The notes under the pieces are model-generated. The model was given only the letters and a program-made list of their open reading frames with translations. It did no database searches and was not told where the DNA came from. A program made the translations under genes and the position numbers. 64,000 bases of DNA from Thioalkalivibrio paradoxus ARh 1 (lineage in GTDB: Bacteria > Pseudomonadota > Gammaproteobacteria > Ectothiorhodospirales > Ectothiorhodospiraceae), in NCBI RefSeq assembly GCF_000227685.2, contig NZ_CP007029.1, positions 2,578,501-2,642,500 of the forward strand, in the 5' to 3' direction. The stretch's first letter is position 1. Every line of letters begins with the position of its first letter. Positions 1-64,000 of this stretch are shown here, in pieces.

Positions 1-51
1 GACATCGTCCAGGTGCCCGAACACCGGTTCCTTTTCCCTGCGCTCAACCAC
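1..51 (-). CDS. N-terminal fragment of a gene after pilF, probably RodZ
   Basis: A GTG codon at 51-49 opens a frame that runs off the window edge after 17 codons ([17 protein letters not shown]). It overlaps the end of pilF by 8 bases, as expected for a coupled operon. In many gammaproteobacteria the gene after ndk-rlmN-pilF is rodZ, the helix-turn-helix membrane protein of the cell-shape complex. The assignment rests on gene order only; the visible residues are not diagnostic. Confidence 0.35.
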   Translation of the reverse strand, partial: MVERREKEPVFGHLDDV

Positions 52-835
52 GCTGACGTTCCTCGCGCAGGAGTGTGGCCGCCTCGTCGCTATCCCGGAA
101 ATCCCGTTTCAGCCGGTCGGCACAGCGCCGCGCATCCTCGGCATTGCCCAACTGCGTCTCCGCCCGGTAGCAGAGCAGCAGCGATTCCGGCATCACGATC
201 CCCAGGGCCTCGAGCCGCGACAGAAACGCCCGGGTCTGAAACGGCCGCCCAGCCTCGAAGGTCAGCTGGGCCAGCTCGTAGAGTGCTTCCGGGGACTCCG
301 GATCGATTCGCAGCGCTTCACGCAAGCGTTCTTCCGCACGTTCGCGGTCGCCGGCACGCGCATGGCATTTCCCTGCGCTCAGCAGAGCAATCCCGCGCGC
401 AGGATAGGACGGGTTGGCAATCGCCCGTTCGAGCAATTCGAGTCCCTCGCGATAATCGCCCTTGCGGCAGAGCAGATCACCCAGATTGGTCTGCGCATAG
501 GGATCGCGTCGATCCAGTGACAGCGCCCGCCGATAATGTTCCTCGGCTGAGTCCAGCGCGCCCTGCCTTTCGCGTAGCGAGGCCATGCCCAGGTGTGCCA
601 GCGCGAGGTTCGGATCGAACTGCAGCGAACGCTCCAGAGCACGTTGTGCCTGGGCCAGTTCGTTCTGGCGCAGGTAGCTGACCCCCAGTTCCGCATTGAT
701 TTCCGCCGCACGACGCTGGTCGTCCGAGGCCTGCGGCTGCAGCCCCGCGCAACCCGCGAGCAGGCTGGCCACCAGCAGCCAGAAACCAATCCGGAATACG
801 CGAACGGTCGGCCGTGCCGCGGGAACCCGGCTCAT
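44..835 (-). CDS. pilF: Type IV pilus assembly/stability lipoprotein PilF (PilW)
   Basis: This 263-aa protein begins with a hydrophobic segment ending in a lipobox (LLAGC, Cys about residue 29), so it should be an outer-membrane lipoprotein. The rest is tetratricopeptide repeats, for example the stretch with [20 protein letters not shown] and later units to about residue 200. PilF/PilW lipoproteins guide the PilQ secretin into the outer membrane. The start codon overlaps the rlmN stop in an ATGA, and the same rlmN-pilF order is found in Pseudomonas. No truncation is seen. Confidence 0.88.
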
Positions 836-1965
836 GCGCGGGCACCCGCCGGCTGTGGAAGCGCCGCGTGCAGCCGGATCATGCGTGCCTCGCGTCCGCT
901 GCGGTCGGCCACCTGTCCGACCAGCTGCCCGCAGGCGGCGTCGATGTCATCGCCGCGGGTACGCCGTACGATCGTCACGAAACCAGCATCGTCGAGCAGC
1001 TTCTCGAACACCTGCACCGCATTGGCCGACGGCCGAACGAACGGAGAACCAGGAAAAGGATTAAACGGAATCAGGTTGATTTTGCAGGGTACATCCCGCA
1101 GCAGCGTGATCAACTCCCGCGCATGCTGCGGCTGATCGTTGATCCCGGCCAGCAGCACGTACTCGAAGGTCACCCGATGGTGCCGGGCCCCGTCGCGGGT
1201 ATACCGCCGGCAGGCATCGAGCAGCTCGCGGATCGGATATTTGCGATTGATCGGTACCAGGCGGTCACGCAGGGCGTCGTTCGGCGCGTGCAGGCTCACC
1301 GCCAACGCCACGTCGGTACTCGCGCCCAGACGATCGAGCGCGGGCACCAGACCCGAGGTGCTGACCGTGACCCGCCGCTTGCTGAGTCCGTAGGCATTGT
1401 CGTCCAGCATCAGGTCGACCGCATCGACGACGGCTTCGACGTTCGCCAGCGGCTCGCCCATGCCCATGAACACCACGTTGGTAACCGCCCGCGAGCGGCC
1501 TTCCGGAATCGGCAGACGCCGATTGGCCAGCCACAGCTGCCCGATGATTTCCTGCGCGCTCAGGTTGCGGTTGAACCCTTGCTGCGCCGTGGAGCAGAAC
1601 GTACAGTCGAGCGCGCACCCGACCTGCGAGGAAATGCACAGGGTTCCGCGGTCGTCCTCCGGTATATAGACGGTTTCGATTGCGTTCCCGTCTGCGAGGC
1701 GCAGCACCCATTTGACCGTACCGTCATCGGAGCGTCGCTCCAGCGCAATCTCGGGCAGTTCGAGGGTCGCGAGCAGGCCGAGCCGCTCGCGCAGCGCCTT
1801 GGAGAGATCGGTCATCGCGGCAAAGTCGGTGACACCACGCTGATGGATCCACTTCACCAGCTGGGTCGCACGAAACCCCCGCTCCCCCCAGTTCTCGAAC
1901 TGGCCGGCAAGGCGCTGGCGCGGCATGCCCAGCAAATTCAGTCGGTTGGCGGGAGATGCTGACAT
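832..1965 (-). CDS. rlmN: Dual-specificity 23S rRNA A2503 / tRNA A37 C2-methyltransferase RlmN
   Basis: The 377-aa length is normal for RlmN. The radical-SAM cluster motif CxxxCxxC is visible as CALDCTFC near residue 115, followed by [10 protein letters not shown]. The GMGEPLAN motif and the late NPFPGSPF region with the catalytic cysteine close to [15 protein letters not shown] complete the family signature. The enzyme methylates C2 of adenosine in 23S rRNA position 2503 and tRNA position 37 using a [4Fe-4S] cluster. It sits between ndk and pilF, and its stop overlaps the pilF start by 4 bases. Confidence 0.96.
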
Positions 1966-2122
1966 GGCTTCTGTTCAGGGACCGAAAGTGCTAGTTTAAT
2001 CCACCAACGACGCGCGCGCACTCCGGGGCACCGACAGGTGACCCGGGCTGTCAGACCCGGTGACCGCACTCGAACAGATCTCTGCGGCAAGTCCTGCGTG
2101 CCGGAGCCCGGGGCGCTTCCCG

Positions 2123-2554
2123 CTAGCGGGTACGTGGACAAATGGCCGCTTCGTCGAAGAAAAAGGCGATTTCGGTCTTCGCGGTATCAGGACCATCGGA
2201 GCCATGGACCGCGTTTTCGTCGATGCTGGTCGCGAAGTCGGCACGGATGGTTCCCGGAGCTGCTTCCTTCGGGTTGGTAGCGCCCATGATGTCACGATGC
2301 CGGCGGATCGCATCCTCGCCTTCCAGCACCTGCACCATCACCGGACCCGAGATCATGAAGTCGACCAGATCGCGGAAAAACGGGCGCTCCCGGTGCACTG
2401 CGTAGAAGCCCTCGGCCTGGTCGCGACTCAGGTGCAGCATACGCGCGGCCACGATCTGCAGCCCCCCTTTCTCGAATCGGCTGTAGATATCGCCGATCAC
2501 GTTCTTGGCGACCGCGTCGGGCTTGATGATGGACAGGGTACGCTCCTGGGCCAC
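2123..2554 (-). CDS. ndk: Nucleoside diphosphate kinase
   Basis: This 143-aa protein starts at a GTG codon preceded by a GAGGAG ribosome-binding site. The N-terminal [10 protein letters not shown] is the family signature, and the active-site histidine lies in [12 protein letters not shown] (about residue 117). The enzyme equalises NTP pools through a phosphohistidine intermediate. The length matches the E. coli enzyme. The 157 bases between ndk and rlmN carry no gene I can recognise. Confidence 0.97.
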
Positions 2555-2577
2555 AGATGATCTCCTCGATGGTGTTT

Positions 2578-2604
2578 GAAAACAAGAACCCGCCAGGCGG
2601 CGGG
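2578..2604 (-). terminator. Rho-independent terminator after iscR
   Basis: On the minus strand CCCGCC, a GCCT loop and GGCGGG form a 6-bp GC stem, followed directly by TTCTTGTTTTC. It lies downstream of iscR and upstream of ndk, so it should end the trmJ-cysE-iscR transcript. Confidence 0.75.
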
Positions 2605-2707
2605 TCCATGACGCTGCAATCGCGGCGTAGTCTAGCGGCAGCCGGCACCCAGGGCAACGAAACCGGGCGCCGCCGGTTCGTGGACGCCGGAGCGGGCTGC
2701 CGCCGAT

Positions 2708-3202
2708 TCAGCGGGATTCCGAATCGGCCGCTGCCGCGATCGGAATCGTGTCCCGGCCTGCACTGGATTCCGGCAGCCCAGCGCGCGCGGCACGTGCTGC
2801 CCGGTGCCGGTGCAACACGTCGGCAAGCGAGCGCTCACTCAGGAAGCGTTCGACCTGCCGGCTCAGATCGGTCCAGAGGTCATGCGTCAGGCACTGCGAG
2901 CGATGGGTGCAGTTGGCCTCCCCTCCGCAACGGGTCACGTCCACCGGTTCGTCGACTGCGACGATGATATCGGCCACGGTGATCGCCTCGGGCGGGTGAC
3001 TCAGGCGGTAACCGCCGCCCGGTCCCCGGCTGCTGCTCACCAGCCCCTTGCGCCGCAGCCGGGCAAAGAGCTGCTCGAGATAGGAAAGCGAAAGGTGCTG
3101 CCGTCTGGCCACGTCGGCAAGCGATACCGGCCGCTGTTGCGCATGCATCGCGACATCGAGCATCGCGGTCACGGCGTAACGTCCCTTGGTGGTCAGCTTC
3201 AT
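2708..3202 (-). CDS. iscR: Iron-sulfur cluster regulator IscR (Rrf2 family)
   Basis: The 164-aa product starts MKLTTKGRYAVTAMLD, the typical IscR start; an upstream in-frame extension to 3295 runs through the operator region and is unlikely to be translated. The winged helix includes LSLSYLEQLFARLRRKGLV. Three cluster-ligand cysteines are at residues 92, 98 and 104, exactly the E. coli IscR positions. A matching palindrome lies just upstream (3239-3263), suggesting autoregulation. Unlike E. coli, no iscSUA genes follow; a terminator does. The iscS machinery must be elsewhere. Confidence 0.93.
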   Translation of the reverse strand: MKLTTKGRYAVTAMLDVAMHAQQRPVSLADVARRQHLSLSYLEQLFARLRRKGLVSSSRGPGGGYRLSHPPEAITVADIIVAVDEPVDVTRCGGEANCTHRSQCLTHDLWTDLSRQVERFLSERSLADVLHRHRAARAARAGLPESSAGRDTIPIAAAADSESR

Positions 3203-3238
3203 CGCGGTCGCGCCCTCCGGCATCCAGGCAGGAGGATG

Positions 3239-3263
3239 GTACCCGATGAGCCCGATCAGGTAT
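3239..3263 (-). promoter_or_regulatory. Probable type-1 IscR-binding palindrome
   Basis: Read on the minus strand, half-sites ATACCTGAT and ATCGGGTAC are separated by 7 bases and are inverted copies at 7 of 9 positions. They resemble the [2Fe-2S]-IscR (type 1) site of the form ATA-CC-GAC/T. The site lies 37 bases before the iscR start and overlaps the last codons of cysE, so it would control a promoter inside the cysE end. Binding is inferred. Confidence 0.5.
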
Positions 3264-4053
3264 TTCCCGAGGTTTTGCGTGGGGGAATTTCGCATTCCTC
3301 GGGCTCAAGCCCCTCGAGATCGCAATTCGAGATCGGATGCAGTTCCTCGTCGGTACCGATGTCGATCCCCGCTTTCTTCAGCGCTTCACAGGCGCGTTCC
3401 ATGCGCTCGTCGACCTCATGCAGATGATCGACGATCCGGTGGATCGCATTGGCCACCGGGTCCGGCATGTCGCGGGTCAGACCGTAGGCGTCGAAGCCCA
3501 TCCGGTCGGCCATCGCCTTGAAGCGGGGGTTCGGCTCCGGCCGCGGCCCGAGCACCCGCGCGGGGATTCCGACCGCGGTTGCGTCCGCAGGGACGTCGCG
3601 CAGCACCACCGCGTTGGAGCCGATCCGGGCCCGCGCGCCGATATGCACCGGCCCCAGCACCTTCGCGCCGGCACCGATCACCACGCCGTCGTCCAGCGTG
3701 GGGTGGCGCTTCCCCCTGTCCCAACTGGTCCCGCCGAGGGTCACCTGGTGATACAAGGTGCAGTCGTCGCCGATCTCGGCGGTTTCGCCGATCACCACAC
3801 CCATCCCGTGGTCGATGAAGAAGCGGCGCCCGATCCGCGCCCCCGGGTGGATCTCGATGCCGGTGAGCAGCCGCCCGACGTTCGCCAGCACGCGGGCCAG
3901 CCACCGCAGCCGCCATCGCCAGAGTCCGTGTGCGAGCCGATGCACCCAGACGGCGTGCAGACCCGGGTAGGCCGTAAGCACCTCGAACGAGTTCCGCGCG
4001 GCCGGGTCGCGAGCGAACACACACTGAATGTCTTCACGTAGCCGCTGGAACAT
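3256..4053 (-). CDS. cysE: Serine O-acetyltransferase
   Basis: The 265-aa protein has the short helical N-terminus and the left-handed beta-helix of hexapeptide repeats, including [19 protein letters not shown] and [20 protein letters not shown]. The catalytic histidine is in the FIDHG stretch. It makes O-acetylserine from serine and acetyl-CoA for cysteine synthesis; cysM at about 33 kb is the next enzyme. The acidic C-terminal tail resembles tails known to contact cysteine synthase, but that role is inferred. It lies between trmJ and iscR, the order also seen in Vibrio and Pseudomonas relatives. Confidence 0.95.
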
Positions 4054-4091
4054 GGGAAACGCCGTCGCAAGCGGAATAGAAATCTACGATA

Positions 4092-4844
4092 TCACGACCG
4101 CGTTCGCGGGCGTCCTCCGCCGCGCTCGGTATGCGTCAGGATCCCCCGCAGGATCCGCACCTCGTTGGCGGTCAGGCCGGCACGTTGATAGAGGTGCCGC
4201 AGCCGGCGCATCAGGTGGCGCGGCTTTTCCGGATCGAGGAATTCGATCTGCACCAGCGCCCGCTGATAATGCTCAAACAGTGCGTCCATCTCGGCCTGCG
4301 TCGCGTAGCGCTCGGTCCCGCCGCCGGCAGCAGCGCTGTCCGCGTCGCCCGCCAGCACCGCGCTCCGGCACGCGTAGGCCAGCACCTGCACCGCGGCCGC
4401 GAGGTTCAGCGAGCTGAAGTCCGGGTCGGTGGGAATCTGCACGAGCGCGGTGCAGCGATCGAGCTCGGCGTTGGTCAGGCCGCTGCTTTCACGGCCGAAC
4501 ACCAGCGCCACGGGTCCCCCGGACGTCCGGGCGACCAGTTCCCGCGCGGCCGGTTCGGGCGTGAACACCGGCACCGAGTGGCCGCGTCGCCGGGCGCTGG
4601 TCCCGACCACCCAAACGCAATCGGCAACCGCGTCGTCGAGCCGCGACAGCACGCGGGCCCGCGCCAGCAGGTCGTCCGCGCCCGCGGCCAGCGCGGTCGC
4701 CTCGGCAGCCGGGAAGCGCTGCGGATCCACCAGCACCAGATCCGACAGCCCCATGGCCTTCATCGCCCGGGCGGCCGAGCCGATGTTGCCCGGGTGTGTA
4801 GTGCCCACCAGCACCACACGGATGCGAGCCAAATGATCGTGCAT
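4092..4844 (-). CDS. trmJ: tRNA (cytidine/uridine-32-2'-O)-methyltransferase TrmJ
   Basis: I place the start at the ATG giving MHDHLARIRVVLVGTTHPGN (250 aa); an in-frame ATG 14 codons upstream (4886) is possible. The SPOUT knot is visible in GTTHPGNIGSAARAMKAMG near the N-terminus, in VALVFGRESSGLTNAEL and in IPTDPDFSSLNLAAAVQVLAY. The enzyme methylates the 2'-OH of position 32 in tRNA anticodon loops. TrmJ upstream of iscR is a common gammaproteobacterial arrangement. Confidence 0.92.
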   Translation of the reverse strand: MHDHLARIRVVLVGTTHPGNIGSAARAMKAMGLSDLVLVDPQRFPAAEATALAAGADDLLARARVLSRLDDAVADCVWVVGTSARRRGHSVPVFTPEPAARELVARTSGGPVALVFGRESSGLTNAELDRCTALVQIPTDPDFSSLNLAAAVQVLAYACRSAVLAGDADSAAAGGGTERYATQAEMDALFEHYQRALVQIEFLDPEKPRHLMRRLRHLYQRAGLTANEVRILRGILTHTERGGGRPRTRS

Positions 4845-4895
4845 CGTGCGGTACGCTCCGCTGTTGCGTGATCCGGAAGTGTTCATCGGGACTTT

Positions 4896-4933
4896 GGCGC
4901 TGTGGCGGCGGGTCGCCCTGCCGCCACAGCGCC
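4896..4933. other. Perfect 14-bp hairpin between two minus-strand transcripts
   Basis: GGCGCTGTGGCGGC (4896-4909) and its exact inverse complement (4920-4933) flank a 10-base loop. It lies between the end of the 5013-5624 gene and the start of trmJ. Neither strand has a T-run after it, so it would be an atypical terminator or an mRNA-end stabiliser. Confidence 0.55.
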
Positions 4934-5012
4934 AGGCCGGGCGTTAAGGCCGAGCGGTCGCCACACGCAGGGACTTCGATACCGCGGGCCGGTGACGACC
5001 CGCCTGCTGCGC

Positions 5013-5624
5013 TCAGTCGTCGGCCAGGGGGCGCCGGGGGCCTTCGTCGCTGCGGGACGCACTTGCCGCCGCCCCCAGCAGCGACTTCAACGCGCGCCTG
5101 AACGTCTGCGCGGCCTCGGGACCGTCGATCGCGACGACCTGATCCTGCGCCCACTTGCGGTTCGTCGGTCCAAGCACCTCGGTCACCCGGTCGCCAAGCA
5201 CGCAGAGCATCGAGAACCCGGGGCCTTCCTGCTCGCTATAGCTGCATTCGGCGTAATGGCCCGTGCGCTCGTTGAGCTTGTCGATGAACTGCTCCCGGTA
5301 GGGCCCCGGTCCCTGCGCGTCGCTGCGGTTTTCGTCCACCAGTTCGGAAAGTCGCAGCGCCATCGCGGTGATGAAGCGACCGCGTTCGTCGTCGTCCAGA
5401 CGGTCGTAGACCTGGCGGTCCGCGACCAGCACCAGGAAGGCGACGAATTCTTCGATGATGTCCAGCCGCTGGGCGCGCGACGCCGTCTCGAAACCCTCGT
5501 TCTCGAGGTTGAGCACGCCGTTGCAGGCCGCACGCCAGGCGTTCGACGCCGCCGCGGTCGCCAGATCCTCGAGGCTGCGTTCGCGGCCTTCCTGCTTCCA
5601 ACGCCCCCTCAGACGCAGACTCAT
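5013..5624 (-). CDS. Unknown helical protein coupled to the DUF3050 gene
   Basis: I do not recognise this 203-aa protein. It is predicted to be mostly helical (for example SRAQRLDIIEEFVAFLVLVA and RFITAMALRLSELVDENR). It has no signal peptide or membrane segment, and has cysteines near residues 34, 126 and 141. Its start overlaps the preceding DUF3050 gene by 4 bases, which argues for translational coupling and a shared function. It is the last gene of the minus-strand run that leads away from the dsr control region. The middle section (HYAECSYSEQEGPGFSMLCV) could bind a cofactor, but nothing fixes this. Confidence 0.7.
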   Translation of the reverse strand: MSLRLRGRWKQEGRERSLEDLATAAASNAWRAACNGVLNLENEGFETASRAQRLDIIEEFVAFLVLVADRQVYDRLDDDERGRFITAMALRLSELVDENRSDAQGPGPYREQFIDKLNERTGHYAECSYSEQEGPGFSMLCVLGDRVTEVLGPTNRKWAQDQVVAIDGPEAAQTFRRALKSLLGAAASASRSDEGPRRPLADD

Positions 5625-6400
5625 GCCGCCTCCCGCAGACGGGCGTGAACACCGTCCCAGAATGCGATACGCGCTTCCAGCGCGGTGCTGGCCGCGACCC
5701 GCGCCTCCTCGAGTTTCACCGGATCGCCCGCGCAGAGCAGGTCCAGCATGCGCAGCGACATCGGGCCGTGGAAGTCCTCGTCGAGGTGGACATGCCGGTT
5801 GAGATAGAAATGGAACTGCGGTGCCGCATCGGACCCGATCCCCATCTCGCGCAGGAAGCTGCGGAACATTCCCGGGATCACGTGCTCGCGGCCGAGCGCC
5901 AGCGCTGCGGCCACCACGTGCGGTTTGCCGCTGGCGATGAAGTCGAAGGTCGTGCGCATGAAACGGGCTGCCGGCTCCGGTGCGATACCCGCATCCAGCG
6001 CCGCGTCGATGCCGTGCTGCGAGGCGAGGGCCACGAACCGCCGCGGGCGCTCGGGATCCGCACCGAGTTCCTGCATCGCTTCACAGTACAGCTCGAAGTG
6101 GCTCATGTGGCGATCGACACCATCGGGACCCGGCACCGCGTCGGATTCCTCTTCCAGCACGAGTTCATTGATGAAGCGCCGTACCGCGGCATCGCCGCTG
6201 GGCGTCCATGGCTGTCGTGCGGGCGCCAGATGCCCCTGCAGGTACTTGATCAGGGACATGAAATCCCAGACCGAGTAGACATGGTGCTCCATGAAATGGC
6301 GCAGCGCATCGAGATCGCGCAGGCCGTAGACCGGATGCTGGTCGAGGCGCTTGCGCAGCGGCGCGAGAACCTCCGGGTCGAAACCGGCGAGCTTGGGCAT
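5621..6400 (-). CDS. DUF3050 (haem-oxygenase-like fold) protein
   Basis: I chose the ATG giving MPKLAGFDPEV because a GAGGG site lies 8 bases before it; a longer TTG start at 6442 exists. The 259-aa protein has the DUF3050 pattern: an HPVYGLRDLDALRHFMEHH segment, VYSVWDFMSLIKYLQ, an EEESD motif, HFELYCEAM, and late HFYLNRHVHLDEDFHGPMS. The repeated Glu/His residues resemble haem-oxygenase-like di-iron oxidases of the CADD type, but no activity is established for DUF3050. It sits between a 69-aa protein and the unknown 203-aa protein. Confidence 0.8.
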   Translation of the reverse strand: MPKLAGFDPEVLAPLRKRLDQHPVYGLRDLDALRHFMEHHVYSVWDFMSLIKYLQGHLAPARQPWTPSGDAAVRRFINELVLEEESDAVPGPDGVDRHMSHFELYCEAMQELGADPERPRRFVALASQHGIDAALDAGIAPEPAARFMRTTFDFIASGKPHVVAAALALGREHVIPGMFRSFLREMGIGSDAAPQFHFYLNRHVHLDEDFHGPMSLRMLDLLCAGDPVKLEEARVAASTALEARIAFWDGVHARLREAA

Positions 6401-6510
6401 GGGGATACCCTCGACGATGGGCATTGCAGGGCGGGCCGGCAACGGAGTGATGCCGGGAACGCAGCGGATGCGGGCGGCCGGCAGCCGCCCCGCATCCGCC
6501 CGTGCGGAGC

Positions 6511-6720
6511 TCAGCGGTGCGAGCCCTTCTCCTCGTGGGCAATATCCACCAGCTGCATCGCGATGTCGCGGTAGCGCTTGTGGTAGCCATGCAGGGGATG
6601 GCCCTCGGGAGCGATGTAGTAGTCGACCGGATCGACACCATTCTCGTTCTGGTGCTCGTACTTCATGAAATGCTTCTGCATTTCCAGCATTTCCTTGATC
6701 AGTTCCTGCTTATTGCTCAT
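6511..6720 (-). CDS. Small charged protein of unknown function (69 aa)
   Basis: The 69-aa product is rich in Lys, Glu, His and Tyr (for example MLEMQKHFMKYEHQNENG and HPLHGYHKRYRDIAMQ) and has no cysteine or signal peptide. It has a plausible start with an upstream GGAGA and lies in line with its neighbours, 110 bases before the DUF3050 gene. The amphipathic helices at both ends suggest a small adaptor or cofactor-binding protein, but I do not recognise a family. Confidence 0.72.
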   Translation of the reverse strand: MSNKQELIKEMLEMQKHFMKYEHQNENGVDPVDYYIAPEGHPLHGYHKRYRDIAMQLVDIAHEEKGSHR

Positions 6721-6749
6721 GGTTGCGTGTCTCCATGGTGATGGGGTAG

Positions 6750-6781
6750 CAGTCGCGCGGACCCCGAAGCCAGCGCGACTG
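6750..6781. other. Perfect 9-bp inverted repeat in the leader of the 69-aa gene
   Basis: CAGTCGCGC and GCGCGACTG flank 14 bases. The hairpin falls in the 123-bp gap between the Cys-less dsrC copy and the 69-aa gene. It has no T-run; it may be an attenuator, a processing site or an operator. Confidence 0.45.
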
Positions 6782-6843
6782 TAACACCGGCCAGCGGGGC
6801 GCTTAACCTCCCTTAGGGGATAGGTCGGGCGCGCAATGCCGCA

Positions 6844-7185
6844 TCAATATCCGCCCTTGCGCCGGCTCTCGGGCAGTCCCGCGATACGGCCACCCTGCTT
6901 GCTGGGATCCAGCGGGAAGAGATCGTAGATGGTCTTGGCATCGACGCTCTTGTCGCCCCAGAGCTGCTGCATGGCCTTTACGATCGTCCGCGTGTTGGGC
7001 TGGTTTTCGTTGTTGTTGAAGTACTCGTCGCGAAGGTACCGGATCAGGTCCCAGTGCCGCTGGCTCAGGGCGATGCCTTCCTTCGCGGCGATGGCCTCCG
7101 CAACCTTCTCGTTCCAGTCCGACAGTTCCTCGAGGTATCCGTTCGCGTTCGTGGCGATGGTGGCGCCATCGACTTCCAGACTCAT
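6844..7185 (-). CDS. Cysteine-less DsrC/TusE-family protein
   Basis: This 113-aa protein aligns along its length with the genuine DsrC at 13.4 kb: NANGYLEELSDWNEKVAEAI, the RHWDLIRYLRDEYF helix, and the terminal IAGLPE arm. True DsrC ends with two redox cysteines eleven residues apart; here the inner position is Gly99 and the arm ends RRKGGY. No cysteine exists anywhere in the protein, so it cannot carry persulfide or form the DsrC trisulfide. Cys-less DsrC relatives have been grouped in the literature as probable regulators (Rsp proteins). It may be a decoy, a DNA- or RNA-binding regulator, or a structural partner. Confidence 0.88.
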   Translation of the reverse strand: MSLEVDGATIATNANGYLEELSDWNEKVAEAIAAKEGIALSQRHWDLIRYLRDEYFNNNENQPNTRTIVKAMQQLWGDKSVDAKTIYDLFPLDPSKQGGRIAGLPESRRKGGY

Positions 7186-7350
7186 CTGGTCTTCCTCCCT
7201 TGACTCGCTCTATCAGGTTTCACGGTGGGTTCGGAACCGGAAGCCCCAGGGCATCCCCGGGCAGCTCCGGATCCGGGATACTGCGCTAACCGCCGGGAAC
7301 GCTTTCGCAGACCCGGCGGATCATGCCTCGATAATTGCCGGGGTCCTCGA

Positions 7351-8043
7351 TCAGGCCGCCCCGGGCACCGGCGCGATGTCCTTGTGCCCGATGAACAGGC
7401 CACAGCCCATCGCCTGCTCGGACCCCACGCCGCTGCGCTGCAGCCGCAGCGACGCCTCGGGATCGAGCTCGGCGACCATCAGGCTGCGCGTGTGCAGCAA
7501 ACCGTCCGGGACCCGCAGCACATGGCTGCGGCCGCTCAGCAACTTCGACACCGGCACGCCGATCCGCGCCAGCTCGGCCGCCATCTCGGCAAGGAATGCG
7601 GCTTCGTCCTGCTCCGGGTCCGCCACCACGTGGCGGGCAAACACCACCGGCAACGGCTCCAGCGGAATCACGTTCATCGCGCCCACGCCGACCCCGAACC
7701 CCGATACCTCCAGGGTCTGGCCGACCAGGGCCGCGGCCTCGTCGACGCGCGCCTCGGGCACGCGCAGCCGCAGCCGGGCCCGCCGGGACAGGTGCAGCAG
7801 GTCGCGCTCGGGATCCTGCGGACGCATCCAGCCATTGCCCGACTCTGCGCCGTGGATCAGGTGCACGCCCGCATGTTCCTCGGTGCCGAGCCAGGGCAGA
7901 AGCTCGAGCAGCGCCGTGGACAACGCATAGGCATGGTCCAACGGCAGGCGCGGGCAGTCGATGCGGTACGCGACGTCGACCACGTCGCGCAGCCCGGCGA
8001 GTTCATCCTGCGGCGAATCGTCCCAAAACATCTCGGCCCCCAT
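7351..8043 (-). CDS. Solitary Cas6/Cmx6-like protein
   Basis: The 230-aa sequence resembles the Cas6 variant of MYXAN-type CRISPR systems (Cmx6). It has an N-terminal VVDVAYRIDCPRLPLDHAYA strand-helix, HLIHGAESGNGW, a TRSLMVAELDPEASLRLQ stretch, and a C-terminal glycine-rich loop MGCGLFIGH (residues 212-220). Cas6 proteins are RAMP-fold endonucleases that cut CRISPR transcripts. No CRISPR array or other cas gene is visible in these 64 kb, so the job here is probably different. The start abuts the stop of the 63-aa gene; an ATG at 8031 is an alternative start. The family assignment is from remembered sequence patterns. Confidence 0.72.
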   Translation of the reverse strand: MGAEMFWDDSPQDELAGLRDVVDVAYRIDCPRLPLDHAYALSTALLELLPWLGTEEHAGVHLIHGAESGNGWMRPQDPERDLLHLSRRARLRLRVPEARVDEAAALVGQTLEVSGFGVGVGAMNVIPLEPLPVVFARHVVADPEQDEAAFLAEMAAELARIGVPVSKLLSGRSHVLRVPDGLLHTRSLMVAELDPEASLRLQRSGVGSEQAMGCGLFIGHKDIAPVPGAA

Positions 8044-8235
8044 TCAACGGCTCGCCGACGTGAATTCCGCCTCGATGCGTTCCTCCCAGTCCATCGGCGT
8101 ATCCGGGAACGGAGGCCGCACGTCCGAACTCAGGAAGCGTTCCCCTGCACGGGCGCGCTCGCGCACCAGCTCCAGCAACTGCTCGAAGGATTCGAGATCC
8201 TGGTTCTGCATCAGCATCTCGCTCAGCCAAATCAT
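8044..8235 (-). CDS. Small acidic protein of unknown function (63 aa)
   Basis: This 63-aa frame starts 9 bases after the dioxygenase stop and ends immediately before the Cas6-like start, so it fits tightly into the operon. It has a helical first half (SEMLMQNQDLESFEQLLELV) and a DMW/EERIEAEF-like acidic tail. No cysteine, signal or known motif is visible. The tight spacing on both sides is the main evidence that it is a real gene. Confidence 0.65.
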   Translation of the reverse strand: MIWLSEMLMQNQDLESFEQLLELVRERARAGERFLSSDVRPPFPDTPMDWEERIEAEFTSASR

Positions 8236-8244
8236 CGCATTACC

Positions 8245-9171
8245 TCAGGTTTTTGCCACGCGGTCCAGGAATCGAGCCCGGTAGACCCGCCGTTGCCGGC
8301 CGACCTCGGCGTCGTCCCGGAATCCGGTGCGGTTATGCAGCACGTTGTTACAAAGCAGCCCCTCGCCCGGCGCGAGCCGATACCGGAACACCGGAACCGT
8401 TTCCGACTCGAGCAGCTGCGTGATCTGCGCGGCGGCTTCCCGCGTTGTCGCGTCGTCGCGCCAGCGCACGTTGCGCCCGCGCGCGGTATAGCGCATGTGC
8501 AGCGCCCCGGTTGCCGGATCCACGCTGAATACCGGGCCGGTACGCTCCGGGCGCAGCACCTGTCCATCCTGGACGTTCGCGGGAATCGTCAAGGCCTGAG
8601 GGTGCATCAGCGCGGCCACGTACTCGGGATCACGGTCACGCAGCGCAATGTACAGCATCTCGTGGTCGACCAGACCGTTCTCGCCGCCTTCGGCCGCATC
8701 CTGCGCGCAGTGCAGCAACATCGCGCGGATCGTCCGCGCCGACTCATTGTAATAGCCGTCGCAATGCCAGCTCAGCGGACGGTCGGTGTAGGGGATGTAG
8801 TCGGCCTTGTGACCACTGCCGTCGCTGACCTGCAGCTCGCTGATGCCATCCTCGTCGGCACAGAGGTGCTCGTCGAGGCGTTCCAGCCCCAGCGCCCGGC
8901 CGAACGCCCGCACCGATGCCCGACCCGCCCCGGCGTTGCGGCAGCGGTAGACCACCATGTTCGCCCGCTGGATCGCGTCGGTCAGCGCCGCACGTTCGTC
9001 CGCACTCGGGCAGGCGATATCGTTCACGTCCACTTTCAGTGCCTGCAGCGCTTGCGGAAAACGGCGCAGCTTGTCGGCGCGCCAACGGCGATACGCCGCA
9101 TCGTCGCCAAGGGCAAAGGCCCGTTGGCCAGGCGCGGAGTGCAGGTATTGGTGCGTGGCGCTGTTCATCAT
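8245..9171 (-). CDS. TauD/TfdA-family Fe(II)/2-oxoglutarate dioxygenase
   Basis: The 308-aa protein has the iron facial triad His136-x-Asp138 (SWHCDGYYN) and distal His279 (NNVLHNRTGF), followed by an arginine-rich RVYRARF strand near residue 298 that should hold 2-oxoglutarate. It therefore looks catalytically intact. The substrate is unknown; TauD acts on taurine, but nothing here indicates a sulfonate pathway (no transporter). It is the first gene of the minus-strand run and is divergent from dsrA, sharing its control region. Confidence 0.85.
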   Translation of the reverse strand: MMNSATHQYLHSAPGQRAFALGDDAAYRRWRADKLRRFPQALQALKVDVNDIACPSADERAALTDAIQRANMVVYRCRNAGAGRASVRAFGRALGLERLDEHLCADEDGISELQVSDGSGHKADYIPYTDRPLSWHCDGYYNESARTIRAMLLHCAQDAAEGGENGLVDHEMLYIALRDRDPEYVAALMHPQALTIPANVQDGQVLRPERTGPVFSVDPATGALHMRYTARGRNVRWRDDATTREAAAQITQLLESETVPVFRYRLAPGEGLLCNNVLHNRTGFRDDAEVGRQRRVYRARFLDRVAKT

Positions 9172-9660
9172 CGGCTCGAGGCGTTATGGTGGCCAAGCGG
9201 TGTGGCTCGCCGGGCGCAGTTCCCGCAGCGGATCTGCCCGCGCGGTGTCCGCAGTGTAGTGCGCTGCCGATTCCCCACAACTATCCTTCCGGGATAGAAG
9301 GCTTTCCGGCGGCGGAATCGCAGCGATGACGGCCGCCGCCCGAGCCCTGCCTCAGGGGTCCGGCAAGCCGCTACCGCCGTCTCCGGGCCGGCACCCGGCA
9401 CCCCCGGTGCCGCGCATATCCCGGGAGAGATAGAGCACCCCTATTACCCTCCCCCATGAGTAGGATGTTCTCGTCACACGCACGGACCTACAGTAACCGA
9501 CCGTGTGACGAGGGGTCCTCGCCGGGGGATCGCCTCTGCAGTAGCATCAGCGTCCGGAACGAACTCTGGACGACGAGTTCGAACCGACTACACTACCGCA
9601 ACGTGTCGACCCGACTGACTCGAGCCGGCCCGCATCCAGAACCCGAACAAGGAGACCGCC
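9172..9660. promoter_or_regulatory. Divergent control region between the dioxygenase run and dsrA
   Basis: These 489 bases hold no convincing gene. They contain a short inverted repeat CTATCC-N5-GGATAG (9281-9297) on the dioxygenase side and the strong 11-bp repeat at 9470-9512 on the dsr side. A purine-rich AACAAGGAGACC ribosome-binding stretch precedes dsrA. I could not assign a reliable -35/-10 pair. Sulfide-dependent dsr expression would be controlled from here. Confidence 0.6.
9470..9512. repeat. Perfect 11-bp inverted repeat upstream of dsrA
   Basis: CTCGTCACACG (9470-9480) and CGTGTGACGAG (9502-9512) are exact inverse complements separated by 21 bases, giving a centre-to-centre distance of 32 bp, three helical turns. 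This could be a two-site operator or, if transcribed, a leader hairpin. It lies about 150 bp before the dsrA start. Confidence 0.6.
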
Positions 9661-10926
9661 ATGGCGAACCAACATCATCCGACCCCCATGCTCGACGAGT
9701 TGGAAAACGGCCCCTGGCCGAGCTTCATCTCGGGAATCAAGCGCCTTCGCGACGAACATCCGGATGAGCGCATCAAGAACGTGACCAACGACCTGCTCGG
9801 TCAGCTCGAGCACTCCTACGAGACCCGCAAGGGCTACTGGAAAGGCGGCACGGTCTCGGTGTTCGGCTACGGTTCCGGAATTATCCCGCGCTTTTCCGAG
9901 GTTTCCAAGGCTTTCCCCGAGTCGCGCGAATTCCACACCGTGCGCGTGCAGCCGCCGGCCGGCAACTTCTACACCACCGACATGCTGCGCCAGCTGGCGA
10001 ACAGCTGGGAGAAGCACGGCTCGGGCCTGGTCACCTTCCACGGCCAGACCGGCAACGCGATGTTCATCGGCGTGAACACCACCAACACCCAGGCCTTCTT
10101 CGACGAGATCAACGAATACGGTTGGGATCTCGGCGGCGCCGGCCCCTGCGTGCGTACCGGCATGTCCTGCGTCGGCGCAGCCCGTTGCGAACAGTCCTGC
10201 GCCAACGAGCAGCGCATCCACCGCACGCTGCTGAACCGCTTCACCGATGACGTGCACCGCCCGTCGCTGCCGTACAAGTTCAAATTCAAGGTCTCCGGCT
10301 GCCCGAACGACTGCGTGAACGCGATCGAGCGCTCCGACTTCGCGGTGATCGGCACCTGGCGCGACGACATCAAGATCGATCAGGAAGAGGTCAAGAACTT
10401 CGTCGCCGAATACGGCCGCGACAAGGTCCACCTGGACGTGATCAACCGTTGCCCCAGCAAGTGCATGACGCTGAACGAGGACAACACGCTGGCCATCGAC
10501 AACGGCAACTGCGTGCGCTGCATGCACTGCATCAACGTGATGACCAAGGCATTGTCGCCCGGCGACGATCAGGGCGTGACCATCCTCGTCGGCGGCAAGC
10601 GCACGCTGAAGATCGGCGACCTGATGGGCACCGTGATCGTACCGTTCATGAAGCTCGAGACGGAAGAGGACTACCAGGGGCTGGTCGAACTCGCTGAAAA
10701 CATCATCGACTTCTGGGCCGAAAACGGCCTCGAGCACGAGCGTTGCGGCGAAATGATCGAGCGCATCGGCCTGGTGAACTTCCTGAAGGGAATGGGCCTG
10801 GAGGCCGACCCGAACATGGTCAACCATCCGCGCCAGAGTTCCTACATCCGCTTGGACGAGTACGACGAGGCTGCGGAGAACTACCTGCGCCACAAGATGG
10901 AACAGCGGCAGGCCGCCGCGGGTTGA
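9661..10926 (+). CDS. dsrA: Dissimilatory sulfite reductase alpha subunit, reverse type
   Basis: The 421-aa protein carries the sirohaem-coupled cluster ligands in SCVGAARCEQSC and VSGCPNDC, and a ferredoxin insert with CPSKC and CVRCMHC. DsrA and DsrB form a cytoplasmic alpha2beta2 enzyme. In sulfur oxidisers it runs in reverse, oxidising DsrC-bound sulfur to sulfite. A clear ribosome-binding site (AAGGAG) precedes the ATG. It opens the dsrABEFHCMKLJOPNR operon. The DsrEFH and DsrL genes downstream identify the oxidative type. Confidence 0.98.
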   Translation: MANQHHPTPMLDELENGPWPSFISGIKRLRDEHPDERIKNVTNDLLGQLEHSYETRKGYWKGGTVSVFGYGSGIIPRFSEVSKAFPESREFHTVRVQPPAGNFYTTDMLRQLANSWEKHGSGLVTFHGQTGNAMFIGVNTTNTQAFFDEINEYGWDLGGAGPCVRTGMSCVGAARCEQSCANEQRIHRTLLNRFTDDVHRPSLPYKFKFKVSGCPNDCVNAIERSDFAVIGTWRDDIKIDQEEVKNFVAEYGRDKVHLDVINRCPSKCMTLNEDNTLAIDNGNCVRCMHCINVMTKALSPGDDQGVTILVGGKRTLKIGDLMGTVIVPFMKLETEEDYQGLVELAENIIDFWAENGLEHERCGEMIERIGLVNFLKGMGLEADPNMVNHPRQSSYIRLDEYDEAAENYLRHKMEQRQAAAG

Positions 10927-10987
10927 TCCCGCGGTTCTCCGCCCCCTGACCGAACACTACCTATTCAATAGATAGCGGGAGTAATCG

Positions 10988-12064
10988 ATGTCACAACCAG
11001 CCATGCGTCCGCCGATCGAATCCGGTTGCCCGGACGGTTTCCAGTACATGCATCCGCTGATGCGCCGTAACTTCGGCATGTGGAAATACCACGAGCATCC
11101 CCGCCCCGGTGTGTTGCTTCATGTTTCCGACATGGGCGAGAAGATCTGGACCGTGAAAGCCGGCACCCAGCGCATCCTCGACGTGTTCACGCTGCGCAAG
11201 CTCTGCGATATCGGTGATCAGTACGCCGACGGCTACGTGCGCTTCACGATCCGTTCGAACATCGAGTACATGATCGACGCCGAGGAAAAGGTCGAGCCGT
11301 TGATCAACGCGCTGGAAGACGCGGGCTTCATCGTCGGCGGCACGCGCAACTCGGTGTCGATGATCTCGCACACCCAGGGTTGGCTGCATTGCGACATCCC
11401 CGGCACCGACGCCTCCGGCGTGGTGAAGGCGATGATGGACGAACTCATCGACGAGTTCCGCAACCACAACATGCCCAACCGCGTGCACATCACCACCTCG
11501 TGCTGCCAGATCAACTGCGGCGGCCAGGGCGATATCGCGATCAACGTGCAGCACACCAAGCCGCCGAAGATCAACCACGACCTCGTCGCCAACGTCTGTG
11601 AACGCCCGTCGGTGGTTGCTCGCTGCCCCGTCGCCGCGATCCGCCCGGCACTGGTCAACGGCAAGCCGTCGCTCGAAGTCGACGAGAAGAAGTGCATCTG
11701 CTGCGGTGCCTGCTACCCGCCCTGCCCGCCGATGCAGATCAACGACGCCGAGCACACCAAGTTCGCGATCTGGGTTGGCGGCAACCATTCCAACGCCCGC
11801 GGCAAGCCGACGTTCCAGAAGCTGGTCGCGTCCGGCATCCCGAACAACCCGCCGCGCTGGCCCGAGGCCACCGCGATCGTGAAGCGGATCCTGAAGGTCT
11901 ACCAGGAAGACGGTCAGGACTGGGAGCGCATCAACGACTGGATCGAGCGCATCGGCTGGCCCGCGTTCTTCGAGAAGACCGGACTGCCGTTTACCCGGTA
12001 CCACATCGAGAACTGGCGCGGCGCACGTAACAGCCTGAACGCGTCGACCCACATCCGGTTCTGA
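10988..12064 (+). CDS. dsrB: Dissimilatory sulfite reductase beta subunit, reverse type
   Basis: The 358-aa protein begins with PPIESGCPDGFQYMHPLMRR and ends with a YHIENWRGARNS segment, both DsrB hallmarks. The catalytic sirohaem-[4Fe-4S] ligands are in TTSCCQINCGGQGD and ERPSVVARCP, and the ferredoxin domain shows CICCGACYPPCPP. In this heterodimer DsrB holds the active sirohaem. A GGGAG site 7 bases upstream supports the ATG. The dsrA-dsrB gap is 61 bp. Confidence 0.98.
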   Translation: MSQPAMRPPIESGCPDGFQYMHPLMRRNFGMWKYHEHPRPGVLLHVSDMGEKIWTVKAGTQRILDVFTLRKLCDIGDQYADGYVRFTIRSNIEYMIDAEEKVEPLINALEDAGFIVGGTRNSVSMISHTQGWLHCDIPGTDASGVVKAMMDELIDEFRNHNMPNRVHITTSCCQINCGGQGDIAINVQHTKPPKINHDLVANVCERPSVVARCPVAAIRPALVNGKPSLEVDEKKCICCGACYPPCPPMQINDAEHTKFAIWVGGNHSNARGKPTFQKLVASGIPNNPPRWPEATAIVKRILKVYQEDGQDWERINDWIERIGWPAFFEKTGLPFTRYHIENWRGARNSLNASTHIRF

Positions 12065-12097
12065 TCCGGGACGTTTTTCGACCCGGCAGACGTTGAA

Positions 12098-12119
12098 CCG
12101 GCGGCCCCAGGGCCGCCGG
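12098..12119 (+). other. Intercistronic hairpin dsrB/dsrE
   Basis: CCGGCGGCC and GGCCGCCGG form a 9-bp stem with loop CCAG. No T-run follows, so it is more likely an mRNA stability or processing element than a terminator. Confidence 0.5.
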
Positions 12120-12150
12120 CTCGTAAACAGGCTCAACAGGAACGCACCGA

Positions 12151-12543
12151 ATGAAATACGGAATTCTGGTCAACGAGGGCCCGTATCAACACCAGGCCTC
12201 CGATACCGCCTACCAGTTCGCCAAGGCCGCAATCGACAAGGGCCACGAGGTCTTCCGCGTGTTCTTCTATCACGACGGCGTGAACAACGGCACCCGCTTC
12301 GGCGTGCCGCCACAGGATGACCGCAACATCACCACGCGCTGGACCGAAATGGCCGAGCAGCACGGGGTCGACATGGTCATCTGCATCGCCGCCGCGCAGC
12401 GCCGCGGGCTGCTCGACGAGGGCGAGGCCAAGCGCCAGGGCAAGGACGGTGACAACATCGCACCCGGCTTCCGAATCTCGGGTCTCGGCCAGCTGATCGA
12501 GGCAGGGATTCAGTGCGACCGCCTGGTGGTGTTCGGCGACTGA
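12151..12543 (+). CDS. dsrE: Sulfur-transfer subunit DsrE
   Basis: The 130-aa protein has the DsrE fold and the conserved Cys78 in MVICIAAAQRRGLL. This is the persulfide-carrying residue of DsrE/TusD. DsrE forms the alpha2beta2gamma2 DsrEFH complex that passes sulfur to DsrC; the complex marks sulfur oxidisers and is absent from sulfate reducers. It is in line between dsrB and dsrF. Confidence 0.97.
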   Translation: MKYGILVNEGPYQHQASDTAYQFAKAAIDKGHEVFRVFFYHDGVNNGTRFGVPPQDDRNITTRWTEMAEQHGVDMVICIAAAQRRGLLDEGEAKRQGKDGDNIAPGFRISGLGQLIEAGIQCDRLVVFGD

Positions 12544-12584
12544 TCGCCAACGGGCTGACCCGCACCGACCGGCCTCACGCCAGT

Positions 12585-12603
12585 GCTCCCCGATCCGGGG
12601 AGC
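12585..12603 (+). other. Intercistronic hairpin dsrE/dsrF
   Basis: GCTCCCCG and CGGGGAGC form an 8-bp stem around ATC in the 96-bp gap. There is no T-run. Confidence 0.5.
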
Positions 12604-12639
12604 CGGCCACGCAACCATCATCATCGAAGGTAGAACGAA

Positions 12640-13032
12640 ATGTCAGAACCTTGGGAAGAAGAAGGTCCAGGCACGATCAAGAAGTTCATGTACGTGAACC
12701 GCAAGGCACCGTACGGAACCATCTATGCGCTGGAATCGCTGGAAGTCGTGCTGATCGCGGCCGCCTTCGAACAGGACGTCAGCATGGCCTTTCTCGACGA
12801 CGGTGTGTACCAGCTGAAGAAGGGGCAGGATACGCAGGGCATCGGGATGAAGAACTTCTCGCCCACCTACCGCGCCCTCGAAGGCTACGACGTCGAAAAA
12901 CTCTACGTCGAGGCCGAGTCCATGGCCGAACGCGGTCTCACCGAAGACGATCTGCTGGTCCCGGTCGAAGTCATCAGCCGCGAGGCGATGACCGAGCTGA
13001 TGGAAGAGCAGGACGTGATTCTGAGTTTCTGA
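12640..13032 (+). CDS. dsrF: Sulfur-transfer subunit DsrF
   Basis: The 130-aa DsrE-fold protein (KKFMYVNRKAPYGTIYALE; FLDDGVYQLKKGQDT) is the TusC-like subunit of DsrEFH. I find no cysteine in it, so here it must be a structural subunit, with DsrE Cys78 and DsrH Cys20 doing the chemistry. The stop lies 10 bases before the dsrH start. Confidence 0.96.
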   Translation: MSEPWEEEGPGTIKKFMYVNRKAPYGTIYALESLEVVLIAAAFEQDVSMAFLDDGVYQLKKGQDTQGIGMKNFSPTYRALEGYDVEKLYVEAESMAERGLTEDDLLVPVEVISREAMTELMEEQDVILSF

Positions 13033-13042
13033 GGGAGTTGTC

Positions 13043-13351
13043 ATGAGCATGCTGCACACCGTCAACAAGTCGCCGTTCGAGCGCAACACCCTTGCGTCCT
13101 GTCTGGGTCATGCGAAAGCCGGTTCCGATATCCTGCTGATCGAAGACGGCGTCTACGCGGCCGTACGCGGTACCTCCCATGAGGATATGGTCCGCAACGC
13201 GGTCGGCACGCACAATGTATACGTGCTCGGGCCGGATCTGCTCGCCCGCGGCATGAACCCCGAACAAGTCATCGAGGGCATCTCGGTCGCGGACTACGGC
13301 GATTTCGTCGACCTGACCGAAAAGCACGACAAGGTCCAGGCCTGGCTCTGA
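13043..13351 (+). CDS. dsrH: Sulfur-transfer subunit DsrH
   Basis: The 102-aa TusB-like protein starts MSMLHTVNKSPFERN and keeps Cys20, the conserved cysteine of the family. With DsrE and DsrF it forms the hexameric sulfurtransferase that interacts with DsrC. A GAGGGAG ribosome-binding site lies in the short gap after dsrF. Confidence 0.97.
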   Translation: MSMLHTVNKSPFERNTLASCLGHAKAGSDILLIEDGVYAAVRGTSHEDMVRNAVGTHNVYVLGPDLLARGMNPEQVIEGISVADYGDFVDLTEKHDKVQAWL

Positions 13352-13402
13352 AGCCGGACCGGTCCGCACATCCATCCGAAACCCTAGCAACAGGAGTCTC
13401 CC

Positions 13403-13735
13403 ATGCCAATCGAAGCCAACGGCAAGACCTACGAAACCGACGAAGAGGGCTACCTCGCCAACCTGAACGACTGGAACCCCGACCTGGCCACCGCGATGGC
13501 CAAGGCCGACGGTGCCGACCTCGACGAAAACCATTGGGAAGTCATCAACTTCCTGCGCGAGTACTACGAGGAATACCAGATCGCCCCGGCGGTCCGCGTG
13601 CTGACCAAGGCGATCGGCAAGAAGCTCGGGCCGGACAAGGGCAACAGCAAGTACCTCTACGAGCTGTTCCCGTACGGTCCCGCGAAGCAGGCTTGCAAAT
13701 ACGCCGGTCTGCCGAAGCCGACCGGCTGCGTCTGA
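13403..13735 (+). CDS. dsrC: Sulfur carrier protein DsrC
   Basis: The 110-aa protein ends CKYAGLPKPTGCV with Cys98 and the penultimate Cys109, the two redox cysteines of functional DsrC. It receives sulfur from DsrEFH, presents it to DsrAB, and its oxidised form is reduced or recycled by DsrK of the membrane complex. A GGAG site precedes the ATG. A strong hairpin follows, which fits DsrC being made in excess of the downstream membrane subunits. A Cys-less paralogue lies at 6844-7185. Confidence 0.98.
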   Translation: MPIEANGKTYETDEEGYLANLNDWNPDLATAMAKADGADLDENHWEVINFLREYYEEYQIAPAVRVLTKAIGKKLGPDKGNSKYLYELFPYGPAKQACKYAGLPKPTGCV

Positions 13736-13753
13736 ACCACCTGCATGACCCCT

Positions 13754-13778
13754 CCGGGTGGGGCCTCACCCCACCCGG
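13754..13778 (+). terminator. Strong hairpin after dsrC, probable partial terminator
   Basis: CCGGGTGGGG and CCCCACCCGG form a perfect 10-bp stem with loop CCTCA, followed by TTCTTCT. It lies between dsrC and dsrM. It may let only part of transcription continue into dsrMKLJOPNR, or protect the 3' end of a dsrC message. Confidence 0.6.
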
Positions 13779-13802
13779 TTCTTCTGATCCGGAGGATTGC
13801 CC

Positions 13803-14555
13803 GTGTTTGTCACCGTGCTCTTTGCCCTGCTCTTCTATGCGGCCACGGCCATCTTTCTGGTCGGGATCGGCATGCGCATCGCACGTTATGCACGGACCCC
13901 CGCGCCGCTGAAGATTCCCACGACGCCTGCGCCGACCACGCGCGGCGGGGTCGTGGTGCGGATGGCAACCGAAGTCCTCCTGTTCAACAGCCTGTTCAAG
14001 GCCAACAAGTGGATCTGGATCTTCGGCATCCTGTTCCATGTGGCGCTGGCTCTCGTGCTGTTGCGCCACCTGCGCTATTTCCTCGATCCAGTACCGACCT
14101 GGGTCGTCATGATTCAGCCCTTCGGCAAGTACGCCGCGTTCGCGATGGTGATCGGGCTCGCAGGGCTCTGGGCACGGCGGCTGTTCGTCGAACGCATCCG
14201 CTACATCTCGTCGCCGTCGGACCATCTGATGCTGGCGCTGCTGCTAGGCATCGGCCTGACCGGCCTCGCGATGACCTACCTCTGGCACGTCGACATCACC
14301 GCGGTGAAGCTGTTCTTCACCGGACTGATGCGGTTCGACTTCAACCCGCTCCCCGCGCACCCGATGCTGCTGCTGCATCTGCTGCTGGTCGCCGGGCTGA
14401 TGATCATCTTTCCGTTCAGCAAGCTGCTGCACGCGCCGGGCGTATTCTTCAGCCCGACCCGCAACCAGGTCGACAATCCGCGCGAAAAGCGCCATGTCAC
14501 GAAAGTGACCTGGATGGTCCGGAGCGAAAAACCCGCGGCGAGCGCGGATCAATAA
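13803..14555 (+). CDS. dsrM: Membrane subunit DsrM (b-type cytochrome)
   Basis: I place the start at GTG 13803 because GGAGG lies 7 bases before it; the in-frame TTG at 13797 is too close. The product is 250 aa with five or more membrane helices and paired histidines in WIFGILFHVALALVLLRHL and HPMLLLHLLLVAGL, the haem b ligands of the NarI-like family. With DsrK it forms the quinone-linked module of DsrMKJOP. The arginine-rich C-terminal end faces the cytoplasm. Confidence 0.95.
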   Translation: MFVTVLFALLFYAATAIFLVGIGMRIARYARTPAPLKIPTTPAPTTRGGVVVRMATEVLLFNSLFKANKWIWIFGILFHVALALVLLRHLRYFLDPVPTWVVMIQPFGKYAAFAMVIGLAGLWARRLFVERIRYISSPSDHLMLALLLGIGLTGLAMTYLWHVDITAVKLFFTGLMRFDFNPLPAHPMLLLHLLLVAGLMIIFPFSKLLHAPGVFFSPTRNQVDNPREKRHVTKVTWMVRSEKPAASADQ

Positions 14556-14589
14556 ACCGAACGGCGCCCCTTAGACAGGAACCCGCACG

Positions 14590-16086
14590 ATGGCCAATTT
14601 CGATACCCCGGAACTCACCGAAACCGATACCGTGGAGATCCCCGCACTGAAAAGCGGGGTCATGTCCCACAGCAAGCCTTTCGTTTCGAAGGAACAGTTC
14701 CAGGCACCGCTCGGTTTCCCCGGCGAGCTGGCCGACAACTGGAAGGATGTTGCGATCAACAAGCTTGGCGAGCTGCTGCAGTCCAACCGCGCGCTCCAGG
14801 TGTTCATGGATTCCTGCGTGAAATGCGGCGCCTGCACCGACAAATGCCATTACTTCCTCGGCACTTCCGATCCGCGCAACATGCCGGTTGCCCGCCAGGA
14901 TCTGCTGCGCGGCGTGTACCGCCGCTACTTCACGCTCCCCGGCAAGTACTTCCCGAAGCTGGTCGGCGCGACCGATCTGACCGAGGAGGTGCTCGACCAG
15001 TGGTACAGCTACTTCCACCAGTGCTCGGAATGCCGGCGCTGCTCGGTGTACTGCCCCTACGGGATCGACACCGCCGAAATCACCATGGCCACCCGCGACA
15101 TCATGAACGCGGTTGGCAAGGGCCAGAAATACAGCAACGAAATCATCGGCAAGGTGTTCAAGATCGGCAATAACCTCGGCCTGCCGCAGCCGGCGCTGGA
15201 AGACACGCTGCTCGGCCTCGAGGAAGACGTGAAGGATGACACCGGCATCGACGTGCGCTTTCCTCTCGACGAGAAGGGTGCCGAGGTGCTGGTCGTCACC
15301 CCGTCGGCCGACTTCTTCGCCGAGCCGCACATCGACGGCCTGATCGGCTATGCGAAAGTCTTCCACGCCGCCGGCATTTCCTGGACGCTGTCGTCGCACG
15401 CATCCGAAGCCGCGAACTTCGGCCTGTTCATCGGCTCCGGCGAGAACATGAAACGCATTGCGATGCGCATCCGCGAGGCCGCGCTCGACCTCGGCGTGAA
15501 GCGCATCATCTTCGGCGAATGCGGCCATGCCTGGCGCGTGGCCTACAGCTACCTGAATACGCTCGCCGGCCCGTTCGACTTTCTCGATCCGCGCTACCCG
15601 GTGCCGCAGCATATCTGCGAGTTCACCCACGATCTGATCCAGCGCGGCGTGCTGACGCTCGACAAGAGCCGCAACGACCACCGCCGGGTGACCTTCCACG
15701 ATTCCTGCAACGTCGCCCGCGCGTCGCGCATGGGCGACATGCCGGGCGGGCAGTTCATCATTCCGCGCGAGATCATCAAGGCGACCTGCAACCATTTCCA
15801 CGACATGGCGCCGGAAACGATCGGCGAAGGCACCTTCTGCTGCGGCGGCGGTGGCGGTCTGCTGACCGACGACCTGATGGAACTCCGGGTCAAGGGCGCC
15901 CTGCCCCGCATGAATGCGCTGAAGCAGGTCGTCGACGAACACGAAGTCACGCATATGGCGGCGATCTGCGCGATCTGCAAGAGTCAGTTCAGCAAGGTGC
16001 TGCCTTATTACGGCTTCCAGATGGACCAGATCATCAGCGTCCACCAGCTGGTCAGCGACGCCCTCGTCCTCGACGCGAAACAATAA
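14590..16086 (+). CDS. dsrK: DsrK, heterodisulfide-reductase-like iron-sulfur subunit
   Basis: The 498-aa protein has two ferredoxin-type motifs, CVKCGACTDKCHYF and CSECRRCSVYCPYG, and two HdrD-type CCG regions, HDSCNVARAS and FCCGGGGGLL, that bind the special catalytic [4Fe-4S] cluster. It is the cytoplasmic subunit that handles DsrC disulfide or trisulfide and exchanges electrons with DsrM. It follows dsrM with a 34-bp gap and an ACAGGAAC ribosome-binding site. Confidence 0.97.
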   Translation: MANFDTPELTETDTVEIPALKSGVMSHSKPFVSKEQFQAPLGFPGELADNWKDVAINKLGELLQSNRALQVFMDSCVKCGACTDKCHYFLGTSDPRNMPVARQDLLRGVYRRYFTLPGKYFPKLVGATDLTEEVLDQWYSYFHQCSECRRCSVYCPYGIDTAEITMATRDIMNAVGKGQKYSNEIIGKVFKIGNNLGLPQPALEDTLLGLEEDVKDDTGIDVRFPLDEKGAEVLVVTPSADFFAEPHIDGLIGYAKVFHAAGISWTLSSHASEAANFGLFIGSGENMKRIAMRIREAALDLGVKRIIFGECGHAWRVAYSYLNTLAGPFDFLDPRYPVPQHICEFTHDLIQRGVLTLDKSRNDHRRVTFHDSCNVARASRMGDMPGGQFIIPREIIKATCNHFHDMAPETIGEGTFCCGGGGGLLTDDLMELRVKGALPRMNALKQVVDEHEVTHMAAICAICKSQFSKVLPYYGFQMDQIISVHQLVSDALVLDAKQ

Positions 16087-16104
16087 CCACGAACCGAAGC
16101 ACAG

Positions 16105-16120
16105 TCGGGCCATCGCCCGA
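16105..16120 (+). other. Small intercistronic hairpin dsrK/dsrL
   Basis: TCGGGC and GCCCGA form a 6-bp stem with loop CATC in the 52-bp gap before the dsrL ribosome-binding site. Confidence 0.35.
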
Positions 16121-16138
16121 TTCCACAGGAGACACGGC

Positions 16139-18085
16139 ATGGCAACTTCAAGCGAAGACATGAAACTGACTTTCCGGAAGTTCCGCGACGGCGACCACGA
16201 GCGCCGCGACTGGAAGGAGGCCATTTTCGAGGGCGATCATTCCCACAAGTGCCCGGTCTACGTGCACCGCACTCCGCCCTGCCAGGGCTCCTGCCCGGCG
16301 GGCGAAGACATCCGTGGCTGGCTGCAGATCGTCCGCGGCATCGAGAAGCCCGCTGGCGACATGAGCTGGCAGGAATACGCGTTCCGCCGCGCGACCGACG
16401 CCAACCCGTTCCCGTCGGTGATGGGTCGGGTCTGCCCCGCCCCCTGCGAATCCGGCTGTAACCGCAACGAGGTCGAAGACTTCGTCGGCATCAACTCGGT
16501 CGAGCAGTACATCGGCGACACCGCGCTGGACGAAGGCTTCACCTACGATCCCGCGCCGGCGCTGTCGGGCAAGAAGGTCGCGATCATCGGCGGCGGCCCT
16601 GGCGGCATGTCGGCGGCCTATCACCTGCGCCGCCGTGGCCATGCGTCGACGATCTTCGACGACCACGAAGAGCTGGGCGGGATGATGATGTACGGAATCC
16701 CCGAGTACCGGGTGCCCCGCGACCGGCTGCGCGCGGAGATGAACCGCATCCTGGCGCTCGGCGACATCGACCTGCGTCTGAACACCCGTGTCGGCAAGGA
16801 CGTCTCGATGGAAGACGTCGAGAAGGAATTCGATGCCGTCGTCTGGGCCGTCGGCTGCCAGACCGGACGCCCGCTACCGGTTCCGGGTGCCAACGCGCCG
16901 AACTGCATCGCCGGCGTCCAGTTCCTGTCCGCGTTCAACACCGGCCGGCTGAAGGTGCTGCCCACCGACAAGATCGTCTGCGTCGGTGGCGGTGATACCT
17001 CGATCGACGTCGTGTCCGTGGCCCGCCGCCTCGGCAAGATCGAAAACGACAACCCGACCGATAACCCCGAGGACGCGATCCACGGCTACGTGGCGCACGA
17101 TTCGGCGACGGCCGCGGTGCGCACCGGCGCCGCGGTCACGCTGACCTCGCTGTTCGCGAAGGAAAAGATGACCGCGGCCGAGCACGAAGTGCAGGACGCG
17201 CTGCGCGAGGGCGTCACCATCCTCGACGGCGTGATTCCGGTCGAGGTCGTGCTGAACGACAAGGGTCGCGCCACCGGGCTGAAAATGGCCAAGTGCGAGT
17301 GGGACGGCAACACGCCGAAGCCGATCGAAGGCACCGAGTTCGTGCTCGAAGCCAACCTGATCATCTCGGCGATCGGCCAGGGCGGCGATCTCACCGGTCT
17401 GGAAGCACTGGACAATGGCCGCGGCTTCATCAACAGCGACAAGTTCTACCAGGTTCCCGGCCAGGAAGGTCACTTCGTGATCGGCGACATCATTCGCCCG
17501 CACCTGCTCACCACCGCGATTGGCCACGGCCGCATCGCCGCGGACAGCATCGACCACTTCCTGCGCCACGAGGAACCGATCAAGCGCCCGCGCGTCGACG
17601 TGCATCACTTCAACCTGCTCGGCAAGCTGAAGGAAACCGGACTGACCCCCGAGGACTACAGCGGCGAGCAGGTCCGGGGTACCTCCGAAGGCAGCTTCGC
17701 GGTGCACAACTACGAGGACCGTTCGGCCCACGAGATCATCTCGCACGAAAAGCTGTTCAAGGGCCACTTCCCGTTCACCCCGCGCAACCGCCGCGAAGAG
17801 CACGGTCCGGACGCCAACGAGGTCATCGGCCATTTCGAGGAGCGCATGAAGGCGCTCAGCACCGAACAGGCTCAGGAAGAGGCCAAGCGCTGCATGAGCT
17901 GCGGCATGTGCTTCGAGTGCGACAACTGCGTGATCTACTGCCCGCAGACCGCGGTGTACCGGGTGCCGAAAAAGCAGTCCGCGACCGGCCGCTATGTCGC
18001 GACCGACTATGGCAAGTGCATCGGCTGCCATATCTGTGCCGAGGTCTGCCCGACCGGCTACATCGACATGGCGATGGGTGAGTAA
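16139..18085 (+). CDS. dsrL: DsrL, iron-sulfur flavoprotein NAD(P)-linked oxidoreductase
   Basis: The 648-aa protein resembles the small subunit of glutamate synthase. It has an N-terminal cluster domain (CQGSCPAGEDIRGW, CPAPCESGCNRNEV), an FAD Rossmann motif VAIIGGGPGGMSAAYHL near residue 145 and a second nucleotide site IVCVGGGDTSIDV near residue 280. Two C-terminal ferredoxin motifs follow: CMSCGMCFECDNCVIYCP and CIGCHICAEVCP. In Allochromatium DsrL is the physiological NAD(P)-linked electron partner of reverse DsrAB and is essential for sulfur oxidation. It overlaps none of its neighbours; dsrJ starts 2 bases after its stop. Confidence 0.97.
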   Translation: MATSSEDMKLTFRKFRDGDHERRDWKEAIFEGDHSHKCPVYVHRTPPCQGSCPAGEDIRGWLQIVRGIEKPAGDMSWQEYAFRRATDANPFPSVMGRVCPAPCESGCNRNEVEDFVGINSVEQYIGDTALDEGFTYDPAPALSGKKVAIIGGGPGGMSAAYHLRRRGHASTIFDDHEELGGMMMYGIPEYRVPRDRLRAEMNRILALGDIDLRLNTRVGKDVSMEDVEKEFDAVVWAVGCQTGRPLPVPGANAPNCIAGVQFLSAFNTGRLKVLPTDKIVCVGGGDTSIDVVSVARRLGKIENDNPTDNPEDAIHGYVAHDSATAAVRTGAAVTLTSLFAKEKMTAAEHEVQDALREGVTILDGVIPVEVVLNDKGRATGLKMAKCEWDGNTPKPIEGTEFVLEANLIISAIGQGGDLTGLEALDNGRGFINSDKFYQVPGQEGHFVIGDIIRPHLLTTAIGHGRIAADSIDHFLRHEEPIKRPRVDVHHFNLLGKLKETGLTPEDYSGEQVRGTSEGSFAVHNYEDRSAHEIISHEKLFKGHFPFTPRNRREEHGPDANEVIGHFEERMKALSTEQAQEEAKRCMSCGMCFECDNCVIYCPQTAVYRVPKKQSATGRYVATDYGKCIGCHICAEVCPTGYIDMAMGE

Positions 18086-18086
18086 C

Positions 18087-18572
18087 GTGCTGCGTGGATT
18101 CACCCCGTTCGGCCTGTCCCTGCCAGCCCTGGTGCTGGCAGGGCTGGCCCTGACGCTTGCAGGCTGTGGCAAGGTCGAACCGCCGGATCCGGCGCTGCTC
18201 GCGGAAGCGCGCGGCGATCAGTGCGTCAAGGATCCCGATGTGATGCGTCGGGATCACATGAAGATCCTGATGCACGAACGCGACGAGGCGAAGCGCTTCG
18301 GGCGGCGCAACCCCGATCACAGCTTCGTGGGATGCATCGACTGCCACGTGTCGCCGACCGCAAGCCGTGACGAACCTTCGACCCACTTCTGCCTCGCCTG
18401 CCACGAGTTCAACGCCGTGCGGATGGACTGCTTCCAGTGCCACACCGACCAGCCGTCGGACAGCGCGCCGATGCCGCGCCAGAGCGCCGACGTCGAGAGC
18501 CTGCTTGACCAGCATCTCGCGGCACAGGACACGGGCGGACCGAGGTCCGTCCAGGAGATACCGACACCATGA
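18087..18572 (+). CDS. dsrJ: DsrJ, periplasmic trihaem cytochrome c
   Basis: From GTG 18087 the product is 161 aa; a GTG at 18078 overlapping dsrL would add three residues. Three CxxCH haem sites are at residues 83-87 (CIDCH), 102-106 (CLACH) and 115-119 (CFQCH). Cys46 matches the unusual axial cysteine ligand described for Allochromatium DsrJ. The N-terminal hydrophobic segment ends TLAGC, a good lipobox at Cys27, so the protein may be lipid-anchored instead of signal-anchored. It is the periplasmic cytochrome of DsrMKJOP. Its end overlaps dsrO by 4 bases. Confidence 0.93.
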   Translation: MLRGFTPFGLSLPALVLAGLALTLAGCGKVEPPDPALLAEARGDQCVKDPDVMRRDHMKILMHERDEAKRFGRRNPDHSFVGCIDCHVSPTASRDEPSTHFCLACHEFNAVRMDCFQCHTDQPSDSAPMPRQSADVESLLDQHLAAQDTGGPRSVQEIPTP

Positions 18573-19315
18573 GCAACGAGAGCAACGCGAACCTCTCGCG
18601 CCGGCAGTTCATCACCGGTGCTGCCGCGACGGTGGCCGGCCTCACCGTCGCGCCAGGCGTCTTCCTGCTGAAACCCGCGGGCGCTGCCAGCGGCAACGGC
18701 AACGGCGAAAAACCGCGCTGGGGGCTGCTGATCGACACCAACAAGTGTGCCGACGGCTGCACCGCCTGCGTGCGCGCCTGCCACGAGGAAAACGGCGTTC
18801 GCAGCCTCGGCCGCCCCGCCACCGATGCCCAGTGGATCCGCAAGGTGAACCTGACCGACCAGGCGACGGGTCACCAGCATTCGCTGCCGGTGATGTGCCA
18901 GCACTGCGAGCATCCGCCCTGCGTCGACGTCTGTCCGACCAAGGCATCGTTCATCCGCCCGGACGGTATCGTGCTGGTCGACAAGCATACTTGCATCGGC
19001 TGCCGTTACTGCATGATGGCCTGCCCGTACAAGGCGCGCTCGTTCATCCACGAGCCGCTGACCGACCAGAAGCCTCACGCCCCGCGGGGTAAGGGCACGG
19101 TCGAGAGCTGCACGCTGTGCGTCCACAAGGTCGATCGCGGAGACGGCACGACCGCCTGCGTCGAGGCCTGCAACCGCGACGGCCACCAGGCGATGGTGTT
19201 CGGCGACCTCAATGATCCGGACAGCGAGATCTCGCAGCGCATGAAGCAGTACGGAAGCACTGCCATCCGAGCCGACCTGCGCCTGAATCCGGGCGTACGC
19301 TATCAGGGAATCTGA
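18569..19315 (+). CDS. dsrO: DsrO, periplasmic ferredoxin subunit
   Basis: The 248-aa protein starts with a twin-arginine signal (NLSRRQFITGAAAT), so it is exported folded. It carries four cluster motifs: CADGCTACVRACHEE, CQHCEHPPCVDVCP, CIGCRYCMMACP and CTLCVHKVDRGDGTTACVEAC. These are typical of the DmsB/HmeA family. DsrO transfers electrons between DsrJ and the quinone-interacting DsrP. Coupling to dsrJ is by a 4-base overlap, and dsrP starts 5 bases after its stop. Confidence 0.97.
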   Translation: MSNESNANLSRRQFITGAAATVAGLTVAPGVFLLKPAGAASGNGNGEKPRWGLLIDTNKCADGCTACVRACHEENGVRSLGRPATDAQWIRKVNLTDQATGHQHSLPVMCQHCEHPPCVDVCPTKASFIRPDGIVLVDKHTCIGCRYCMMACPYKARSFIHEPLTDQKPHAPRGKGTVESCTLCVHKVDRGDGTTACVEACNRDGHQAMVFGDLNDPDSEISQRMKQYGSTAIRADLRLNPGVRYQGI

Positions 19316-19320
19316 GACCG

Positions 19321-20577
19321 ATGAGTCAGACCACAATCAAGACCCATTTCCGGGAGATCGAGGGGCGCAGCCCGCTGTACCTGGCGTTGCTCGGCGGCCT
19401 GCTGGTGCTGGTCGGGCTCGGACTGCTCGCCGCGCTGATGAAGGGCACCCACGGGCACCATATCACCGGTATGAACAATCAGGTGGTCTGGGGCCTGCCG
19501 CATATCTTCGCGATCCTGATGATCGTTGCCGCATCCGGCGCGTTGAACGCGGCGTCGTTCGCGTCGGTGTTCGGACGCGTCGTGTACAAGCCGCTGGCAC
19601 GCGTTTCCGCGCTGCTCGCGATGACGCTGCTGATCGGCGGTCTGGTGGTTCTGGTGCTCGACCTCGGCCGGCCGGATCGGCTGATCATCGCGATGACGCA
19701 CTACAACTTCAAGTCGATCTTCGCCTGGAACATCTTCCTGTACACCGGATTCCTCGCCATCGTCGCGGTTTACCTCTGGTTCATGATGGAGAACCGGATG
19801 AACCGCTATGTGCCGATCGCCGGCTACGCCGCGTTCCTCTGGCGGCTGATCCTGACCACCGGTACCGGCTCGATCTTCGGATTCCTGGTCGCGCGCGAAG
19901 CCTACGACGCCGCGATCCTGGCACCGCTGTTCATCGCGATGTCGTTCTCGCTGGGGATGGCGGTATTCATCCTGGTGACCCTGGCCAGTTTCCTGGGCAC
20001 CGGCCGCCCGCTCGGCGACCTGATCCTCCGGCGCATGAAGAACCTGCTCGGAGTCTTCGTCGCCGGCGTGCTGTACTTCGTGCTGGTCTATCACCTGACC
20101 AACCTGTACGCAACGCGGCTGCACAGCGTCGAAGCGTTCGTGTTGCTGCACGGTGGCATCTACACCTTCCTGTTCTGGTTCGTGCAGATCCTGATCGGCA
20201 GCCTGATCCCGCTGGTGATGCTGTTCCATCCCGTGTGGAGCCAATCCCGCAAGGTCATCGCGACCGCGGCGGCGCTGGTGCTGGTCGGCGGCTTCGCACA
20301 GCTGTACGTGATCGTGATCGGCGGTCAGGCCTACCCGCTCGACCTGTTCCCCGGCTACGATTCCAGCAGCGCGTTCTTCGACGGTGTGGTCGCCGGCTAC
20401 TCGCCGTCGCTGGTCGAATGGATGCTGGGGATCGGCGGCGTCGGCTTCGCGTTCCTGCTGTTCGCGGTCGCGCTGAAGTTCCTGCGCTTCCTGCCGACCA
20501 GCCTCGCCGACGACAAGATCGATCCGCACGCAGCCCGTGCGTCGGCTGCTGAGCGGCCGGCGACCGCCGGGGCATGA
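19321..20577 (+). CDS. dsrP: DsrP, NrfD-family membrane subunit
   Basis: The 418-aa protein has about ten membrane helices, starting LYLALLGGLLVLVGLGLLAA and including LARVSALLAMTLLIGGLVV. It has the RPDRL and MNRYVPIAGYAAF loops of the NrfD/HybB family. It exchanges electrons with the quinone pool and with DsrO. It ends the DsrMKJOP set; dsrN follows after 36 bases. Confidence 0.95.
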   Translation: MSQTTIKTHFREIEGRSPLYLALLGGLLVLVGLGLLAALMKGTHGHHITGMNNQVVWGLPHIFAILMIVAASGALNAASFASVFGRVVYKPLARVSALLAMTLLIGGLVVLVLDLGRPDRLIIAMTHYNFKSIFAWNIFLYTGFLAIVAVYLWFMMENRMNRYVPIAGYAAFLWRLILTTGTGSIFGFLVAREAYDAAILAPLFIAMSFSLGMAVFILVTLASFLGTGRPLGDLILRRMKNLLGVFVAGVLYFVLVYHLTNLYATRLHSVEAFVLLHGGIYTFLFWFVQILIGSLIPLVMLFHPVWSQSRKVIATAAALVLVGGFAQLYVIVIGGQAYPLDLFPGYDSSSAFFDGVVAGYSPSLVEWMLGIGGVGFAFLLFAVALKFLRFLPTSLADDKIDPHAARASAAERPATAGA

Positions 20578-20613
20578 CCCCGGTCGGTCCGGGCGCGGCG
20601 GGCTGCTGAGCGC

Positions 20614-22047
20614 ATGGCCCGGTTGCTGATCTCCGCCGCGCACAAGTCGTCCGGAAAGACCACGATCTCGACCGGCCTGTGCGCGGCGCTCGCCGCGCGC
20701 GGGCAGCCGGTCCAACCGTTCAAGAAGGGTCCCGACTACATCGACCCACTCTGGCTCGGCCGTGCGGCCGGCCGGCCCTGCGTCAATCTCGATTTCAACA
20801 CCATGTCGCACCAGGAGATCCGGGAAGCGGTCGGCACCCGGACCGGAGCGAGCGATGTCGCGCTGATCGAGGGCAACAAGGGCCTGTACGACGGGCTGGA
20901 TCTCGAAGGGTCCAACAGCAACGCCGCGCTCGCCCGGCTGCTGCAGGCCCCGGTCGTGCTGGTGATCGACAGCCGCGGCGTGACCCGCGGCGTCGCGCCA
21001 CTGCTGCTCGGCTACCAGGCGTTCGAACGCGACATCCAGATCGCCGGCGTGATCCTGAACCGGGTCGGCGGCAGCCGCCACGGATCGAAGCTGCGCGCGG
21101 TGATCGAGCACTACACCGACATCCCGGTATTGGGCATGGTGTCCGAGAACGCCGACCTCCAGATTCTGGAACGCCATCTCGGCCTGATCCCGAGCAACGA
21201 GCACGCCGCAGCCGACGCGCAGATCCAGCGCCTGGCGCGCGTGATCGAAGCCGAGGTCGACGTGCAGCGGATCGGCGGGCTCGGGCAGACGGCGCCTCCC
21301 CTGCCACGCGCGCCCGCCACCGCCCCTGCGCCCGACGCGGCGCGGGTCCGAATCGCGGTCGCGCGCGACGCGGCCTTCGGCTTCTACTACGCAACCGACC
21401 TCGAGGCACTGGAACAGGCCGGAGCGGAGCTGCTGTTCTTCGACGCGCTGCAGGACACCGAGTTGCCGCCGGCGGACGGCCTGTTCATCGGCGGCGGCTT
21501 TCCCGAGAGCCGCATGCGGGAACTGGAGGCCAATGCATCGATGCGGGAATCTGTGCGCGCCGCGATCGAATCCGGCCTGCCGGCCTACGCCGAGTGCGGC
21601 GGATTGATGTATCTGGCCCGGGGCATCACCTGGAACGGAACACGCTGCGCGATGGCGGGCGTATTGCCGGGCGAAGTGGTGATGCACGCCCGACCCCAGG
21701 GCCGCGGCTATGTGCGTCTGGAAGAAACCGGACAGCTGCCCTGGCCCGCCGCCGATTCGGCGCCTGACGTCCCGGATTCCCGTCCGTTCGCGTTCGGTGC
21801 CCACGAGTTTCATTACTCGGCGCTGGAACCGATGCCCGCCGGCACCGTCTATGCGTACCGGGTGCTGCGGGGGCATGGGATCGACGGCCGCCACGACGGC
21901 ATCGTGTACCGGAACCTGCTGGCGAGTTACAGCCATCTGCGGCACAGTGCGCAGAATCCCTGGGCGGACCGCTTTGTCGCATTCGTACGCGGCGTGCAAG
22001 CGGACCGCTCCAGACGCACCCCAATTCGAACAAGGAGTAACGCATGA
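20614..22047 (+). CDS. dsrN: DsrN, sirohaem amidase (cobyrinic acid a,c-diamide synthase family)
   Basis: The 477-aa protein has a P-loop (SAAHKSSGKTTIS) at the N-terminus and a class-I glutamine amidotransferase domain with the nucleophile in YAECGGLMYLA near residue 328. Homology is to CobB/CbiA, but in dsr operons it converts sirohaem to its amide, the form found in DsrAB. The linker near residues 225-250 is Pro/Ala-rich. Its stop overlaps the dsrR start in ATGA. Confidence 0.95.
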   Translation: MARLLISAAHKSSGKTTISTGLCAALAARGQPVQPFKKGPDYIDPLWLGRAAGRPCVNLDFNTMSHQEIREAVGTRTGASDVALIEGNKGLYDGLDLEGSNSNAALARLLQAPVVLVIDSRGVTRGVAPLLLGYQAFERDIQIAGVILNRVGGSRHGSKLRAVIEHYTDIPVLGMVSENADLQILERHLGLIPSNEHAAADAQIQRLARVIEAEVDVQRIGGLGQTAPPLPRAPATAPAPDAARVRIAVARDAAFGFYYATDLEALEQAGAELLFFDALQDTELPPADGLFIGGGFPESRMRELEANASMRESVRAAIESGLPAYAECGGLMYLARGITWNGTRCAMAGVLPGEVVMHARPQGRGYVRLEETGQLPWPAADSAPDVPDSRPFAFGAHEFHYSALEPMPAGTVYAYRVLRGHGIDGRHDGIVYRNLLASYSHLRHSAQNPWADRFVAFVRGVQADRSRRTPIRTRSNA

Positions 22048-22382
22048 TCACGATTACCCCTGCGGCTGCAAAGCAGATCAAGGAATCGGCGCAGCAGAGC
22101 GGCATCGAAGGGGCTTCGCTGCGGCTTGCCGCGAAGCGCAGCCCGGACGGCGGCATCGACTACGGCATGGGCTTCGAGGAGCACGAGAAGGACAGCGACC
22201 TGACCTTCAAGAGCAGCGGCGTGAACCTGGTGGTCGAACCGGGCAGCGTCGAGCTGTTGAAGAACGCCGTGCTCGATTACGTCGAGCTGGAACCCGGCGA
22301 GCACCGCTTCATCTTCATGAACCCGAACGATCCCAACTATCGTCCGCCGGATGGCCTGAACGCGCCGCCGATCAAGGACTGA
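22044..22382 (+). CDS. dsrR: DsrR, IscA-like protein lacking cluster cysteines
   Basis: The 112-aa protein has the A-type scaffold fold (MITITPAAAKQIKESAQQSG; GGIDYGMGFEEHE) but none of the three conserved cysteines. This is exactly the situation in Allochromatium DsrR, reported to be needed post-transcriptionally for full dsr expression, not for cluster delivery. It is the last dsr gene here; dsrS does not follow. Confidence 0.94.
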   Translation: MITITPAAAKQIKESAQQSGIEGASLRLAAKRSPDGGIDYGMGFEEHEKDSDLTFKSSGVNLVVEPGSVELLKNAVLDYVELEPGEHRFIFMNPNDPNYRPPDGLNAPPIKD

Positions 22383-22479
22383 CGGGCGGCAACGACGGCC
22401 GGCTGCCGCGTTTCACCCCGGTGCGCTGCACTATTGGTACCGGGGGAGGGCCGCGGCCACAGCGCGCGTTCGGGTACCA

Positions 22480-23154
22480 TCAGACCTCGGCCCACATCCG
22501 CATCAGGTTGGCGCGGATCCGGCCGGTCCGGCGCGTCAGGTCGCCTTCGGGGTCCTGGTCGCGGAGGGCGTCTTCGACCTGCTGGAGATCGAACAACAGG
22601 CGCCGGCGTTCCGGCTCGCGCACCATCGATTCGGCCCAGGCCACCGCGACCAACCGCTCGCCATGGGTCACCGGCAGAACCCGGTGCAGGCTCGACGACG
22701 GGTAGATCACCGCATCGCCAGCCCCCAGTTTCACCTGCTGCTCGCCGAACTCGGTTTCGATCACGAGTTCGCCGCCGCCATAGCGGTCCGCCTCGTTCAG
22801 GAACACCGTCACCGACACGTCCGAGCGGTAACGCCCGCCTTCGGGTCCCATCACCGGGTCGTCGACATGCGGGCCATAGCTCATTCCCGGCTGGTAGCGC
22901 GCGAAGAACGCCCCCGACAGGCGCCGCGGCTGCGCGGCCGCCTGGAACCGCGGGTGGCGATACAGCGGGAGCAGCACCCACTGGTTCAGCTGCGCGATGC
23001 GCTGGTCCGCCGGGTCCGCTTCCTGGTTCGCTTTCACTCGGCGCGCATCGCCGCCGGCCGAGGCTCGCCCATCGACGAACGGCATGTCGGCCAGCACGGT
23101 CCGCACGCGCTCGAGCTGTGCGGCATCGAGGACCTTGGGTAGGGTGATCAGCAT
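22480..23154 (-). CDS. PKHD-type Fe(II)/2-oxoglutarate hydroxylase (PiuC/YbiX family)
   Basis: I use the ATG giving MLITLPKVLDAAQLERV (224 aa), matching PiuC/YbiX starts. The iron ligands are His96-x-Asp98 (GPHVDDPVM) and His157 (SSSLHRVLPVTHGER), with Arg167 for 2-oxoglutarate. PiuC-type genes are often next to siderophore receptors, but none is here. It is convergent with dsrR; the 97-bp gap shows no clear terminator. It is the second dioxygenase flanking the dsr operon. Confidence 0.9.
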   Translation of the reverse strand: MLITLPKVLDAAQLERVRTVLADMPFVDGRASAGGDARRVKANQEADPADQRIAQLNQWVLLPLYRHPRFQAAAQPRRLSGAFFARYQPGMSYGPHVDDPVMGPEGGRYRSDVSVTVFLNEADRYGGGELVIETEFGEQQVKLGAGDAVIYPSSSLHRVLPVTHGERLVAVAWAESMVREPERRRLLFDLQQVEDALRDQDPEGDLTRRTGRIRANLMRMWAEV

Positions 23155-23188
23155 CGTGGCCTTTCGAAGTTGTGCCGCGTGCCGCGGT

Positions 23189-24274
23189 TCAGGTCCGGAC
23201 CCGCAGGTTCGGCTGCAACTCGGCCAACCGGTCGTCTTCGACCGGCCAGCCGTCCGGGGACTCCTCCAGGAAACGGCGTGCGACGGCAAGCCAGTGTTCG
23301 CGTGCCGGAGCCACCTGGGCCTTCAACACTGCCAGCGGCGCCCCGGCGACCCAGCGATCGTAGGCATCGCGCAGCTGCGGAAACAACAGCGCGCGCATAC
23401 CGGTCAGGTTCGCGAAGTAGAAGTGAATCGCGCCGTCCGCACCGTCTTCGAGCAACGCCGGCAGTGTCGTCAGGCAGTCGGCCAGGTGGTCCCGAACCGC
23501 CCGGGCGACCACCTCGCCCCGACTGCCGGCGACCTCGAGCACGCGCTGCTGCCAGGCCGGCCCGAGCCGTTGCCCCGCAAGCACCTCGCCGACCTCGTGC
23601 CAAACCGCCGCCTCGACCTCGCTGTCGGTCATCCGCTCCAGCGTCGCGGGATCCGCCGCATCAAAGCCATAGGCCCGGAGCGCCCGCGCCAGCGGATCGT
23701 CCGCCGGCGCGCCGCGCATCTGCCAGGCCTCGACGGTTTCGAACAATAGCCGGCGCACCGACTCGCGGCGTACGAAGATCAGGTTTCCGCGCGACATCGC
23801 CGGCGGTGCCGCCAGGTCGCGGGCGCTTTCCTCGCCAACGATATAGACCCGGTAGTCGTCGAAATCCTCGCGCCGCAGCAGCGCGCCCAGGAAGAACAGC
23901 GGGCGGGCGCCGCGTCCATAGCCGGCCCCGTACACCAGCCCGTGCGGATCCAGCCGGCGGTTCACCGCATCCTGGTCGAACGGGTCGTGGCGGGTCGCGC
24001 CGAGCGGCAGCGCCTCCGGGGCCAGCCCTTCCAGCTGTTCCCAGCCCTGTTCGCGTTGGCTGACCCAGTCTCCGACCTCCTGGTGGTTCAACGCGGCCGA
24101 GAACGGCAGGCGTCGTTCCCAGCGGTAAAACTCGCGCATCTTCAGCAGATACGTGCACAGGGAGTAGTTCCCGGCATGTTCGGCGTCGGCAATGTCGCAG
24201 TTACGCTGTACCGCCGCACGCAGCTCGCTCAGCCCGTCCCCGGAAAGCACGGATTCGAAAGTCGCTTGGGTCAT
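23189..24274 (-). CDS. Conserved protein of unknown function (Sfum_1244-like)
   Basis: The 361-aa soluble protein (LRAAVQRNCDIADAEHAGNYSLCTYLLKMREFYRW split across its start, YGAGYGRGARPLFFLGALL, HEVGEVLAGQRLG) has no signal, membrane helix or catalytic motif I can name. I recall similar proteins annotated as Sfum_1244 family in sulfur-metabolising bacteria, with modest certainty. It has a YSLCTYLLKMREFYRWE core and an internal WHEVGE. It lies 34 bases before the hydroxylase gene on the same strand, so the two are probably co-transcribed. Confidence 0.7.
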   Translation of the reverse strand: MTQATFESVLSGDGLSELRAAVQRNCDIADAEHAGNYSLCTYLLKMREFYRWERRLPFSAALNHQEVGDWVSQREQGWEQLEGLAPEALPLGATRHDPFDQDAVNRRLDPHGLVYGAGYGRGARPLFFLGALLRREDFDDYRVYIVGEESARDLAAPPAMSRGNLIFVRRESVRRLLFETVEAWQMRGAPADDPLARALRAYGFDAADPATLERMTDSEVEAAVWHEVGEVLAGQRLGPAWQQRVLEVAGSRGEVVARAVRDHLADCLTTLPALLEDGADGAIHFYFANLTGMRALLFPQLRDAYDRWVAGAPLAVLKAQVAPAREHWLAVARRFLEESPDGWPVEDDRLAELQPNLRVRT

Positions 24275-24599
24275 CGATAACGCCGCCCCTGATAATCGCC
24301 CCCGGTCTCAGTGCCCGTGCCGATCCCCTTCTGCCGCGTGGCCGACGCACATGCCCGGCGGCGTTGCGGCAATCCCACCCGCGCTTCCGCGGATTCCGGC
24401 GCAGCCTGGTCGCACCAGGAGACATCGTCACGAGTCGTGATCGCATTCTGACCGATGGCCCGAAGCATGGAAACCCATCCCTGCCGCCAGTGCGTGTTCC
24501 GGCCGATGCTGCGATCCAGCGCCGAAATGTCCGCCAGCCGGCGGCCGATCCGTGTGGGTTTGGCGAAGACTGCCTCGCGACCCGCTAGAATCCCAATCC
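24275..24599. other. 325-bp divergent gap with no gene seen
   Basis: The interval separates the divergent unknown 361-aa gene and the HAD gene. Frames here are short and look like noise. No tRNA, terminator hairpin or clear promoter pair was found; it presumably holds both promoters. Confidence 0.4.
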
Positions 24600-25349
24600 A
24601 TGAACGCCCATCCTGCTGCGGTGGCCGCGATCCAGGTGCGCGTGCGCTGCATTACCTTCGATCTGGACGACACGCTGTGGCCGGTGATGCCCGCAATCCA
24701 CCGGGCCGAGGCGCGCTTTTACGATTGGTTGCGGATCCACGCTCCACAGGTCTGCGAACGCTACACACCGCAGGCATTGATCGACGCCCGCAGCGGTTTC
24801 ATGCGCGCCGCTCCTGCGTCGGAGCGCCACGACCTGACCCGCCTGCGCAAACGCTGGCTGCGCGCGCTTGCGCTCGAGACCGGTGCCAACCCCGCGCGCC
24901 TGGAATCGGAGGGGTTCGACGTGTTCTGGGAGGCCCGCAACGAGGTCGACCCGGACCCCGAAGCCGCATCGGTACTGGACACGCTGTCCCGGCATTTCCA
25001 GATCGGCGCAATCAGCAACGGCAACGCGGACGTGTTCCGTACCCCGCTCGGACCGTACTTCGATTTCGCGCTGCCGGCAGCCGAGGCGGGCGCCGCCAAG
25101 CCGGATCCGGAAATTTTCCGCGCTGCCGCCCGCCGCGCGGGCGTTCGGCCCGAATCCATGCTGCATATCGGCGACGACGCCGTCTGCGACGTGCTGGGTG
25201 CGCGCAACGCCGGCCTGCATGCCGGCTGGTTCAACCCGGGCACCATGCCCTGGGCGCAGCGCGAGCCCACGCCGGATCTCACCTTCGGCCGGCTGGGCCA
25301 GATACCCGTCCGGCTCGGTTTGATCAGACCTGCGCCGTTGCGGCCATGA
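24600..25349 (+). CDS. HAD-superfamily phosphatase (YigB-like)
   Basis: The 249-aa protein has all HAD motifs: FDLDDTLW (motif I), SNGNAD (II), the lysine in AAKPDPEIF (III) and GDDAVCDVLGA (IV). The subtype resembles E. coli YigB, which dephosphorylates a riboflavin intermediate; specificity here is inferred. The ATG at 24600 is preferred over an upstream in-frame ATG. Its 3' end overlaps the convergent kdsB by 26 bp. Confidence 0.87.
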   Translation: MNAHPAAVAAIQVRVRCITFDLDDTLWPVMPAIHRAEARFYDWLRIHAPQVCERYTPQALIDARSGFMRAAPASERHDLTRLRKRWLRALALETGANPARLESEGFDVFWEARNEVDPDPEAASVLDTLSRHFQIGAISNGNADVFRTPLGPYFDFALPAAEAGAAKPDPEIFRAAARRAGVRPESMLHIGDDAVCDVLGARNAGLHAGWFNPGTMPWAQREPTPDLTFGRLGQIPVRLGLIRPAPLRP

Positions 25350-26097
25350 GGCGCTCCAGCCGCTCGACGTCCTCCGGGGTATCGACCCCGGCGGGCACCG
25401 GTGCGTCGACGATTCCGACCTGGATCCAGGCGCCGATGGCCAACGCACGCAGCTGCTCGAGCTGTTCGATCCGTTCCAGCGCAGCGGGCGGTTCCGCGGT
25501 GAGTCTTCGGAGAAACCGGGCACGGTAGGCATAGAGCCCCAGGTGCCTGCGCGCCTGCGTCAGATCCGGGCTGTGCCCGGCGCGCGCGGCCTCACGGTCC
25601 CAGGGGATCGGTGCCCGCGAAAAGTACAGCGCCCTGCCCGCGGCATCGGTCACCAGCTTCACCTGGTTCGGATCGTGCAGATCCTCGGCACTGCGGATCG
25701 GAACCCCAAGAGTCGCCATATCGGCCCGGGGATGACGCGCGAGCAAAGCCGCGAGTTCGTCCAGCAACGTGCCCGGCGTCAGCGGTTCATCGCCCTGCAG
25801 GTTGACCACGCAGGTTGCATCGGGCCAGCGCTGCTCTGCCGCGACCGCCGCGATCCGGTCGGTTCCGGAGGGCAGATCCGAGGGGGTCCAGCAGGCTTCC
25901 GCACCACTGGCATGGGCCACATCGAGCACGCGGGCGTCGTCGCTGGCCACGATCACCCGTGCCGCGCTGCTCTCGCGGGCGCGCGCAACCACGTGGGCGA
26001 TCAGCGGCCGCCCGGCAACCGCGACCAGGGGCTTTCCGGGCAGCCGGCTCGAGGCCATTCGTGCCGGGATCACCACAATGAAGGGCTCGGCACTCAT
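25324..26097 (-). CDS. kdsB: 3-deoxy-manno-octulosonate cytidylyltransferase
   Basis: The 257-aa protein has the nucleotide signature VVIPARMASSRLPGKPL at its start and CVVNLQGDEPLTPG near residue 95. It activates KDO with CTP for lipopolysaccharide inner core synthesis. An in-frame upstream ATG at 26145 is less likely. It forms part of the msbA-lpxK-Trm112-kdsB envelope group. The end overlaps the HAD gene on the other strand. Confidence 0.95.
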   Translation of the reverse strand: MSAEPFIVVIPARMASSRLPGKPLVAVAGRPLIAHVVARARESSAARVIVASDDARVLDVAHASGAEACWTPSDLPSGTDRIAAVAAEQRWPDATCVVNLQGDEPLTPGTLLDELAALLARHPRADMATLGVPIRSAEDLHDPNQVKLVTDAAGRALYFSRAPIPWDREAARAGHSPDLTQARRHLGLYAYRARFLRRLTAEPPAALERIEQLEQLRALAIGAWIQVGIVDAPVPAGVDTPEDVERLERLMAATAQV

Positions 26098-26161
26098 GCC
26101 TCTGGCCACACCGGCGCCGCGTCGGGCGCCACAAGGCCCGTCCACTCGGCCTGCGCCGGCA

Positions 26162-26356
26162 TCATTGCTCGCGCCAGCGCTTCTTTTCTTCTTCCGACAA
26201 TACGCGGGCTTCCTCCTCCAGCATCACCGGAATGTCATCCCGGATCGGGTAGGCCAGGCCGGCGGAGACCGAGATCAACTCGTTCGCGTCGCGATCGTAG
26301 TGGAGCGGCCCCTTCGTGACCGGGCAGACGAGAATTTCGAGCAGACGCTTGTCCAT
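26162..26356 (-). CDS. Trm112-family small zinc-finger-like protein (YcaR)
   Basis: The 64-aa product reads [20 protein letters not shown] and [20 protein letters not shown], the UPF0434/YcaR pattern. It keeps Cys11 but lacks the other metal-binding cysteines of longer Trm112 proteins. YcaR sits between lpxK and kdsB in E. coli too. The function in bacteria is unclear. It begins 5 bases after the lpxK stop. Confidence 0.92.
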
Positions 26357-26361
26357 CGTGA

Positions 26362-27366
26362 TTACCCCAGGTATTTCAGCCGTATCGTGGATTCCAGGCG
26401 CCTCAGCAGCGCCGGTTCGAAGGCGGGATCGGGCCGCGCCGACACCGGCCAATACCAGTGGCGCTCGTCGGCAAACTCGCGGCATTTTACGGCATCCTTC
26501 TCGGTCATCAGTACCGGGTAGGGATCGCCGAAATCGATGTCCCGAGCATGGAAGCGGTGGTGGTCGGGGAACGGATGCCGGATCACGTCGACGCCCTCGG
26601 CTTCGAGCGCGGTAAAGAATCGCTCGGGATCGGCGATGCCCGCGACTGCGTGCGCCGGTCGGCCGGCAATCTCGCGCAGCGGACGGTGGACGCCGTGCTG
26701 GCCGACACTCGATACCGTACCCGGCGTTTCCAGGCGCATCGCGTATTCGCCCGGCTGCGGGCTGCCGTCGGTGACCACCACGAAATCCGCCCGCGCCAAT
26801 GCAGACCCGGATTCGCGCAGCGGCCCCGCGGGCAGACACAGGCCGTTGCCCAGACGGCGCTTGCCGTCGAGCATCACGATGCTGATGTCACGCGGAAGCC
26901 GGTGGTGCTGCAGGCCGTCGTCCGAGATCACCACGTCGACGCCCTGCGTGGCCAGGGCACGCGCGCCACGCACCCGATCCCGGTCGACCCAGACCGGAAC
27001 GCCGGTGCGCAGGGCCAGCAGGATCGGCTCGTCACCGACTGCCGACGGGTCGGCGCCGGGGTGCACCGGGAGACTCGCGTGCGCATTGCGGCGGCCATAG
27101 CCCCGGCTCACGATACCCGGACGATAGCCGGCCCGCAGGAGACTCTGCGCCAGCCAGGCGGACATCGGCGTCTTGCCGCTGCCCCCTACCGTCAGGTTAC
27201 CGACGACGATCACCGCTTTCAGCGGCAGCACCACGTGACGCTGGGTGTCCTCGAGCCGACTGCGCCGCCAGCTCGCGATCCCCGCATACAGCAGCGACAG
27301 CGGAAACATCGCGGCCGCGAACGGGCCGCGATAGCTCCACTGGCGCCACAGCCACTGCTCTACCAT
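26362..27366 (-). CDS. lpxK: Tetraacyldisaccharide 4'-kinase
   Basis: The 334-aa inner-membrane protein has an N-terminal hydrophobic anchor ([18 protein letters not shown]) and the Walker A motif [15 protein letters not shown] near residue 55. It phosphorylates the lipid A precursor at the 4' position. It follows msbA after 198 bp, a stretch that shows no credible gene, and precedes the Trm112-like gene. Confidence 0.95.
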
Positions 27367-27564
27367 GTCCGGACCCGGTCGATCCGGACCGCCAGGCTGC
27401 GGTCGACCCCGCGCCGTTTGCGCAGAGGACCGAGCCGCATGGGGGAGCGAGGGCAGTTCTTGATGATTTCGAGGCGCATAGTGGTTCTATGTAACGAGGA
27501 ATCAGGGAAAAATGCACCGCTCTTCCCACCGGCGCAGCAGGAGCAGCCCAAGTCCGACAGGCGG

Positions 27565-29322
27565 CTAGGCTTCGCGGAACTGAAGCCGGTACAGGTGCGT
27601 GTAGATGCCATCACGGGCCAGCAGATCGGCATGCTGCCCCTGTTCGACGATGCGCCCTGCATCGAGCACCAGGATGCGGTCGGCGTGTTCGATCGTCGAC
27701 AGGCGATGGGCGATGATCAGCGTCGTGCGCGTATGCATCAGATTGGCCAGCGCCGCCTGCACCTTGCGCTCGGACTCGTTGTCGAGCGCCGACGTCGCCT
27801 CGTCCAGGATCAGCAGAGGCGCATCGCGCAGCAGCGCCCGGGCAATGGCCAGGCGTTGCCGCTGGCCACCGGACAGCAGGACCCCGTTCTCGCCGATTTC
27901 GGTATCGAAGCCGTCCGGCAGCTGCTCGATGAAATCCAGCGCATGTGCTGCTGCCGCCGCCTTGCGGATTTCGTCCAGCGTCGTTCCGACGCGCCCGTAG
28001 GCGATGTTGTTCGCAACCGTGTCGGCAAACAGCGTGACGTGCTGGCCCACGTACGCGATCTGGCGCCGGAGATCGCGCAGCCGCAGGTCCGAAAGATCGT
28101 GCCCGTCCAGCAGAATGCGTCCCCGCGTCGGCGTGAAGAACCGCGGCAGCAGGTTGACCAGCGTCGTCTTGCCACTGCCGGAGCGCCCGACCAGCGCCAC
28201 GTTCTCGCCGGGCTCGATCGCCAGGTCGATGTCCTTCAGCACGTCCGGGCCTCCGGCCTCGTACCGGAAGCTCACCTGCTCGAAGCGCAGCGCCCCGCGG
28301 GCGCCCTCCATCGGGGTATGCCCGGTATCGCGTTCCGGCGCCTCGTCGAGCACGGCGAAAATGTTCTGCCCGGCCGCGATGCCCCGCTGCAGGGTCGCGT
28401 TGATCGTGCTCAGACGCCGGATCGGGGTCAGCAACAGCAGCATCGCGGTCAGGAACGAGACGAAGGTTCCGGCCGTGATGTCGTCGGCCAGCGAGTCGGA
28501 GGTCGCCATCCAGATGATGAACGCGAGCACCAGCGCCACGATGAACTGGATGATCGGCACATACGCAGCCTTCACGCCCTCCATGCGCATGTGCAGCCGG
28601 CGGTTGCCTTCGTTGATCCCCTCGAAACGTTCGCGCTCGAAGGGTTCACCGCCGAAGATCCGAACGACCCGGTGGCCCTCGATCACTTCCTGGGTCACGT
28701 GGGTCACGTCGCTCATGTTGCCCTGAATGCGGTGCGACAGGCGCCGGAACTGCCTCGTGACCACGTTCACCAGCAGCACGACCGCCGGCACGATCACCAG
28801 CACGGTCATCGTCAGCGCCGCACTGAGGTAGAACATCCAGGCCAGCAGCACCAGGATCGTCAGGCTGTCCTTCACCAGCACGCTGAAGCCGTCGGTCGCA
28901 GCGCTGGCCACCTGTTCCACATTGTAGGTGAGGCGGGAGATCAGCTCGCCGCTGGACTGATGCTGAAAGCGCTGCACCGGCATCACCAGCAAGCGTTCGA
29001 ACAGCTCCGTGCGCAGCCGTTTCACCACCTGGCGGCCGACGTAGCGCATCGAGTAGGTGGCGCCGAACTCGGCGACGCCACGGACCGCAAACAGGACGAT
29101 CAGCAGCAGCGGGATCCAGCGCGCGAAGTCGCTTTCGTCGACGCCGAAGGACTCGTCCATCAGCGGCTTCATCAATGCGGCGAAACCGGCCTCGGTCATC
29201 GCCATAATGACCATCGTGACCGTCGCGATGATCAGCAGCGGCCAGTACTGGAACGCGTAGGAGAGCAGGCGCCGATAGACGCGCCACCCGGTGTCGTAGC
29301 CTGGTCGTCCCTGGTCAGTCAT
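27565..29322 (-). CDS. msbA: Lipid A flippase MsbA (ABC exporter)
   Basis: From the ATG giving MTDQGRPGYDTGW the product is 585 aa, with six membrane helices in the first 320 residues and a full ATPase domain: Walker A VGRSGSGKTTL, signature LSGGQRQRLA, Walker B LLILDEATSALD and the H-loop in LIIAHRLST. It flips lipid A-core across the inner membrane. Its start overlaps the end of exbD by 8 bases. Confidence 0.95.
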   Translation of the reverse strand: MTDQGRPGYDTGWRVYRRLLSYAFQYWPLLIIATVTMVIMAMTEAGFAALMKPLMDESFGVDESDFARWIPLLLIVLFAVRGVAEFGATYSMRYVGRQVVKRLRTELFERLLVMPVQRFQHQSSGELISRLTYNVEQVASAATDGFSVLVKDSLTILVLLAWMFYLSAALTMTVLVIVPAVVLLVNVVTRQFRRLSHRIQGNMSDVTHVTQEVIEGHRVVRIFGGEPFERERFEGINEGNRRLHMRMEGVKAAYVPIIQFIVALVLAFIIWMATSDSLADDITAGTFVSFLTAMLLLLTPIRRLSTINATLQRGIAAGQNIFAVLDEAPERDTGHTPMEGARGALRFEQVSFRYEAGGPDVLKDIDLAIEPGENVALVGRSGSGKTTLVNLLPRFFTPTRGRILLDGHDLSDLRLRDLRRQIAYVGQHVTLFADTVANNIAYGRVGTTLDEIRKAAAAAHALDFIEQLPDGFDTEIGENGVLLSGGQRQRLAIARALLRDAPLLILDEATSALDNESERKVQAALANLMHTRTTLIIAHRLSTIEHADRILVLDAGRIVEQGQHADLLARDGIYTHLYRLQFREA

Positions 29323-29740
29323 CGTCTGCCGTCCGGCCGATGGTCGCGATCGAGACCGCGGTGATGCCGAGACGGCCAACCACATCCAGCGCGGTGACCA
29401 CCGCCTGATGGCTGGCCGCTGCGTCGGCCCGGATCAGCACCGGGTCCCCGGCGCGGTCGCGCAGCACCTGCTCCAGCATCCGTTCCAGCGTCTCCGGGCG
29501 GCGGTTCACGAGTTCTTGTCCATCGACGTAGTACTCGCCGGTGGCGTCGATCAGGATATCCACCCACGCACGCTCCGCGAGCGCCGGCTCGCGGTCGGCC
29601 GACGGCAGCTGGAGCTGGATGTCGGCATGCCGTTCGAAAGTGGTGGAAACCATGAAGAAGATCAGCAGCAGGAACACCACGTCGATCAGCGGGGTCAGGT
29701 TGATCCCCGCCTCGTCGTCCCTGCGGCGCCGGAAGTTCAC
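29315..29740 (-). CDS. exbD: Biopolymer transport protein ExbD
   Basis: The 141-aa protein has the single membrane helix with the proton-linked aspartate in NLTPLIDVVFLLLIFFMV, followed by a periplasmic domain. With ExbB it makes the proton channel that energises TonB-type or similar envelope transport; no tonB is adjacent. exbB-exbD before lpxK-kdsB is also the Pseudomonas order. Start and stop overlap its neighbours by a few bases. Confidence 0.94.
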   Translation of the reverse strand: MNFRRRRDDEAGINLTPLIDVVFLLLIFFMVSTTFERHADIQLQLPSADREPALAERAWVDILIDATGEYYVDGQELVNRRPETLERMLEQVLRDRAGDPVLIRADAAASHQAVVTALDVVGRLGITAVSIATIGRTADDD

Positions 29741-30369
29741 GCACTCACCCCGACCGAGGCGCTGCGCTCGCCGTGGATCACCTCGACCAGCTTCACAGCC
29801 TCCATCTCCATTTCCAGCACGAGTTCGTCGACCCTTCCGCGAAAATAGCGATGAAAGATCAGCGTCGGAATCGCGACGCCGATGCCGGCTGCGGTCGTCA
29901 CCAGGGCCTGCGAAATGCCTCCGGCGAGGTCCCGCGGACTGCCAACGCCGACGTCGGTAATCACAGTGAAGACCTCGATCATGCCGACCACCGTGCCCAA
30001 CAGCCCCAGCAGCGGCGTGATCATCGCGATCGTGCCCAGCGTATTCAGAAACCGCTCGAGTTCGTGCGCCACGCGCCGGCCGGTTTCCTCGATCGTTTCC
30101 TTCATGACCTCGCGCGAATGGTTCTGCGCGGCGAGTCCGGCCGCGAGCACCTGCCCCAGCGGCGAGCGGGCACGCAGGCGCTGCAACTGAACCTCACCGC
30201 CGGGACCGCTGCCGCGGGTCTGCTCCCAGACGGTCAGCAACAAACCGCCCGGCACCACGCGCGAACGGCGCAGCGACCACAGGCGCTCGAGCACGATGGC
30301 CATCGCGATGACCGAACACAGCAGGATCGGCACCATCAGCCAGCCGCCTGCCTTCACGATTTCGAGCAT
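29737..30369 (-). CDS. exbB: MotA/TolQ/ExbB proton channel protein
   Basis: The start giving MLEIVKAGGWLMVPILL (210 aa) has GGGGAG before it; a longer upstream frame is unlikely. Three membrane helices are visible, including GGWLMVPILLCSVIAMAIVL and LNTLGTIAMITPLLGLLGTV, and the family core AGGISQALVTTAAGIGVAIP. It partners ExbD. The 241 bp between it and rlmD hold no gene, only a GC-rich tract. Confidence 0.93.
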   Translation of the reverse strand: MLEIVKAGGWLMVPILLCSVIAMAIVLERLWSLRRSRVVPGGLLLTVWEQTRGSGPGGEVQLQRLRARSPLGQVLAAGLAAQNHSREVMKETIEETGRRVAHELERFLNTLGTIAMITPLLGLLGTVVGMIEVFTVITDVGVGSPRDLAGGISQALVTTAAGIGVAIPTLIFHRYFRGRVDELVLEMEMEAVKLVEVIHGERSASVGVSA

Positions 30370-30610
30370 TCGGATCTCCCCAAGAATACGCGCACAGCAC
30401 CGGCTCGCCGATCCGTCACCCACCCGGTACGCAGGCCGCGCATCCCTTCCGGTACCGGCGCCGGAAGAAATCCCGGCGCCCGGGAACCCTGCGTTGCGGC
30501 TTCACTGCGACGCCGCTGCCGCGCCCCGGCGCCGGCGCCGGCGCCGTGCGATCGCGTACGGAGTGCCGATGATACCGCCTGCCCCGAAGCCATGAAACAA
30601 AGCGCCGCGA

Positions 30611-31927
30611 TCAGCCGCGGGTGAACAGCGCCATCGACTCGACATGCGCGGTGTGCGGAAACATGTCCATGATCCCCGCGGCCTCGAGGCGATAGCCGAA
30701 ACGCTGCACCAGTTCGCCCGCGTCGCGCGCCAACGTCGCCGGGTTGCAGGACACATAGACCAGCCGCGGGATGGCACGCGGCCCCAGCGCAGCGACGACC
30801 GCCGCAGCGCCGGTACGCGGCGGATCCAGCAGCACCCGGTCGAATGGCTCCTGCAGCCAGGCTGCATCGGCCAGCGCCGGATCCTCCAGGTTGGCGCGCC
30901 GATACCGGGTGTTGCCGATCCCCTGCGCCTCGGCGTTGGCACGCGCTCGGTCGAGCATCACGGCATCACCCTCGACCCCGAGCACTTCGCGCGCCCGTTG
31001 CGCCAGCGGCAGCGTGAAGTTGCCCAGCCCGCAATACAGATCGAGCACCCGCGACTCCGGCGTAAGCGCGAGCAGGTCGAGGGCCCGGAGCACCATGTCC
31101 CGATTGATCCCGGCGTGCACCTGGATGAAATCGAGTGGCTGGAATTCCACCTGCAGCCCGAACTCCGGGTGGGCATAGTGCAGTTCTGCCGCGGGTCCGG
31201 CGTGAAACTGCACGGAATCGGGTCCGCCGGGCTGCAGGTACAGTTGCACGCCCTCGGCCTCCGCGAACGCGGCCAGCCGGTCCAGATCCGGCACCGACAG
31301 TGGCTGCAGATGGCGGAACACCAGCGCGGTGGTGCCGGCATCATCGACCGCCGCCTCGATCTGGGGAATCCGCTCGCGGGCATCGAGCCCGTCGATGAAT
31401 TCCCGCAGTTTCGCGATCCGCCCGCCGAGCGCCGGGTGCAGCACCGGGCAGTCGCGCATGTCGGCCAGGTACCGCCCGCCGCGTTCGCGGAAGCCGACCA
31501 GGGTTCCCCCTTTCTTCGCGACGTATTTCACCCCGAGCCGGGCCGTGCGCCGGTAGCCCAGATCGGCGCCGGTCAGCGGTTCCAGCCGGCGTTCGGGCTG
31601 CACGTGGCCGATCCGCGCCAGCGTCTCGAACAGACTGCGCTCCTTCAGCCGCCGCTGCAGCGCGATGTCGGCGTGCATCAATCGGCAGCCGCCGCAGACG
31701 CCGAACCAGGCGCAGTGCGGCTCGACGCGCTCGGCGGCGGGCTCGAGGACCGCATCCAGACGCGCGGTGTCGAAGTTGCGCTTGCACCCGGTCTGCACCG
31801 CGCGCACGCGCTCGCCGGGCAATGCACCGTCGACGAAACAGGCCTTGCCAGCACGCCGGCCGACCCCCTGCCCTTCCAGGGTCAGATCCTCGATCACCAG
31901 CTCGAACGGACTGCGGTCGATCTTCAT
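30611..31927 (-). CDS. rlmD: 23S rRNA (uracil-1939-C5)-methyltransferase RlmD
   Basis: The 438-aa protein has a TRAM domain at the N-terminus, iron-sulfur cysteines in CAWFGVCGGCRLMHADI, the SAM-binding DLYCGLGNFTLPLAQ and the catalytic cysteine in YVSCNPATLARD near residue 395. It makes m5U1939 in 23S rRNA. It overlaps the exonuclease gene by 4 bases. Confidence 0.96.
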   Translation of the reverse strand: MKIDRSPFELVIEDLTLEGQGVGRRAGKACFVDGALPGERVRAVQTGCKRNFDTARLDAVLEPAAERVEPHCAWFGVCGGCRLMHADIALQRRLKERSLFETLARIGHVQPERRLEPLTGADLGYRRTARLGVKYVAKKGGTLVGFRERGGRYLADMRDCPVLHPALGGRIAKLREFIDGLDARERIPQIEAAVDDAGTTALVFRHLQPLSVPDLDRLAAFAEAEGVQLYLQPGGPDSVQFHAGPAAELHYAHPEFGLQVEFQPLDFIQVHAGINRDMVLRALDLLALTPESRVLDLYCGLGNFTLPLAQRAREVLGVEGDAVMLDRARANAEAQGIGNTRYRRANLEDPALADAAWLQEPFDRVLLDPPRTGAAAVVAALGPRAIPRLVYVSCNPATLARDAGELVQRFGYRLEAAGIMDMFPHTAHVESMALFTRG

Positions 31928-32724
31928 GTGCTTCCGTAAACGGGGGACACGCCGTCCCAGGCGGCCAGGAAGGCGTCCAGGTTCGGGCGTCCGGCAGTGG
32001 CGAGATAGTCGCGCAGCTGCGCTTCCCGACGCTCGTGCATCTCGGGGCTGAGCCCGCCACGCATCCGTTCGAAGCGCAGGTAGACGAGGTAGGTGTTCAG
32101 CACGTCATGTTCCACGTAGTCGTGAATACGCTCGCGGTCGCCATCGCGCCAGGCAGGCCAGACCTGGCTGCCGTCCATGCCCAGCTTGCCGGGAAAACCC
32201 AGCAGCGACGCGATCATGTCCAGCCCGGCGCTGGCACGGGGCTGGTAGGCGGCGAGCACGTCCATCAGGTCAATGTGGCGCCAGTGGAAACGGTTCAGGT
32301 AGTTGTTGTACCGGAAGCTGCGGTCGTCGTCGCCCTGGTCCCAGTAGCGCGGCGCCTGCACGCCATGCAGCAGCGCCCGATAGTGCAGCACCGGCAGGTC
32401 GAAGCCGCCGCCATTCCAGCTGACCAGCGTCGGCGTGCGCTTCTCGATCACATCGAAGAACTGGCGCAGCAACTCCGCCTCGTCGTCGGTGTTGCGCCCG
32501 AAGGCCGAGAGCTTCATCTGGTCGCCGCCCTGGTAGAGCACCCCGATCGACACGACCCGGTGCAGCGGGTGAGCGAGAAACTCGGAGCCGGTCTTGACCC
32601 GGCGTAGCGCGAACAGGGCTTCGGCCACCTCGGCGTCCGACAGACCGTCGAAATCGTGCAGCTTCCGACCGCCCTCGATGTCGGGAACGGTCTCGAGGTC
32701 GAACACCAGCACCGGCCCGCTCAT
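31924..32724 (-). CDS. DEDDy-type 3'-5' exonuclease (PolB-related family)
   Basis: The 266-aa protein has all four acidic residues: VFDLETVPD (exo I), WNGGGFDLPVLHYRA (exo II) and YVEHDVLNTY (exo III, with the Tyr that makes it DEDDy). It resembles the predicted exonucleases related to DNA polymerase B that stand alone in many proteobacteria. The substrate is unknown. It overlaps cysM and rlmD by 4 bases each, so it is co-translated with both. Confidence 0.85.
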   Translation of the reverse strand: MSGPVLVFDLETVPDIEGGRKLHDFDGLSDAEVAEALFALRRVKTGSEFLAHPLHRVVSIGVLYQGGDQMKLSAFGRNTDDEAELLRQFFDVIEKRTPTLVSWNGGGFDLPVLHYRALLHGVQAPRYWDQGDDDRSFRYNNYLNRFHWRHIDLMDVLAAYQPRASAGLDMIASLLGFPGKLGMDGSQVWPAWRDGDRERIHDYVEHDVLNTYLVYLRFERMRGGLSPEMHERREAQLRDYLATAGRPNLDAFLAAWDGVSPVYGST

Positions 32725-33629
32725 GCGGGGAACACGCCGGTCGAGATGTAGCGGTCGCCCCGGTCGCAGACGATCGCGACCACGGTGCCACCGTCGACCT
32801 CCGCGGCCACCCGCAAAGCCGCGGCCACCGCGCCGCCCGACGAAACGCCGGCGAAGATCCCCTCCTCGGCTGCCAGCCGGCGCATGGTCGTCTCGGCGTC
32901 CTGCTGGCTCACATCCAGCGTGCGGTCGATTTGCGACGCATCGAAAATCGAGGGCAGGTATTCCTGCGGCCAGCGCCGGATACCGGGAATCGACGACCCT
33001 TCGGTGGGCTGAACGCCGACGATCCGCACCCCGGGATTGCGCTCCTTCAGGTAGCGCGAGGTGCCCATGATCGTGCCGGTGGTCCCCATCGACGACACGA
33101 AGTGGGTGACCTCGCCCCGCGTGTCGCGCCAGATCTCGGGACCGGTGCCACGGTAATGGGCGTCGGGGTTGTCGGGGTTCGCGAACTGGTCCAGCACCCG
33201 GCCCCGGCCTTCGCGCGCCATTTGCTGGGCCAGGTCGCGGGCACCTTCCATGCTCTGTTCGCGGCTGACCAGCACGATCTCGGCACCGAACGCCCTCATC
33301 GCGGCACGCCGTTCGGCCGACATGTTCTCCGGCATGATCAGGATCATCCGGTAGCCCTTGATCGCGGCGACCATCGCCAGCGCAATCCCGGTGTTGCCGC
33401 TGGTCGCCTCGATCAGCGTATCGCCCGGTTGGATCTCGCCGCGCCTCTCGGCGCCCAGGATCATGTTCAGCGCCGGCCGGTCTTTCACCGAACCCGCCGG
33501 GTTGTTGCCCTCGAGCTTTACCAGCACCGTCGACGGCAGACCTGCCGCAAGGCGCTGCAGGCGCACCAATGGCGTGTTGCCGACGAACTGTTCCAGTGTC
33601 GGATAGAAATGGGGATTCGGATCGGTCAT
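32721..33629 (-). CDS. cysM: Cysteine synthase B
   Basis: The 302-aa PLP enzyme has the cofactor lysine in NNPAGSVKDRPAL and the phosphate loop EATSGNTGIALA. The sequence and length fit CysM better than CysK: it can use thiosulfate to form S-sulfocysteine, which would suit a sulfur oxidiser. It combines O-acetylserine (from cysE at 3-4 kb) with sulfide or thiosulfate. The preceding acpS ends 77 bp upstream. Confidence 0.93.
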   Translation of the reverse strand: MTDPNPHFYPTLEQFVGNTPLVRLQRLAAGLPSTVLVKLEGNNPAGSVKDRPALNMILGAERRGEIQPGDTLIEATSGNTGIALAMVAAIKGYRMILIMPENMSAERRAAMRAFGAEIVLVSREQSMEGARDLAQQMAREGRGRVLDQFANPDNPDAHYRGTGPEIWRDTRGEVTHFVSSMGTTGTIMGTSRYLKERNPGVRIVGVQPTEGSSIPGIRRWPQEYLPSIFDASQIDRTLDVSQQDAETTMRRLAAEEGIFAGVSSGGAVAAALRVAAEVDGGTVVAIVCDRGDRYISTGVFPA

Positions 33630-33705
33630 GGCGCGACAGTATACCGGCATCGAACATCGCGGGAGGATCTGCGGCCGGCGCGATCGTCGATGCCGCCGCT
33701 TCCGT

Positions 33706-34086
33706 TCAGCGCTCCCCTTCGACGACGACGAAGGCCTGGGCGTACTGGTGTTCGTCGCTGATGCTGAGATGGATGCGGGCCACACCCAGACGCGCGGCGG
33801 TGCGCGCAGCCGAACCGGTCAGTTCGAACTCCGGGCGTCCCCTCGCGTCGTGCGTAACCCATACCTCGTGCAGCGCCATATCGCGGCCGATTCCGCAACC
33901 GAACGCCTTGGCCAACGCTTCCTTCGCGGCAAACCGGCGGGCGACGAACGCCTCCGGACGCACCACGGGCAGTTCCGCCTGCTCCTGCGGATGCAGCACG
34001 CGCTGCAGCAACCGCGCCCGGTGGCGTTGCAGCATCGCACCCAGGCGTTCCACCCGCACCAGATCAGTCCCGACTCCGAGGATCAT
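33706..34086 (-). CDS. acpS: Holo-[acyl-carrier-protein] synthase
   Basis: The 126-aa protein starts MILGVGTDLVRVERLG (the upstream start would be TTG) and has the magnesium-binding RRFAAKEALAKAFG motif. It transfers phosphopantetheine to ACP. It ends the lepB-rnc-era-recO-pdxJ-acpS block conserved across gammaproteobacteria. Confidence 0.95.
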   Translation of the reverse strand: MILGVGTDLVRVERLGAMLQRHRARLLQRVLHPQEQAELPVVRPEAFVARRFAAKEALAKAFGCGIGRDMALHEVWVTHDARGRPEFELTGSAARTAARLGVARIHLSISDEHQYAQAFVVVEGER

Positions 34087-34105
34087 CGCAGCCAACGCCT
34101 GGACG

Positions 34106-34870
34106 TCAGGCCGCGACGCGGCGCGCGGCGTCCAGGATGCTGCGCATCTGGCTCACCGCTTCCGGCAGCCCGGTGAACAGCGCGCGCGCGATGATCGAAT
34201 GGCCGATATTGAGCTCGTGGAACAGCCGGTTCGCGGCGACCGGCCGCACGTTGTCGTAGTCCAGCCCGTGCCCCGCGTTGATCACCAGCCCCAGCTCGTG
34301 ACCGGCGCGCGCCGCCTCGAACAGGCCGTGCAGCAGCCGTTCGCGTTCCTCGACGGTCCCGGCATTCGCGTAGGCCCCGGTGTGCAGCTCGACCACCGGC
34401 GCGCCGATCGCGACCGCCGCCTCGAGCTGGCGGACATCCGGCTCGACGAACAGCGATACCTCGATTCCGGCGGCCGTCAGCGGCTGCACGAACTCGCGCA
34501 GCCGCTCGCGCTGCCCATACGCGTCCAGACCGCCCTCGGTGGTGAGTTCCTCGCGGCGTTCCGGAACGATGCAGCAGGCCTCGGGGCGCAGCTTCAGTGC
34601 AATGGCCTGCATGCCCTCGGTTGCGGCCATCTCCAGATTCAGCGGCCGCACCAGCCGCGGTTTGATCCCGAACACGTCGTCGTCCTGGATATGACGACGA
34701 TCCTCGCGCAGATGCAAGGTGATCGAGTCGGCACCGCTGGCCTCGGCCAGACGCACCGCGTGCATCAGATCCGGATAGGGTGTCCGGCGCGCCTGGCGAA
34801 TGGTCGCGATATGGTCGAGATTGACCCCGAGGCGCAAGTGATCGGGATTCGCGGAGATGGCGGCATTCAT
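34106..34870 (-). CDS. pdxJ: Pyridoxine 5'-phosphate synthase
   Basis: The 254-aa TIM-barrel protein shows LGVNLDHIATIRQARRTPYPD, the active-site ITLHLREDRRHIQDDD and a late VINAGHGLDYDNV. It makes pyridoxine phosphate, the cofactor of cysM next door. It lies 15 bases after recO. Confidence 0.96.
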   Translation of the reverse strand: MNAAISANPDHLRLGVNLDHIATIRQARRTPYPDLMHAVRLAEASGADSITLHLREDRRHIQDDDVFGIKPRLVRPLNLEMAATEGMQAIALKLRPEACCIVPERREELTTEGGLDAYGQRERLREFVQPLTAAGIEVSLFVEPDVRQLEAAVAIGAPVVELHTGAYANAGTVEERERLLHGLFEAARAGHELGLVINAGHGLDYDNVRPVAANRLFHELNIGHSIIARALFTGLPEAVSQMRSILDAARRVAA

Positions 34871-34885
34871 GCGGACTTGTTCCTG

Positions 34886-35548
34886 TCAAAGCAGACGGCG
34901 GGTGTGCAATTCCCGGCCGTCCAGATGTGCGTCGATCAGCCGGCGCATGAAATCGCGCGCCGCGCGTTGGGCATTATCGGGGACGCCGGCGCCGCTGGCG
35001 AGCGCGAGCAGCACTGCCCCGGATACCGCGCCGGGGCGGTTCCGGGGCAGCGGTCCGCTCAGGCCCAGTTCCGGCCTGTAGTCGTAGTAGTCGGCTGGGT
35101 TCACGCCCTCGGCCGCAAGGTGCTCGAGGCCGGAGTCGATCAGGCACAGCAGCGCCCATTCCGCGGCGCGCAACGGATACTCCAACCGTTCGGCAGCCAG
35201 CAAGCCGCCATAGGCCTGCTCGAGGATGGGCACGACGCCGCCCTCCCGGGCATCGCGGGGAATCAGCCGCAGCACCAGTTCGTTGAGGTACAAGGCGCAG
35301 ACCAGCGCGCGGCCGGCCAGCGGGAACACCCGCCGCTCCTCGCCCACCGACAGGTTCGGCAGTTCGCCACGCCCACGCCACGCCAGGTCCAGCAACACGA
35401 ACGGACGCAGGCTTCCCGAGCGGCTGCGCGCCAGCACGGTGACCCGCCCGGCGCTGGCGGTGATCAGTTCCAGAATCCGGCTGTTCTCCCGAAACGGGCG
35501 CGCGTGCAATACGAAGCCCTGCGCCAGTTCCCCCTGCGCCCCGGTCAC
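34886..35548 (-). CDS. recO: DNA repair protein RecO
   Basis: The 220-aa protein starts with the OB-fold GFVLHARPFRENSRILELIT and has the helical C-terminal domain. It loads RecA with RecR (encoded at 50.2 kb). Its start overlaps the era stop by 4 bases. Confidence 0.93.
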   Translation of the reverse strand: MTGAQGELAQGFVLHARPFRENSRILELITASAGRVTVLARSRSGSLRPFVLLDLAWRGRGELPNLSVGEERRVFPLAGRALVCALYLNELVLRLIPRDAREGGVVPILEQAYGGLLAAERLEYPLRAAEWALLCLIDSGLEHLAAEGVNPADYYDYRPELGLSGPLPRNRPGAVSGAVLLALASGAGVPDNAQRAARDFMRRLIDAHLDGRELHTRRLL

Positions 35549-36459
35549 CGCGTCTCGTCGATGCCCAGTTCGCGCAACGCCCGGTCGCTCTGCGACCAGC
35601 CCGACTCGACGCGCACGGTCAGGCGCAGCATGATCTTGCGTCCGAGCAGCGCCTCCAGCTGCTCGCGTGCGGCCTGGCCGACGCGCTTGAGCATGTGACC
35701 GCCCTTGCCGATCACGATTCCCTTCTGACTCTCGCGCTCGACCACGATCAGCGCGTCGATGTGGGTGATCCCGGGGCGGTCCTCCCAGCCTTCGACGCGC
35801 ACCGCGACCGCGTACGGAAGCTCCTGGCCGAGGCGTTCCAGCAGCGCCTCGCGGATCATTTCCTCGGCGCGGAAACGCTCGGGCCGGTCGCTGAGCTGAT
35901 CCGGGTCGTAGAGGAACGGCCCGGGCGGCAGATACCGGCGCAGTTCGTCGACCAACCCCTGCAGGTTCTGGCCGGTACGGCCGGAGAGCGGTACCACGCC
36001 GAGGTAGTCGAATTCCTGCGCCCGGGCCTCGAGGAACGGCAGCAGCGCGGATTTGTCGCCGACCCGGTCGACCTTGTTGACCACGAGCAGCGCGGGCCGG
36101 CCCGAGGCCCGCAGCAGTTTCAACACATGCTCGTCGCCAGCGTCGAAGCGCAGCGCCTCGACGATGAAGCAGACGATATCCGCGTCACCCAGCGCCGATA
36201 CTGCGGTCCGGGTCAGCAACTGGTTCATCCGCTTGCGGGGCTCGACATCGATCCCCGGCGTGTCCATCAGGACCATCTGGTCGGCACCCTGCGTGACGAT
36301 CCCGAGAATCCGGTGGCGCGTCGTATGCGGCTTGCGCGTGGTCGCGGCGAGTTTCTCGCCGAGCAGGCGGTTCATCAGCGTCGTCTTGCCGACGTTCGGC
36401 CGGCCGACCAACGCGACCAGCCCGCAACGCGTGCTCTCGGTGTTTTCCCGATCCATCAT
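35545..36459 (-). CDS. era: GTPase Era
   Basis: The 304-aa protein has G1 GRPNVGKTTLMNRL, G3 DTPGI, G4 NKVDRVGD and a C-terminal KH domain with VIGKGGHMLKRVG. It binds 16S rRNA during small subunit assembly. The start ATGATG overlaps the rnc stop, and it is coupled to recO. Confidence 0.97.
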   Translation of the reverse strand: MMDRENTESTRCGLVALVGRPNVGKTTLMNRLLGEKLAATTRKPHTTRHRILGIVTQGADQMVLMDTPGIDVEPRKRMNQLLTRTAVSALGDADIVCFIVEALRFDAGDEHVLKLLRASGRPALLVVNKVDRVGDKSALLPFLEARAQEFDYLGVVPLSGRTGQNLQGLVDELRRYLPPGPFLYDPDQLSDRPERFRAEEMIREALLERLGQELPYAVAVRVEGWEDRPGITHIDALIVVERESQKGIVIGKGGHMLKRVGQAAREQLEALLGRKIMLRLTVRVESGWSQSDRALRELGIDETR

Positions 36460-37190
36460 CGCCTCGCTTCCCGCCGCAGCCGTTCCAGCGCCGCTTCTGC
36501 TGCCGCCTGTTCGGCCCGGCGCCGCCCCGAGCCGGCACCGCGCTGCCCCCAACCCTGGCTCGGCAGCCAGACCTCGACCACGAACTGGCGCCGGTGATCC
36601 GGCCCGGAGATCTCCAGCACCCGGTACTCGGGCAGGGCCTCGCCACGCCCCTGCAGCCACTCCTGCAGGCGCGTCTTCGGATCCTTCAGCGACTCGGCGC
36701 TCGGCAAGTCGCTGAGCCGTTCGGCATAGAGACGCAGCACGAACGCCCGAGCCGCCTCGAAACCCGCGGCATGGTAGGTGGCGCCGATCAGTGCCTCGAG
36801 CGTGTCGGCGAGGATGGATTCACGCCGCTGGCCACCGCTCTTTCGTTCCCCCTGTCCCAGCGTCAGCGCCCCTTCCAGGCCGGCAGCGCGGGCGAGTTCC
36901 GCGAGCGCCGTCCGGTTGACCAGCGCCGCGCGCAGACGCGTCAGATCCCCTTCCGGAGCATCCGGCAGGCGCTCGTACAAGGCATCGGCGATCACCAGTC
37001 CCAGCACCGCGTCGCCGAGGAACTCCATGCGTTCATTGTGGCGGCTGCCGGCGCTGCGATGGGTCAACGCCTGTTCCAGCGCCGCGCCCGCGCGCAGCGC
37101 CTCGGGAAGCAGGCGCCGGAAATCGCCCGCAGCCACTGCTGCGGGCCGGGCGCACAGTGGCGACTCAGCTCGGGACAACGGCATTGGCAA
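36456..37190 (-). CDS. rnc: Ribonuclease III
   Basis: The 244-aa protein has the RNase III signature HNERMEFLGDAVLGLVIAD near residue 50 and a double-strand RNA binding domain from about residue 165. It processes rRNA and structured mRNA. It is coupled to era as in E. coli. Confidence 0.96.
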   Translation of the reverse strand: MPMPLSRAESPLCARPAAVAAGDFRRLLPEALRAGAALEQALTHRSAGSRHNERMEFLGDAVLGLVIADALYERLPDAPEGDLTRLRAALVNRTALAELARAAGLEGALTLGQGERKSGGQRRESILADTLEALIGATYHAAGFEAARAFVLRLYAERLSDLPSAESLKDPKTRLQEWLQGRGEALPEYRVLEISGPDHRRQFVVEVWLPSQGWGQRGAGSGRRRAEQAAAEAALERLRREARR

Positions 37191-37214
37191 CGCGGTGGGC
37201 GCGCACGGTCATGA

Positions 37215-37592
37215 TCAAGGCGAGAGCGTATCGCGGCGCTGGAAATTGGCCACCAGGTCGAGGTTGCCGAAGAACGGCCGGCGTACCTCGTAGGACAGCA
37301 CCATGTGGCGCCCGCCGCCATCGTCTTCGAACGTGAAGTTCTCGCGCTCGACGTTATCGTAGATCGAGTTGATGGCGAGGCGCCGCTCGATCTCGTTCCA
37401 CAGCTGATGTGAGGTGCGCTCTGCGGCCCCCGGCGTCTTCGCGACATCGATCGCGATGCTGCGCACCGTCCAGTACTGCATGTAGTCCTTGCCCATGGTC
37501 AGGACGAAGGTCCCGATCAGCAGCGCAAACAGCAGCAGCGCAATCACCGTCAGCGCCCCGGCACCCTGCATCTGTCGTCTGGTTGTCATCAT
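37215..37592 (-). CDS. DUF4845 membrane protein
   Basis: The 125-aa protein has one N-terminal membrane helix (ALTVIALLLFALLIGTFVLT) and a soluble domain (MGKDYMQYWTVRSIAID; FGNLDLVANF). DUF4845 proteins lie between lepB and rnc in many gammaproteobacteria; the role is unknown. Placement and fold suggest a pilin-like or minor envelope factor processed near the signal peptidase, but this is only inference. Confidence 0.85.
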   Translation of the reverse strand: MMTTRRQMQGAGALTVIALLLFALLIGTFVLTMGKDYMQYWTVRSIAIDVAKTPGAAERTSHQLWNEIERRLAINSIYDNVERENFTFEDDGGGRHMVLSYEVRRPFFGNLDLVANFQRRDTLSP

Positions 37593-37616
37593 TGCGACCG
37601 CCCCCGCCGTCTCGAA

Positions 37617-38390
37617 TCAACGAATCCGATTGCCGATCCGGGAAAAATCCCAGTGCCCGCCATTGTAATCCCAGTTCAACCAGATAAAGAGCGCACGGCC
37701 GACCAGAAGATCCTCGGACACGAAGCCCCACATCCGGCTGTCGTTGCTATTGTCGCGGTTGTCGCCCACCATGAAGTAGTGCCCTTCCGGAACCCTCACG
37801 GACCCGCTGAGCCCCGGGTGGTCCTCCCACATCAGGATCTCGTGCGGGGTGTCACCGAGGTATTCACGGTAGCGCTGTGCGCCGGTCATCATGCTTCCCG
37901 ACCCGACGCCGCTATAGGTGCCAAGCTCCTCGGTCTCTTGCGGTTCGCCGTTCACGTAAAGCCGGCGGTCACGGAACTCGATGACGTCGCCCGGCACGCC
38001 GAGCACCCGCTTGATGTAGTCCTCGGCAGGATTGCGGGGGTACTTGAACACCGCCACGTCGCCCCGTTCTGGCTTCCCGGTCTCCAGGATCACGCTGCGC
38101 GTCACCGGCAGGCGCACGCCGTAGGAGAACTTGTTCACCAAGATGAAATCGCCGACCAGCAGCGTCGGCATCATCGACCCCGACGGAATCCGGAACGGCT
38201 CGGCGACAAAGGAACGCAACACCAGCACGATCAGCAATACCGGAAAGAACGAGCGCGAGTAGTCGACGTACCAAGGCATACTCCTGCGCCGCTCCTCGCT
38301 GCCCAGGCGACGGAGCACCGCCCAGCCCAACCAGATCAGCCCCGTCACCAGCGTGGCGAGTACCAAAATCAGCTCCAAGCTGAGCGTCAT
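37617..38390 (-). CDS. lepB: Signal peptidase I
   Basis: From the ATG giving MTLSLELILVLATLVTG the product is 257 aa. It has two N-terminal membrane helices, the catalytic serine in RIPSGSMMPTLLVGD and the lysine in GDVAVFKYPRNPAEDYIKRV, then the GDNRDNSNDSR motif. It removes signal peptides from Sec and Tat substrates. It follows lepA after 64 bp. Confidence 0.95.
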   Translation of the reverse strand: MTLSLELILVLATLVTGLIWLGWAVLRRLGSEERRRSMPWYVDYSRSFFPVLLIVLVLRSFVAEPFRIPSGSMMPTLLVGDFILVNKFSYGVRLPVTRSVILETGKPERGDVAVFKYPRNPAEDYIKRVLGVPGDVIEFRDRRLYVNGEPQETEELGTYSGVGSGSMMTGAQRYREYLGDTPHEILMWEDHPGLSGSVRVPEGHYFMVGDNRDNSNDSRMWGFVSEDLLVGRALFIWLNWDYNGGHWDFSRIGNRIR

Positions 38391-38454
38391 AACACAACCC
38401 TGTTGTCGCAAACGAATACGATACCCCGGAAGACCGTCTGTTCCCGCCGGTCGG

Positions 38455-40263
38455 TCATCCTTGTTTCTCCGCGGTCGAGAGCACGGCCAGGAAGGCCTCC
38501 TGCGGCACGTCGACACGGCCGATCTGCTTCATGCGGCGCTTGCCCGCCTTCTGTTTTTCCAGCAGCTTGCGCTTGCGGCTCACGTCGCCGCCGTAGCACT
38601 TCGCGAGCACGTTCTTGCGCAGAGCCTTCACCGTGGAACGGGCGATGACCTTGGAACCGATCGCCGCCTGGATCGCGACCTCGAACATCTGGCGCGGAAT
38701 GATGCCACACATGCGCTCGGTCAGTTCGCGACCGCGTGTCTGGGCCTGATCGCGGTGCAGAATCACCGAAAGGGCGTCGACCCGCTCGCCGTTGATCAGG
38801 ATGTCCACCCGGACCAGCGGCGCCGCCTGGAAGCGAAGGGGTTGATAATCGAAGGAGGCATAGCCCTTGGTCGAAGACTTCAGGCGATCGAAGAAATCCA
38901 GCACCACTTCCGACATCGGCATTTCGTACCCGAGTGCCACCTGCCGCCCGAGGTACTGCATCTTCACCTGTACGCCCCGCTTCTCCTGGCAAAGCGTCAT
39001 CACCGCCCCGACGTATTCCTGCGGCACCAGGATATTCGCCAGGATCACCGGTTCGCGGATTTCCGCCACCTCGTTGGCAGGCGGCAGTTCCGACGGATTG
39101 TGCACCGGCACCACCTCGCCATCGGTCTTTGCCACTTCGTAGACCACCGTGGGCGCAGTGCTGATCAGATCCAGGTTGTATTCGCGCTCGAGCCGCTCCT
39201 GCACGATTTCCATGTGCAGCATTCCGAGAAAGCCGCAGCGGAATCCGAATCCGAGGGCCTGTGAAGTCTCCGGCTCGAACTGCAGCGAGGCGTCGTTCAG
39301 GCGCAGCTTGTCGAGAGCGTCGCGCAGATCGTTGAAGGCCTCGGCACTGATCGGAAACAGGCCCGCGAAGACGCGCGGCTGCACCTCCTGGAATCCGGGC
39401 AGAGGGCTTGCGGCAGGGTTCTGCGCGTCGGTGAAGGTGTCGCCGACCTTCGCCCCGGTGATGTCCTTGATGCTCGCGATCACGTAGCCGACATCGCCGA
39501 CGTCGAGAAACGGCCGGTCGACCGGCTTCGGGGTGAACACCCCGACCCGGTCGACCTCGTAGAGGCGCCCGACCGACATCGCGCTGATCCGGCGCTTCGC
39601 GTGCAGCTGGCCGGCCTTGACCCGCACCAGGGCGACCACGCCCAGATAGTTGTCGTACCACGAGTCGATGACCAGCGCCTGCAGCGGCGCATCCGGGTTG
39701 CCCTGCGGCGGTGGGATCCGCCGCACCAGTTCCTCCAGCAGCTCCGGTATGCCGACTCCGGTCTTCGCCGACACCCGGATCGCGTTCGCCGCCTCGATGC
39801 CGATCACGTCCTCGATTTCGGTTGCGACCCGGTCCGGTTCCGCGGCCGGCAGGTCGATCTTGTTCAGCACCGGCACGACTTCCAGGCCCTGGTCGATCGC
39901 GGTGTAGCAGTTGGCGACGCTTTGCGCCTCGACGCCCTGGGATGCGTCGACCACCAGCAACGCGCCCTCGCAGGCCGCGAGCGAACGCGACACTTCGTAG
40001 GAAAAATCGACATGCCCAGGCGTGTCGATGAAGTTCAGCTGATAGCGCTGGCCGTCGGCCGCGTCGTAGAACAGCGATACGCTCTGCGCCTTGATGGTAA
40101 TCCCGCGCTCGCGCTCGAGGTCCATCGAGTCGAGCACCTGCTCGGCCATTTCCCGCTCGGTCAAGCCGCCGCAGACCTGGATCAGCCGGTCCGCGAGGGT
40201 CGATTTGCCGTGGTCGATGTGGGCGATGATCGAAAAGTTGCGTGTCAGTCGGGTGTCAGTCAT
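38455..40263 (-). CDS. lepA: Elongation factor 4 (LepA)
   Basis: The 602-aa GTPase has [28 protein letters not shown] and NKIDLPAA, and the LepA-specific C-terminal domain. It back-translocates or helps assemble ribosomes. Its start overlaps the end of the glutaredoxin-like gene by 8 bases. Confidence 0.97.
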
Positions 40264-40525
40264 GCCGGGTCAGCTCGTCGATCAGTGCAGACGTATCGAG
40301 GTAGTGGCAGCAGAGGATCTCACCGTCCACCGCCAGCACCGGGACCAGCGCATTGAAACGGGCCACCAGGCGTGGATCTTCATCGATGTCGATACGCTCG
40401 AGCGCGAAAGTATACCGACTTTGCAGCACGGAAAGCTCTGCGAGCATCTGCTCGCAGAGTCCGCAGCCTTCCCGGTAATACAACGTCAGGCGTGCGACCT
40501 GCCGGCGGCTGCCGGAATCCGGCAT
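40256..40525 (-). CDS. Glutaredoxin-like protein (DUF836)
   Basis: The 89-aa protein carries a CxxC redox motif in [17 protein letters not shown] and the [10 protein letters not shown] cis-proline strand, the thioredoxin-fold pattern of the DUF836/YhbQ group. The ATG giving [13 protein letters not shown] is preferred. Small glutaredoxins of this type lie between mucD and lepA in Pseudomonas too. The partner is unknown. Confidence 0.85.
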
Positions 40526-40595
40526 GCTGCTCAGCCGCCCGCTGGGCCGGGCCGCCGCCGGCAGGGCCCGGCCGCGGCCCGGTACCACTCGCCCA

Positions 40596-42008
40596 TCACG
40601 GGGCGGGAATACGCATCGCGATGAACACGGGGTTGCCATCGCGATGGATCAATACGGCAACCGAGCGGCCGGGCTCGGCCGCATTCGCCTTTTCCTCGAG
40701 GTCTTCCGGCGAGGTCACGGCCTCCCCACCGAACTGGGCGATCACATCACCGGCGACGATCCCGGCGGCGCGCGCCGGGTTGCCGGTGACCTCGCGCACC
40801 CGGACGCCGGTATCGCCCAGACCCAGTGCCGAGCGCTCCTCCGCGCTCAACGGCTCGATCTGCATGCCCAGCAGGGCCTGCGGTTGGGTGGTGCGCGGCG
40901 GCGCCCCCCGGCCGGCTGCAATCTCCTCGGGCAGCGCATCGATGGTGACCTCGATCACGATCTCCTCGCTGCCGCGGCGCACGTCGACCTCGACTTCGGA
41001 ACCGACCGGGGTACGCCCGACGATCGGCGGCAGCGCGCTGGAGCGAGGCACGTCGATGCCATTGAATCGCAAAATCACGTCACCGGTCTGGAACCCGGCC
41101 CGCTCGGCAGGGCTGTTCGGCTGCACCTGCGCGACCAGCGCACCGGTGGGACGCGACATCCCGAAGGAATCGGCGAGTTCGCGCGTGACCTCCTGAATCA
41201 GCACACCCAGCCAACCGCGCGTCACCGTTCCGGTCTTGCGCAACTGCTCGGCGACTTCGACCGCCATTTCGATCGGAATCGCGAACGACAGCCCCATGAA
41301 CCCGCCCGTGCGGCTGTAGATCTGGGAATTGATGCCGACCACCTCGCCGTCCAGGTTGAACAGCGGGCCACCCGAGTTCCCGGGATTGATCGCGACGTCG
41401 GTCTGGATGAAGGGCACGTAGTTGTCCGAAGGCAGGCTGCGCCCCTTCGCACTGACGATACCGGCCGTCACCGAGTGGTCGAAACCGAATGGCGAACCGA
41501 TCGCGAGCACCCATTCGCCGACCCGGAGCCGTTCGGACGATCCGAGCTTCAATGTCGGCAGATCATCGGCGTCGATCTTCAATACCGCCACGTCGCTCTG
41601 GGGATCGGAGCCCACGAGCTCAGCCGTGAACACGCGCCGGTCCGACAGCCGCACCACGATCTCGGAGGCCCCTTCGACCACGTGGTGGTTGGTCAGGATG
41701 TACCCATCCTGCGTGTAGATGAAACCGGAGCCCAGCGACGCACGCTCGCGCTCGAACGGCTGCGGCATGCCGCGCTCGCCGAAGAATCGCTCGAGCAGGT
41801 CGCCGAAGGGCATGCCCTCGGGAAGATCCGGCATCTGCCGGCCTTCCTCGGCGGTCGCGCGTTCCCGCGTCGAGGAAATATTCACCACGGCCGGGCTGTA
41901 TTTTTCGGCCAACGGCACGAAATCGGGGAGATGGCCCGCAGCCACCGGGGCCGAGAAAGCGATCAGCACGACCGCAAGTACAAACCAACGATACATTTTC
42001 ATATCCAC
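40596..42008 (-). CDS. degP: Periplasmic serine protease DegP/MucD
   Basis: The 470-aa protein has a signal peptide (WFVLAVVLIAFSAPVAAG), the catalytic triad His in LTNHHVVEGA, Asp in SDVAVLKI and Ser in NPGNSGGPLFN, then two PDZ domains (near residues 270-350 and 375-465). It degrades misfolded envelope proteins. It lies in the rpoE cluster as mucD does in Pseudomonas and has its own sigma-E-like promoter. Confidence 0.95.
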   Translation of the reverse strand: MDMKMYRWFVLAVVLIAFSAPVAAGHLPDFVPLAEKYSPAVVNISSTRERATAEEGRQMPDLPEGMPFGDLLERFFGERGMPQPFERERASLGSGFIYTQDGYILTNHHVVEGASEIVVRLSDRRVFTAELVGSDPQSDVAVLKIDADDLPTLKLGSSERLRVGEWVLAIGSPFGFDHSVTAGIVSAKGRSLPSDNYVPFIQTDVAINPGNSGGPLFNLDGEVVGINSQIYSRTGGFMGLSFAIPIEMAVEVAEQLRKTGTVTRGWLGVLIQEVTRELADSFGMSRPTGALVAQVQPNSPAERAGFQTGDVILRFNGIDVPRSSALPPIVGRTPVGSEVEVDVRRGSEEIVIEVTIDALPEEIAAGRGAPPRTTQPQALLGMQIEPLSAEERSALGLGDTGVRVREVTGNPARAAGIVAGDVIAQFGGEAVTSPEDLEEKANAAEPGRSVAVLIHRDGNPVFIAMRIPAP

Positions 42009-42032
42009 CTTCAGGGTCCGTTTCGTACGAGT

Positions 42033-42059
42033 CTAGAGGGCGGGCATCTGCGCGAGTTC
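42033..42059 (-). promoter_or_regulatory. Sigma-E-like promoter before degP
   Basis: On the minus strand GAACTC, a 16-bp spacer and TCTAG resemble the sigma-E consensus (GAACTT, TCTGA). It lies about 25 bp before the degP start. Confidence 0.5.
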
Positions 42060-42146
42060 CCGAACCCGTGCAACTACCGATTACAGTAGTCACGGGATGC
42101 CGATCCCACCGTTACTCCGGGCGACGCCGGAGACCCCGCCCTGCAC

Positions 42147-42164
42147 GACGGCCGTACGGCCGTC
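42147..42164. repeat. 18-bp perfect palindrome at the rseC stop
   Basis: GACGGCCGTACGGCCGTC reads the same on both strands and covers the last codon and part of the stop of rseC. It may be a weak transcript-end hairpin or a protein-binding site. Confidence 0.4.
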
Positions 42165-42633
42165 AGTTCCCGCCCGGAACCTGTGTCCGGACGGACTCCA
42201 CCCCCAGTAACACCGGTTCAAGGCGCCCGCTCTGCCCTCGCAGCCAGCGGCGCACAGCCAGAAGGCCCGCCGCGAATCCCGCCGCCCCCGCGAGCACGAG
42301 CCAACCCTCCGCAATTTCCGGAACCACCCGACCCGCAACGGCCGGGATCGCAATCAACCCGACCAGCGGCAGCAGGTACATCGCGAACGCGCCCGAAACC
42401 AGCGCGCGATCCTCGATCCCCAGGATCACTCGATCGCCGCTGTGCAGACCGTGCTGCTGATTGGGCAGCCGCAGTTCCAGTTCCCGGCGCCCCAGCACCT
42501 GAGCGAGTACGCCATTGCCACACCCGCTGCGCGCCGAACAGGAGCCGCAGGTCGATTGGCGCTGCACGCGGACGGTGGCCCACTGTGCGTCGGCCGCCAG
42601 AACCACCCCCCGTTCCTCGATCCACGCCGTCAT
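42163..42633 (-). CDS. rseC: SoxR-reducing / sigma-E regulatory protein RseC
   Basis: The 156-aa protein has an N-terminal cluster of four cysteines (STCGSCSARSGCGNG) and two membrane helices (residues about 80-105 and 110-130). This matches RseC/MucC. It modulates the envelope stress system and helps reduce SoxR in E. coli. It lies 14 bp after rseB. Confidence 0.88.
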   Translation of the reverse strand: MTAWIEERGVVLAADAQWATVRVQRQSTCGSCSARSGCGNGVLAQVLGRRELELRLPNQQHGLHSGDRVILGIEDRALVSGAFAMYLLPLVGLIAIPAVAGRVVPEIAEGWLVLAGAAGFAAGLLAVRRWLRGQSGRLEPVLLGVESVRTQVPGGN

Positions 42634-42647
42634 CGACAGAACGGCGG

Positions 42648-43637
42648 TCAGCGCCCCGGATCCGGGGCGTCGTCACCCAGGTAGCGCGCGGAACCGGCAA
42701 TCCACTCCGCTGTCTGCCTCGGCACTTCGCCCACCACCGTAAGCTGGTGGCCAGAAAGCGGCCGGGCCACGGCATGCGTAGCCCCCGACCGGGTCGCGCC
42801 CTCGAAGGTTTCGGACACCTGGTCGGACGCGTCGACATAGACCGACACGGTCGCAAGGCCGTCGCTCAGCACGAAGTGCAGCGACGGCGGAGCATCCGGA
42901 CCGAAGGAACGCTCGGTCACGATCACCGGCGTGAACCCCGGCGGCAGATCCTCGAACGACCACTGATCGTGGGCCGCTTGCTGCAGCGTATCTTCGGACG
43001 GAACGCGCACATCGATATGCCGCGCATCGCATCCCCGCGCCTGCAGGGCGTCTTCGAACACGACGTCGAGGAATTCGAGTTCGGTGAATACCATCCGCTC
43101 GAGCAACTGGCCGCCCGAGTCGATCAGTTCGCTGAGAAGCGGCAACCCCGTTTCGCGATGCAGACAGTAGGTGTGGCTGTACCGCAATTCGTCGCGGGCC
43201 TTCGCCTGCAGCAGGTAACAGGGGAAACCGGCGATGCGGTCGAACCCCGGCGATTGCAGCTGATAGCGGTCGCTGGCCCGGACCAGTGCCCCAGCGATCG
43301 CGGGAGGCCATTGCGGTGCGCCTTCCCCTGCACGCTCGCCTTCGGCACGAGCGCCTTTCAGAGCACTCAAGCGATCCACCGACCGAACCACTTCGCGGGC
43401 CGACCCGGTCAGAGTCTGCAGGCGTTCCCGATAACCGCCCTCGTCCGCCGCATGCACCACCCGGACGGTATCGATCCGATCACCTCGCTGGAACACGAAG
43501 GTTCCTTCGTAACTCTGCAGGTGCAGGCTTTCGGTCATCCGGTCGAGCCAGCGTTCCGGATCGCTCTCGTCACCGGCGGCAGTGGCCGGCAGAACCAGGA
43601 AAAGCGTGACCGCGACGTTGCGTACCCAGCCCCACAT
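42648..43637 (-). CDS. rseB: Sigma-E regulator RseB (MucB)
   Basis: The 329-aa protein has a signal peptide (VAVTLFLVLPATAAG) and the RseB pattern LDRMTESLHLQSYEGTFVFQ. It binds the periplasmic part of RseA and senses lipopolysaccharide or lipoprotein stress. It follows rseA after 6 bp. Confidence 0.93.
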   Translation of the reverse strand: MWGWVRNVAVTLFLVLPATAAGDESDPERWLDRMTESLHLQSYEGTFVFQRGDRIDTVRVVHAADEGGYRERLQTLTGSAREVVRSVDRLSALKGARAEGERAGEGAPQWPPAIAGALVRASDRYQLQSPGFDRIAGFPCYLLQAKARDELRYSHTYCLHRETGLPLLSELIDSGGQLLERMVFTELEFLDVVFEDALQARGCDARHIDVRVPSEDTLQQAAHDQWSFEDLPPGFTPVIVTERSFGPDAPPSLHFVLSDGLATVSVYVDASDQVSETFEGATRSGATHAVARPLSGHQLTVVGEVPRQTAEWIAGSARYLGDDAPDPGR

Positions 43638-43643
43638 CCGCCG

Positions 43644-44174
43644 CTACTCGCCGTCCACCGAGTTGCGAACCCGGGCGAACGCCGACGATCCGGGGGCCAC
43701 CAGTTCGGCATGGTTTTCGAGGTAGCGCGCGAAACGCGGGTCCGGCGCCACAACGCCGTCGTTCTCCGTCGCCAGTGTCTCCGGCTCGGCATCGGCGGTG
43801 GTCGCGACCGGCGAAGTCTCATCGCCACCGACGACCATCTGCAGACCCAGCAGGGTCGCCATCGCCACCGCTGCGGCAACACCGGCGCCGGCCACCGGCT
43901 TGAGCCAGCGGGCCTGCGTATGGCCACCGGCCGCCACGCGCAATGGCGCCTCATCGGCAAGCTCGTTGCGTATGCGATCGACGAAATCCGCCGGCGCTAC
44001 CTGGCGCAGACCTCCGCGCAAGCCATCCCCGATCAGGTGGTAACGCGCCCAGGTGTCGCGATCCTCGTCCGACTTCGACAACTCGTCGACCAGCCGGCGG
44101 GTCTCGAACGCGTCGGTTTCGTTGTCCACCAGCGCCGACAGGCGCTCGGCTTTGCTCACTTGGTTGTTCATCAT
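43644..44174 (-). CDS. rseA: Anti-sigma-E factor RseA (MucA)
   Basis: The 176-aa protein has the cytoplasmic anti-sigma domain (ERLSALVDNETDAFETRRL), one membrane helix (VAGAGVAAAVAMATLLGLQM, about residues 92-112) and a periplasmic tail. Regulated cleavage by DegS and RseP frees RpoE. It is directly downstream of rpoE. Confidence 0.92.
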   Translation of the reverse strand: MMNNQVSKAERLSALVDNETDAFETRRLVDELSKSDEDRDTWARYHLIGDGLRGGLRQVAPADFVDRIRNELADEAPLRVAAGGHTQARWLKPVAGAGVAAAVAMATLLGLQMVVGGDETSPVATTADAEPETLATENDGVVAPDPRFARYLENHAELVAPGSSAFARVRNSVDGE

Positions 44175-44181
44175 CGCTCGC

Positions 44182-44760
44182 TCAATCGTTTAGCAGCGGA
44201 CGCAAGGTCCGGTCGATGGCTTCTCGGGCTCGAAAGATGCGCGAACGGACCGTACCGATCGGACATCCCATGGTCTGGGCGATCTCCTCGTAGCTCAATC
44301 CTTCCAGTTCGCGCAGCGTGATCGCGGTTCGCAAATCGTCCGGCAAGCGTTCGATGGTGCGCTGCACCGCTACCTGTATTTCCTCTGACAACAACTCCCC
44401 TTCTGGGGTTGCACTGTCCTTGAGGGCCGAATCGCCACCGATCTGCTCGGCGTCCTGAGCGTCCACTTCCGCCTCGGGCCGCCGTCTTCCCTGGGCCACG
44501 AGGTAGTTCTTCGCGGTGTTGATCGCGATCCGGTATAGCCAGGTGTAGAACGCACTCTCACCCCGAAAGTTCGCCAGCCCCCGGTAGGCCTTGATGAAGG
44601 CCTCCTGCGACACGTCGAGCGCCGCCGCATGGTCGTGCACGTAGCGCCCGACCAGATTGATGATCTTGTGCTGGTACTTGAGGACCAGGATGTCGAATGC
44701 CGCCTTGTCGCCACCTTGAACGCGCTTGACCAGGGCCTCGTCGGAAGCCTTCTCGCTCAT
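44182..44760 (-). CDS. rpoE: Envelope stress sigma factor RpoE (AlgU)
   Basis: The 192-aa ECF sigma factor has region 2 (LKYQHKIINLVGRYVHDHA; DVSQEAFIKAYRGL) and region 4 (EGLSYEEIAQTMGCPIGTVR). Length and sequence are close to AlgU. It heads rpoE-rseA-rseB-rseC-degP. A sigma-E-like promoter upstream suggests autoregulation. Confidence 0.97.
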   Translation of the reverse strand: MSEKASDEALVKRVQGGDKAAFDILVLKYQHKIINLVGRYVHDHAAALDVSQEAFIKAYRGLANFRGESAFYTWLYRIAINTAKNYLVAQGRRRPEAEVDAQDAEQIGGDSALKDSATPEGELLSEEIQVAVQRTIERLPDDLRTAITLRELEGLSYEEIAQTMGCPIGTVRSRIFRAREAIDRTLRPLLND

Positions 44761-44805
44761 GCGGAGACTCCCGCCCGGAGCCCCGACTCCGGTAATCTTG
44801 GCTGC

Positions 44806-44832
44806 ATGGACCCTGTAATCATGGTGAAGTTC
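44806..44832 (-). promoter_or_regulatory. Sigma-E-like promoter before rpoE
   Basis: On the minus strand GAACTT, a 16-bp spacer and TCCAT lie 46 bp before the rpoE start. The -35 is a perfect match to the sigma-E consensus and the -10 a partial one (TCTGA). The spacer equals that of the degP promoter. Confidence 0.5.
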
Positions 44833-44904
44833 GTCTCGATTGCCCCAAGCGTCGCGGCACGCGGTCGGCTGCCGGCAATGCAACGGCGGAACGTTACCTG
44901 AGCC

Positions 44905-46530
44905 ATGACCGCAACACAAATGGATCCGCCGGTCGAGCGCTTCGACGTCCTGATCATCGGCAGCGGCGCCTCGGGCCTCACCGCGGCGCTCCATCTCGCC
45001 CCGTTCCGGCGCGTGGCCGTGCTCAGCAAGGGGCCGGTCGACGAGGGCAGCACCCGCTACGCGCAAGGGGGAATCTCGGCGGTGCTGGACAAGGCCGACT
45101 CCTTTGATGCCCACGTGGCCGACACCCTCGACGCCGGCGCCGGCCTGTGCGAGATCGATGCCGTGCGCCGCACCGTAGCCGCCGGTCCCGAGGCGATCCA
45201 GTGGCTGCTCGGACTCGGCGTGCCGTTCACCCGCGAGGCCCACGAGGGGCGCAGCCGCCTGCACTTGACCCGCGAGGGCGGGCACAGTGCGCGGCGGGTC
45301 GCCCACGCGGCCGACGCCACCGGCCAGGCGATCGAGGACACACTGGTACACACCCTCCGGGAGCGCCCCCGGATCGACGTGTTCGAGCGGCACATGGCGG
45401 TGGACCTGATCGTGCACCGCGCCGGCGGCAGCCCCCGGGTCATCGGTGCCTATGTGCAGGACGGCAAGACGCGGCAGGTGCAGACCGTGTTGGCACCGGT
45501 CGTGATCCTCGCCACCGGCGGCGCCAGCAAGGTCTACCTGTACAGCTCCAACCCCGACGGCGCGACCGGGGACGGAATCGCGATGGCCTGGCGCGCCGGC
45601 TGCCGGGTTGCGAACATGGAATTCATGCAGTTCCATCCCACCTGCCTGTTCCACCCCAAGGCCAAGTCCTTCCTGATCTCGGAGGCCGTGCGCGGCGAGG
45701 GCGGGCACTTGCTCCTGCCCGGCGGGGAACGGTTCATGGAACGCTTCGACCGGCGCGCCGAACTCGCGCCGCGTGACATCGTCGCCCGCGCGATCGACCA
45801 CGAGATGAAGCGCTTAGGCATCGACTGCGTGTACCTGGACATCAGCCACCGTCCACCGGAATTCGTGCGCGAGCACTTCCCGACCATTCACCAACGCTGC
45901 CTGCAATACGGCTTCGACATGACGGCCGAACCGCTGCCGGTGGTGCCGGCCGCGCACTACACCTGCGGCGGAGTGATGGTGAACCGGCACGGACAGACCG
46001 ATATCCCGGGGCTTTATGCAGCCGGCGAAGTCTCGTACACCGGGCTGCACGGCGCCAACCGGATGGCGAGCAATTCGCTTCTGGAATGCCTGGTCTATGC
46101 ACGGGCCGCAGCGGACCACATCCTGTCGGTTGCGGATCCGTTACGCCCGGAGTCGCTGCCGCAGCCGCCGAACTGGGACGAATCGCGGGTCACCGATTCC
46201 GACGAGGAGGTCGTGGTGTCCCACGACTGGGATGAACTGCGCCGGCTGATGTGGGACTACGTTGGAATCGTCCGCAGGCGGGATCGGCTGCTGCGCGCGC
46301 AGCGGCGCATCGGCGTTCTGATGGACGAGGTGCACGAATACTACAGCCACTACCGGATCACGCCCGATCTGATCGAACTGCGCAACCTGGTGCTGGTCGC
46401 CGACATCATCGTGAACAGCGCGCTGGAACGCAGGGAAAGCCGAGGACTGCACTACATCCGGGACTATCCCGAGCGCAACCCGGCGCTAGACGGCCAACCC
46501 ACGGTGCTGACACCGCCACCGCCGACGTGA
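44905..46530 (+). CDS. nadB: L-aspartate oxidase
   Basis: The 541-aa flavoprotein has the FAD motif VLIIGSGASGLTAALHL, the RYAQGGISAVLD loop, AAHYTCGGVMVN and GLHGANRMASNSLLE. It oxidises aspartate to iminoaspartate for NAD synthesis. It is divergent from rpoE, as in many gammaproteobacteria. Confidence 0.96.
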   Translation: MTATQMDPPVERFDVLIIGSGASGLTAALHLAPFRRVAVLSKGPVDEGSTRYAQGGISAVLDKADSFDAHVADTLDAGAGLCEIDAVRRTVAAGPEAIQWLLGLGVPFTREAHEGRSRLHLTREGGHSARRVAHAADATGQAIEDTLVHTLRERPRIDVFERHMAVDLIVHRAGGSPRVIGAYVQDGKTRQVQTVLAPVVILATGGASKVYLYSSNPDGATGDGIAMAWRAGCRVANMEFMQFHPTCLFHPKAKSFLISEAVRGEGGHLLLPGGERFMERFDRRAELAPRDIVARAIDHEMKRLGIDCVYLDISHRPPEFVREHFPTIHQRCLQYGFDMTAEPLPVVPAAHYTCGGVMVNRHGQTDIPGLYAAGEVSYTGLHGANRMASNSLLECLVYARAAADHILSVADPLRPESLPQPPNWDESRVTDSDEEVVVSHDWDELRRLMWDYVGIVRRRDRLLRAQRRIGVLMDEVHEYYSHYRITPDLIELRNLVLVADIIVNSALERRESRGLHYIRDYPERNPALDGQPTVLTPPPPT

Positions 46531-46593
46531 CGGCTCCCGCCCGGACCCGATCTCGTGTCGCGCAGCGAACGCGTTCGACCCCCGCCCCAGAAT

Positions 46594-47163
46594 CTACCCG
46601 GCGCCAGAGCCCGCGCCCGGCATCCGGATGAAGTGCTCGCGGTAATGACGCAGTTCGGCGATCGAGTCCCGGATGTCCTGCAGCGCCTGGTGCGTGGCTT
46701 CCTTGTTCGTGGACGCGAGCACCTGAGGCGCCCAGCGCCGGACCAGCTCCTTCAACGTGCTGACGTCCAGGTTGCGGTAATGGAAGTACCGTTCGAGGTC
46801 GGGCATGCAGCGAGCCAGGAAGCGGCGGTCCTGGCAGATCGAGTTGCCGCACATCGGCGATGCATTGCGCGGCACCCACTGCTTCAGAAACGCCAGCGTC
46901 GCGTGTTCGGCGCCGAGTTCATCGGTCATGCTGCTACGCACGCGCTGCATCAGCCCGGACGCCCCGTGGGTCCTGCGGTTCCAGTCGTCCATGCGAGCCA
47001 GCACGGCTTCCGACTGGCGCACCGCGATCACCGGCCCTTCGGCAAGCACGTTCAGATCCTTGTCGGTGACGATCGTTGCAACCTCGAGAATCAGGTCCGA
47101 ATGGGGATCCAGACCGGTCATCTCGAGGTCTATCCAGATCAGGTTATCGGCATTCTGGCCCAT
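46594..47163 (-). CDS. orn: Oligoribonuclease
   Basis: The 189-aa DEDDh exonuclease starts [20 protein letters not shown] and ends with [19 protein letters not shown]. It degrades short RNA including pGpG. It is convergent with nadB. Confidence 0.95.
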
Positions 47164-47252
47164 GTGCGCTCCCTCGAGTCGTTTGCCAGTCTATCATTCA
47201 GGGCCGGATCCGTGACCGGGTCCGGCACGCCCACAGCAAAGGAGAAAGTCCT

Positions 47253-47555
47253 ATGCGTCATCTCGCAACCGCAGTTGGCACCCTGCTCGTCGCGACCGCC
47301 TTCGCGGCACCGTCCCAGGCCGGAAACGTCGAACTGGGTGAAGAGCTGCACCAGGAGAACTGCGTGACCTGCCACGTGAGCATGGTTGGCGGCGACGGGT
47401 CGGAGCTGTACACCCGCCATACTCGCAATGTGCAGTCGTTCGATTCACTGGTCACGCAGGTGAACACCTGTAACGTGAACCTCGGAATGGGCTGGTTCGA
47501 CGACGAGGTCGAGGCCGTCGCGCACTATCTCAACGAAAACTACTACCAGTTCTGA
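47253..47555 (+). CDS. Small periplasmic cytochrome c
   Basis: The 100-aa protein has a signal peptide (TAVGTLLVATAFAAPSQAG), one haem site CVTCH near residue 36 and a downstream methionine in NLGMGWFDDEVEAVAHYL as probable axial ligand. It is a soluble monohaem electron carrier; the partner is not evident. GGAGAAAG lies upstream of the ATG. Candidate roles include periplasmic sulfur oxidation or terminal respiration. Confidence 0.88.
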   Translation: MRHLATAVGTLLVATAFAAPSQAGNVELGEELHQENCVTCHVSMVGGDGSELYTRHTRNVQSFDSLVTQVNTCNVNLGMGWFDDEVEAVAHYLNENYYQF

Positions 47556-47573
47556 GCGCCGGGAGGGCCTGCG

Positions 47574-47909
47574 ATGAACGACCTGAAAGACCGGCATTGC
47601 GAGCCCCCGGAACGCTTCCCGGGGCCGATGAGCCCCGCCGACCGGGATGCGATGCTGAAGCAGCTGCACCCAGACTGGAACCTGGATGCCGACCGGGGAC
47701 TGATCTCGCGGCGGCTGCGCTTTGGCAATTTTCACGAAACCATCGGCTTCGTGAACGCGGTTGCGTGGATCGCGAACCGCGAGGACCACCATCCGGATCT
47801 CGAGGTTTCCTACAACCAATGCGTGGTCCGGTTCACGACCCACGCGGTAAACGGGCTGACACTGAACGACTATATCTGCGCCGCCCACGTCGATGCGCTG
47901 TTCGACTAG
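47574..47909 (+). CDS. phhB: 4a-hydroxytetrahydrobiopterin dehydratase
   Basis: The 111-aa protein has the PCD motif REDHHPDLEVSYNQCVVRF and a FVNAVAWIANR helix. It recycles pterin carbinolamine; no phenylalanine hydroxylase is nearby, and the protein may instead serve molybdopterin or a housekeeping role. It lies 18 bp after the cytochrome gene. Confidence 0.9.
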   Translation: MNDLKDRHCEPPERFPGPMSPADRDAMLKQLHPDWNLDADRGLISRRLRFGNFHETIGFVNAVAWIANREDHHPDLEVSYNQCVVRFTTHAVNGLTLNDYICAAHVDALFD

Positions 47910-48035
47910 GTCGCGTGTCGACCGACCGGGCGCGGGGCCGCGTGTGGCCCCGCGTCCGGCAGACTCCGGCGCCCCCCCGGTCCGCAGGAAACCGCCATCG
48001 TTCCCCGTCCAGGTTGCGCGGGGGTGATCCGCAGC

Positions 48036-48977
48036 ATGAGCACGGCGCAGTCCGGAAACCACCCGCAGTCCGCCACCGCTCCGCTCCGGGTGGTGGCGCG
48101 CTACGGCAGCGAGGTCGACCTGCTCGACGACTGGCAACGAATTCATCGTGCACGGCTGCGGCGCAGGACCGACGACGTCGTCTGCGGCGACCTCGTGTTC
48201 CTCGAACCCACCCAAGCCGCAGTCACGCGGCGCGCGAAACGGCACAACCAACTGAGCCGCCGCGACGGGACCCACCGGCTGAGAACCATCGCTGCCAACA
48301 TCGACCGGGTCTGGATCGTGATTGCGCCGCAGCCCGAGGTGCCGAGGTTTCTGGTCGACCGATTCCTGACCGGCATCGTCAACCTGCCCGCACGCCCTGC
48401 CCTGCTCGTGAACAAGTGGGATTGCATCGACCCCCAACGCCCCTCGACCTTCGACGCGTTGCTCGAAAACTACCGGTGCCTGGATCTGGAACTGCTGCAT
48501 GTGAGCGCACACACCGGGTACGGGCTCGATCGGCTCAGAACAGCCGCACGCGGCAGCAGCAACATCCTGGTCGGCCAATCCGGCGTCGGCAAATCCTCGC
48601 TGATCCAGTCGCTGCTGCCCCGTGAAGAACTGCGGATCGGCGAACTCGGACATTCCGGCGAGGGCCGGCACACCACCACCACGGCACGCTGGTACGAATC
48701 CGAGGGGGGAGCCTGGATCGATTCACCGGGGGTCCGCGATTTCACCCCGGAAATCGGCAGCGCCACGGAACTGGCACGGGGATTTTCCGACCTGGCCGCA
48801 CACGCCGGGCAATGCCGGTTCCGGGATTGCACCCACCAGGCCGAACCGGGCTGTGCGGTCAGGGCTGCCGTCGCAAACGGCGAACTACCCGCGCGCCGGC
48901 TCGAGGCCTGGCACGAACTGTTGCAGGAAATCGTCGCTGGCGCGCGCGTCAGGCCCGGGGATCGCGGCACCCGATGA
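48036..48977 (+). CDS. rsgA: Ribosome small-subunit GTPase RsgA
   Basis: The 313-aa protein is circularly permuted: G4 (NKWD) precedes G1 (VGQSGVGKSSLI) and G3 (DSPGV). It ends with a zinc knuckle, CRFRDCTHQAEPGC. An OB fold lies at the N-terminus. It matures the 30S subunit. I prefer the ATG at 48036 over a GTG at 48024. Confidence 0.95.
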   Translation: MSTAQSGNHPQSATAPLRVVARYGSEVDLLDDWQRIHRARLRRRTDDVVCGDLVFLEPTQAAVTRRAKRHNQLSRRDGTHRLRTIAANIDRVWIVIAPQPEVPRFLVDRFLTGIVNLPARPALLVNKWDCIDPQRPSTFDALLENYRCLDLELLHVSAHTGYGLDRLRTAARGSSNILVGQSGVGKSSLIQSLLPREELRIGELGHSGEGRHTTTTARWYESEGGAWIDSPGVRDFTPEIGSATELARGFSDLAAHAGQCRFRDCTHQAEPGCAVRAAVANGELPARRLEAWHELLQEIVAGARVRPGDRGTR

Positions 48978-49000
48978 TGCCAGGCAGCACGACCGTCGGG

Positions 49001-49762
49001 TCAGAAATTCAGTCCCATCTCGAAGCCGACCACCGACTGGCTGCCACCCGTACCGCCACCGAAACCGAGACCGTCGCTCAGCCAGTCATCCGACGACGAA
49101 CTCAGACCGTAGTCGTCGTAGAACACGCTCAGCGACATCTCGGTCTGGTTGCTGAAACGCAACCGGCTATCCAGGCTTACGTAGCCCGCGCTGCGACCGG
49201 TGTCGCCACGGTGGCCGTACAGTGCGCTTCGCGTATCGCCCTCGCCGAGCAGGGGATAGCGAACGCCGACGCGCACCCGGCTGCGCAGGCTGCCCGATTC
49301 ATAGGTAGGCCCGGTGCTGAAATCCGTGACCATGAACGAGCTTGGGCTGCCGAGGTCCTGATCCAGATCGAAGCCGAGTGGCTGATCCCAGCTCGGCGCA
49401 TACATACCCAGGCCAAGGTCGACGCCGTACCCGAAGCCGCTGCCGCCAAACCGGTGCAGATACCCACCGCTGGTTTCCACCGACTGTTCGGCAAGGCCGG
49501 GAGCCGCCGCGGACGGCAGCCGGCTGGAACGCACTTCCAGATTGAGCGAATGGCCGCGTTGCACGTCGTTACGGAACCCGGGACGCAGCCGGTCCGCCGA
49601 AGTGAACGCGTCGAGATTCGCCCGGGCATCATCGCCCGGGGTGTACCCGAGCGAATACAGGGAGCGGGAATCGGCATGCAACGCGCCCGATGCCAGCACG
49701 AACGGCAACACGCCCAAGACCAGCTTGAGCGCGAAACGAGTTGTTCGATGGCATGCGTTCAT
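49001..49762 (-). CDS. Putative outer-membrane beta-barrel protein
   Basis: The 253-aa protein has a signal peptide (LVLGVLPFVLASGALHA) and alternating, Gly/Ser-rich strands, ending in GFEMGLNF with the C-terminal phenylalanine typical of outer-membrane barrels. I do not recognise a family. A TATACT -10-like hexamer lies about 55 bp upstream (49821-49816). It is convergent with rsgA. Confidence 0.72.
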   Translation of the reverse strand: MNACHRTTRFALKLVLGVLPFVLASGALHADSRSLYSLGYTPGDDARANLDAFTSADRLRPGFRNDVQRGHSLNLEVRSSRLPSAAAPGLAEQSVETSGGYLHRFGGSGFGYGVDLGLGMYAPSWDQPLGFDLDQDLGSPSSFMVTDFSTGPTYESGSLRSRVRVGVRYPLLGEGDTRSALYGHRGDTGRSAGYVSLDSRLRFSNQTEMSLSVFYDDYGLSSSSDDWLSDGLGFGGGTGGSQSVVGFEMGLNF

Positions 49763-49833
49763 CTGTCGAGTTCTCCCCGCAGGGCCAACCCCGTTCCGGA
49801 CCGCCCTACAGCTCTAGTATACCCTCTTTTGCG

Positions 49834-50178
49834 TCAGCCTGGGGGCCAGGACAAATGCCGCCCACCCAATACATGCAGATGTATATGGTAGACCGTCTGC
49901 CCCCCGTCGCGGTTGCAGTTCATCACGGTTCGATACCCGGATTCCGCGAAACCCAGGATGCGGGCCACCTCCGCCCCCGCGAGCAACAGGTCACCGAGGA
50001 TCGCGCGGTCCGCGTCCGAGGCATCGTTCAAGGTCGCGATATGGCGCCGCGGGATCACCAGCGCATGTCCGGGCGCCTGCGGGTTCAGATCATGGAACGC
50101 CAGCACCGTGTCGGTTTCCAGGATCACCCGCGCGGGAATGTCGCCGGCCACGATACGGCAGAACACACAGTCGCTCAC
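49834..50178 (-). CDS. HIT-family nucleotide hydrolase (HinT-like)
   Basis: The 114-aa protein has the histidine triad HIHLHVLGG and CVFCRIVAGDIPA at the start. HinT-type enzymes hydrolyse purine nucleoside phosphoramidates. It lies just downstream of recR on the same strand. Confidence 0.94.
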   Translation of the reverse strand: MSDCVFCRIVAGDIPARVILETDTVLAFHDLNPQAPGHALVIPRRHIATLNDASDADRAILGDLLLAGAEVARILGFAESGYRTVMNCNRDGGQTVYHIHLHVLGGRHLSWPPG

Positions 50179-50220
50179 GCGTCACCCTTGCGGTCGGAGG
50201 TTCGAGGGGGCCGATTTATA

Positions 50221-50817
50221 TCAATATTCGCGCCGCCCCGACAAGGCGTGGCTGAGCGTGCCGGCGTCCAGATATTCCAGTTCGCCACCGGCCGGCACGC
50301 CCTGCGCGATCCGTGTGGCGCGCACGCCATGCCGTGCGGCCATCTCCGCGAGGTAGTGCGCGGTCACCTCGCCTTCGACCGACGCATTCGTGGCCAGAAT
50401 GAGCTCCCGCACGGGTTCATCGTGCAGCCGTTGCTCCAGCCGATCCAGCCCCAGTTCCGCGGGACCGATGCCGTCGAGCGGCGACAAGCGCCCCAGCAGC
50501 ACGTGAAACAGCCCGCGGAAATCGGTGGCGCCCTCGATCGCCAGCACGTCACCGGGCGTTTCCACCACGCAGATCACGCCTGCATCACGCGAGGCGTCGG
50601 CGCAGCGTGCACAAATGGTGGCCGCCGTCAGCGTGCGACAGCGGGAACAGTGCCCGATCGTGTCCGCGGCGACCGCCAGCGCCCGGGACAACCGGCGGGC
50701 CCCCGGGCGATCGCGTTCCAGCAGGTGCAGCGCCATGCGCCGCGCCGACTTGGTGCCGACACCCGGCAAGCAACGCAGCGCAGCGAGCAGTTCCTCGAGG
50801 GCGGGCTCGGTCGTCAT
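50221..50817 (-). CDS. recR: Recombination protein RecR
   Basis: The 198-aa protein has the helix-hairpin-helix CLPGVGTKSARRMALHLL, the zinc finger CSRCRTLTAATICARC and the Toprim domain VVETPGDVLAIE. It works with RecO and RecF. dnaX-ybaB-recR is the usual order. Confidence 0.97.
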   Translation of the reverse strand: MTTEPALEELLAALRCLPGVGTKSARRMALHLLERDRPGARRLSRALAVAADTIGHCSRCRTLTAATICARCADASRDAGVICVVETPGDVLAIEGATDFRGLFHVLLGRLSPLDGIGPAELGLDRLEQRLHDEPVRELILATNASVEGEVTAHYLAEMAARHGVRATRIAQGVPAGGELEYLDAGTLSHALSGRREY

Positions 50818-50854
50818 CGCCGCGCACGCAACGCCAGCAGCCCGAGGTTCCCAA

Positions 50855-51181
50855 TCAGAACGGCAGTTTCATGCCGGCGGGCAAGCCCATTCCGGCCGTC
50901 AGACCGGCCATGCGCTCCTGCGTTTCTGCTTCGGCCTTGTGCACGGCGTCGTTCACCGCCGCCGCCACCAGATCCTCGATCATGTCGCGGTCATCGTCGA
51001 ACAGACTGGGGTCGATGCTCACCCGGCGCACTTCATGCTTGCCGGTCATCACCACGCGCACCAAACCGCCACCGGCCTGCCCCTCGATCTCCATGTTCGC
51101 AAGCTCGGCCTGCACCTTCTGCATGTCTTCCTGCATTTTCTGGGCCTGTTTCATCAGCCCACCCAAACCACCTTTCATCAT
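50855..51181 (-). CDS. ybaB: Nucleoid-associated YbaB/EbfC protein
   Basis: The 108-aa protein starts [20 protein letters not shown] and has [18 protein letters not shown], the YbaB pattern. It binds DNA as a dimer. A longer upstream frame overlaps the end of dnaX and is not needed. Confidence 0.93.
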
Positions 51182-51254
51182 TTCCTGCTGCTCCTGCTCA
51201 AAGGCATGTCGAAACCTGTGTGATGGACATCCCGCGGCGCCCGGTGCCGCCGCT

Positions 51255-53105
51255 CTAGGACGCCGGCGGGGTGTCCGCTTCAGGGCGGCTGTCATCGTCG
51301 CCGACGACGACCCGGGTAACCTCTGCGCCGAAGGTCTGCTGCAGCGTCTGGATCACCGGGTCGGCACGGAGTTCCGCCTCGGCCCTAGCGTGACGGTCGG
51401 CCGCGTCCGCCGCAAGCCTGGCGGCCGGAGTGTTGTCAGACGGTGCCGCCTGCTCCCGAAGGTCCAGGCCGACCTCGTATCCGAGCGCGCGGCCCAATGC
51501 CTCAGCCAACCGAGCGCGGGTTCGCGCGGTACCCAGCATGCGATGCGCAGGCTGAACCGCAATGACCACCCGCTCGGGTCCGCATTCGAGCAGGTCCGCG
51601 TGCAGGGCCAGTTCACGTGCCGGACCGGCGGGAAGCGTACTCGCGAAGGCATGCCAGTCCAGCGCGCTGGTGCTGCCGGAACCGGCCGCTTGCGAGGACT
51701 GCCGCGGACTGGGGGCGGGCTGGTCCTGGTCGACCGCAGCGGGATGCCGGGCGTTCATGGCCGGCACGCTGGCGGCCTCACGGGCACCCGGCTCGCGGAC
51801 TCCGCTTGCGGATCGGGGCGCAGGCGGGCTTGCCACAGACGCCCCTGCCGCGGGGGTCCCCGGCGCGGGCGATCGCGCGGGCGTCGCGCCGCTGGTCGCG
51901 GTGCGGGCCGGCGCCGGCTCTGGCGCCACGCTGGACGCGGCCGCAACGGGCCCGGCGCCGCGCGTGCCGGCGGGCGCCGCAGGGTCGGCTGCCCGCGCGT
52001 CTGGCGCGGGCCGGAACGCCAGCATGCGCAACAGCGTCATTTCGACCCCGATCCTGGCGTCCGGCGCATACGGCAGATCACGCGCCCCCTGGAGCAGGAT
52101 CTGGTAGGCAAGCTGGATATCCTCGGGCGCTTCGCGCTCCGCGGCCTGCTGCGCCCAGCGCGACGCGGGGTCGTCCGGCACGCCGGCTCCAGCCGCCCCC
52201 GGCTCCTGCGACAGCACCTGCTGCACCGCCACGCCGTGCACCAATGCCGCCAGCTCCTCGAGCAGCCGGGCCCAGTCCGGGGCCAGCGCATCAAGTTCGC
52301 CCAGCACCTCGAACATGCGCCGCCCCTGCCTCGCCCAGACCACGTCGAGGAGTTCGGTCAGCCGCGATCTCGGCAACAGGCCGATCATGTCGCAGATCTC
52401 GGACTCGCCCAGCTCGTCGCCGGAATAGGCGATCGCCTGGTCGGTAAGACTGAGCGCGTCGCGCATGCTCCCCTCGGCGGCTTCCGCCAGCCGCAGCAAC
52501 GCGCCCGGCGCTGCGGCCACGCCCTCCGACGCGAGGATGCGCTCCAGGTGCTCGGCAATCAGCGCCGCCGGCATCGGCTTCAGGTTGAACTGGAGACAGC
52601 GCGAGAGCACGGTCACCGGCAACTTCTGAGGATCGGTGGTCGCCAGCAGGAAGACGATGTGCGGTGGCGGCTCCTCGAGGGTCTTCAGCAGCGCATTGAA
52701 GCTCTTCTCGGAGAGCATGTGCACCTCGTCGACCAGGTACACCTTGTAGCGCCCCGAAACCGGTGCGTAGGAAACGTTGTCCAGCAGCTCCCGGGTGTCG
52801 TCGACCCGGGTGCGCGATGCCGCGTCGACCTCGATCAGGTCCAGATGCCGCCCTTCGGCAATTTCGACGCAGGACCGGCAATGGCCGCAGGGCGTCGCGG
52901 TCACACCCGTTTCGCAATTGAGGCAGCGGGCCAGGATGCGGGCGACCGTCGTCTTGCCAACCCCGCGGGTCCCCGAAAACAGATAGGCGTGATGGAGGCG
53001 GCCGCTGCTCAGCGCATTCACCAGCGCGCGCACTACATGCGGCTGGCCCACCAGGTCCTCGAACCGGCTGGGGCGCCATTTTCGGGCCAGCACCTGATGA
53101 CTCAT
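51255..53105 (-). CDS. dnaX: DNA polymerase III tau subunit
   Basis: The 616-aa protein has Walker [17 protein letters not shown], a zinc module [19 protein letters not shown], the sensor SRC motif LSRCLQF and an Ala/Pro-rich linker (about residues 370-500) before the C-terminal tau domain. I see no A-run frameshift site of the E. coli type, so a gamma product is not predicted that way. The SRP RNA gene is just upstream. Confidence 0.96.
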
Positions 53106-53156
53106 CTGTTTCCGGAACCCCCGGTCTGCGCGGCCGAATGTGCGCGAAAGGGCGGC

Positions 53157-53252
<96 letters not shown>

Positions 53253-53392
53253 GACACGGACCACCATAACGCGAGTGCCCGCAGCAGCGGGCGAGGGCGA
53301 AAGCTTCCCGGTTTCGCGGGTTCCCGTCAACCGTCAGCCCTGCCGACACGGGATATCCCGCTACGCGGCAGACGCGGCTCGCTCAACCAATA

Positions 53393-53458
53393 TTCGTCGA
53401 ACACTATCGAAACCATATTATCATTCGATTGGAATTATTCTCATCTGGCACGTAGTCT
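53393..53458 (+). promoter_or_regulatory. AT-rich control region with OxyR-like spacing
   Basis: Tetramers TTCG, CTAT, ATAT and CGAT are spaced by 7 bases each (53393-53429), matching the OxyR pattern ATAG-N7-CTAT-N7-ATAG-N7-CTAT at about 12 of 16 positions. A weak -35 TTGGAA (53429-53434) and -10 TAGTCT (53453-53458) follow directly. The stretch stands out from the GC-rich surroundings. It also contains Fur-box-like TATCATT/AATTATTCTC words, so Fur is an alternative. Confidence 0.35.
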
Positions 53459-53533
53459 GGGGCTCGTTTCAGTCGCGGCTGGATCCGAACCATTGCGAAC
53501 CAACCCGTTCATTTCGATTGAGGAGACATCATC

Positions 53534-54289
53534 ATGGCACTGCAATCACGCGAAGGTCAGCGCGTACCCGAGATCACCTTCCGCTGCCGCAAGGACAACG
53601 AGTGGAACGACGTCCGCTCTGCGGACCTCTTCAACGGCCGCAACGTGGTCGTGTTCGCGCTGCCGGGTGCCTTCACGCCAACGTGTTCCTCGGCGCATGT
53701 GCCCCGCTACGACGAACTGGCGCCAGTACTGAAGGCACAGGGCATCGACGAGATCGTATGCATCTCGGTGAACGACGGCTTCGTGATGGAGGCCTGGCAG
53801 GCGGATCAGCAGGCCGAACGCATTACCTTCATCGCCGACGGCAACGCCGAGTTCACCGAGCCGATGGGCATGCTGGTGGACAAGTCCGACCTGGGCTTCG
53901 GCAAGCGCTCCTGGCGCTATTCGATGCTGGTGCGCGACGGTGTGATCGAGAAGCAGTTCATCGAACCCGACGAGCCCGGCGACCCGTTCATGGTTTCCGA
54001 CGCCGACACGATGCTCGCCTACCTGGCACCAAACGCCGCCCGCCCCAAGGATGTGGTGCTGTTCACCAAGCCCGGTTGCCCGTACTGCAAGGCCGCGAAG
54101 GACGACCTGCAGCAGGCCGGGATGGACTTCGAGGAAATCGTGCTCGGCCGCGACGCCAGCCTGCGCAGCCTGCGGGCCGCAACCGGCGCGATGACGGTGC
54201 CGCAGGTGTTCGTGAACGGCGAGCGCATCGGCGGATCGGAAGACCTGGAGCATTGGCTCGACCGGGCGCGTATCCGCCCCGCGGCCTGA
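53534..54289 (+). CDS. Peroxiredoxin-glutaredoxin fusion (glutathione-dependent peroxidase)
   Basis: The 251-aa protein joins a Prx5-type peroxiredoxin (peroxidatic Cys51 in [19 protein letters not shown]) to a C-terminal glutaredoxin with Cys182-x-x-Cys185 ([10 protein letters not shown]). Such hybrids reduce peroxides with glutathione and are known from Haemophilus and, as glutathione amide peroxidase, from Chromatium. A GAGGAGAC site precedes the ATG. The reductase follows on the same strand. Confidence 0.95.
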
Positions 54290-54437
54290 TGCGCAGCGCG
54301 CCGGAAACCGGGTTTCCGGCGCGCCGTCCCGGCCATTCGGCCGCCAGACCACCACTCCGGTAAAATGCCGGCGCAATCGTGACGAGTGCCCCGTGACCGC
54401 GGGGCACGCTCATTCGCAGAATCCAACGGGAGCCCAC

Positions 54438-55829
54438 ATGGAACAGTACGACGTAATCGTGATCGGCGGCGGCAGCGGGGGTCTCGCGGTCGCCGAGCGG
54501 GCCGCCGGCCACGGTGCTCGGGTCGTGGTCTTCGACCCGAAACCCCTCGGCGGCACCTGCGTGAACGAGGGTTGCGTGCCCAAGAAGCTGACCTGGTATG
54601 CGGCCCACCACATCGGCCACGCCCGCCATGCCGCGGAATTCGGCGTGGATTTGCAATTCTCGGGCATTCGCTACCCGGATCTGGTCCAACGCCGGCATGC
54701 ATTCCTGCGCATGCTGAACGACTACTGGTCCGGCTACCTGGAACGCCTCGGGGTCGAGTACGTGCCGGAACGGGCACAGCTGCTGGACGAGCGCACCGTC
54801 AGCGCCGGGGGCAAGGAATACCGCGGCGAGCGCGTGGTGATCGCCACCGGCGGCGAACCCTTGGTGCCGCGCATGCCTGGACACGAGCTCGGTGCGACCT
54901 CGGACGACTTCTTCCAGTGGACGGACCTGCCGAAATCGATCGCGATCATCGGCGCCGGCTACATCGGGCTGGAGATGGCCGGCATGCTCCGGGCGTTCGG
55001 CACGGAGGTGACCGTGGTCGCGATGGAGGACCGGGTGCTGGAAATGTTCGACCCGATGGTCAGCCACGTGCTCGAACGGCACCTCGGGGAACAGGGCATC
55101 GAACGCCGTCTCGGCGCCACGGTGAACGGTCTCGCGGGTGAGCCCGGCGCGGTGCGCGTACAAATCGCCGACGGCAGCGAGCTCGGTCCGTTCGAGCGCG
55201 TGCTCTGGGCGGTCGGGCGCTCGCCGAAAACCCGCGACATCGGCCTCGAATCGACCGGCGTGAAACTGCGCCCGAACGGGACCGTGCCAGTCGATGAGTG
55301 GCAGCAGACGAACGTCCCGGGCGTATTCGCGCTCGGCGACATCGTCGGCAAGGGTCCGCTGACTCCGGTCGCGATCGCCGCCGGCCGCCGGCTGGCCGAT
55401 CGCTGGTTCGCACCGGAACGCAACCCCGTTCCGGTCGACTACAGCCAGATTCCGACCGTGACCTTCACCCATCCGCCCACGGCTGCAGTGGGCATGACCG
55501 AACCGCAGGCAGTCGCCCGGTACGGCGACCAGGTGCACGTCTACGAGACCGAGTTCGGCGGGCTCGCGCGGGCCTTCGCCGAGGGCGACATCGCCCCCGT
55601 CTCGATGAAGCTCGTCTGTGCCGGCGACGACGAACGGGTGGTCGGCATCCACATGGTCGGCGACGGGGTCGACGAAATGTTGCAGGGCTTCGCGGTCGCA
55701 GTGCGCATGGGCGCAACCAAGCGCGACTTCGATCTGACCATTCCGATCCACCCGACCAGCGCCGAGGAGCTGGTCACGTTGAAGGTCTCGCGCCCCGGGC
55801 AGAGCGACCCCATCGCGAACGCCGGGTAA
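54438..55829 (+). CDS. Glutathione (amide) reductase, probably NADH-dependent
   Basis: The 463-aa flavoprotein has the FAD motif VIVIGGGSGGLAVAERAA, the redox disulfide Cys41/Cys46 (GGTCVNEGCVPKK) and the C-terminal HPTSAEELVTL with the active-site histidine. In E. coli glutathione reductase two arginines after the nucleotide-binding strand hold the NADPH phosphate; here those positions are Met and Glu (VVAMEDRVLEMFD). This predicts NADH use, as in Chromatium glutathione amide reductase, whose gene also lies next to a Prx-Grx fusion. Confidence 0.9.
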   Translation: MEQYDVIVIGGGSGGLAVAERAAGHGARVVVFDPKPLGGTCVNEGCVPKKLTWYAAHHIGHARHAAEFGVDLQFSGIRYPDLVQRRHAFLRMLNDYWSGYLERLGVEYVPERAQLLDERTVSAGGKEYRGERVVIATGGEPLVPRMPGHELGATSDDFFQWTDLPKSIAIIGAGYIGLEMAGMLRAFGTEVTVVAMEDRVLEMFDPMVSHVLERHLGEQGIERRLGATVNGLAGEPGAVRVQIADGSELGPFERVLWAVGRSPKTRDIGLESTGVKLRPNGTVPVDEWQQTNVPGVFALGDIVGKGPLTPVAIAAGRRLADRWFAPERNPVPVDYSQIPTVTFTHPPTAAVGMTEPQAVARYGDQVHVYETEFGGLARAFAEGDIAPVSMKLVCAGDDERVVGIHMVGDGVDEMLQGFAVAVRMGATKRDFDLTIPIHPTSAEELVTLKVSRPGQSDPIANAG

Positions 55830-55957
55830 TCGTTGCCCACCCCGCTGCGGCCCGGGAAGCCGCGGCTCCGGTCGGGCGGGGGCCGAACGCCCCCGACCCT
55901 GCGTCCCTGTCGTTAACTGCCATGACCCGTGTGGCCACCCCCGATGATGAAAGAGGC

Positions 55958-56070
55958 GTAGGGCGGAAAAGGCCGAAGGCCGTCATCCGCCATCCGGCGC
56001 CCGGATTGCCGCGGGCGCCTGGGCACTGCGAACGCCGTACGGCGGATGACGCTGCGCTTTTCCGCCCTAC
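55958..56070. repeat. REP-like inverted pair
   Basis: GTAGGGCGGAAAAG...GTCATCCGCC (55958-55991) reappears inverted at 56041-56070. Each arm can also fold alone through GGCGGA and TCCGCC. This is the typical form of REP/BIME elements in gammaproteobacteria. Confidence 0.7.
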
Positions 56071-56151
56071 GGGTCGCCCGGGACACGAGACAGGCCGTGA
56101 CTTTCACGCTAACTGTCATGGCCAGCTGCCACCCTGCAAGACAAAAGGGCG

Positions 56152-56231
56152 AGCCACGGAAGGCACGGACAGACACGGAACAAAGGTTTGATTTGTTTCA
56201 TATTCCGTGATTTCCGTGTCCTTCCGTGGCT
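56152..56231. repeat. Palindromic repeat with AGCCACGGAAG termini
   Basis: AGCCACGGAAG (56152-56162) and its exact inverse CTTCCGTGGCT (56221-56231) bound an 80-bp element with inner ACACGGAA/TTCCGTG words. Confidence 0.65.
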
Positions 56232-56287
56232 GTCATTTCACGCGAGCTGCCATGGCTCCGGGCCACCCCGAACGATGAAAAAGGTTA

Positions 56288-56344
56288 GCCACGGATGAAC
56301 ACGGATAGGGTTTCAACCAAGAAACATCCGTGTTCATCCGTGGC
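56288..56344. repeat. 19-bp perfect inverted repeat hairpin
   Basis: GCCACGGATGAACACGGAT (56288-56306) is matched exactly by its inverse at 56326-56344. The loop also contains GTTTC and GAAAC, extending the stem. This is the strongest hairpin of the array. Confidence 0.75.
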
Positions 56345-56434
56345 AAAGAACGCCTTTCGGCCCTTGTCCGTGCCTTCCGTGTGCTTCCGTGGCCGTATTT
56401 TCACGCGAACTTTGCGGCATGGGGACGAGAGCGA

Positions 56435-57484
56435 TCAGCGCGCCGGCCCGAGGTGGCCGGTTTCGCTGAGTCGCGCAATCGCTTCCGCGACGCCGGTGGC
56501 GTATTCGCCGGGACCCAGCTCGATTTCCAGCTGCAGCATGTCGGGCGCCTGCCAGACCCACGCCAGCGTACGGGGCCGCAGCCGCAACGGCCGGCGGGCC
56601 GGATCGACACCCTCGCGTTCGAGGCCGGCGGCGAGTTCCCCGAGTGCGCCGGCCACCTCGCGTTCCAGCACCAGCGCCTCGCCAGCGCTGCCCGACCCGC
56701 CCCGGCCCCAAAGAGGCCCCGTCGGGTGGATCTCGAGCTGCGCGCAGCGTGCCTCCAGATCCACGTCGATCTCCGGCACCGGGAACACGCTGCCCCGCCC
56801 GTCGAGGTTTGCCAGCTCCCCGGAAAGCAGCCGGTCCCAGGTTCCCTCGCGGACCCGCCGGCGCAGCACCTCGTTGAAGATCGCCGCTCGCGCCGCCGAC
56901 AGGTAGAGCCCGCGCTGGTTGCGGCTGCGCGGGCGCATCCGCCCGGCGAACCAGGCCCGCGCGCGTTCCAGATTGGCATGCCCGAAGCGCTGCTCGCCGA
57001 AATAGGCCGGCAGCCCGCGATCGCGGATTCGCCCGAGCAGCGCGTCCGCGGCCTGCCTGTCGCCCCGGACGTCGCGCAGCCGCAGCCAGAAGCGATTGCC
57101 TCGCAGATGGCCCGTCTTCAGCTTGCGCGCATGGCGCCGGCGATCGAGGATCTCCACTCCATCCGGAACCGCGCCGTTCCAGTCCGGCTCCTGTCGCCCG
57201 GCCAGGTCGACGCTGAACCACTGGGTGGTGATGGCATGGCGATCCTTGCGCCCGGCATACCCGACCGCGACGCGCGCGGCACCGGCGGCCCGTGCCAGCC
57301 ACTCGGCCACGTCCTCGGTGTTCCGGCCCCGCTTGCGTATCTGCAGCCAGACATGCGTGCCCTCGCCCGAGGGCTGCGTCGCCGGGATCTCGTCGACCAC
57401 GAAATCCTCCGGGCAGGTCTTGATACGCGCCTGCAGCGGCAGCCCCCACGGATACACGGGTCCGTCTGACTCGCCCCCGCTCAT
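56435..57484 (-). CDS. truD: tRNA pseudouridine-13 synthase TruD
   Basis: The 349-aa protein starts MSGGESDGPVYPWG and has EDFVVDEIPA and the catalytic region VGYAGRKDRHAITTQWFSV (Asp near residue 85), then GNRFWLRLRDV and YFGEQRFG. It makes pseudouridine 13 in tRNA-Glu. Its start overlaps the tsaB stop by 4 bases. Confidence 0.95.
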   Translation of the reverse strand: MSGGESDGPVYPWGLPLQARIKTCPEDFVVDEIPATQPSGEGTHVWLQIRKRGRNTEDVAEWLARAAGAARVAVGYAGRKDRHAITTQWFSVDLAGRQEPDWNGAVPDGVEILDRRRHARKLKTGHLRGNRFWLRLRDVRGDRQAADALLGRIRDRGLPAYFGEQRFGHANLERARAWFAGRMRPRSRNQRGLYLSAARAAIFNEVLRRRVREGTWDRLLSGELANLDGRGSVFPVPEIDVDLEARCAQLEIHPTGPLWGRGGSGSAGEALVLEREVAGALGELAAGLEREGVDPARRPLRLRPRTLAWVWQAPDMLQLEIELGPGEYATGVAEAIARLSETGHLGPAR

Positions 57485-58191
57485 CCGGCGCGTTCCGTAC
57501 CGCCAGGGACCCTGGCGGCCTTCGGCTCCGCGACCCGGTCGCGCAGATATACCGGCTGCGCTTGCTCGGCAGTCACGAATTCGCCCCGGGCGTACGCCGC
57601 TGCGCCCAGCAACGCGACCTCCCGGGCGCAGGGCAGCGCGGCAGGATCGATGTCGGCATCGGCAAGCCCCTGATCCCGCAAATGCTCCACACACAGCGCT
57701 GCCCCGCTGCCCAGTGCCATGCGCCGGCCCCGGCTCCAGCAGACCCGGACCCGCTCCGGCGCATCGATCGCTTCGTCGCCCGGCTCCACGAGGCCGTCCG
57801 GTCCGACCGCCAGCAACGCCCAGTAGACCTCCCCCATCCGAGCGTCCAGCAGCGCCAGGATCTCCTGTGCACCGCGGTCGGCGCCCTGCTGTGCCAGCGC
57901 CGCGAGCGTGGACACCGGCACCACCGGCCGGTCGACCGCGAACGCAAGGCCCTGTGCAACCCCGAGGCCCAGGCGCACTCCGGTGAAGGCCCCGGGCCCG
58001 CGCCCCACCGCAACCGCATCGAGCTGCGCCGGCACCAGGCCCGCCTCGGCCAGCAGACGGTCGACCTGATCCAGGATCAGTTCCCCGTGCCGTCGCGCGG
58101 CGGCCAGTTCCCGATGCCAGCGCAGGTCGCCGTCGAGCCACAGCGCCGCCGAACAGGCCTCGGTCGCGGTCTCCAGCGCAATCAGGCGCAT
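57481..58191 (-). CDS. tsaB: tRNA threonylcarbamoyladenosine biosynthesis protein TsaB
   Basis: The 236-aa protein starts MRLIALETATEACSAALW and has the core VAVGRGPGAFTGVRLGLGVAQGLA. It supports TsaD in making t6A37 in tRNAs. It overlaps the helicase gene and truD by a few bases each. Confidence 0.94.
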   Translation of the reverse strand: MRLIALETATEACSAALWLDGDLRWHRELAAARRHGELILDQVDRLLAEAGLVPAQLDAVAVGRGPGAFTGVRLGLGVAQGLAFAVDRPVVPVSTLAALAQQGADRGAQEILALLDARMGEVYWALLAVGPDGLVEPGDEAIDAPERVRVCWSRGRRMALGSGAALCVEHLRDQGLADADIDPAALPCAREVALLGAAAYARGEFVTAEQAQPVYLRDRVAEPKAARVPGGTERAG

Positions 58192-60134
58192 GCGGCCGGC
58201 TCCCTGCTGCGTTCCCGCGCTGCGCGCAGGAACGCCAGTGCCTGCAGCGGATCCCGCGTCTGGTGGAATGCGGGCAGCCCGTCGAAAAAGCGTCGGCCGT
58301 AGGGTTTCTGCAGGATGCGCGGATCGCACAGCGCCAGGATCCCCGAGTCCTGGGCGTCGCGGATCAGCCGCCCCGCGCCCTGCTTCAGCGCCAGCACGGC
58401 CTGGGGCAGCTGGAAATCCATGAACGCACTGCCGCCCGCTGCCTCGATGGTCGCGACCCGCGCCTGCAGCACCGGGTCGTTCGGGGCCGCGAAGGGCAGC
58501 CGGTCGATGATCACCGTCGACAATGCGTCGCCGCGGATGTCGACCCCCTCCCAGAAACTCTGCGCGCCGAGCAGCCAGGCTTGGCCGGACGCCCGGAACC
58601 GCGCCAGCAGTTCGGCCCGCGGCTGCTCGCCCTGCACCAGCAGCACCCGTTCGGACGGCAACCGGTCGCGCAGCAGGCCGGCGGCCTCCTGCAACGCACG
58701 GTGGCTGGTGAACAGAAAGAACCCGCCGCCTGGACTGCCCTCGACCAACGGCCAGGCCCAGTCGATGCACGCGCGGGTATACCCCGGGCTGTTCGGATTG
58801 GGCAGCGGTCGTTCGGGCAGCACCAGGCAGGCCTGGCGGGAGAAGTCGAACGGGCTGTCCAGACGTTCGGTGCGCACATCTGCCGGCAACCCGAGTCGCC
58901 GGGCCGCATGATTGAAGTCGTCGCCGATCGCAAGCGTCGCGGACGTGAACACCCAACTCGCCGGGCAGGCCTCACGCTGCTGCGCCAGCGGCCGCGCGGC
59001 ATCGAGGGGGGTCCGGTGCAGGATCAGGCTCTGCCGGAAGCGCTCGACCCAGGCAACGGTTTCGGTGTCGTCCGCGCGCCATTCCTGCAAACGCGATCGC
59101 AGCGTCAGGCATCGCGCCCGAGCCTGATCGAGACCGGGTGTGCGCCCCGCGGCTGCGGCGAGATCGGTTCCGAGCTGCTCCAGCGCCTCGTCGAGCCGGG
59201 ACAGCGCCGCCGCCACCTCGGAGCCACCCGATATCTCGCTCCAGGCCGCTCGGGCCGGCCAGTCCCGGGAGCACTCAAGCAGGCCCGCGACCGCCTCCTG
59301 CAGCGACGCCACCGGTTCGCGCAGGTCGGCCAGATCCGGGGCCTCGCGCTCGAAGTCGCGCACGATATCCCGGCCCAGATCGCGCAGCGCCCGCGTACCC
59401 AGCGCCAGTCCGAAAAAGGCCCCGGCGATCTCCGGCAGCTGATGCGCCTCGTCGACGATCACGGCATCGGCCTGCGGCAGCAATTCTCCGAACCCTTCGT
59501 CCTTCAGGGCCATGTCCGCCAGCAGCAGATGGTGGTTCACCACGATCACGTCCGCGTCCTGCGCGCGACGCCGCGCGCGCACCACGAAGCATTCGTTCAG
59601 GCGCGGACACTCGTGACCCAGGCAGTTGTCGACCGTCGACGTCACCTGTGACCACAGCGGGGCATTCTCGGCCAGGATCTCGGCCTGGGTCAGGTCGCCA
59701 TCGGCCGATCGGCGCGCGAACCGCTGCAGCGCCTCGAGGATCGGCCCCTGCCGGCCGCCAGCGCCGTCGCCGGCCGCCGCGTCGAGACGATAATGACACA
59801 GGTAGTTCGACCGCCCCTTCAGCAGCGCCGCCTTCGGATGCCGGTTCAGCGCCTGACACACGACCGGCAGATCCTTTTCGAACAACTGGTCCTGCAGCGT
59901 CTTGGTGCCCGTGGAGATCAGGATCCGCCGCTGCGACAGCAACGCCGGCACCAGGTAGGCGTAGGTCTTGCCGACGCCGGTCGCCGCCTCGATCAGCAGC
60001 GCCGACCGGGGCTGCTCCAGCACCTCTGCGACGGCCGCGGCCATCACCTGCTGCTGCACCCGCGGCTGGAACCCGGTGACGGCACGGGCCAGGATGCCCT
60101 CCGGCCGCAGGGCGTCGCGCGCCCGTTCGGGCAT
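58182..60134 (-). CDS. yoaA: DinG/YoaA-family ATP-dependent DNA helicase
   Basis: The 650-aa protein has Walker A LLIEAATGVGKTYAYL, an iron-sulfur set of four cysteines (YLCHYRL; CLGHECPRLNEC), a DEAH box VIVDEAHQLPE and a late GAGRLIRDAQDSG motif. It unwinds DNA 5' to 3'. It may start at ATG 60134 or at a TTG at 60152. The length fits YoaA better than DinG. Confidence 0.92.
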   Translation of the reverse strand: MPERARDALRPEGILARAVTGFQPRVQQQVMAAAVAEVLEQPRSALLIEAATGVGKTYAYLVPALLSQRRILISTGTKTLQDQLFEKDLPVVCQALNRHPKAALLKGRSNYLCHYRLDAAAGDGAGGRQGPILEALQRFARRSADGDLTQAEILAENAPLWSQVTSTVDNCLGHECPRLNECFVVRARRRAQDADVIVVNHHLLLADMALKDEGFGELLPQADAVIVDEAHQLPEIAGAFFGLALGTRALRDLGRDIVRDFEREAPDLADLREPVASLQEAVAGLLECSRDWPARAAWSEISGGSEVAAALSRLDEALEQLGTDLAAAAGRTPGLDQARARCLTLRSRLQEWRADDTETVAWVERFRQSLILHRTPLDAARPLAQQREACPASWVFTSATLAIGDDFNHAARRLGLPADVRTERLDSPFDFSRQACLVLPERPLPNPNSPGYTRACIDWAWPLVEGSPGGGFFLFTSHRALQEAAGLLRDRLPSERVLLVQGEQPRAELLARFRASGQAWLLGAQSFWEGVDIRGDALSTVIIDRLPFAAPNDPVLQARVATIEAAGGSAFMDFQLPQAVLALKQGAGRLIRDAQDSGILALCDPRILQKPYGRRFFDGLPAFHQTRDPLQALAFLRAARERSREPAACA

Positions 60135-60144
60135 CGCCTCGCGC

Positions 60145-60708
60145 TCAGCCAACCTCCGACTCCAGACGGCGCACCTCGTCCATCGCCCGGCGTGCGCCGT
60201 CGGTGTCGCCCATCCCCTCGCGGGCGCCGGCGATGATGCGCCAGTTCGCCAGGGCCTGCGCGCGATCCCCGGAACCCAGCTGCAGGGATCGGTGTGCCAT
60301 CCGCTCGGCCTGCACGAACTCGCCCTGTTCGAGTCGTACCCGCGCCAGCCGGCTCCAGAGATCCGGATCGCGAGGGGCGATTCGCAATGCGCGCTCCAGC
60401 CGCAGGCCGGCAAGCCGCAGATCCCCTGCCGCACGCGCCTCGTCCGACTGGGCGGCAAGCGTCAATGCCGCCGGCGCGGTGACGGGTGGCGAAGGCTCCG
60501 GTTCGGGCACAGGCGCCGCCTCCGGCTCCGGCGGCTGCACCTCCTCGACCACCACCGGCGGCGGTGCGGGCATCGGTGCCGACGGGGGCGGCAGGCTGGT
60601 GCGCGGCGCAGGGACCGCACAGGCGCCCAGCAGCAGTGCGGCCAGTACCCACAGGATCGGGGTAGCGCTGCCAACGATTCGACCACTGCGTTGCTGCCGT
60701 TGCCTCAT
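60145..60708 (-). CDS. TPR-containing lipoprotein
   Basis: From the ATG with an AGAGGTGAAACC site the product is 187 aa, with a lipobox (ALLLGAC, Cys near residue 29), a Pro-rich linker (about residues 32-75) and TPR-like helices (RLAGLRLERALRIAPRDPDLW). Its position directly after mrcB suggests an envelope partner of PBP1b, similar in spirit to CpoB, but no homology is claimed. Confidence 0.75.
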   Translation of the reverse strand: MRQRQQRSGRIVGSATPILWVLAALLLGACAVPAPRTSLPPPSAPMPAPPPVVVEEVQPPEPEAAPVPEPEPSPPVTAPAALTLAAQSDEARAAGDLRLAGLRLERALRIAPRDPDLWSRLARVRLEQGEFVQAERMAHRSLQLGSGDRAQALANWRIIAGAREGMGDTDGARRAMDEVRRLESEVG

Positions 60709-60713
60709 TGGTT

Positions 60714-63032
60714 TCACCTCTGGCGCCATCCGGACGCCCCGTCGTTGTAGGAACCGCTCTGCAGATCACAGCTCGCCCGCGTCCGGGGCGCCGAGTCGCG
60801 CCAGAACGGCAACCGGACCCGGTCCGGGCAGGCTTCGGTCTCGGTGCGCAGTCCCGAGCGCCGGTCGACCTCTTGCAGCCGGATCTCGGGGTGGTGCCCC
60901 AGGCTCAGCGAGCCACCGGGCAGTGCCGCCATGCTGCGTATCCACAGCGGCACCGCGCCCGTGGCGCCGGTCAGGCCAGTCGGACGATTGTCGTCCAGGC
61001 CGACCCAGACGACCAGCAGATGCCGATCGTCGAAGCCCGCGAACCAGCTGTCCCGAAGGTCGCTCGAGCTGCCGGTCTTGCCCGCGAGCACCCGACCGGG
61101 CAGCCGCTGCCCGATGCGTTGCCCGGTTCCCCGGGTGGTCACGTCGTGCAGCGCGTGGTTGACGACCTGCACCGCACCGTCGGGAACCGCCCCGCGCAAT
61201 TCCAGGCTGTAATGCGAGAGTTCCTGATTGCCGGCGTCGAGCACGTCGCGAATCGCCCGGCTGCGGGTTGCATACCCGCCGTTGGCCAGCGCCTGGTACA
61301 GCGTTGCCACCTCCAGCGGCGACAGGTCGAGTGCGCCGAGCGCCAGCGAGGGCAACGGCGCCGGGTCGCGTTCGAGACCGAGCGTCTGCAGCAGCCGAAC
61401 GACCTGGGGGATCCCGATCTGCAGGCCCAGCCGCACGGACGCGACATTGTACGACTGAACCAGTGCCTCCCAGGCCGTCACCTGGCCGTGAAACCGGCGG
61501 TTGAAGTTCTGCGGCGACCACGGTTCGCCATGCGGCATTTGCAGCGTCAGCGGGCTATCGTCCAGCAGCGTCGCCAGACTGTAGTGCTCGGGATCCGAGA
61601 GTGCCGCCAGGTAGACGAAGGGCTTCACCAGCGAGCCGATCGGCCGCTTCGCGTCGACCGCGCGGTTGAAGCCAGGGAACCGGGGATCGCGGTCCCCGAC
61701 CAGCGCCAGCACTTCCCCGGCCAGCGGATCGGTCAGTACCGCCGCCACCTGCAGCGGTTCGCTGATGTCGCGGTTCGCGGTGACCTGCTCGAGGCCCTCG
61801 ACGATCTGGCGTTCCAGCGTGAGCTGCGCGCCCGGGTCCAGCGTCGTGAAGATCCGCAGCCCCTCGCTGCGCAGATCCTCCTCGCGGTATTCGTCGCGCA
61901 GCTGGCGGCGCACCAGGTCGACGAAGGCCGGGAAGCGGCTGTCGCCGCGCGGGACCTGGGGCGAAACCCCGAGCGGGCGCGCGCGCGCTTCCTGCACCTG
62001 CGCCGGCGGCGCCAGCCGCTCGCGCTGCATCCGGTCGAGCACGCCGTTGCGGCGCGCCAGCGCGCGTTCCGGGAAACGGCGCGGATCGTAATAGCTGGCA
62101 CCGCGTGCCAGCCCCACCAGCAACGCCAACTGGTCGAGCTCGAGCTCGCGCAACGGGCGCTGGAAATAGAACTCGGCTGCCAGGCCGAAACCGTGGATCG
62201 CGCGGGCACCCGACTGGCCCAGGAAAACCTCGTTCAAATACGCCTCGAGGATCTCCTCCTTGGAATAGCGGTATTCCAGCAACACCGCCATCACCGCCTC
62301 GACCCCTTTGCGGCGCAGCGTCTGGTCGTGCGTCAGGTAGAAGTTCTTCACCAGCTGCTGGGTCAGCGTGCTGCCCCCCTGCACGGTGCGGCCCGCACGC
62401 AGGTTCGCCCAGGCGGCCCGCGCGATCCCGATCGGATCGACTCCCCGGTGCGAGAGAAAGCGCCGGTCCTCGGTCGCCAGCAGCGCGGCAACCAGTCCGG
62501 GCGGAACCTCATCGAGCGTGACTAGTACACGGTCCTCGCCGTGGGTGGGAAAGATACTGCCGATCAGCATCGGCTCAACCCGCATCAGATCGACCGTGCC
62601 GCCGGATTGCCGGTCCCGCACTTCCCCGATCCTGCCGTCGCCGATGCGCAATCGGACCGACCGCGCCGGTTCGCGGCCGTCGCTGAACACGAACGGGCGG
62701 GTGGTCAGGGTGACCGTGCCGCCATTGACCGCGAAGCTCCCGGGACCGCTGCCATCTTCCCGGTAATGCAACGCTTCGAGTTCCAGACGCAGCAGTTCCG
62801 GGGTCAACGGCCGCCCTGCGTACAATTCGAGCGGGCGCGCGAACACGCGCGCCGGAAGCGCCCAGCGCTTGCCCTCGAAACGCGCCTGGATTTCCTGGTC
62901 CAGCTGCTGCACATACCACACGCCGATGGCCCCGAGGACCAGCAGCAGGCCGAGACTGAACCAGAGAACGGCCCCGAGCATCCGGCGGATGCGCGAGCGG
63001 GAGGCGGGGCGGGAGCGGCGTCTGCGCGTCAT
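60714..63032 (-). CDS. mrcB: Penicillin-binding protein 1B
   Basis: The 772-aa protein has an N-terminal Arg-rich cytoplasmic tail, one membrane helix (GAVLWFSLGLLLVLGAIGVW), a UB2H-like domain (about residues 70-140), the glycosyltransferase (LLATEDRRFLSHRGVD; GGSTLTQQLVKNFYLT) and the transpeptidase with serine in IGSLVKPF, SYN and KTGSSSD. It builds peptidoglycan. The start at ATG 63032 is preferred over a TTG at 63050. Confidence 0.95.
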   Translation of the reverse strand: MTRRRRSRPASRSRIRRMLGAVLWFSLGLLLVLGAIGVWYVQQLDQEIQARFEGKRWALPARVFARPLELYAGRPLTPELLRLELEALHYREDGSGPGSFAVNGGTVTLTTRPFVFSDGREPARSVRLRIGDGRIGEVRDRQSGGTVDLMRVEPMLIGSIFPTHGEDRVLVTLDEVPPGLVAALLATEDRRFLSHRGVDPIGIARAAWANLRAGRTVQGGSTLTQQLVKNFYLTHDQTLRRKGVEAVMAVLLEYRYSKEEILEAYLNEVFLGQSGARAIHGFGLAAEFYFQRPLRELELDQLALLVGLARGASYYDPRRFPERALARRNGVLDRMQRERLAPPAQVQEARARPLGVSPQVPRGDSRFPAFVDLVRRQLRDEYREEDLRSEGLRIFTTLDPGAQLTLERQIVEGLEQVTANRDISEPLQVAAVLTDPLAGEVLALVGDRDPRFPGFNRAVDAKRPIGSLVKPFVYLAALSDPEHYSLATLLDDSPLTLQMPHGEPWSPQNFNRRFHGQVTAWEALVQSYNVASVRLGLQIGIPQVVRLLQTLGLERDPAPLPSLALGALDLSPLEVATLYQALANGGYATRSRAIRDVLDAGNQELSHYSLELRGAVPDGAVQVVNHALHDVTTRGTGQRIGQRLPGRVLAGKTGSSSDLRDSWFAGFDDRHLLVVWVGLDDNRPTGLTGATGAVPLWIRSMAALPGGSLSLGHHPEIRLQEVDRRSGLRTETEACPDRVRLPFWRDSAPRTRASCDLQSGSYNDGASGWRQR

Positions 63033-63134
63033 GGTGTTCGATTCGAGCAAAGCTCAATGGTAACCTGAGCCGCATGCGTCGTTCAGGCGCCACTCCGCAT
63101 TTCTGCCTTTCCGGCACCCCAGCGCGAGGTTCCG

Positions 63135-64000
63135 ATGGATCCGCTCGAACGTCAGCGGCACATGCTCGAGATCCTCTCCGAGCCTGCCCGCTTCCCCCAT
63201 CCCGCCGACTCGGTCGAGCGCATCGAGACCCATATCTCGACGGTGCTGCTGGCCGGCGACCACGCCTACAAGATCAAGAAGCCGCTAGATCTGGGGTTTC
63301 TCGATTTCACCGAGCTGCAGGCGCGCAGGCGCTACTGCCAGGCCGAACTCGAGATCAACCGGGTGTTGGCGCCGGGGATCTACCTGGACCTCGCAGAAAT
63401 CCGCGGCACGCCAGACTCGCCGGCGATCCAGGGCGACGGGCCGACCCTGGAATACGCGGTGCACATGCGCCGCTTCGACCGCAACCGGCAACTCGACCGC
63501 CTATTGGACGCGGGACGGCTCCCGGTGTCGGCGATGGACGAACTGGCGCGCACGGTCGCCCGGTTTCACGAATCGGCCGAACGCGCCGGAGCGTCGAGCG
63601 AACATGGAACGCCGGAACAGGTGCTGGCCCCGATGCTGGCCAACTTCGATGCCCTGCACCCCTGCACCAAAGACCGGCCAGAACGCGCCGAACGCCTGCG
63701 CGGGCTCGAGTCCTGGACGCGCGAGACCGCGGCGCGGCACGAGGCGCTACTCCGAACGCGCCGGCAGCGGGGGTTCATCCGCGCCTGCCACGGCGACATG
63801 CATCTCGGCAACATGGTGTACGCACAGGACGACACGGGACACGAGCGCCTGGCCATCTTCGACGCCATCGAATTCAGCCCGAGCCTGCGCTGGATCGACG
63901 TGATCTCGGAACTCGCGTTCCTGACCATGGACCTGCATGCGCGCGATGCGCCGGCTCACGCGCATCAGGCGCTGAACACCTACCTCGAACACCGGAACGA
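63135..64000 (+). CDS. Kinase-like protein with aminoglycoside-phosphotransferase fold (partial)
   Basis: The frame opens at ATG 63135 after GAGG and runs off the window (288 codons). It has HISTVLLAGDHAYKIKKPLD (ATP lysine), a catalytic CHGDMHLGNMVY and FDAIEFSPSLRWIDVISELA near residue 240. It matches the N-terminal half of bifunctional APH-like/P-loop kinases common in proteobacteria; the second half would be an AAA or gluconate-kinase-like domain. The substrate is unknown, and resistance is not implied. Confidence 0.8.
   Translation, partial: MDPLERQRHMLEILSEPARFPHPADSVERIETHISTVLLAGDHAYKIKKPLDLGFLDFTELQARRRYCQAELEINRVLAPGIYLDLAEIRGTPDSPAIQGDGPTLEYAVHMRRFDRNRQLDRLLDAGRLPVSAMDELARTVARFHESAERAGASSEHGTPEQVLAPMLANFDALHPCTKDRPERAERLRGLESWTRETAARHEALLRTRRQRGFIRACHGDMHLGNMVYAQDDTGHERLAIFDAIEFSPSLRWIDVISELAFLTMDLHARDAPAHAHQALNTYLEHRN

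Follow-up and report, generated by a model that had tools for sequence, protein, structure and literature searches.

The rDsr pathway is a main bacterial route for oxidizing sulfur stores, at work in the sea, in sediments, and in symbiotic associations. In the 64,000-nucleotide stretch of Thioalkalivibrio paradoxus ARh 1 DNA analyzed here (the window), seven minus-strand open reading frames (ORFs) of 203, 273, 69, 113, 230, 63, and 308 amino acids run from position 5013 to position 9171, divergent from dsrA, which raises the question of whether they belong to this pathway and what they might do in it. The preliminary description of this DNA had reported the run at these positions, with an abutment at 8043/8044 and an overlap at 5621 to 5624, and the ORF coordinates agree in each respect. 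It had also proposed that the run acts in RNA-level or redox regulation of sulfur oxidation, which may be the case. All seven proteins were conserved in relatives by sequence comparison, and therefore none is a chance ORF. The features considered are listed below. Labels for other ORFs of the window (dsrB, dsrE, dsrF, dsrH, dsrM, dsrK, dsrL, cysE, iscR, and similar) were assigned by eye; of such context labels, dsrA, dsrC, and trmJ were the only ones tested by family.

8245 to 9171, minus strand: DsrQ, a TauD-like Fe(II)/2-oxoglutarate oxygenase of 308 amino acids (PF02668), divergent from dsrA
8044 to 8235, minus strand: u63, a conserved 63-amino-acid protein kept beside Cas6L
7351 to 8043, minus strand: Cas6L, a Cas6-family (RAMP) protein of 230 amino acids (PF09559/TIGR02807), not bound to CRISPR
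7933 to 7935, minus strand: codon of the conserved Cas6L His37, which immediately precedes model helix 38-48
6844 to 7185, minus strand: DsrCx, a DsrC paralogue of 113 amino acids without cysteine (PF04358), with the tail GLPESRRKGGY
6847 to 6858, minus strand: codons of the DsrCx C-terminal Lys-Gly-Gly-Tyr, from tail conservation and alignment by eye
6511 to 6720, minus strand: u69, a conserved 69-amino-acid protein of many Gammaproteobacteria
5621 to 6442, minus strand: DUF3050 protein of 273 amino acids (PF11251)
5013 to 5624, minus strand: u203, a predicted all-helical protein of 203 amino acids, from a structure model and conservation in Cas6L loci
9172 to 9660, no strand: intergenic control region from which dsrQ and dsrA diverge, with conserved blocks across 12 aligned own-family loci
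9282 to 9296, plus strand: palindrome TATCC-N5-GGATA upstream of dsrA, a possible operator
9661 to 10926, plus strand: dsrA, the divergent partner (context; TIGR02064, 618.7 bits)
13403 to 13735, plus strand: dsrC of the canonical type, carrying the two arm cysteines (context; family match)

Among 369 gammaproteobacterial genomes from one draw, Cas6L was found in 118 and dsrA in 119, with both in 111 and neither in 243; the draw is a non-random sample of the class whose genomes are not mutually independent, so that its Fisher p gives a rough indication at most, and dsrA-positive here denotes E < 1e-30 with partial genes counted (112 were over the cut-off). A contig end lay at the expected place of the partner in 12 of the 15 mismatched genomes. 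Within the organism's own order, Cas6L was present in 17 and dsrA in 16 of 47 genomes, and all 16 dsrA genomes had Cas6L. The two genes were divergent in every locus holding both (62/62), and Cas6L was retained in genomes where it is distant from dsr, such as G154, G143, and G349. DsrCx was found in 87 of 293 genomes, each positive for dsrA or Cas6L; 15 dsr/Cas6L genomes up to G342 had no DsrCx among the matches listed, and a search of one of them, G055, gave no match. Nine further dsrA copies (L220 to L223 and L225 to L229), none with adjoining dsrEFH, were all without the module. In a search for phototrophs, intended to probe a link to oxygen, PF00124 matched 6 of the 369 genomes, none of them on the dsrA-positive list, as well as 0 of 80 genomes (72 Cas6L positive and 8 with dsrA only) and 0 of 11 around G167.

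In the loci read, the genes were mostly divergent from dsrA and beside the dsrEFH-bearing cluster, and Cas6L, dsrQ/TauD, u63, DsrCx, and u203 accompanied dsr with strand and neighborhood kept over many families. The preliminary description had named scattered homologues without co-occurrence as evidence against its reading; on inspection, these five genes were found to track dsr. Each of seven proteins, dsrB among them as a yardstick, showed a positive distance correlation with DsrA (r of 0.35 to 0.83), which was given little weight because relatedness was uncontrolled. DsrQ, u63, Cas6L, DsrCx, and u203 belong to a module linked with sulfur oxidation by reverse dsr, and the module is almost certainly dedicated to dsr.

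Of the long loci outside the own family, 11 of 46 lacked dsrQ and 8 of 46 lacked DsrCx. The dsrQ loci read were the best 80 of 590, plus L206 to L209, and 26 of the 80 named loci had no Cas6L within the stretch read. Eight of the 26 contained dsrA and extended 6 kb or more past dsrQ on its downstream side, four with gammaproteobacterial titles (L148, L160, L167, and L169) and four with alphaproteobacterial titles (L166, L170, L179, and L184); in L182 (title Sedimenticola) and others, dsrQ was present with no dsrA in reach. Parts of the module can thus be used apart, as in those dsr loci that have dsrQ but no Cas6L in the stretch read. These loci do not alter the odds of dedication, which refer to a module dedicated to dsr and make no claim of universality.

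The smaller members differed in their spread. u63 was present in 67 of 77 Cas6L loci, always on the Cas6L strand (67/67), with the consensus ML.LSE...DVKPPFxDTPxDWEDRLEAAF. u69 was found in 49 of the 77, again always on the Cas6L strand (49/49), and joins the module in many Gammaproteobacteria, while u203 was found in 47. None of the 63-, 69-, and 203-amino-acid ORFs matched a family above cut-off; for u203, a fold search of the PDB with the model (pLDDT of 87.3) gave nothing at E <= 0.001, and the window protein had no Pfam family at E <= 0.01. The DUF3050 protein (PF11251, 1.2E-85) also gave a weak Haem_oxygenas_2 match below cut-off (3.2E-5), and a heme-oxygenase-like fold is possible. Its ORF start, a TTG at 6442, is uncertain, as the conserved part begins further in, and the gene is in two pieces in L027. 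It had been counted as part of the module, but it occurred in 9 of 9 own-family long loci versus 0 of 46 others; it was thus seen as an addition in the own family only and was ruled out as a core or general part.

The 230-amino-acid protein had been described as RAMP-like, an identity that held up well, with RNA cleavage being predicted. Cas6L matched PF09559 (9.2E-59; 199.1 bits against a cut-off of 26.7) and TIGR02807 (135.2 bits against 98.85), and a PDB profile search matched 8fcj_B (E value of 6.6E-24). Its AlphaFold model (pLDDT of 87.6) aligned with Cas6 of 8fcu_B at a TM score of 0.75 (E value of 3.3E-16). By profile and predicted fold, Cas6L is a true Cas6 homologue, and His37 may have a catalytic role. 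Profiling of 80 Cas6L genomes for Cas1 gave matches somewhere in the own genome and 42 others, those of the own genome lying about 0.4 Mb or more from Cas6L, and no match in 37, single-contig genomes among them. Cas6L is therefore independent of the CRISPR adaptation gene in the genome, as tested through Cas1 only, and a CRISPR role was ruled out on the absence of Cas1 from the 37 genomes together with the dsr linkage. A reading of Cas6L as a CRISPR RNase gone astray, with the run a case of ordinary hitchhiking, would fit its passing of the TIGR02807 CRISPR threshold and the 43 genomes with Cas1, yet this is extremely improbable in view of the genomes without Cas1, the distance to Cas1 in the own genome, and the near one-to-one co-occurrence of Cas6L with dsrA, kept even where the two are unlinked; hitchhiking was rejected on the last of these and on the restriction of DsrCx to genomes positive for dsrA or Cas6L. 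Cas6L is a possible example of a Cas6 at work outside CRISPR, and the module would explain why such genes pass the CRISPR annotation model. In the gammaproteobacterial draw Cas6L was nearly as constant as dsrA, with partners of obscure function, which suggests that pathway models miss a part.

DsrCx matched PF04358 (3.8E-33) with no cysteine in the window sequence, bearing out the earlier claim of a DsrC fold without thiols, and its family profile matched PDB 1yx3 (2.9E-29). Neither of the arm cysteines, CysA and CysB, is present; each sequence was assigned to DsrCx or to DsrC by whichever of two profiles scored higher, both profiles matching either protein. All 111 distinct DsrCx sequences of at least 95 amino acids, near-identical ones included, ended in KGGY (98 RKGGY and 13 GKGGY). 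When aligned by eye without gaps from GLP, Lys110 falls on the last DsrC cysteine, which superseded an alignment of DsrC GCV with DsrCx GGY. The KGGY end provides a concrete sequence mark for a class of Cys-less DsrC in bacteria and phage-like contigs. On one such contig of 219.7 kb, a dsrC with a PTGCI end was directly followed by DsrCx with an RKGGY end, near an endolysin gene; among 50,697 annotated phage records, 2 gave a match to DsrCx (43% and 36%), and one of these carries the annotation TusE. RspA is also a Cys-less DsrC, and a search of the open PMC literature for RspA together with DsrC returned nothing relevant.

Matches to TIGR03342 and PRK11508 place TusE of tRNA thiolation in the DsrC family. 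Together with the identity of Cas6L as a real Cas6 homologue, this would suit a core role in RNA modification or processing, in which tRNA or some other RNA is the target of Cas6L and a TusE-like DsrC, thiolation or maturation of RNA is thereby set apart from the heavy Dsr sulfur flux, and DsrQ hydroxylates either the RNA or one of the proteins in the complex. However, DsrCx has no conserved thiol for a sulfur relay, and the genes co-occur with dsrA whereas tRNA thiolation is a general process, so that we regard this role as rather unlikely.

Candidate RNA targets and control elements were also surveyed. The run had been said to share the dsr control region; the arrangement is divergent, the palindrome precedes dsrA in 29 of 63 loci, and sharing itself is plausible. 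A scan for sigma-70 promoters and terminators gave nothing clearly over chance. A hairpin followed dsrC in 54 of 57 loci; it had no shared sequence and was weak in L119, L121, and L122, all of which carry Cas6L, and is not supported as the Cas6L target common to all loci. Rfam gave no match at window positions 4000 to 20000, and neither this search nor the hairpin survey of 57 loci revealed a conserved RNA target of Cas6L.

DsrQ matched PF02668 (1.3E-22), and the Fe-binding residues of the TauD superfamily, H136, D138, and H279, were all present, each conserved in at least 95% of 64 sequences; it is predicted to be an active dioxygenase. The solved structures nearest to it were those of TmpA and gamma-butyrobetaine dioxygenase; the 14 PDB sequences matched at E values up to 10 did not include E. 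coli TauD. In PMC7596348 (section 17), DsrQ was speculated to free sulfite from sulfonates, and the module would then feed organic sulfur into the pathway. Membership in the TauD family agrees with this, but the closest solved relatives are hydroxylases of trimethylammonium compounds, with E. coli TauD missing from the matches, and Cas6L, DsrCx, u63, and u203 would be left unexplained, making such a role quite improbable. The same relatives, with a trimethyllysine dioxygenase family match far under its cut-off, would be compatible with a maturation module in which DsrQ acts on the KGGY tail with the assistance of u63, and DsrCx, once modified, takes part in the pathway instead of restraining it. 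The fixed KGGY end in all near-full-length sequences and the phage-like contig holding DsrCx beside dsrC point the same way; against it, dsrQ also occurs in loci without nearby DsrCx, and DsrCx occurs without nearby dsrQ in L083, L096, L108, L119, and L124. We consider maturation unlikely.

The module probably helps to control or maintain sulfur oxidation. Our main reading, with a probability of roughly 0.5, is that it is dedicated to dsr and serves chiefly for control, exerted by DsrCx and/or Cas6L. DsrCx would be a redox-dead mimic of DsrC whose arm, in which Lys replaces the last cysteine, could dock at DsrC sites on DsrAB, DsrEFH, or DsrK and there throttle or protect that step; the odds that DsrCx acts on the partners of DsrC are about even. 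DsrQ, which as an oxygenase should require O2, Fe(II), and 2-oxoglutarate, would couple control to oxygen or carbon status, and might hydroxylate the DsrCx tail or the u63 protein. Cas6L would bind or cut structured RNA from dsr or module transcripts and so set protein levels. The complete chain of DsrCx mimicry, DsrQ input, and RNA control by Cas6L is put forward tentatively. It is similarly a doubtful, if possible, generalization that a Cas6 taken out of CRISPR, a thiol-free DsrC decoy, and a DsrQ modifying the KGGY tail make up an rDsr control system across Gammaproteobacteria, beta-type lineages included, with the decoy and dsrC taken up by phages.

The preliminary description knew of no described pathway with this set of genes. 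This does not hold for dsrQ, which is already in print: PMC7596348, citing Lenk et al. 2012, defines it as a tauD-like gene divergent from dsr, and ORF 8245-9171 agrees with it in gene type, place, and orientation. The section on dsrQ there treats dsrQ alone, with no Cas6L, DsrCx, u63, u69, or u203. For the other genes the statement stands, as they are undescribed as a module in the open PMC papers searched, where no paper describing Cas6 together with dsr was found.

Cas6L shares its family, predicted fold, and glycine-rich C-terminal loop with type I-MYXAN Cas6/Cmx6 and with Cas6 of a type I-B CRISPR transposon (8fcj and 8fcu). Unlike these, it is linked to dsr; its conserved NGWxR motif lies opposite an alignment gap in the CRISPR Cas6, and its His37 is aligned with an Asn. 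DsrCx, likewise, shares with the DsrC/TusE sulfur carriers the fold family and the arm sequence up to GLP, whereas those carriers have arm cysteines and end in CV or CI and DsrCx has neither cysteine and ends in KGGY. Its nearest published counterparts are the dsrC homologues without working cysteines outside the operon of a Solemya symbiont (PMC4287430) and five phage DsrC proteins with neither cysteine motif (PMC8190135), which are similarly DsrC-like minus the working cysteines; the passages describing them make no mention of a KGGY end, a module, or Cas6.

An earlier reading of this region, the preliminary description, described a run of seven minus-strand genes at 5013-9171, and the window's ORF listing confirmed all seven at their coordinates. 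Family searches assigned TauD, Cas6, DsrC and DUF3050 to four of the ORFs and gave no family above the cut-off for the 63-, 69- and 203-aa ORFs. The region is arranged as follows.

5013-5624, minus: u203, conserved 203-aa protein
5621-6442, minus: DUF3050 protein
6511-6720, minus: u69, conserved 69-aa protein
6844-7185, minus: DsrCx, Cys-less DsrC paralogue
7351-8043, minus: Cas6L, Cas6-like protein
8044-8235, minus: u63, conserved 63-aa protein
8245-9171, minus: dsrQ, TauD-like oxygenase gene
Downstream of the run: trmJ (by family), then ORFs read by eye as cysE and iscR
Upstream of the run, divergent, 489 bases off: dsrA (family match)
After dsrA: dsrB, dsrEFH, dsrC, dsrM, dsrK and dsrL (dsrC by family, the others by eye)

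The Cas6 family has one match in the window's genome. Among the 47 genomes of the order, Cas6L was found in 17 and dsrA in 16, Cas6L being present in all 16 dsrA genomes; the extra Cas6L genome without dsrA (G028) is 67% complete and has a 3-kb contig. The gene order dsrA / TauD-u63-Cas6L-DsrCx-u69-DUF3050-u203 was kept across the 17 own-order stretches, to contig ends, except that L032 to L035 are without DsrCx and that DUF3050 is split in two in L027. In L032, u63 was not detected.

To this conserved set, Cas6L, dsrQ, u63, DsrCx and u203 (with u69 in many Gammaproteobacteria), we refer as the module, and its link to the reverse-dsr (rDsr) genes is as strong as genome comparison can make it. 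A single draw of 369 genomes from the Gammaproteobacteria held Cas6L in 118, dsrA in 119 (by our own threshold; 112 exceed the family cut-off), both in 111 and neither in 243. Eight genomes had dsrA without Cas6L, and their dsrA contigs were examined. Six of these contigs break off close upstream of the gene, at 0 to 0.63 kb or, in G168, just past dsrQ and u63. No module was found in 7.8 kb upstream of dsrA in G256 or in 1.75 kb upstream in G398. DsrCx lies on a separate contig in three dsrA-only genomes (G256, G125 and G252). Six of the seven Cas6L-only genomes (G113, G139, G172, G231, G361 and G362) have a contig end at or near the expected place of dsrA, and G362 carries a piece of that gene; G343 is the one without such an account. 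Thus, 12 of the 15 mismatches fit assembly breaks. The G398 dsrA looks like a second copy of the kind that stands without the module, since no dsrE was found within 0.6 kb after dsrB. Nine such further dsrA copies in module-bearing genomes (L220-L223 and L225-L229, a count that leaves out others; L224 and L230 start at a contig end) had no adjacent dsrEFH and no module gene in 14 to 19 kb, and dsrB was visible in eight of them. In L220, L227 and L229, second dsrAB copies without dsrEFH stand near a DsrC-like ORF with an AWSTG end.

The linkage was followed in 77 Cas6L loci, 17 from the order and 60 from the 117 class genomes besides the window's. Cas6L and dsrA were divergent in all 62 loci holding both, and the other genes shared the strand of Cas6L: dsrQ in 63/63, u63 in 67/67, DsrCx in 62/64, u69 in 49/49 and u203 in 46/47. 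Outside the family, 46 loci were flanked by 6 kb or more in both directions, and these held dsrA in 38, dsrQ in 35, u63 in 40, DsrCx in 38, u69 in 25 and u203 in 27. DUF3050, which the preliminary description had counted into the set, occurred in none of these 46 and is an addition confined to the window organism's own family among the loci examined. Several genomes keep both Cas6L and dsr though the two stand apart. In L068, u63 adjoins dsrE without intervening dsrQ, dsrA or dsrB, and its genome (G311) has dsrA on a different contig. In 20 loci, u63 and Cas6L are separated by the gene for a ~236-aa protein with no significant family (L101 1525-2238). Further 2OG-Fe(II) oxygenases (PF13640) and a DUF6866 protein were seen near the module (L088 12256-12930, L073 12552-13157 and L097 16512-17561); by single-linkage clustering, which may include shadow ORFs, the three clusters that they form cover 36, 30 and 32 loci, respectively.

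A phylum draw of 299 genomes yielded Cas6L in four, the window's own and three others, with dsrA adjoining in all four. The dsrQ profile found at least 590 relatives among named genomes, and among the best 80 of these loci (L206-L209 stand outside the counts) dsrA was present in 67, Cas6L in 54, u63 in 52 and DsrCx in 50. Betaproteobacterial-titled loci (e.g., L175, L183, L189, L200 and L202) have the order Cas6L-DsrCx-u203-dsrQ, and the eight alphaproteobacterial-titled loci of the best 80 have dsrQ, with Cas6L and DsrCx absent from the stretch. Cas6L was missing from the stretch in 26 of the best 80, and in 8 of these the stretch includes dsrA and runs on for 6 kb or more past the downstream end of dsrQ (alphaproteobacterial L166, L170, L179 and L184; gammaproteobacterial-titled L148, L160, L167 and L169); therefore, dsrQ, often with u63, can occur without Cas6L nearby. 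The Fe(II)-binding residues are present in dsrQ by conservation analysis, and among solved structures TmpA and gamma-butyrobetaine dioxygenase come closest to it. PMC7596348 traces the name dsrQ for the tauD-like gene to Lenk et al. 2012 and carries a speculation on sulfonate breakdown. The u203 protein is all-helical, with no match at E <= 0.001 in a fold search.

By profile and predicted fold, Cas6L is a true Cas6 homologue. Its profile matches Cas6 of a type I-B CRISPR transposon (8fcj, E 6.6e-24), its AlphaFold model (pLDDT 87.6) matches 8fcu_B (TM 0.75), and PADLOC Cas6 models matched 29 of 29 members scanned. No Cas1 match was found in 37 of 80 Cas6L genomes, including the single-contig G065, G080, G090, G126, G128, G154, G177 and G355; the window's genome has Cas1 matches, at a distance of ~0.4 Mb or more from Cas6L. 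Conserved in Cas6L are His37, which adjoins helix 38-48, and the stretch N70-G71-W72-x-R74, which meets a gap in the aligned CRISPR Cas6.

The arm cysteines of DsrC are absent from DsrCx. The loci read yielded 113 distinct DsrCx sequences. Of these, 111 reach 95 aa or more, and every one of the 111 carries KGGY at its end (98 RKGGY, 13 GKGGY), while 95 of them are without any cysteine; the halves of a disrupted gene in L135 are among the two short sequences. Aligned by eye, ungapped from the shared GLP, the last Cys of DsrC (GLPKPTG-C-V) is Lys in DsrCx (GLPESRR-K-GGY; beta type, GLPQPLG-K-GGY). Judged from sequence, the thiol-free DsrCx cannot relay sulfur in the manner of DsrC, and a tail fixed to the last residue suggests binding or modification by a partner. 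DsrC homologues without the cysteines have been noted in the Solemya symbiont (PMC4287430). At E <= 1e-40 the DsrCx profile matched 87 of 293 genomes, all of them dsrA- or Cas6L-positive (84 dsrA-positive), so that, as far as this sample goes, DsrCx is a protein of rDsr organisms.

Viral contigs held six relatives of DsrCx, of which three are DsrCx with the RKGGY end (L252, L253 and L254). On one of these three contigs, the 219.7-kb IMGVR_UViG_3300033182_000674 (L258 9751-10438), a dsrC with both cysteines is directly followed, in tandem, by a DsrCx of the KGGY type; endolysin-like, PBP_like_2 (PstS-like by eye) and deoxyribonucleotidase-like genes lie nearby, and the contig looks like a phage. 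On the other two contigs, one gene tested in L252 (nuclease) and two in L253 (ParB/methylase and GmrSD) gave no clear phage mark. The pairing on the phage-like contig suggests that dsrC and DsrCx act in the same process. Two papers note five phage DsrC without the cysteines (PMC8190135) and SUP05 phage DsrC proteins without one cysteine (PMC4164917).

The divergent dsrQ-dsrA region contains blocks conserved in alignment across the family. A palindrome, TATCC-N4..7-GGATA (TATCCC-N4-GGGATA-like), was found in the 450 bases before dsrA in 29/63 loci and in 0/1260 mononucleotide shuffles. When one mismatch is allowed, the 64 kb contain no match besides the window's copy (9282-9296), and one such match is not unusual (0.35 expected; 30/100 shuffles have one), so the weight of the palindrome rests on its position in many loci. 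It is a possible operator for a regulator common to dsr and the module. A strong hairpin follows dsrC in 54/57 loci, without common sequence (window 13736-13796, in the dsrC-dsrM gap).

We favor a view in which DsrCx, as a mimic of DsrC, would be the hub, because it has no thiol relay, its tail is fixed and it stands in tandem with dsrC on the phage-like contig; dsrQ may provide an input that depends on oxygen, and Cas6L may provide the output, at the level of RNA. A 2024 study of rDsr evolution (PMC11406059) uses none of the terms TauD, Cas6 and dioxygenase in its main text, TauD and Cas6 are likewise absent from a Thioalkalivibrio survey (PMC6382920), and no paper joining Cas6 and dsr came up in searches of the open PMC library. 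What is new here is the module as a group of genes that assist a known pathway; should the RNA and oxygen parts hold, it would amount to a control system of a new kind.
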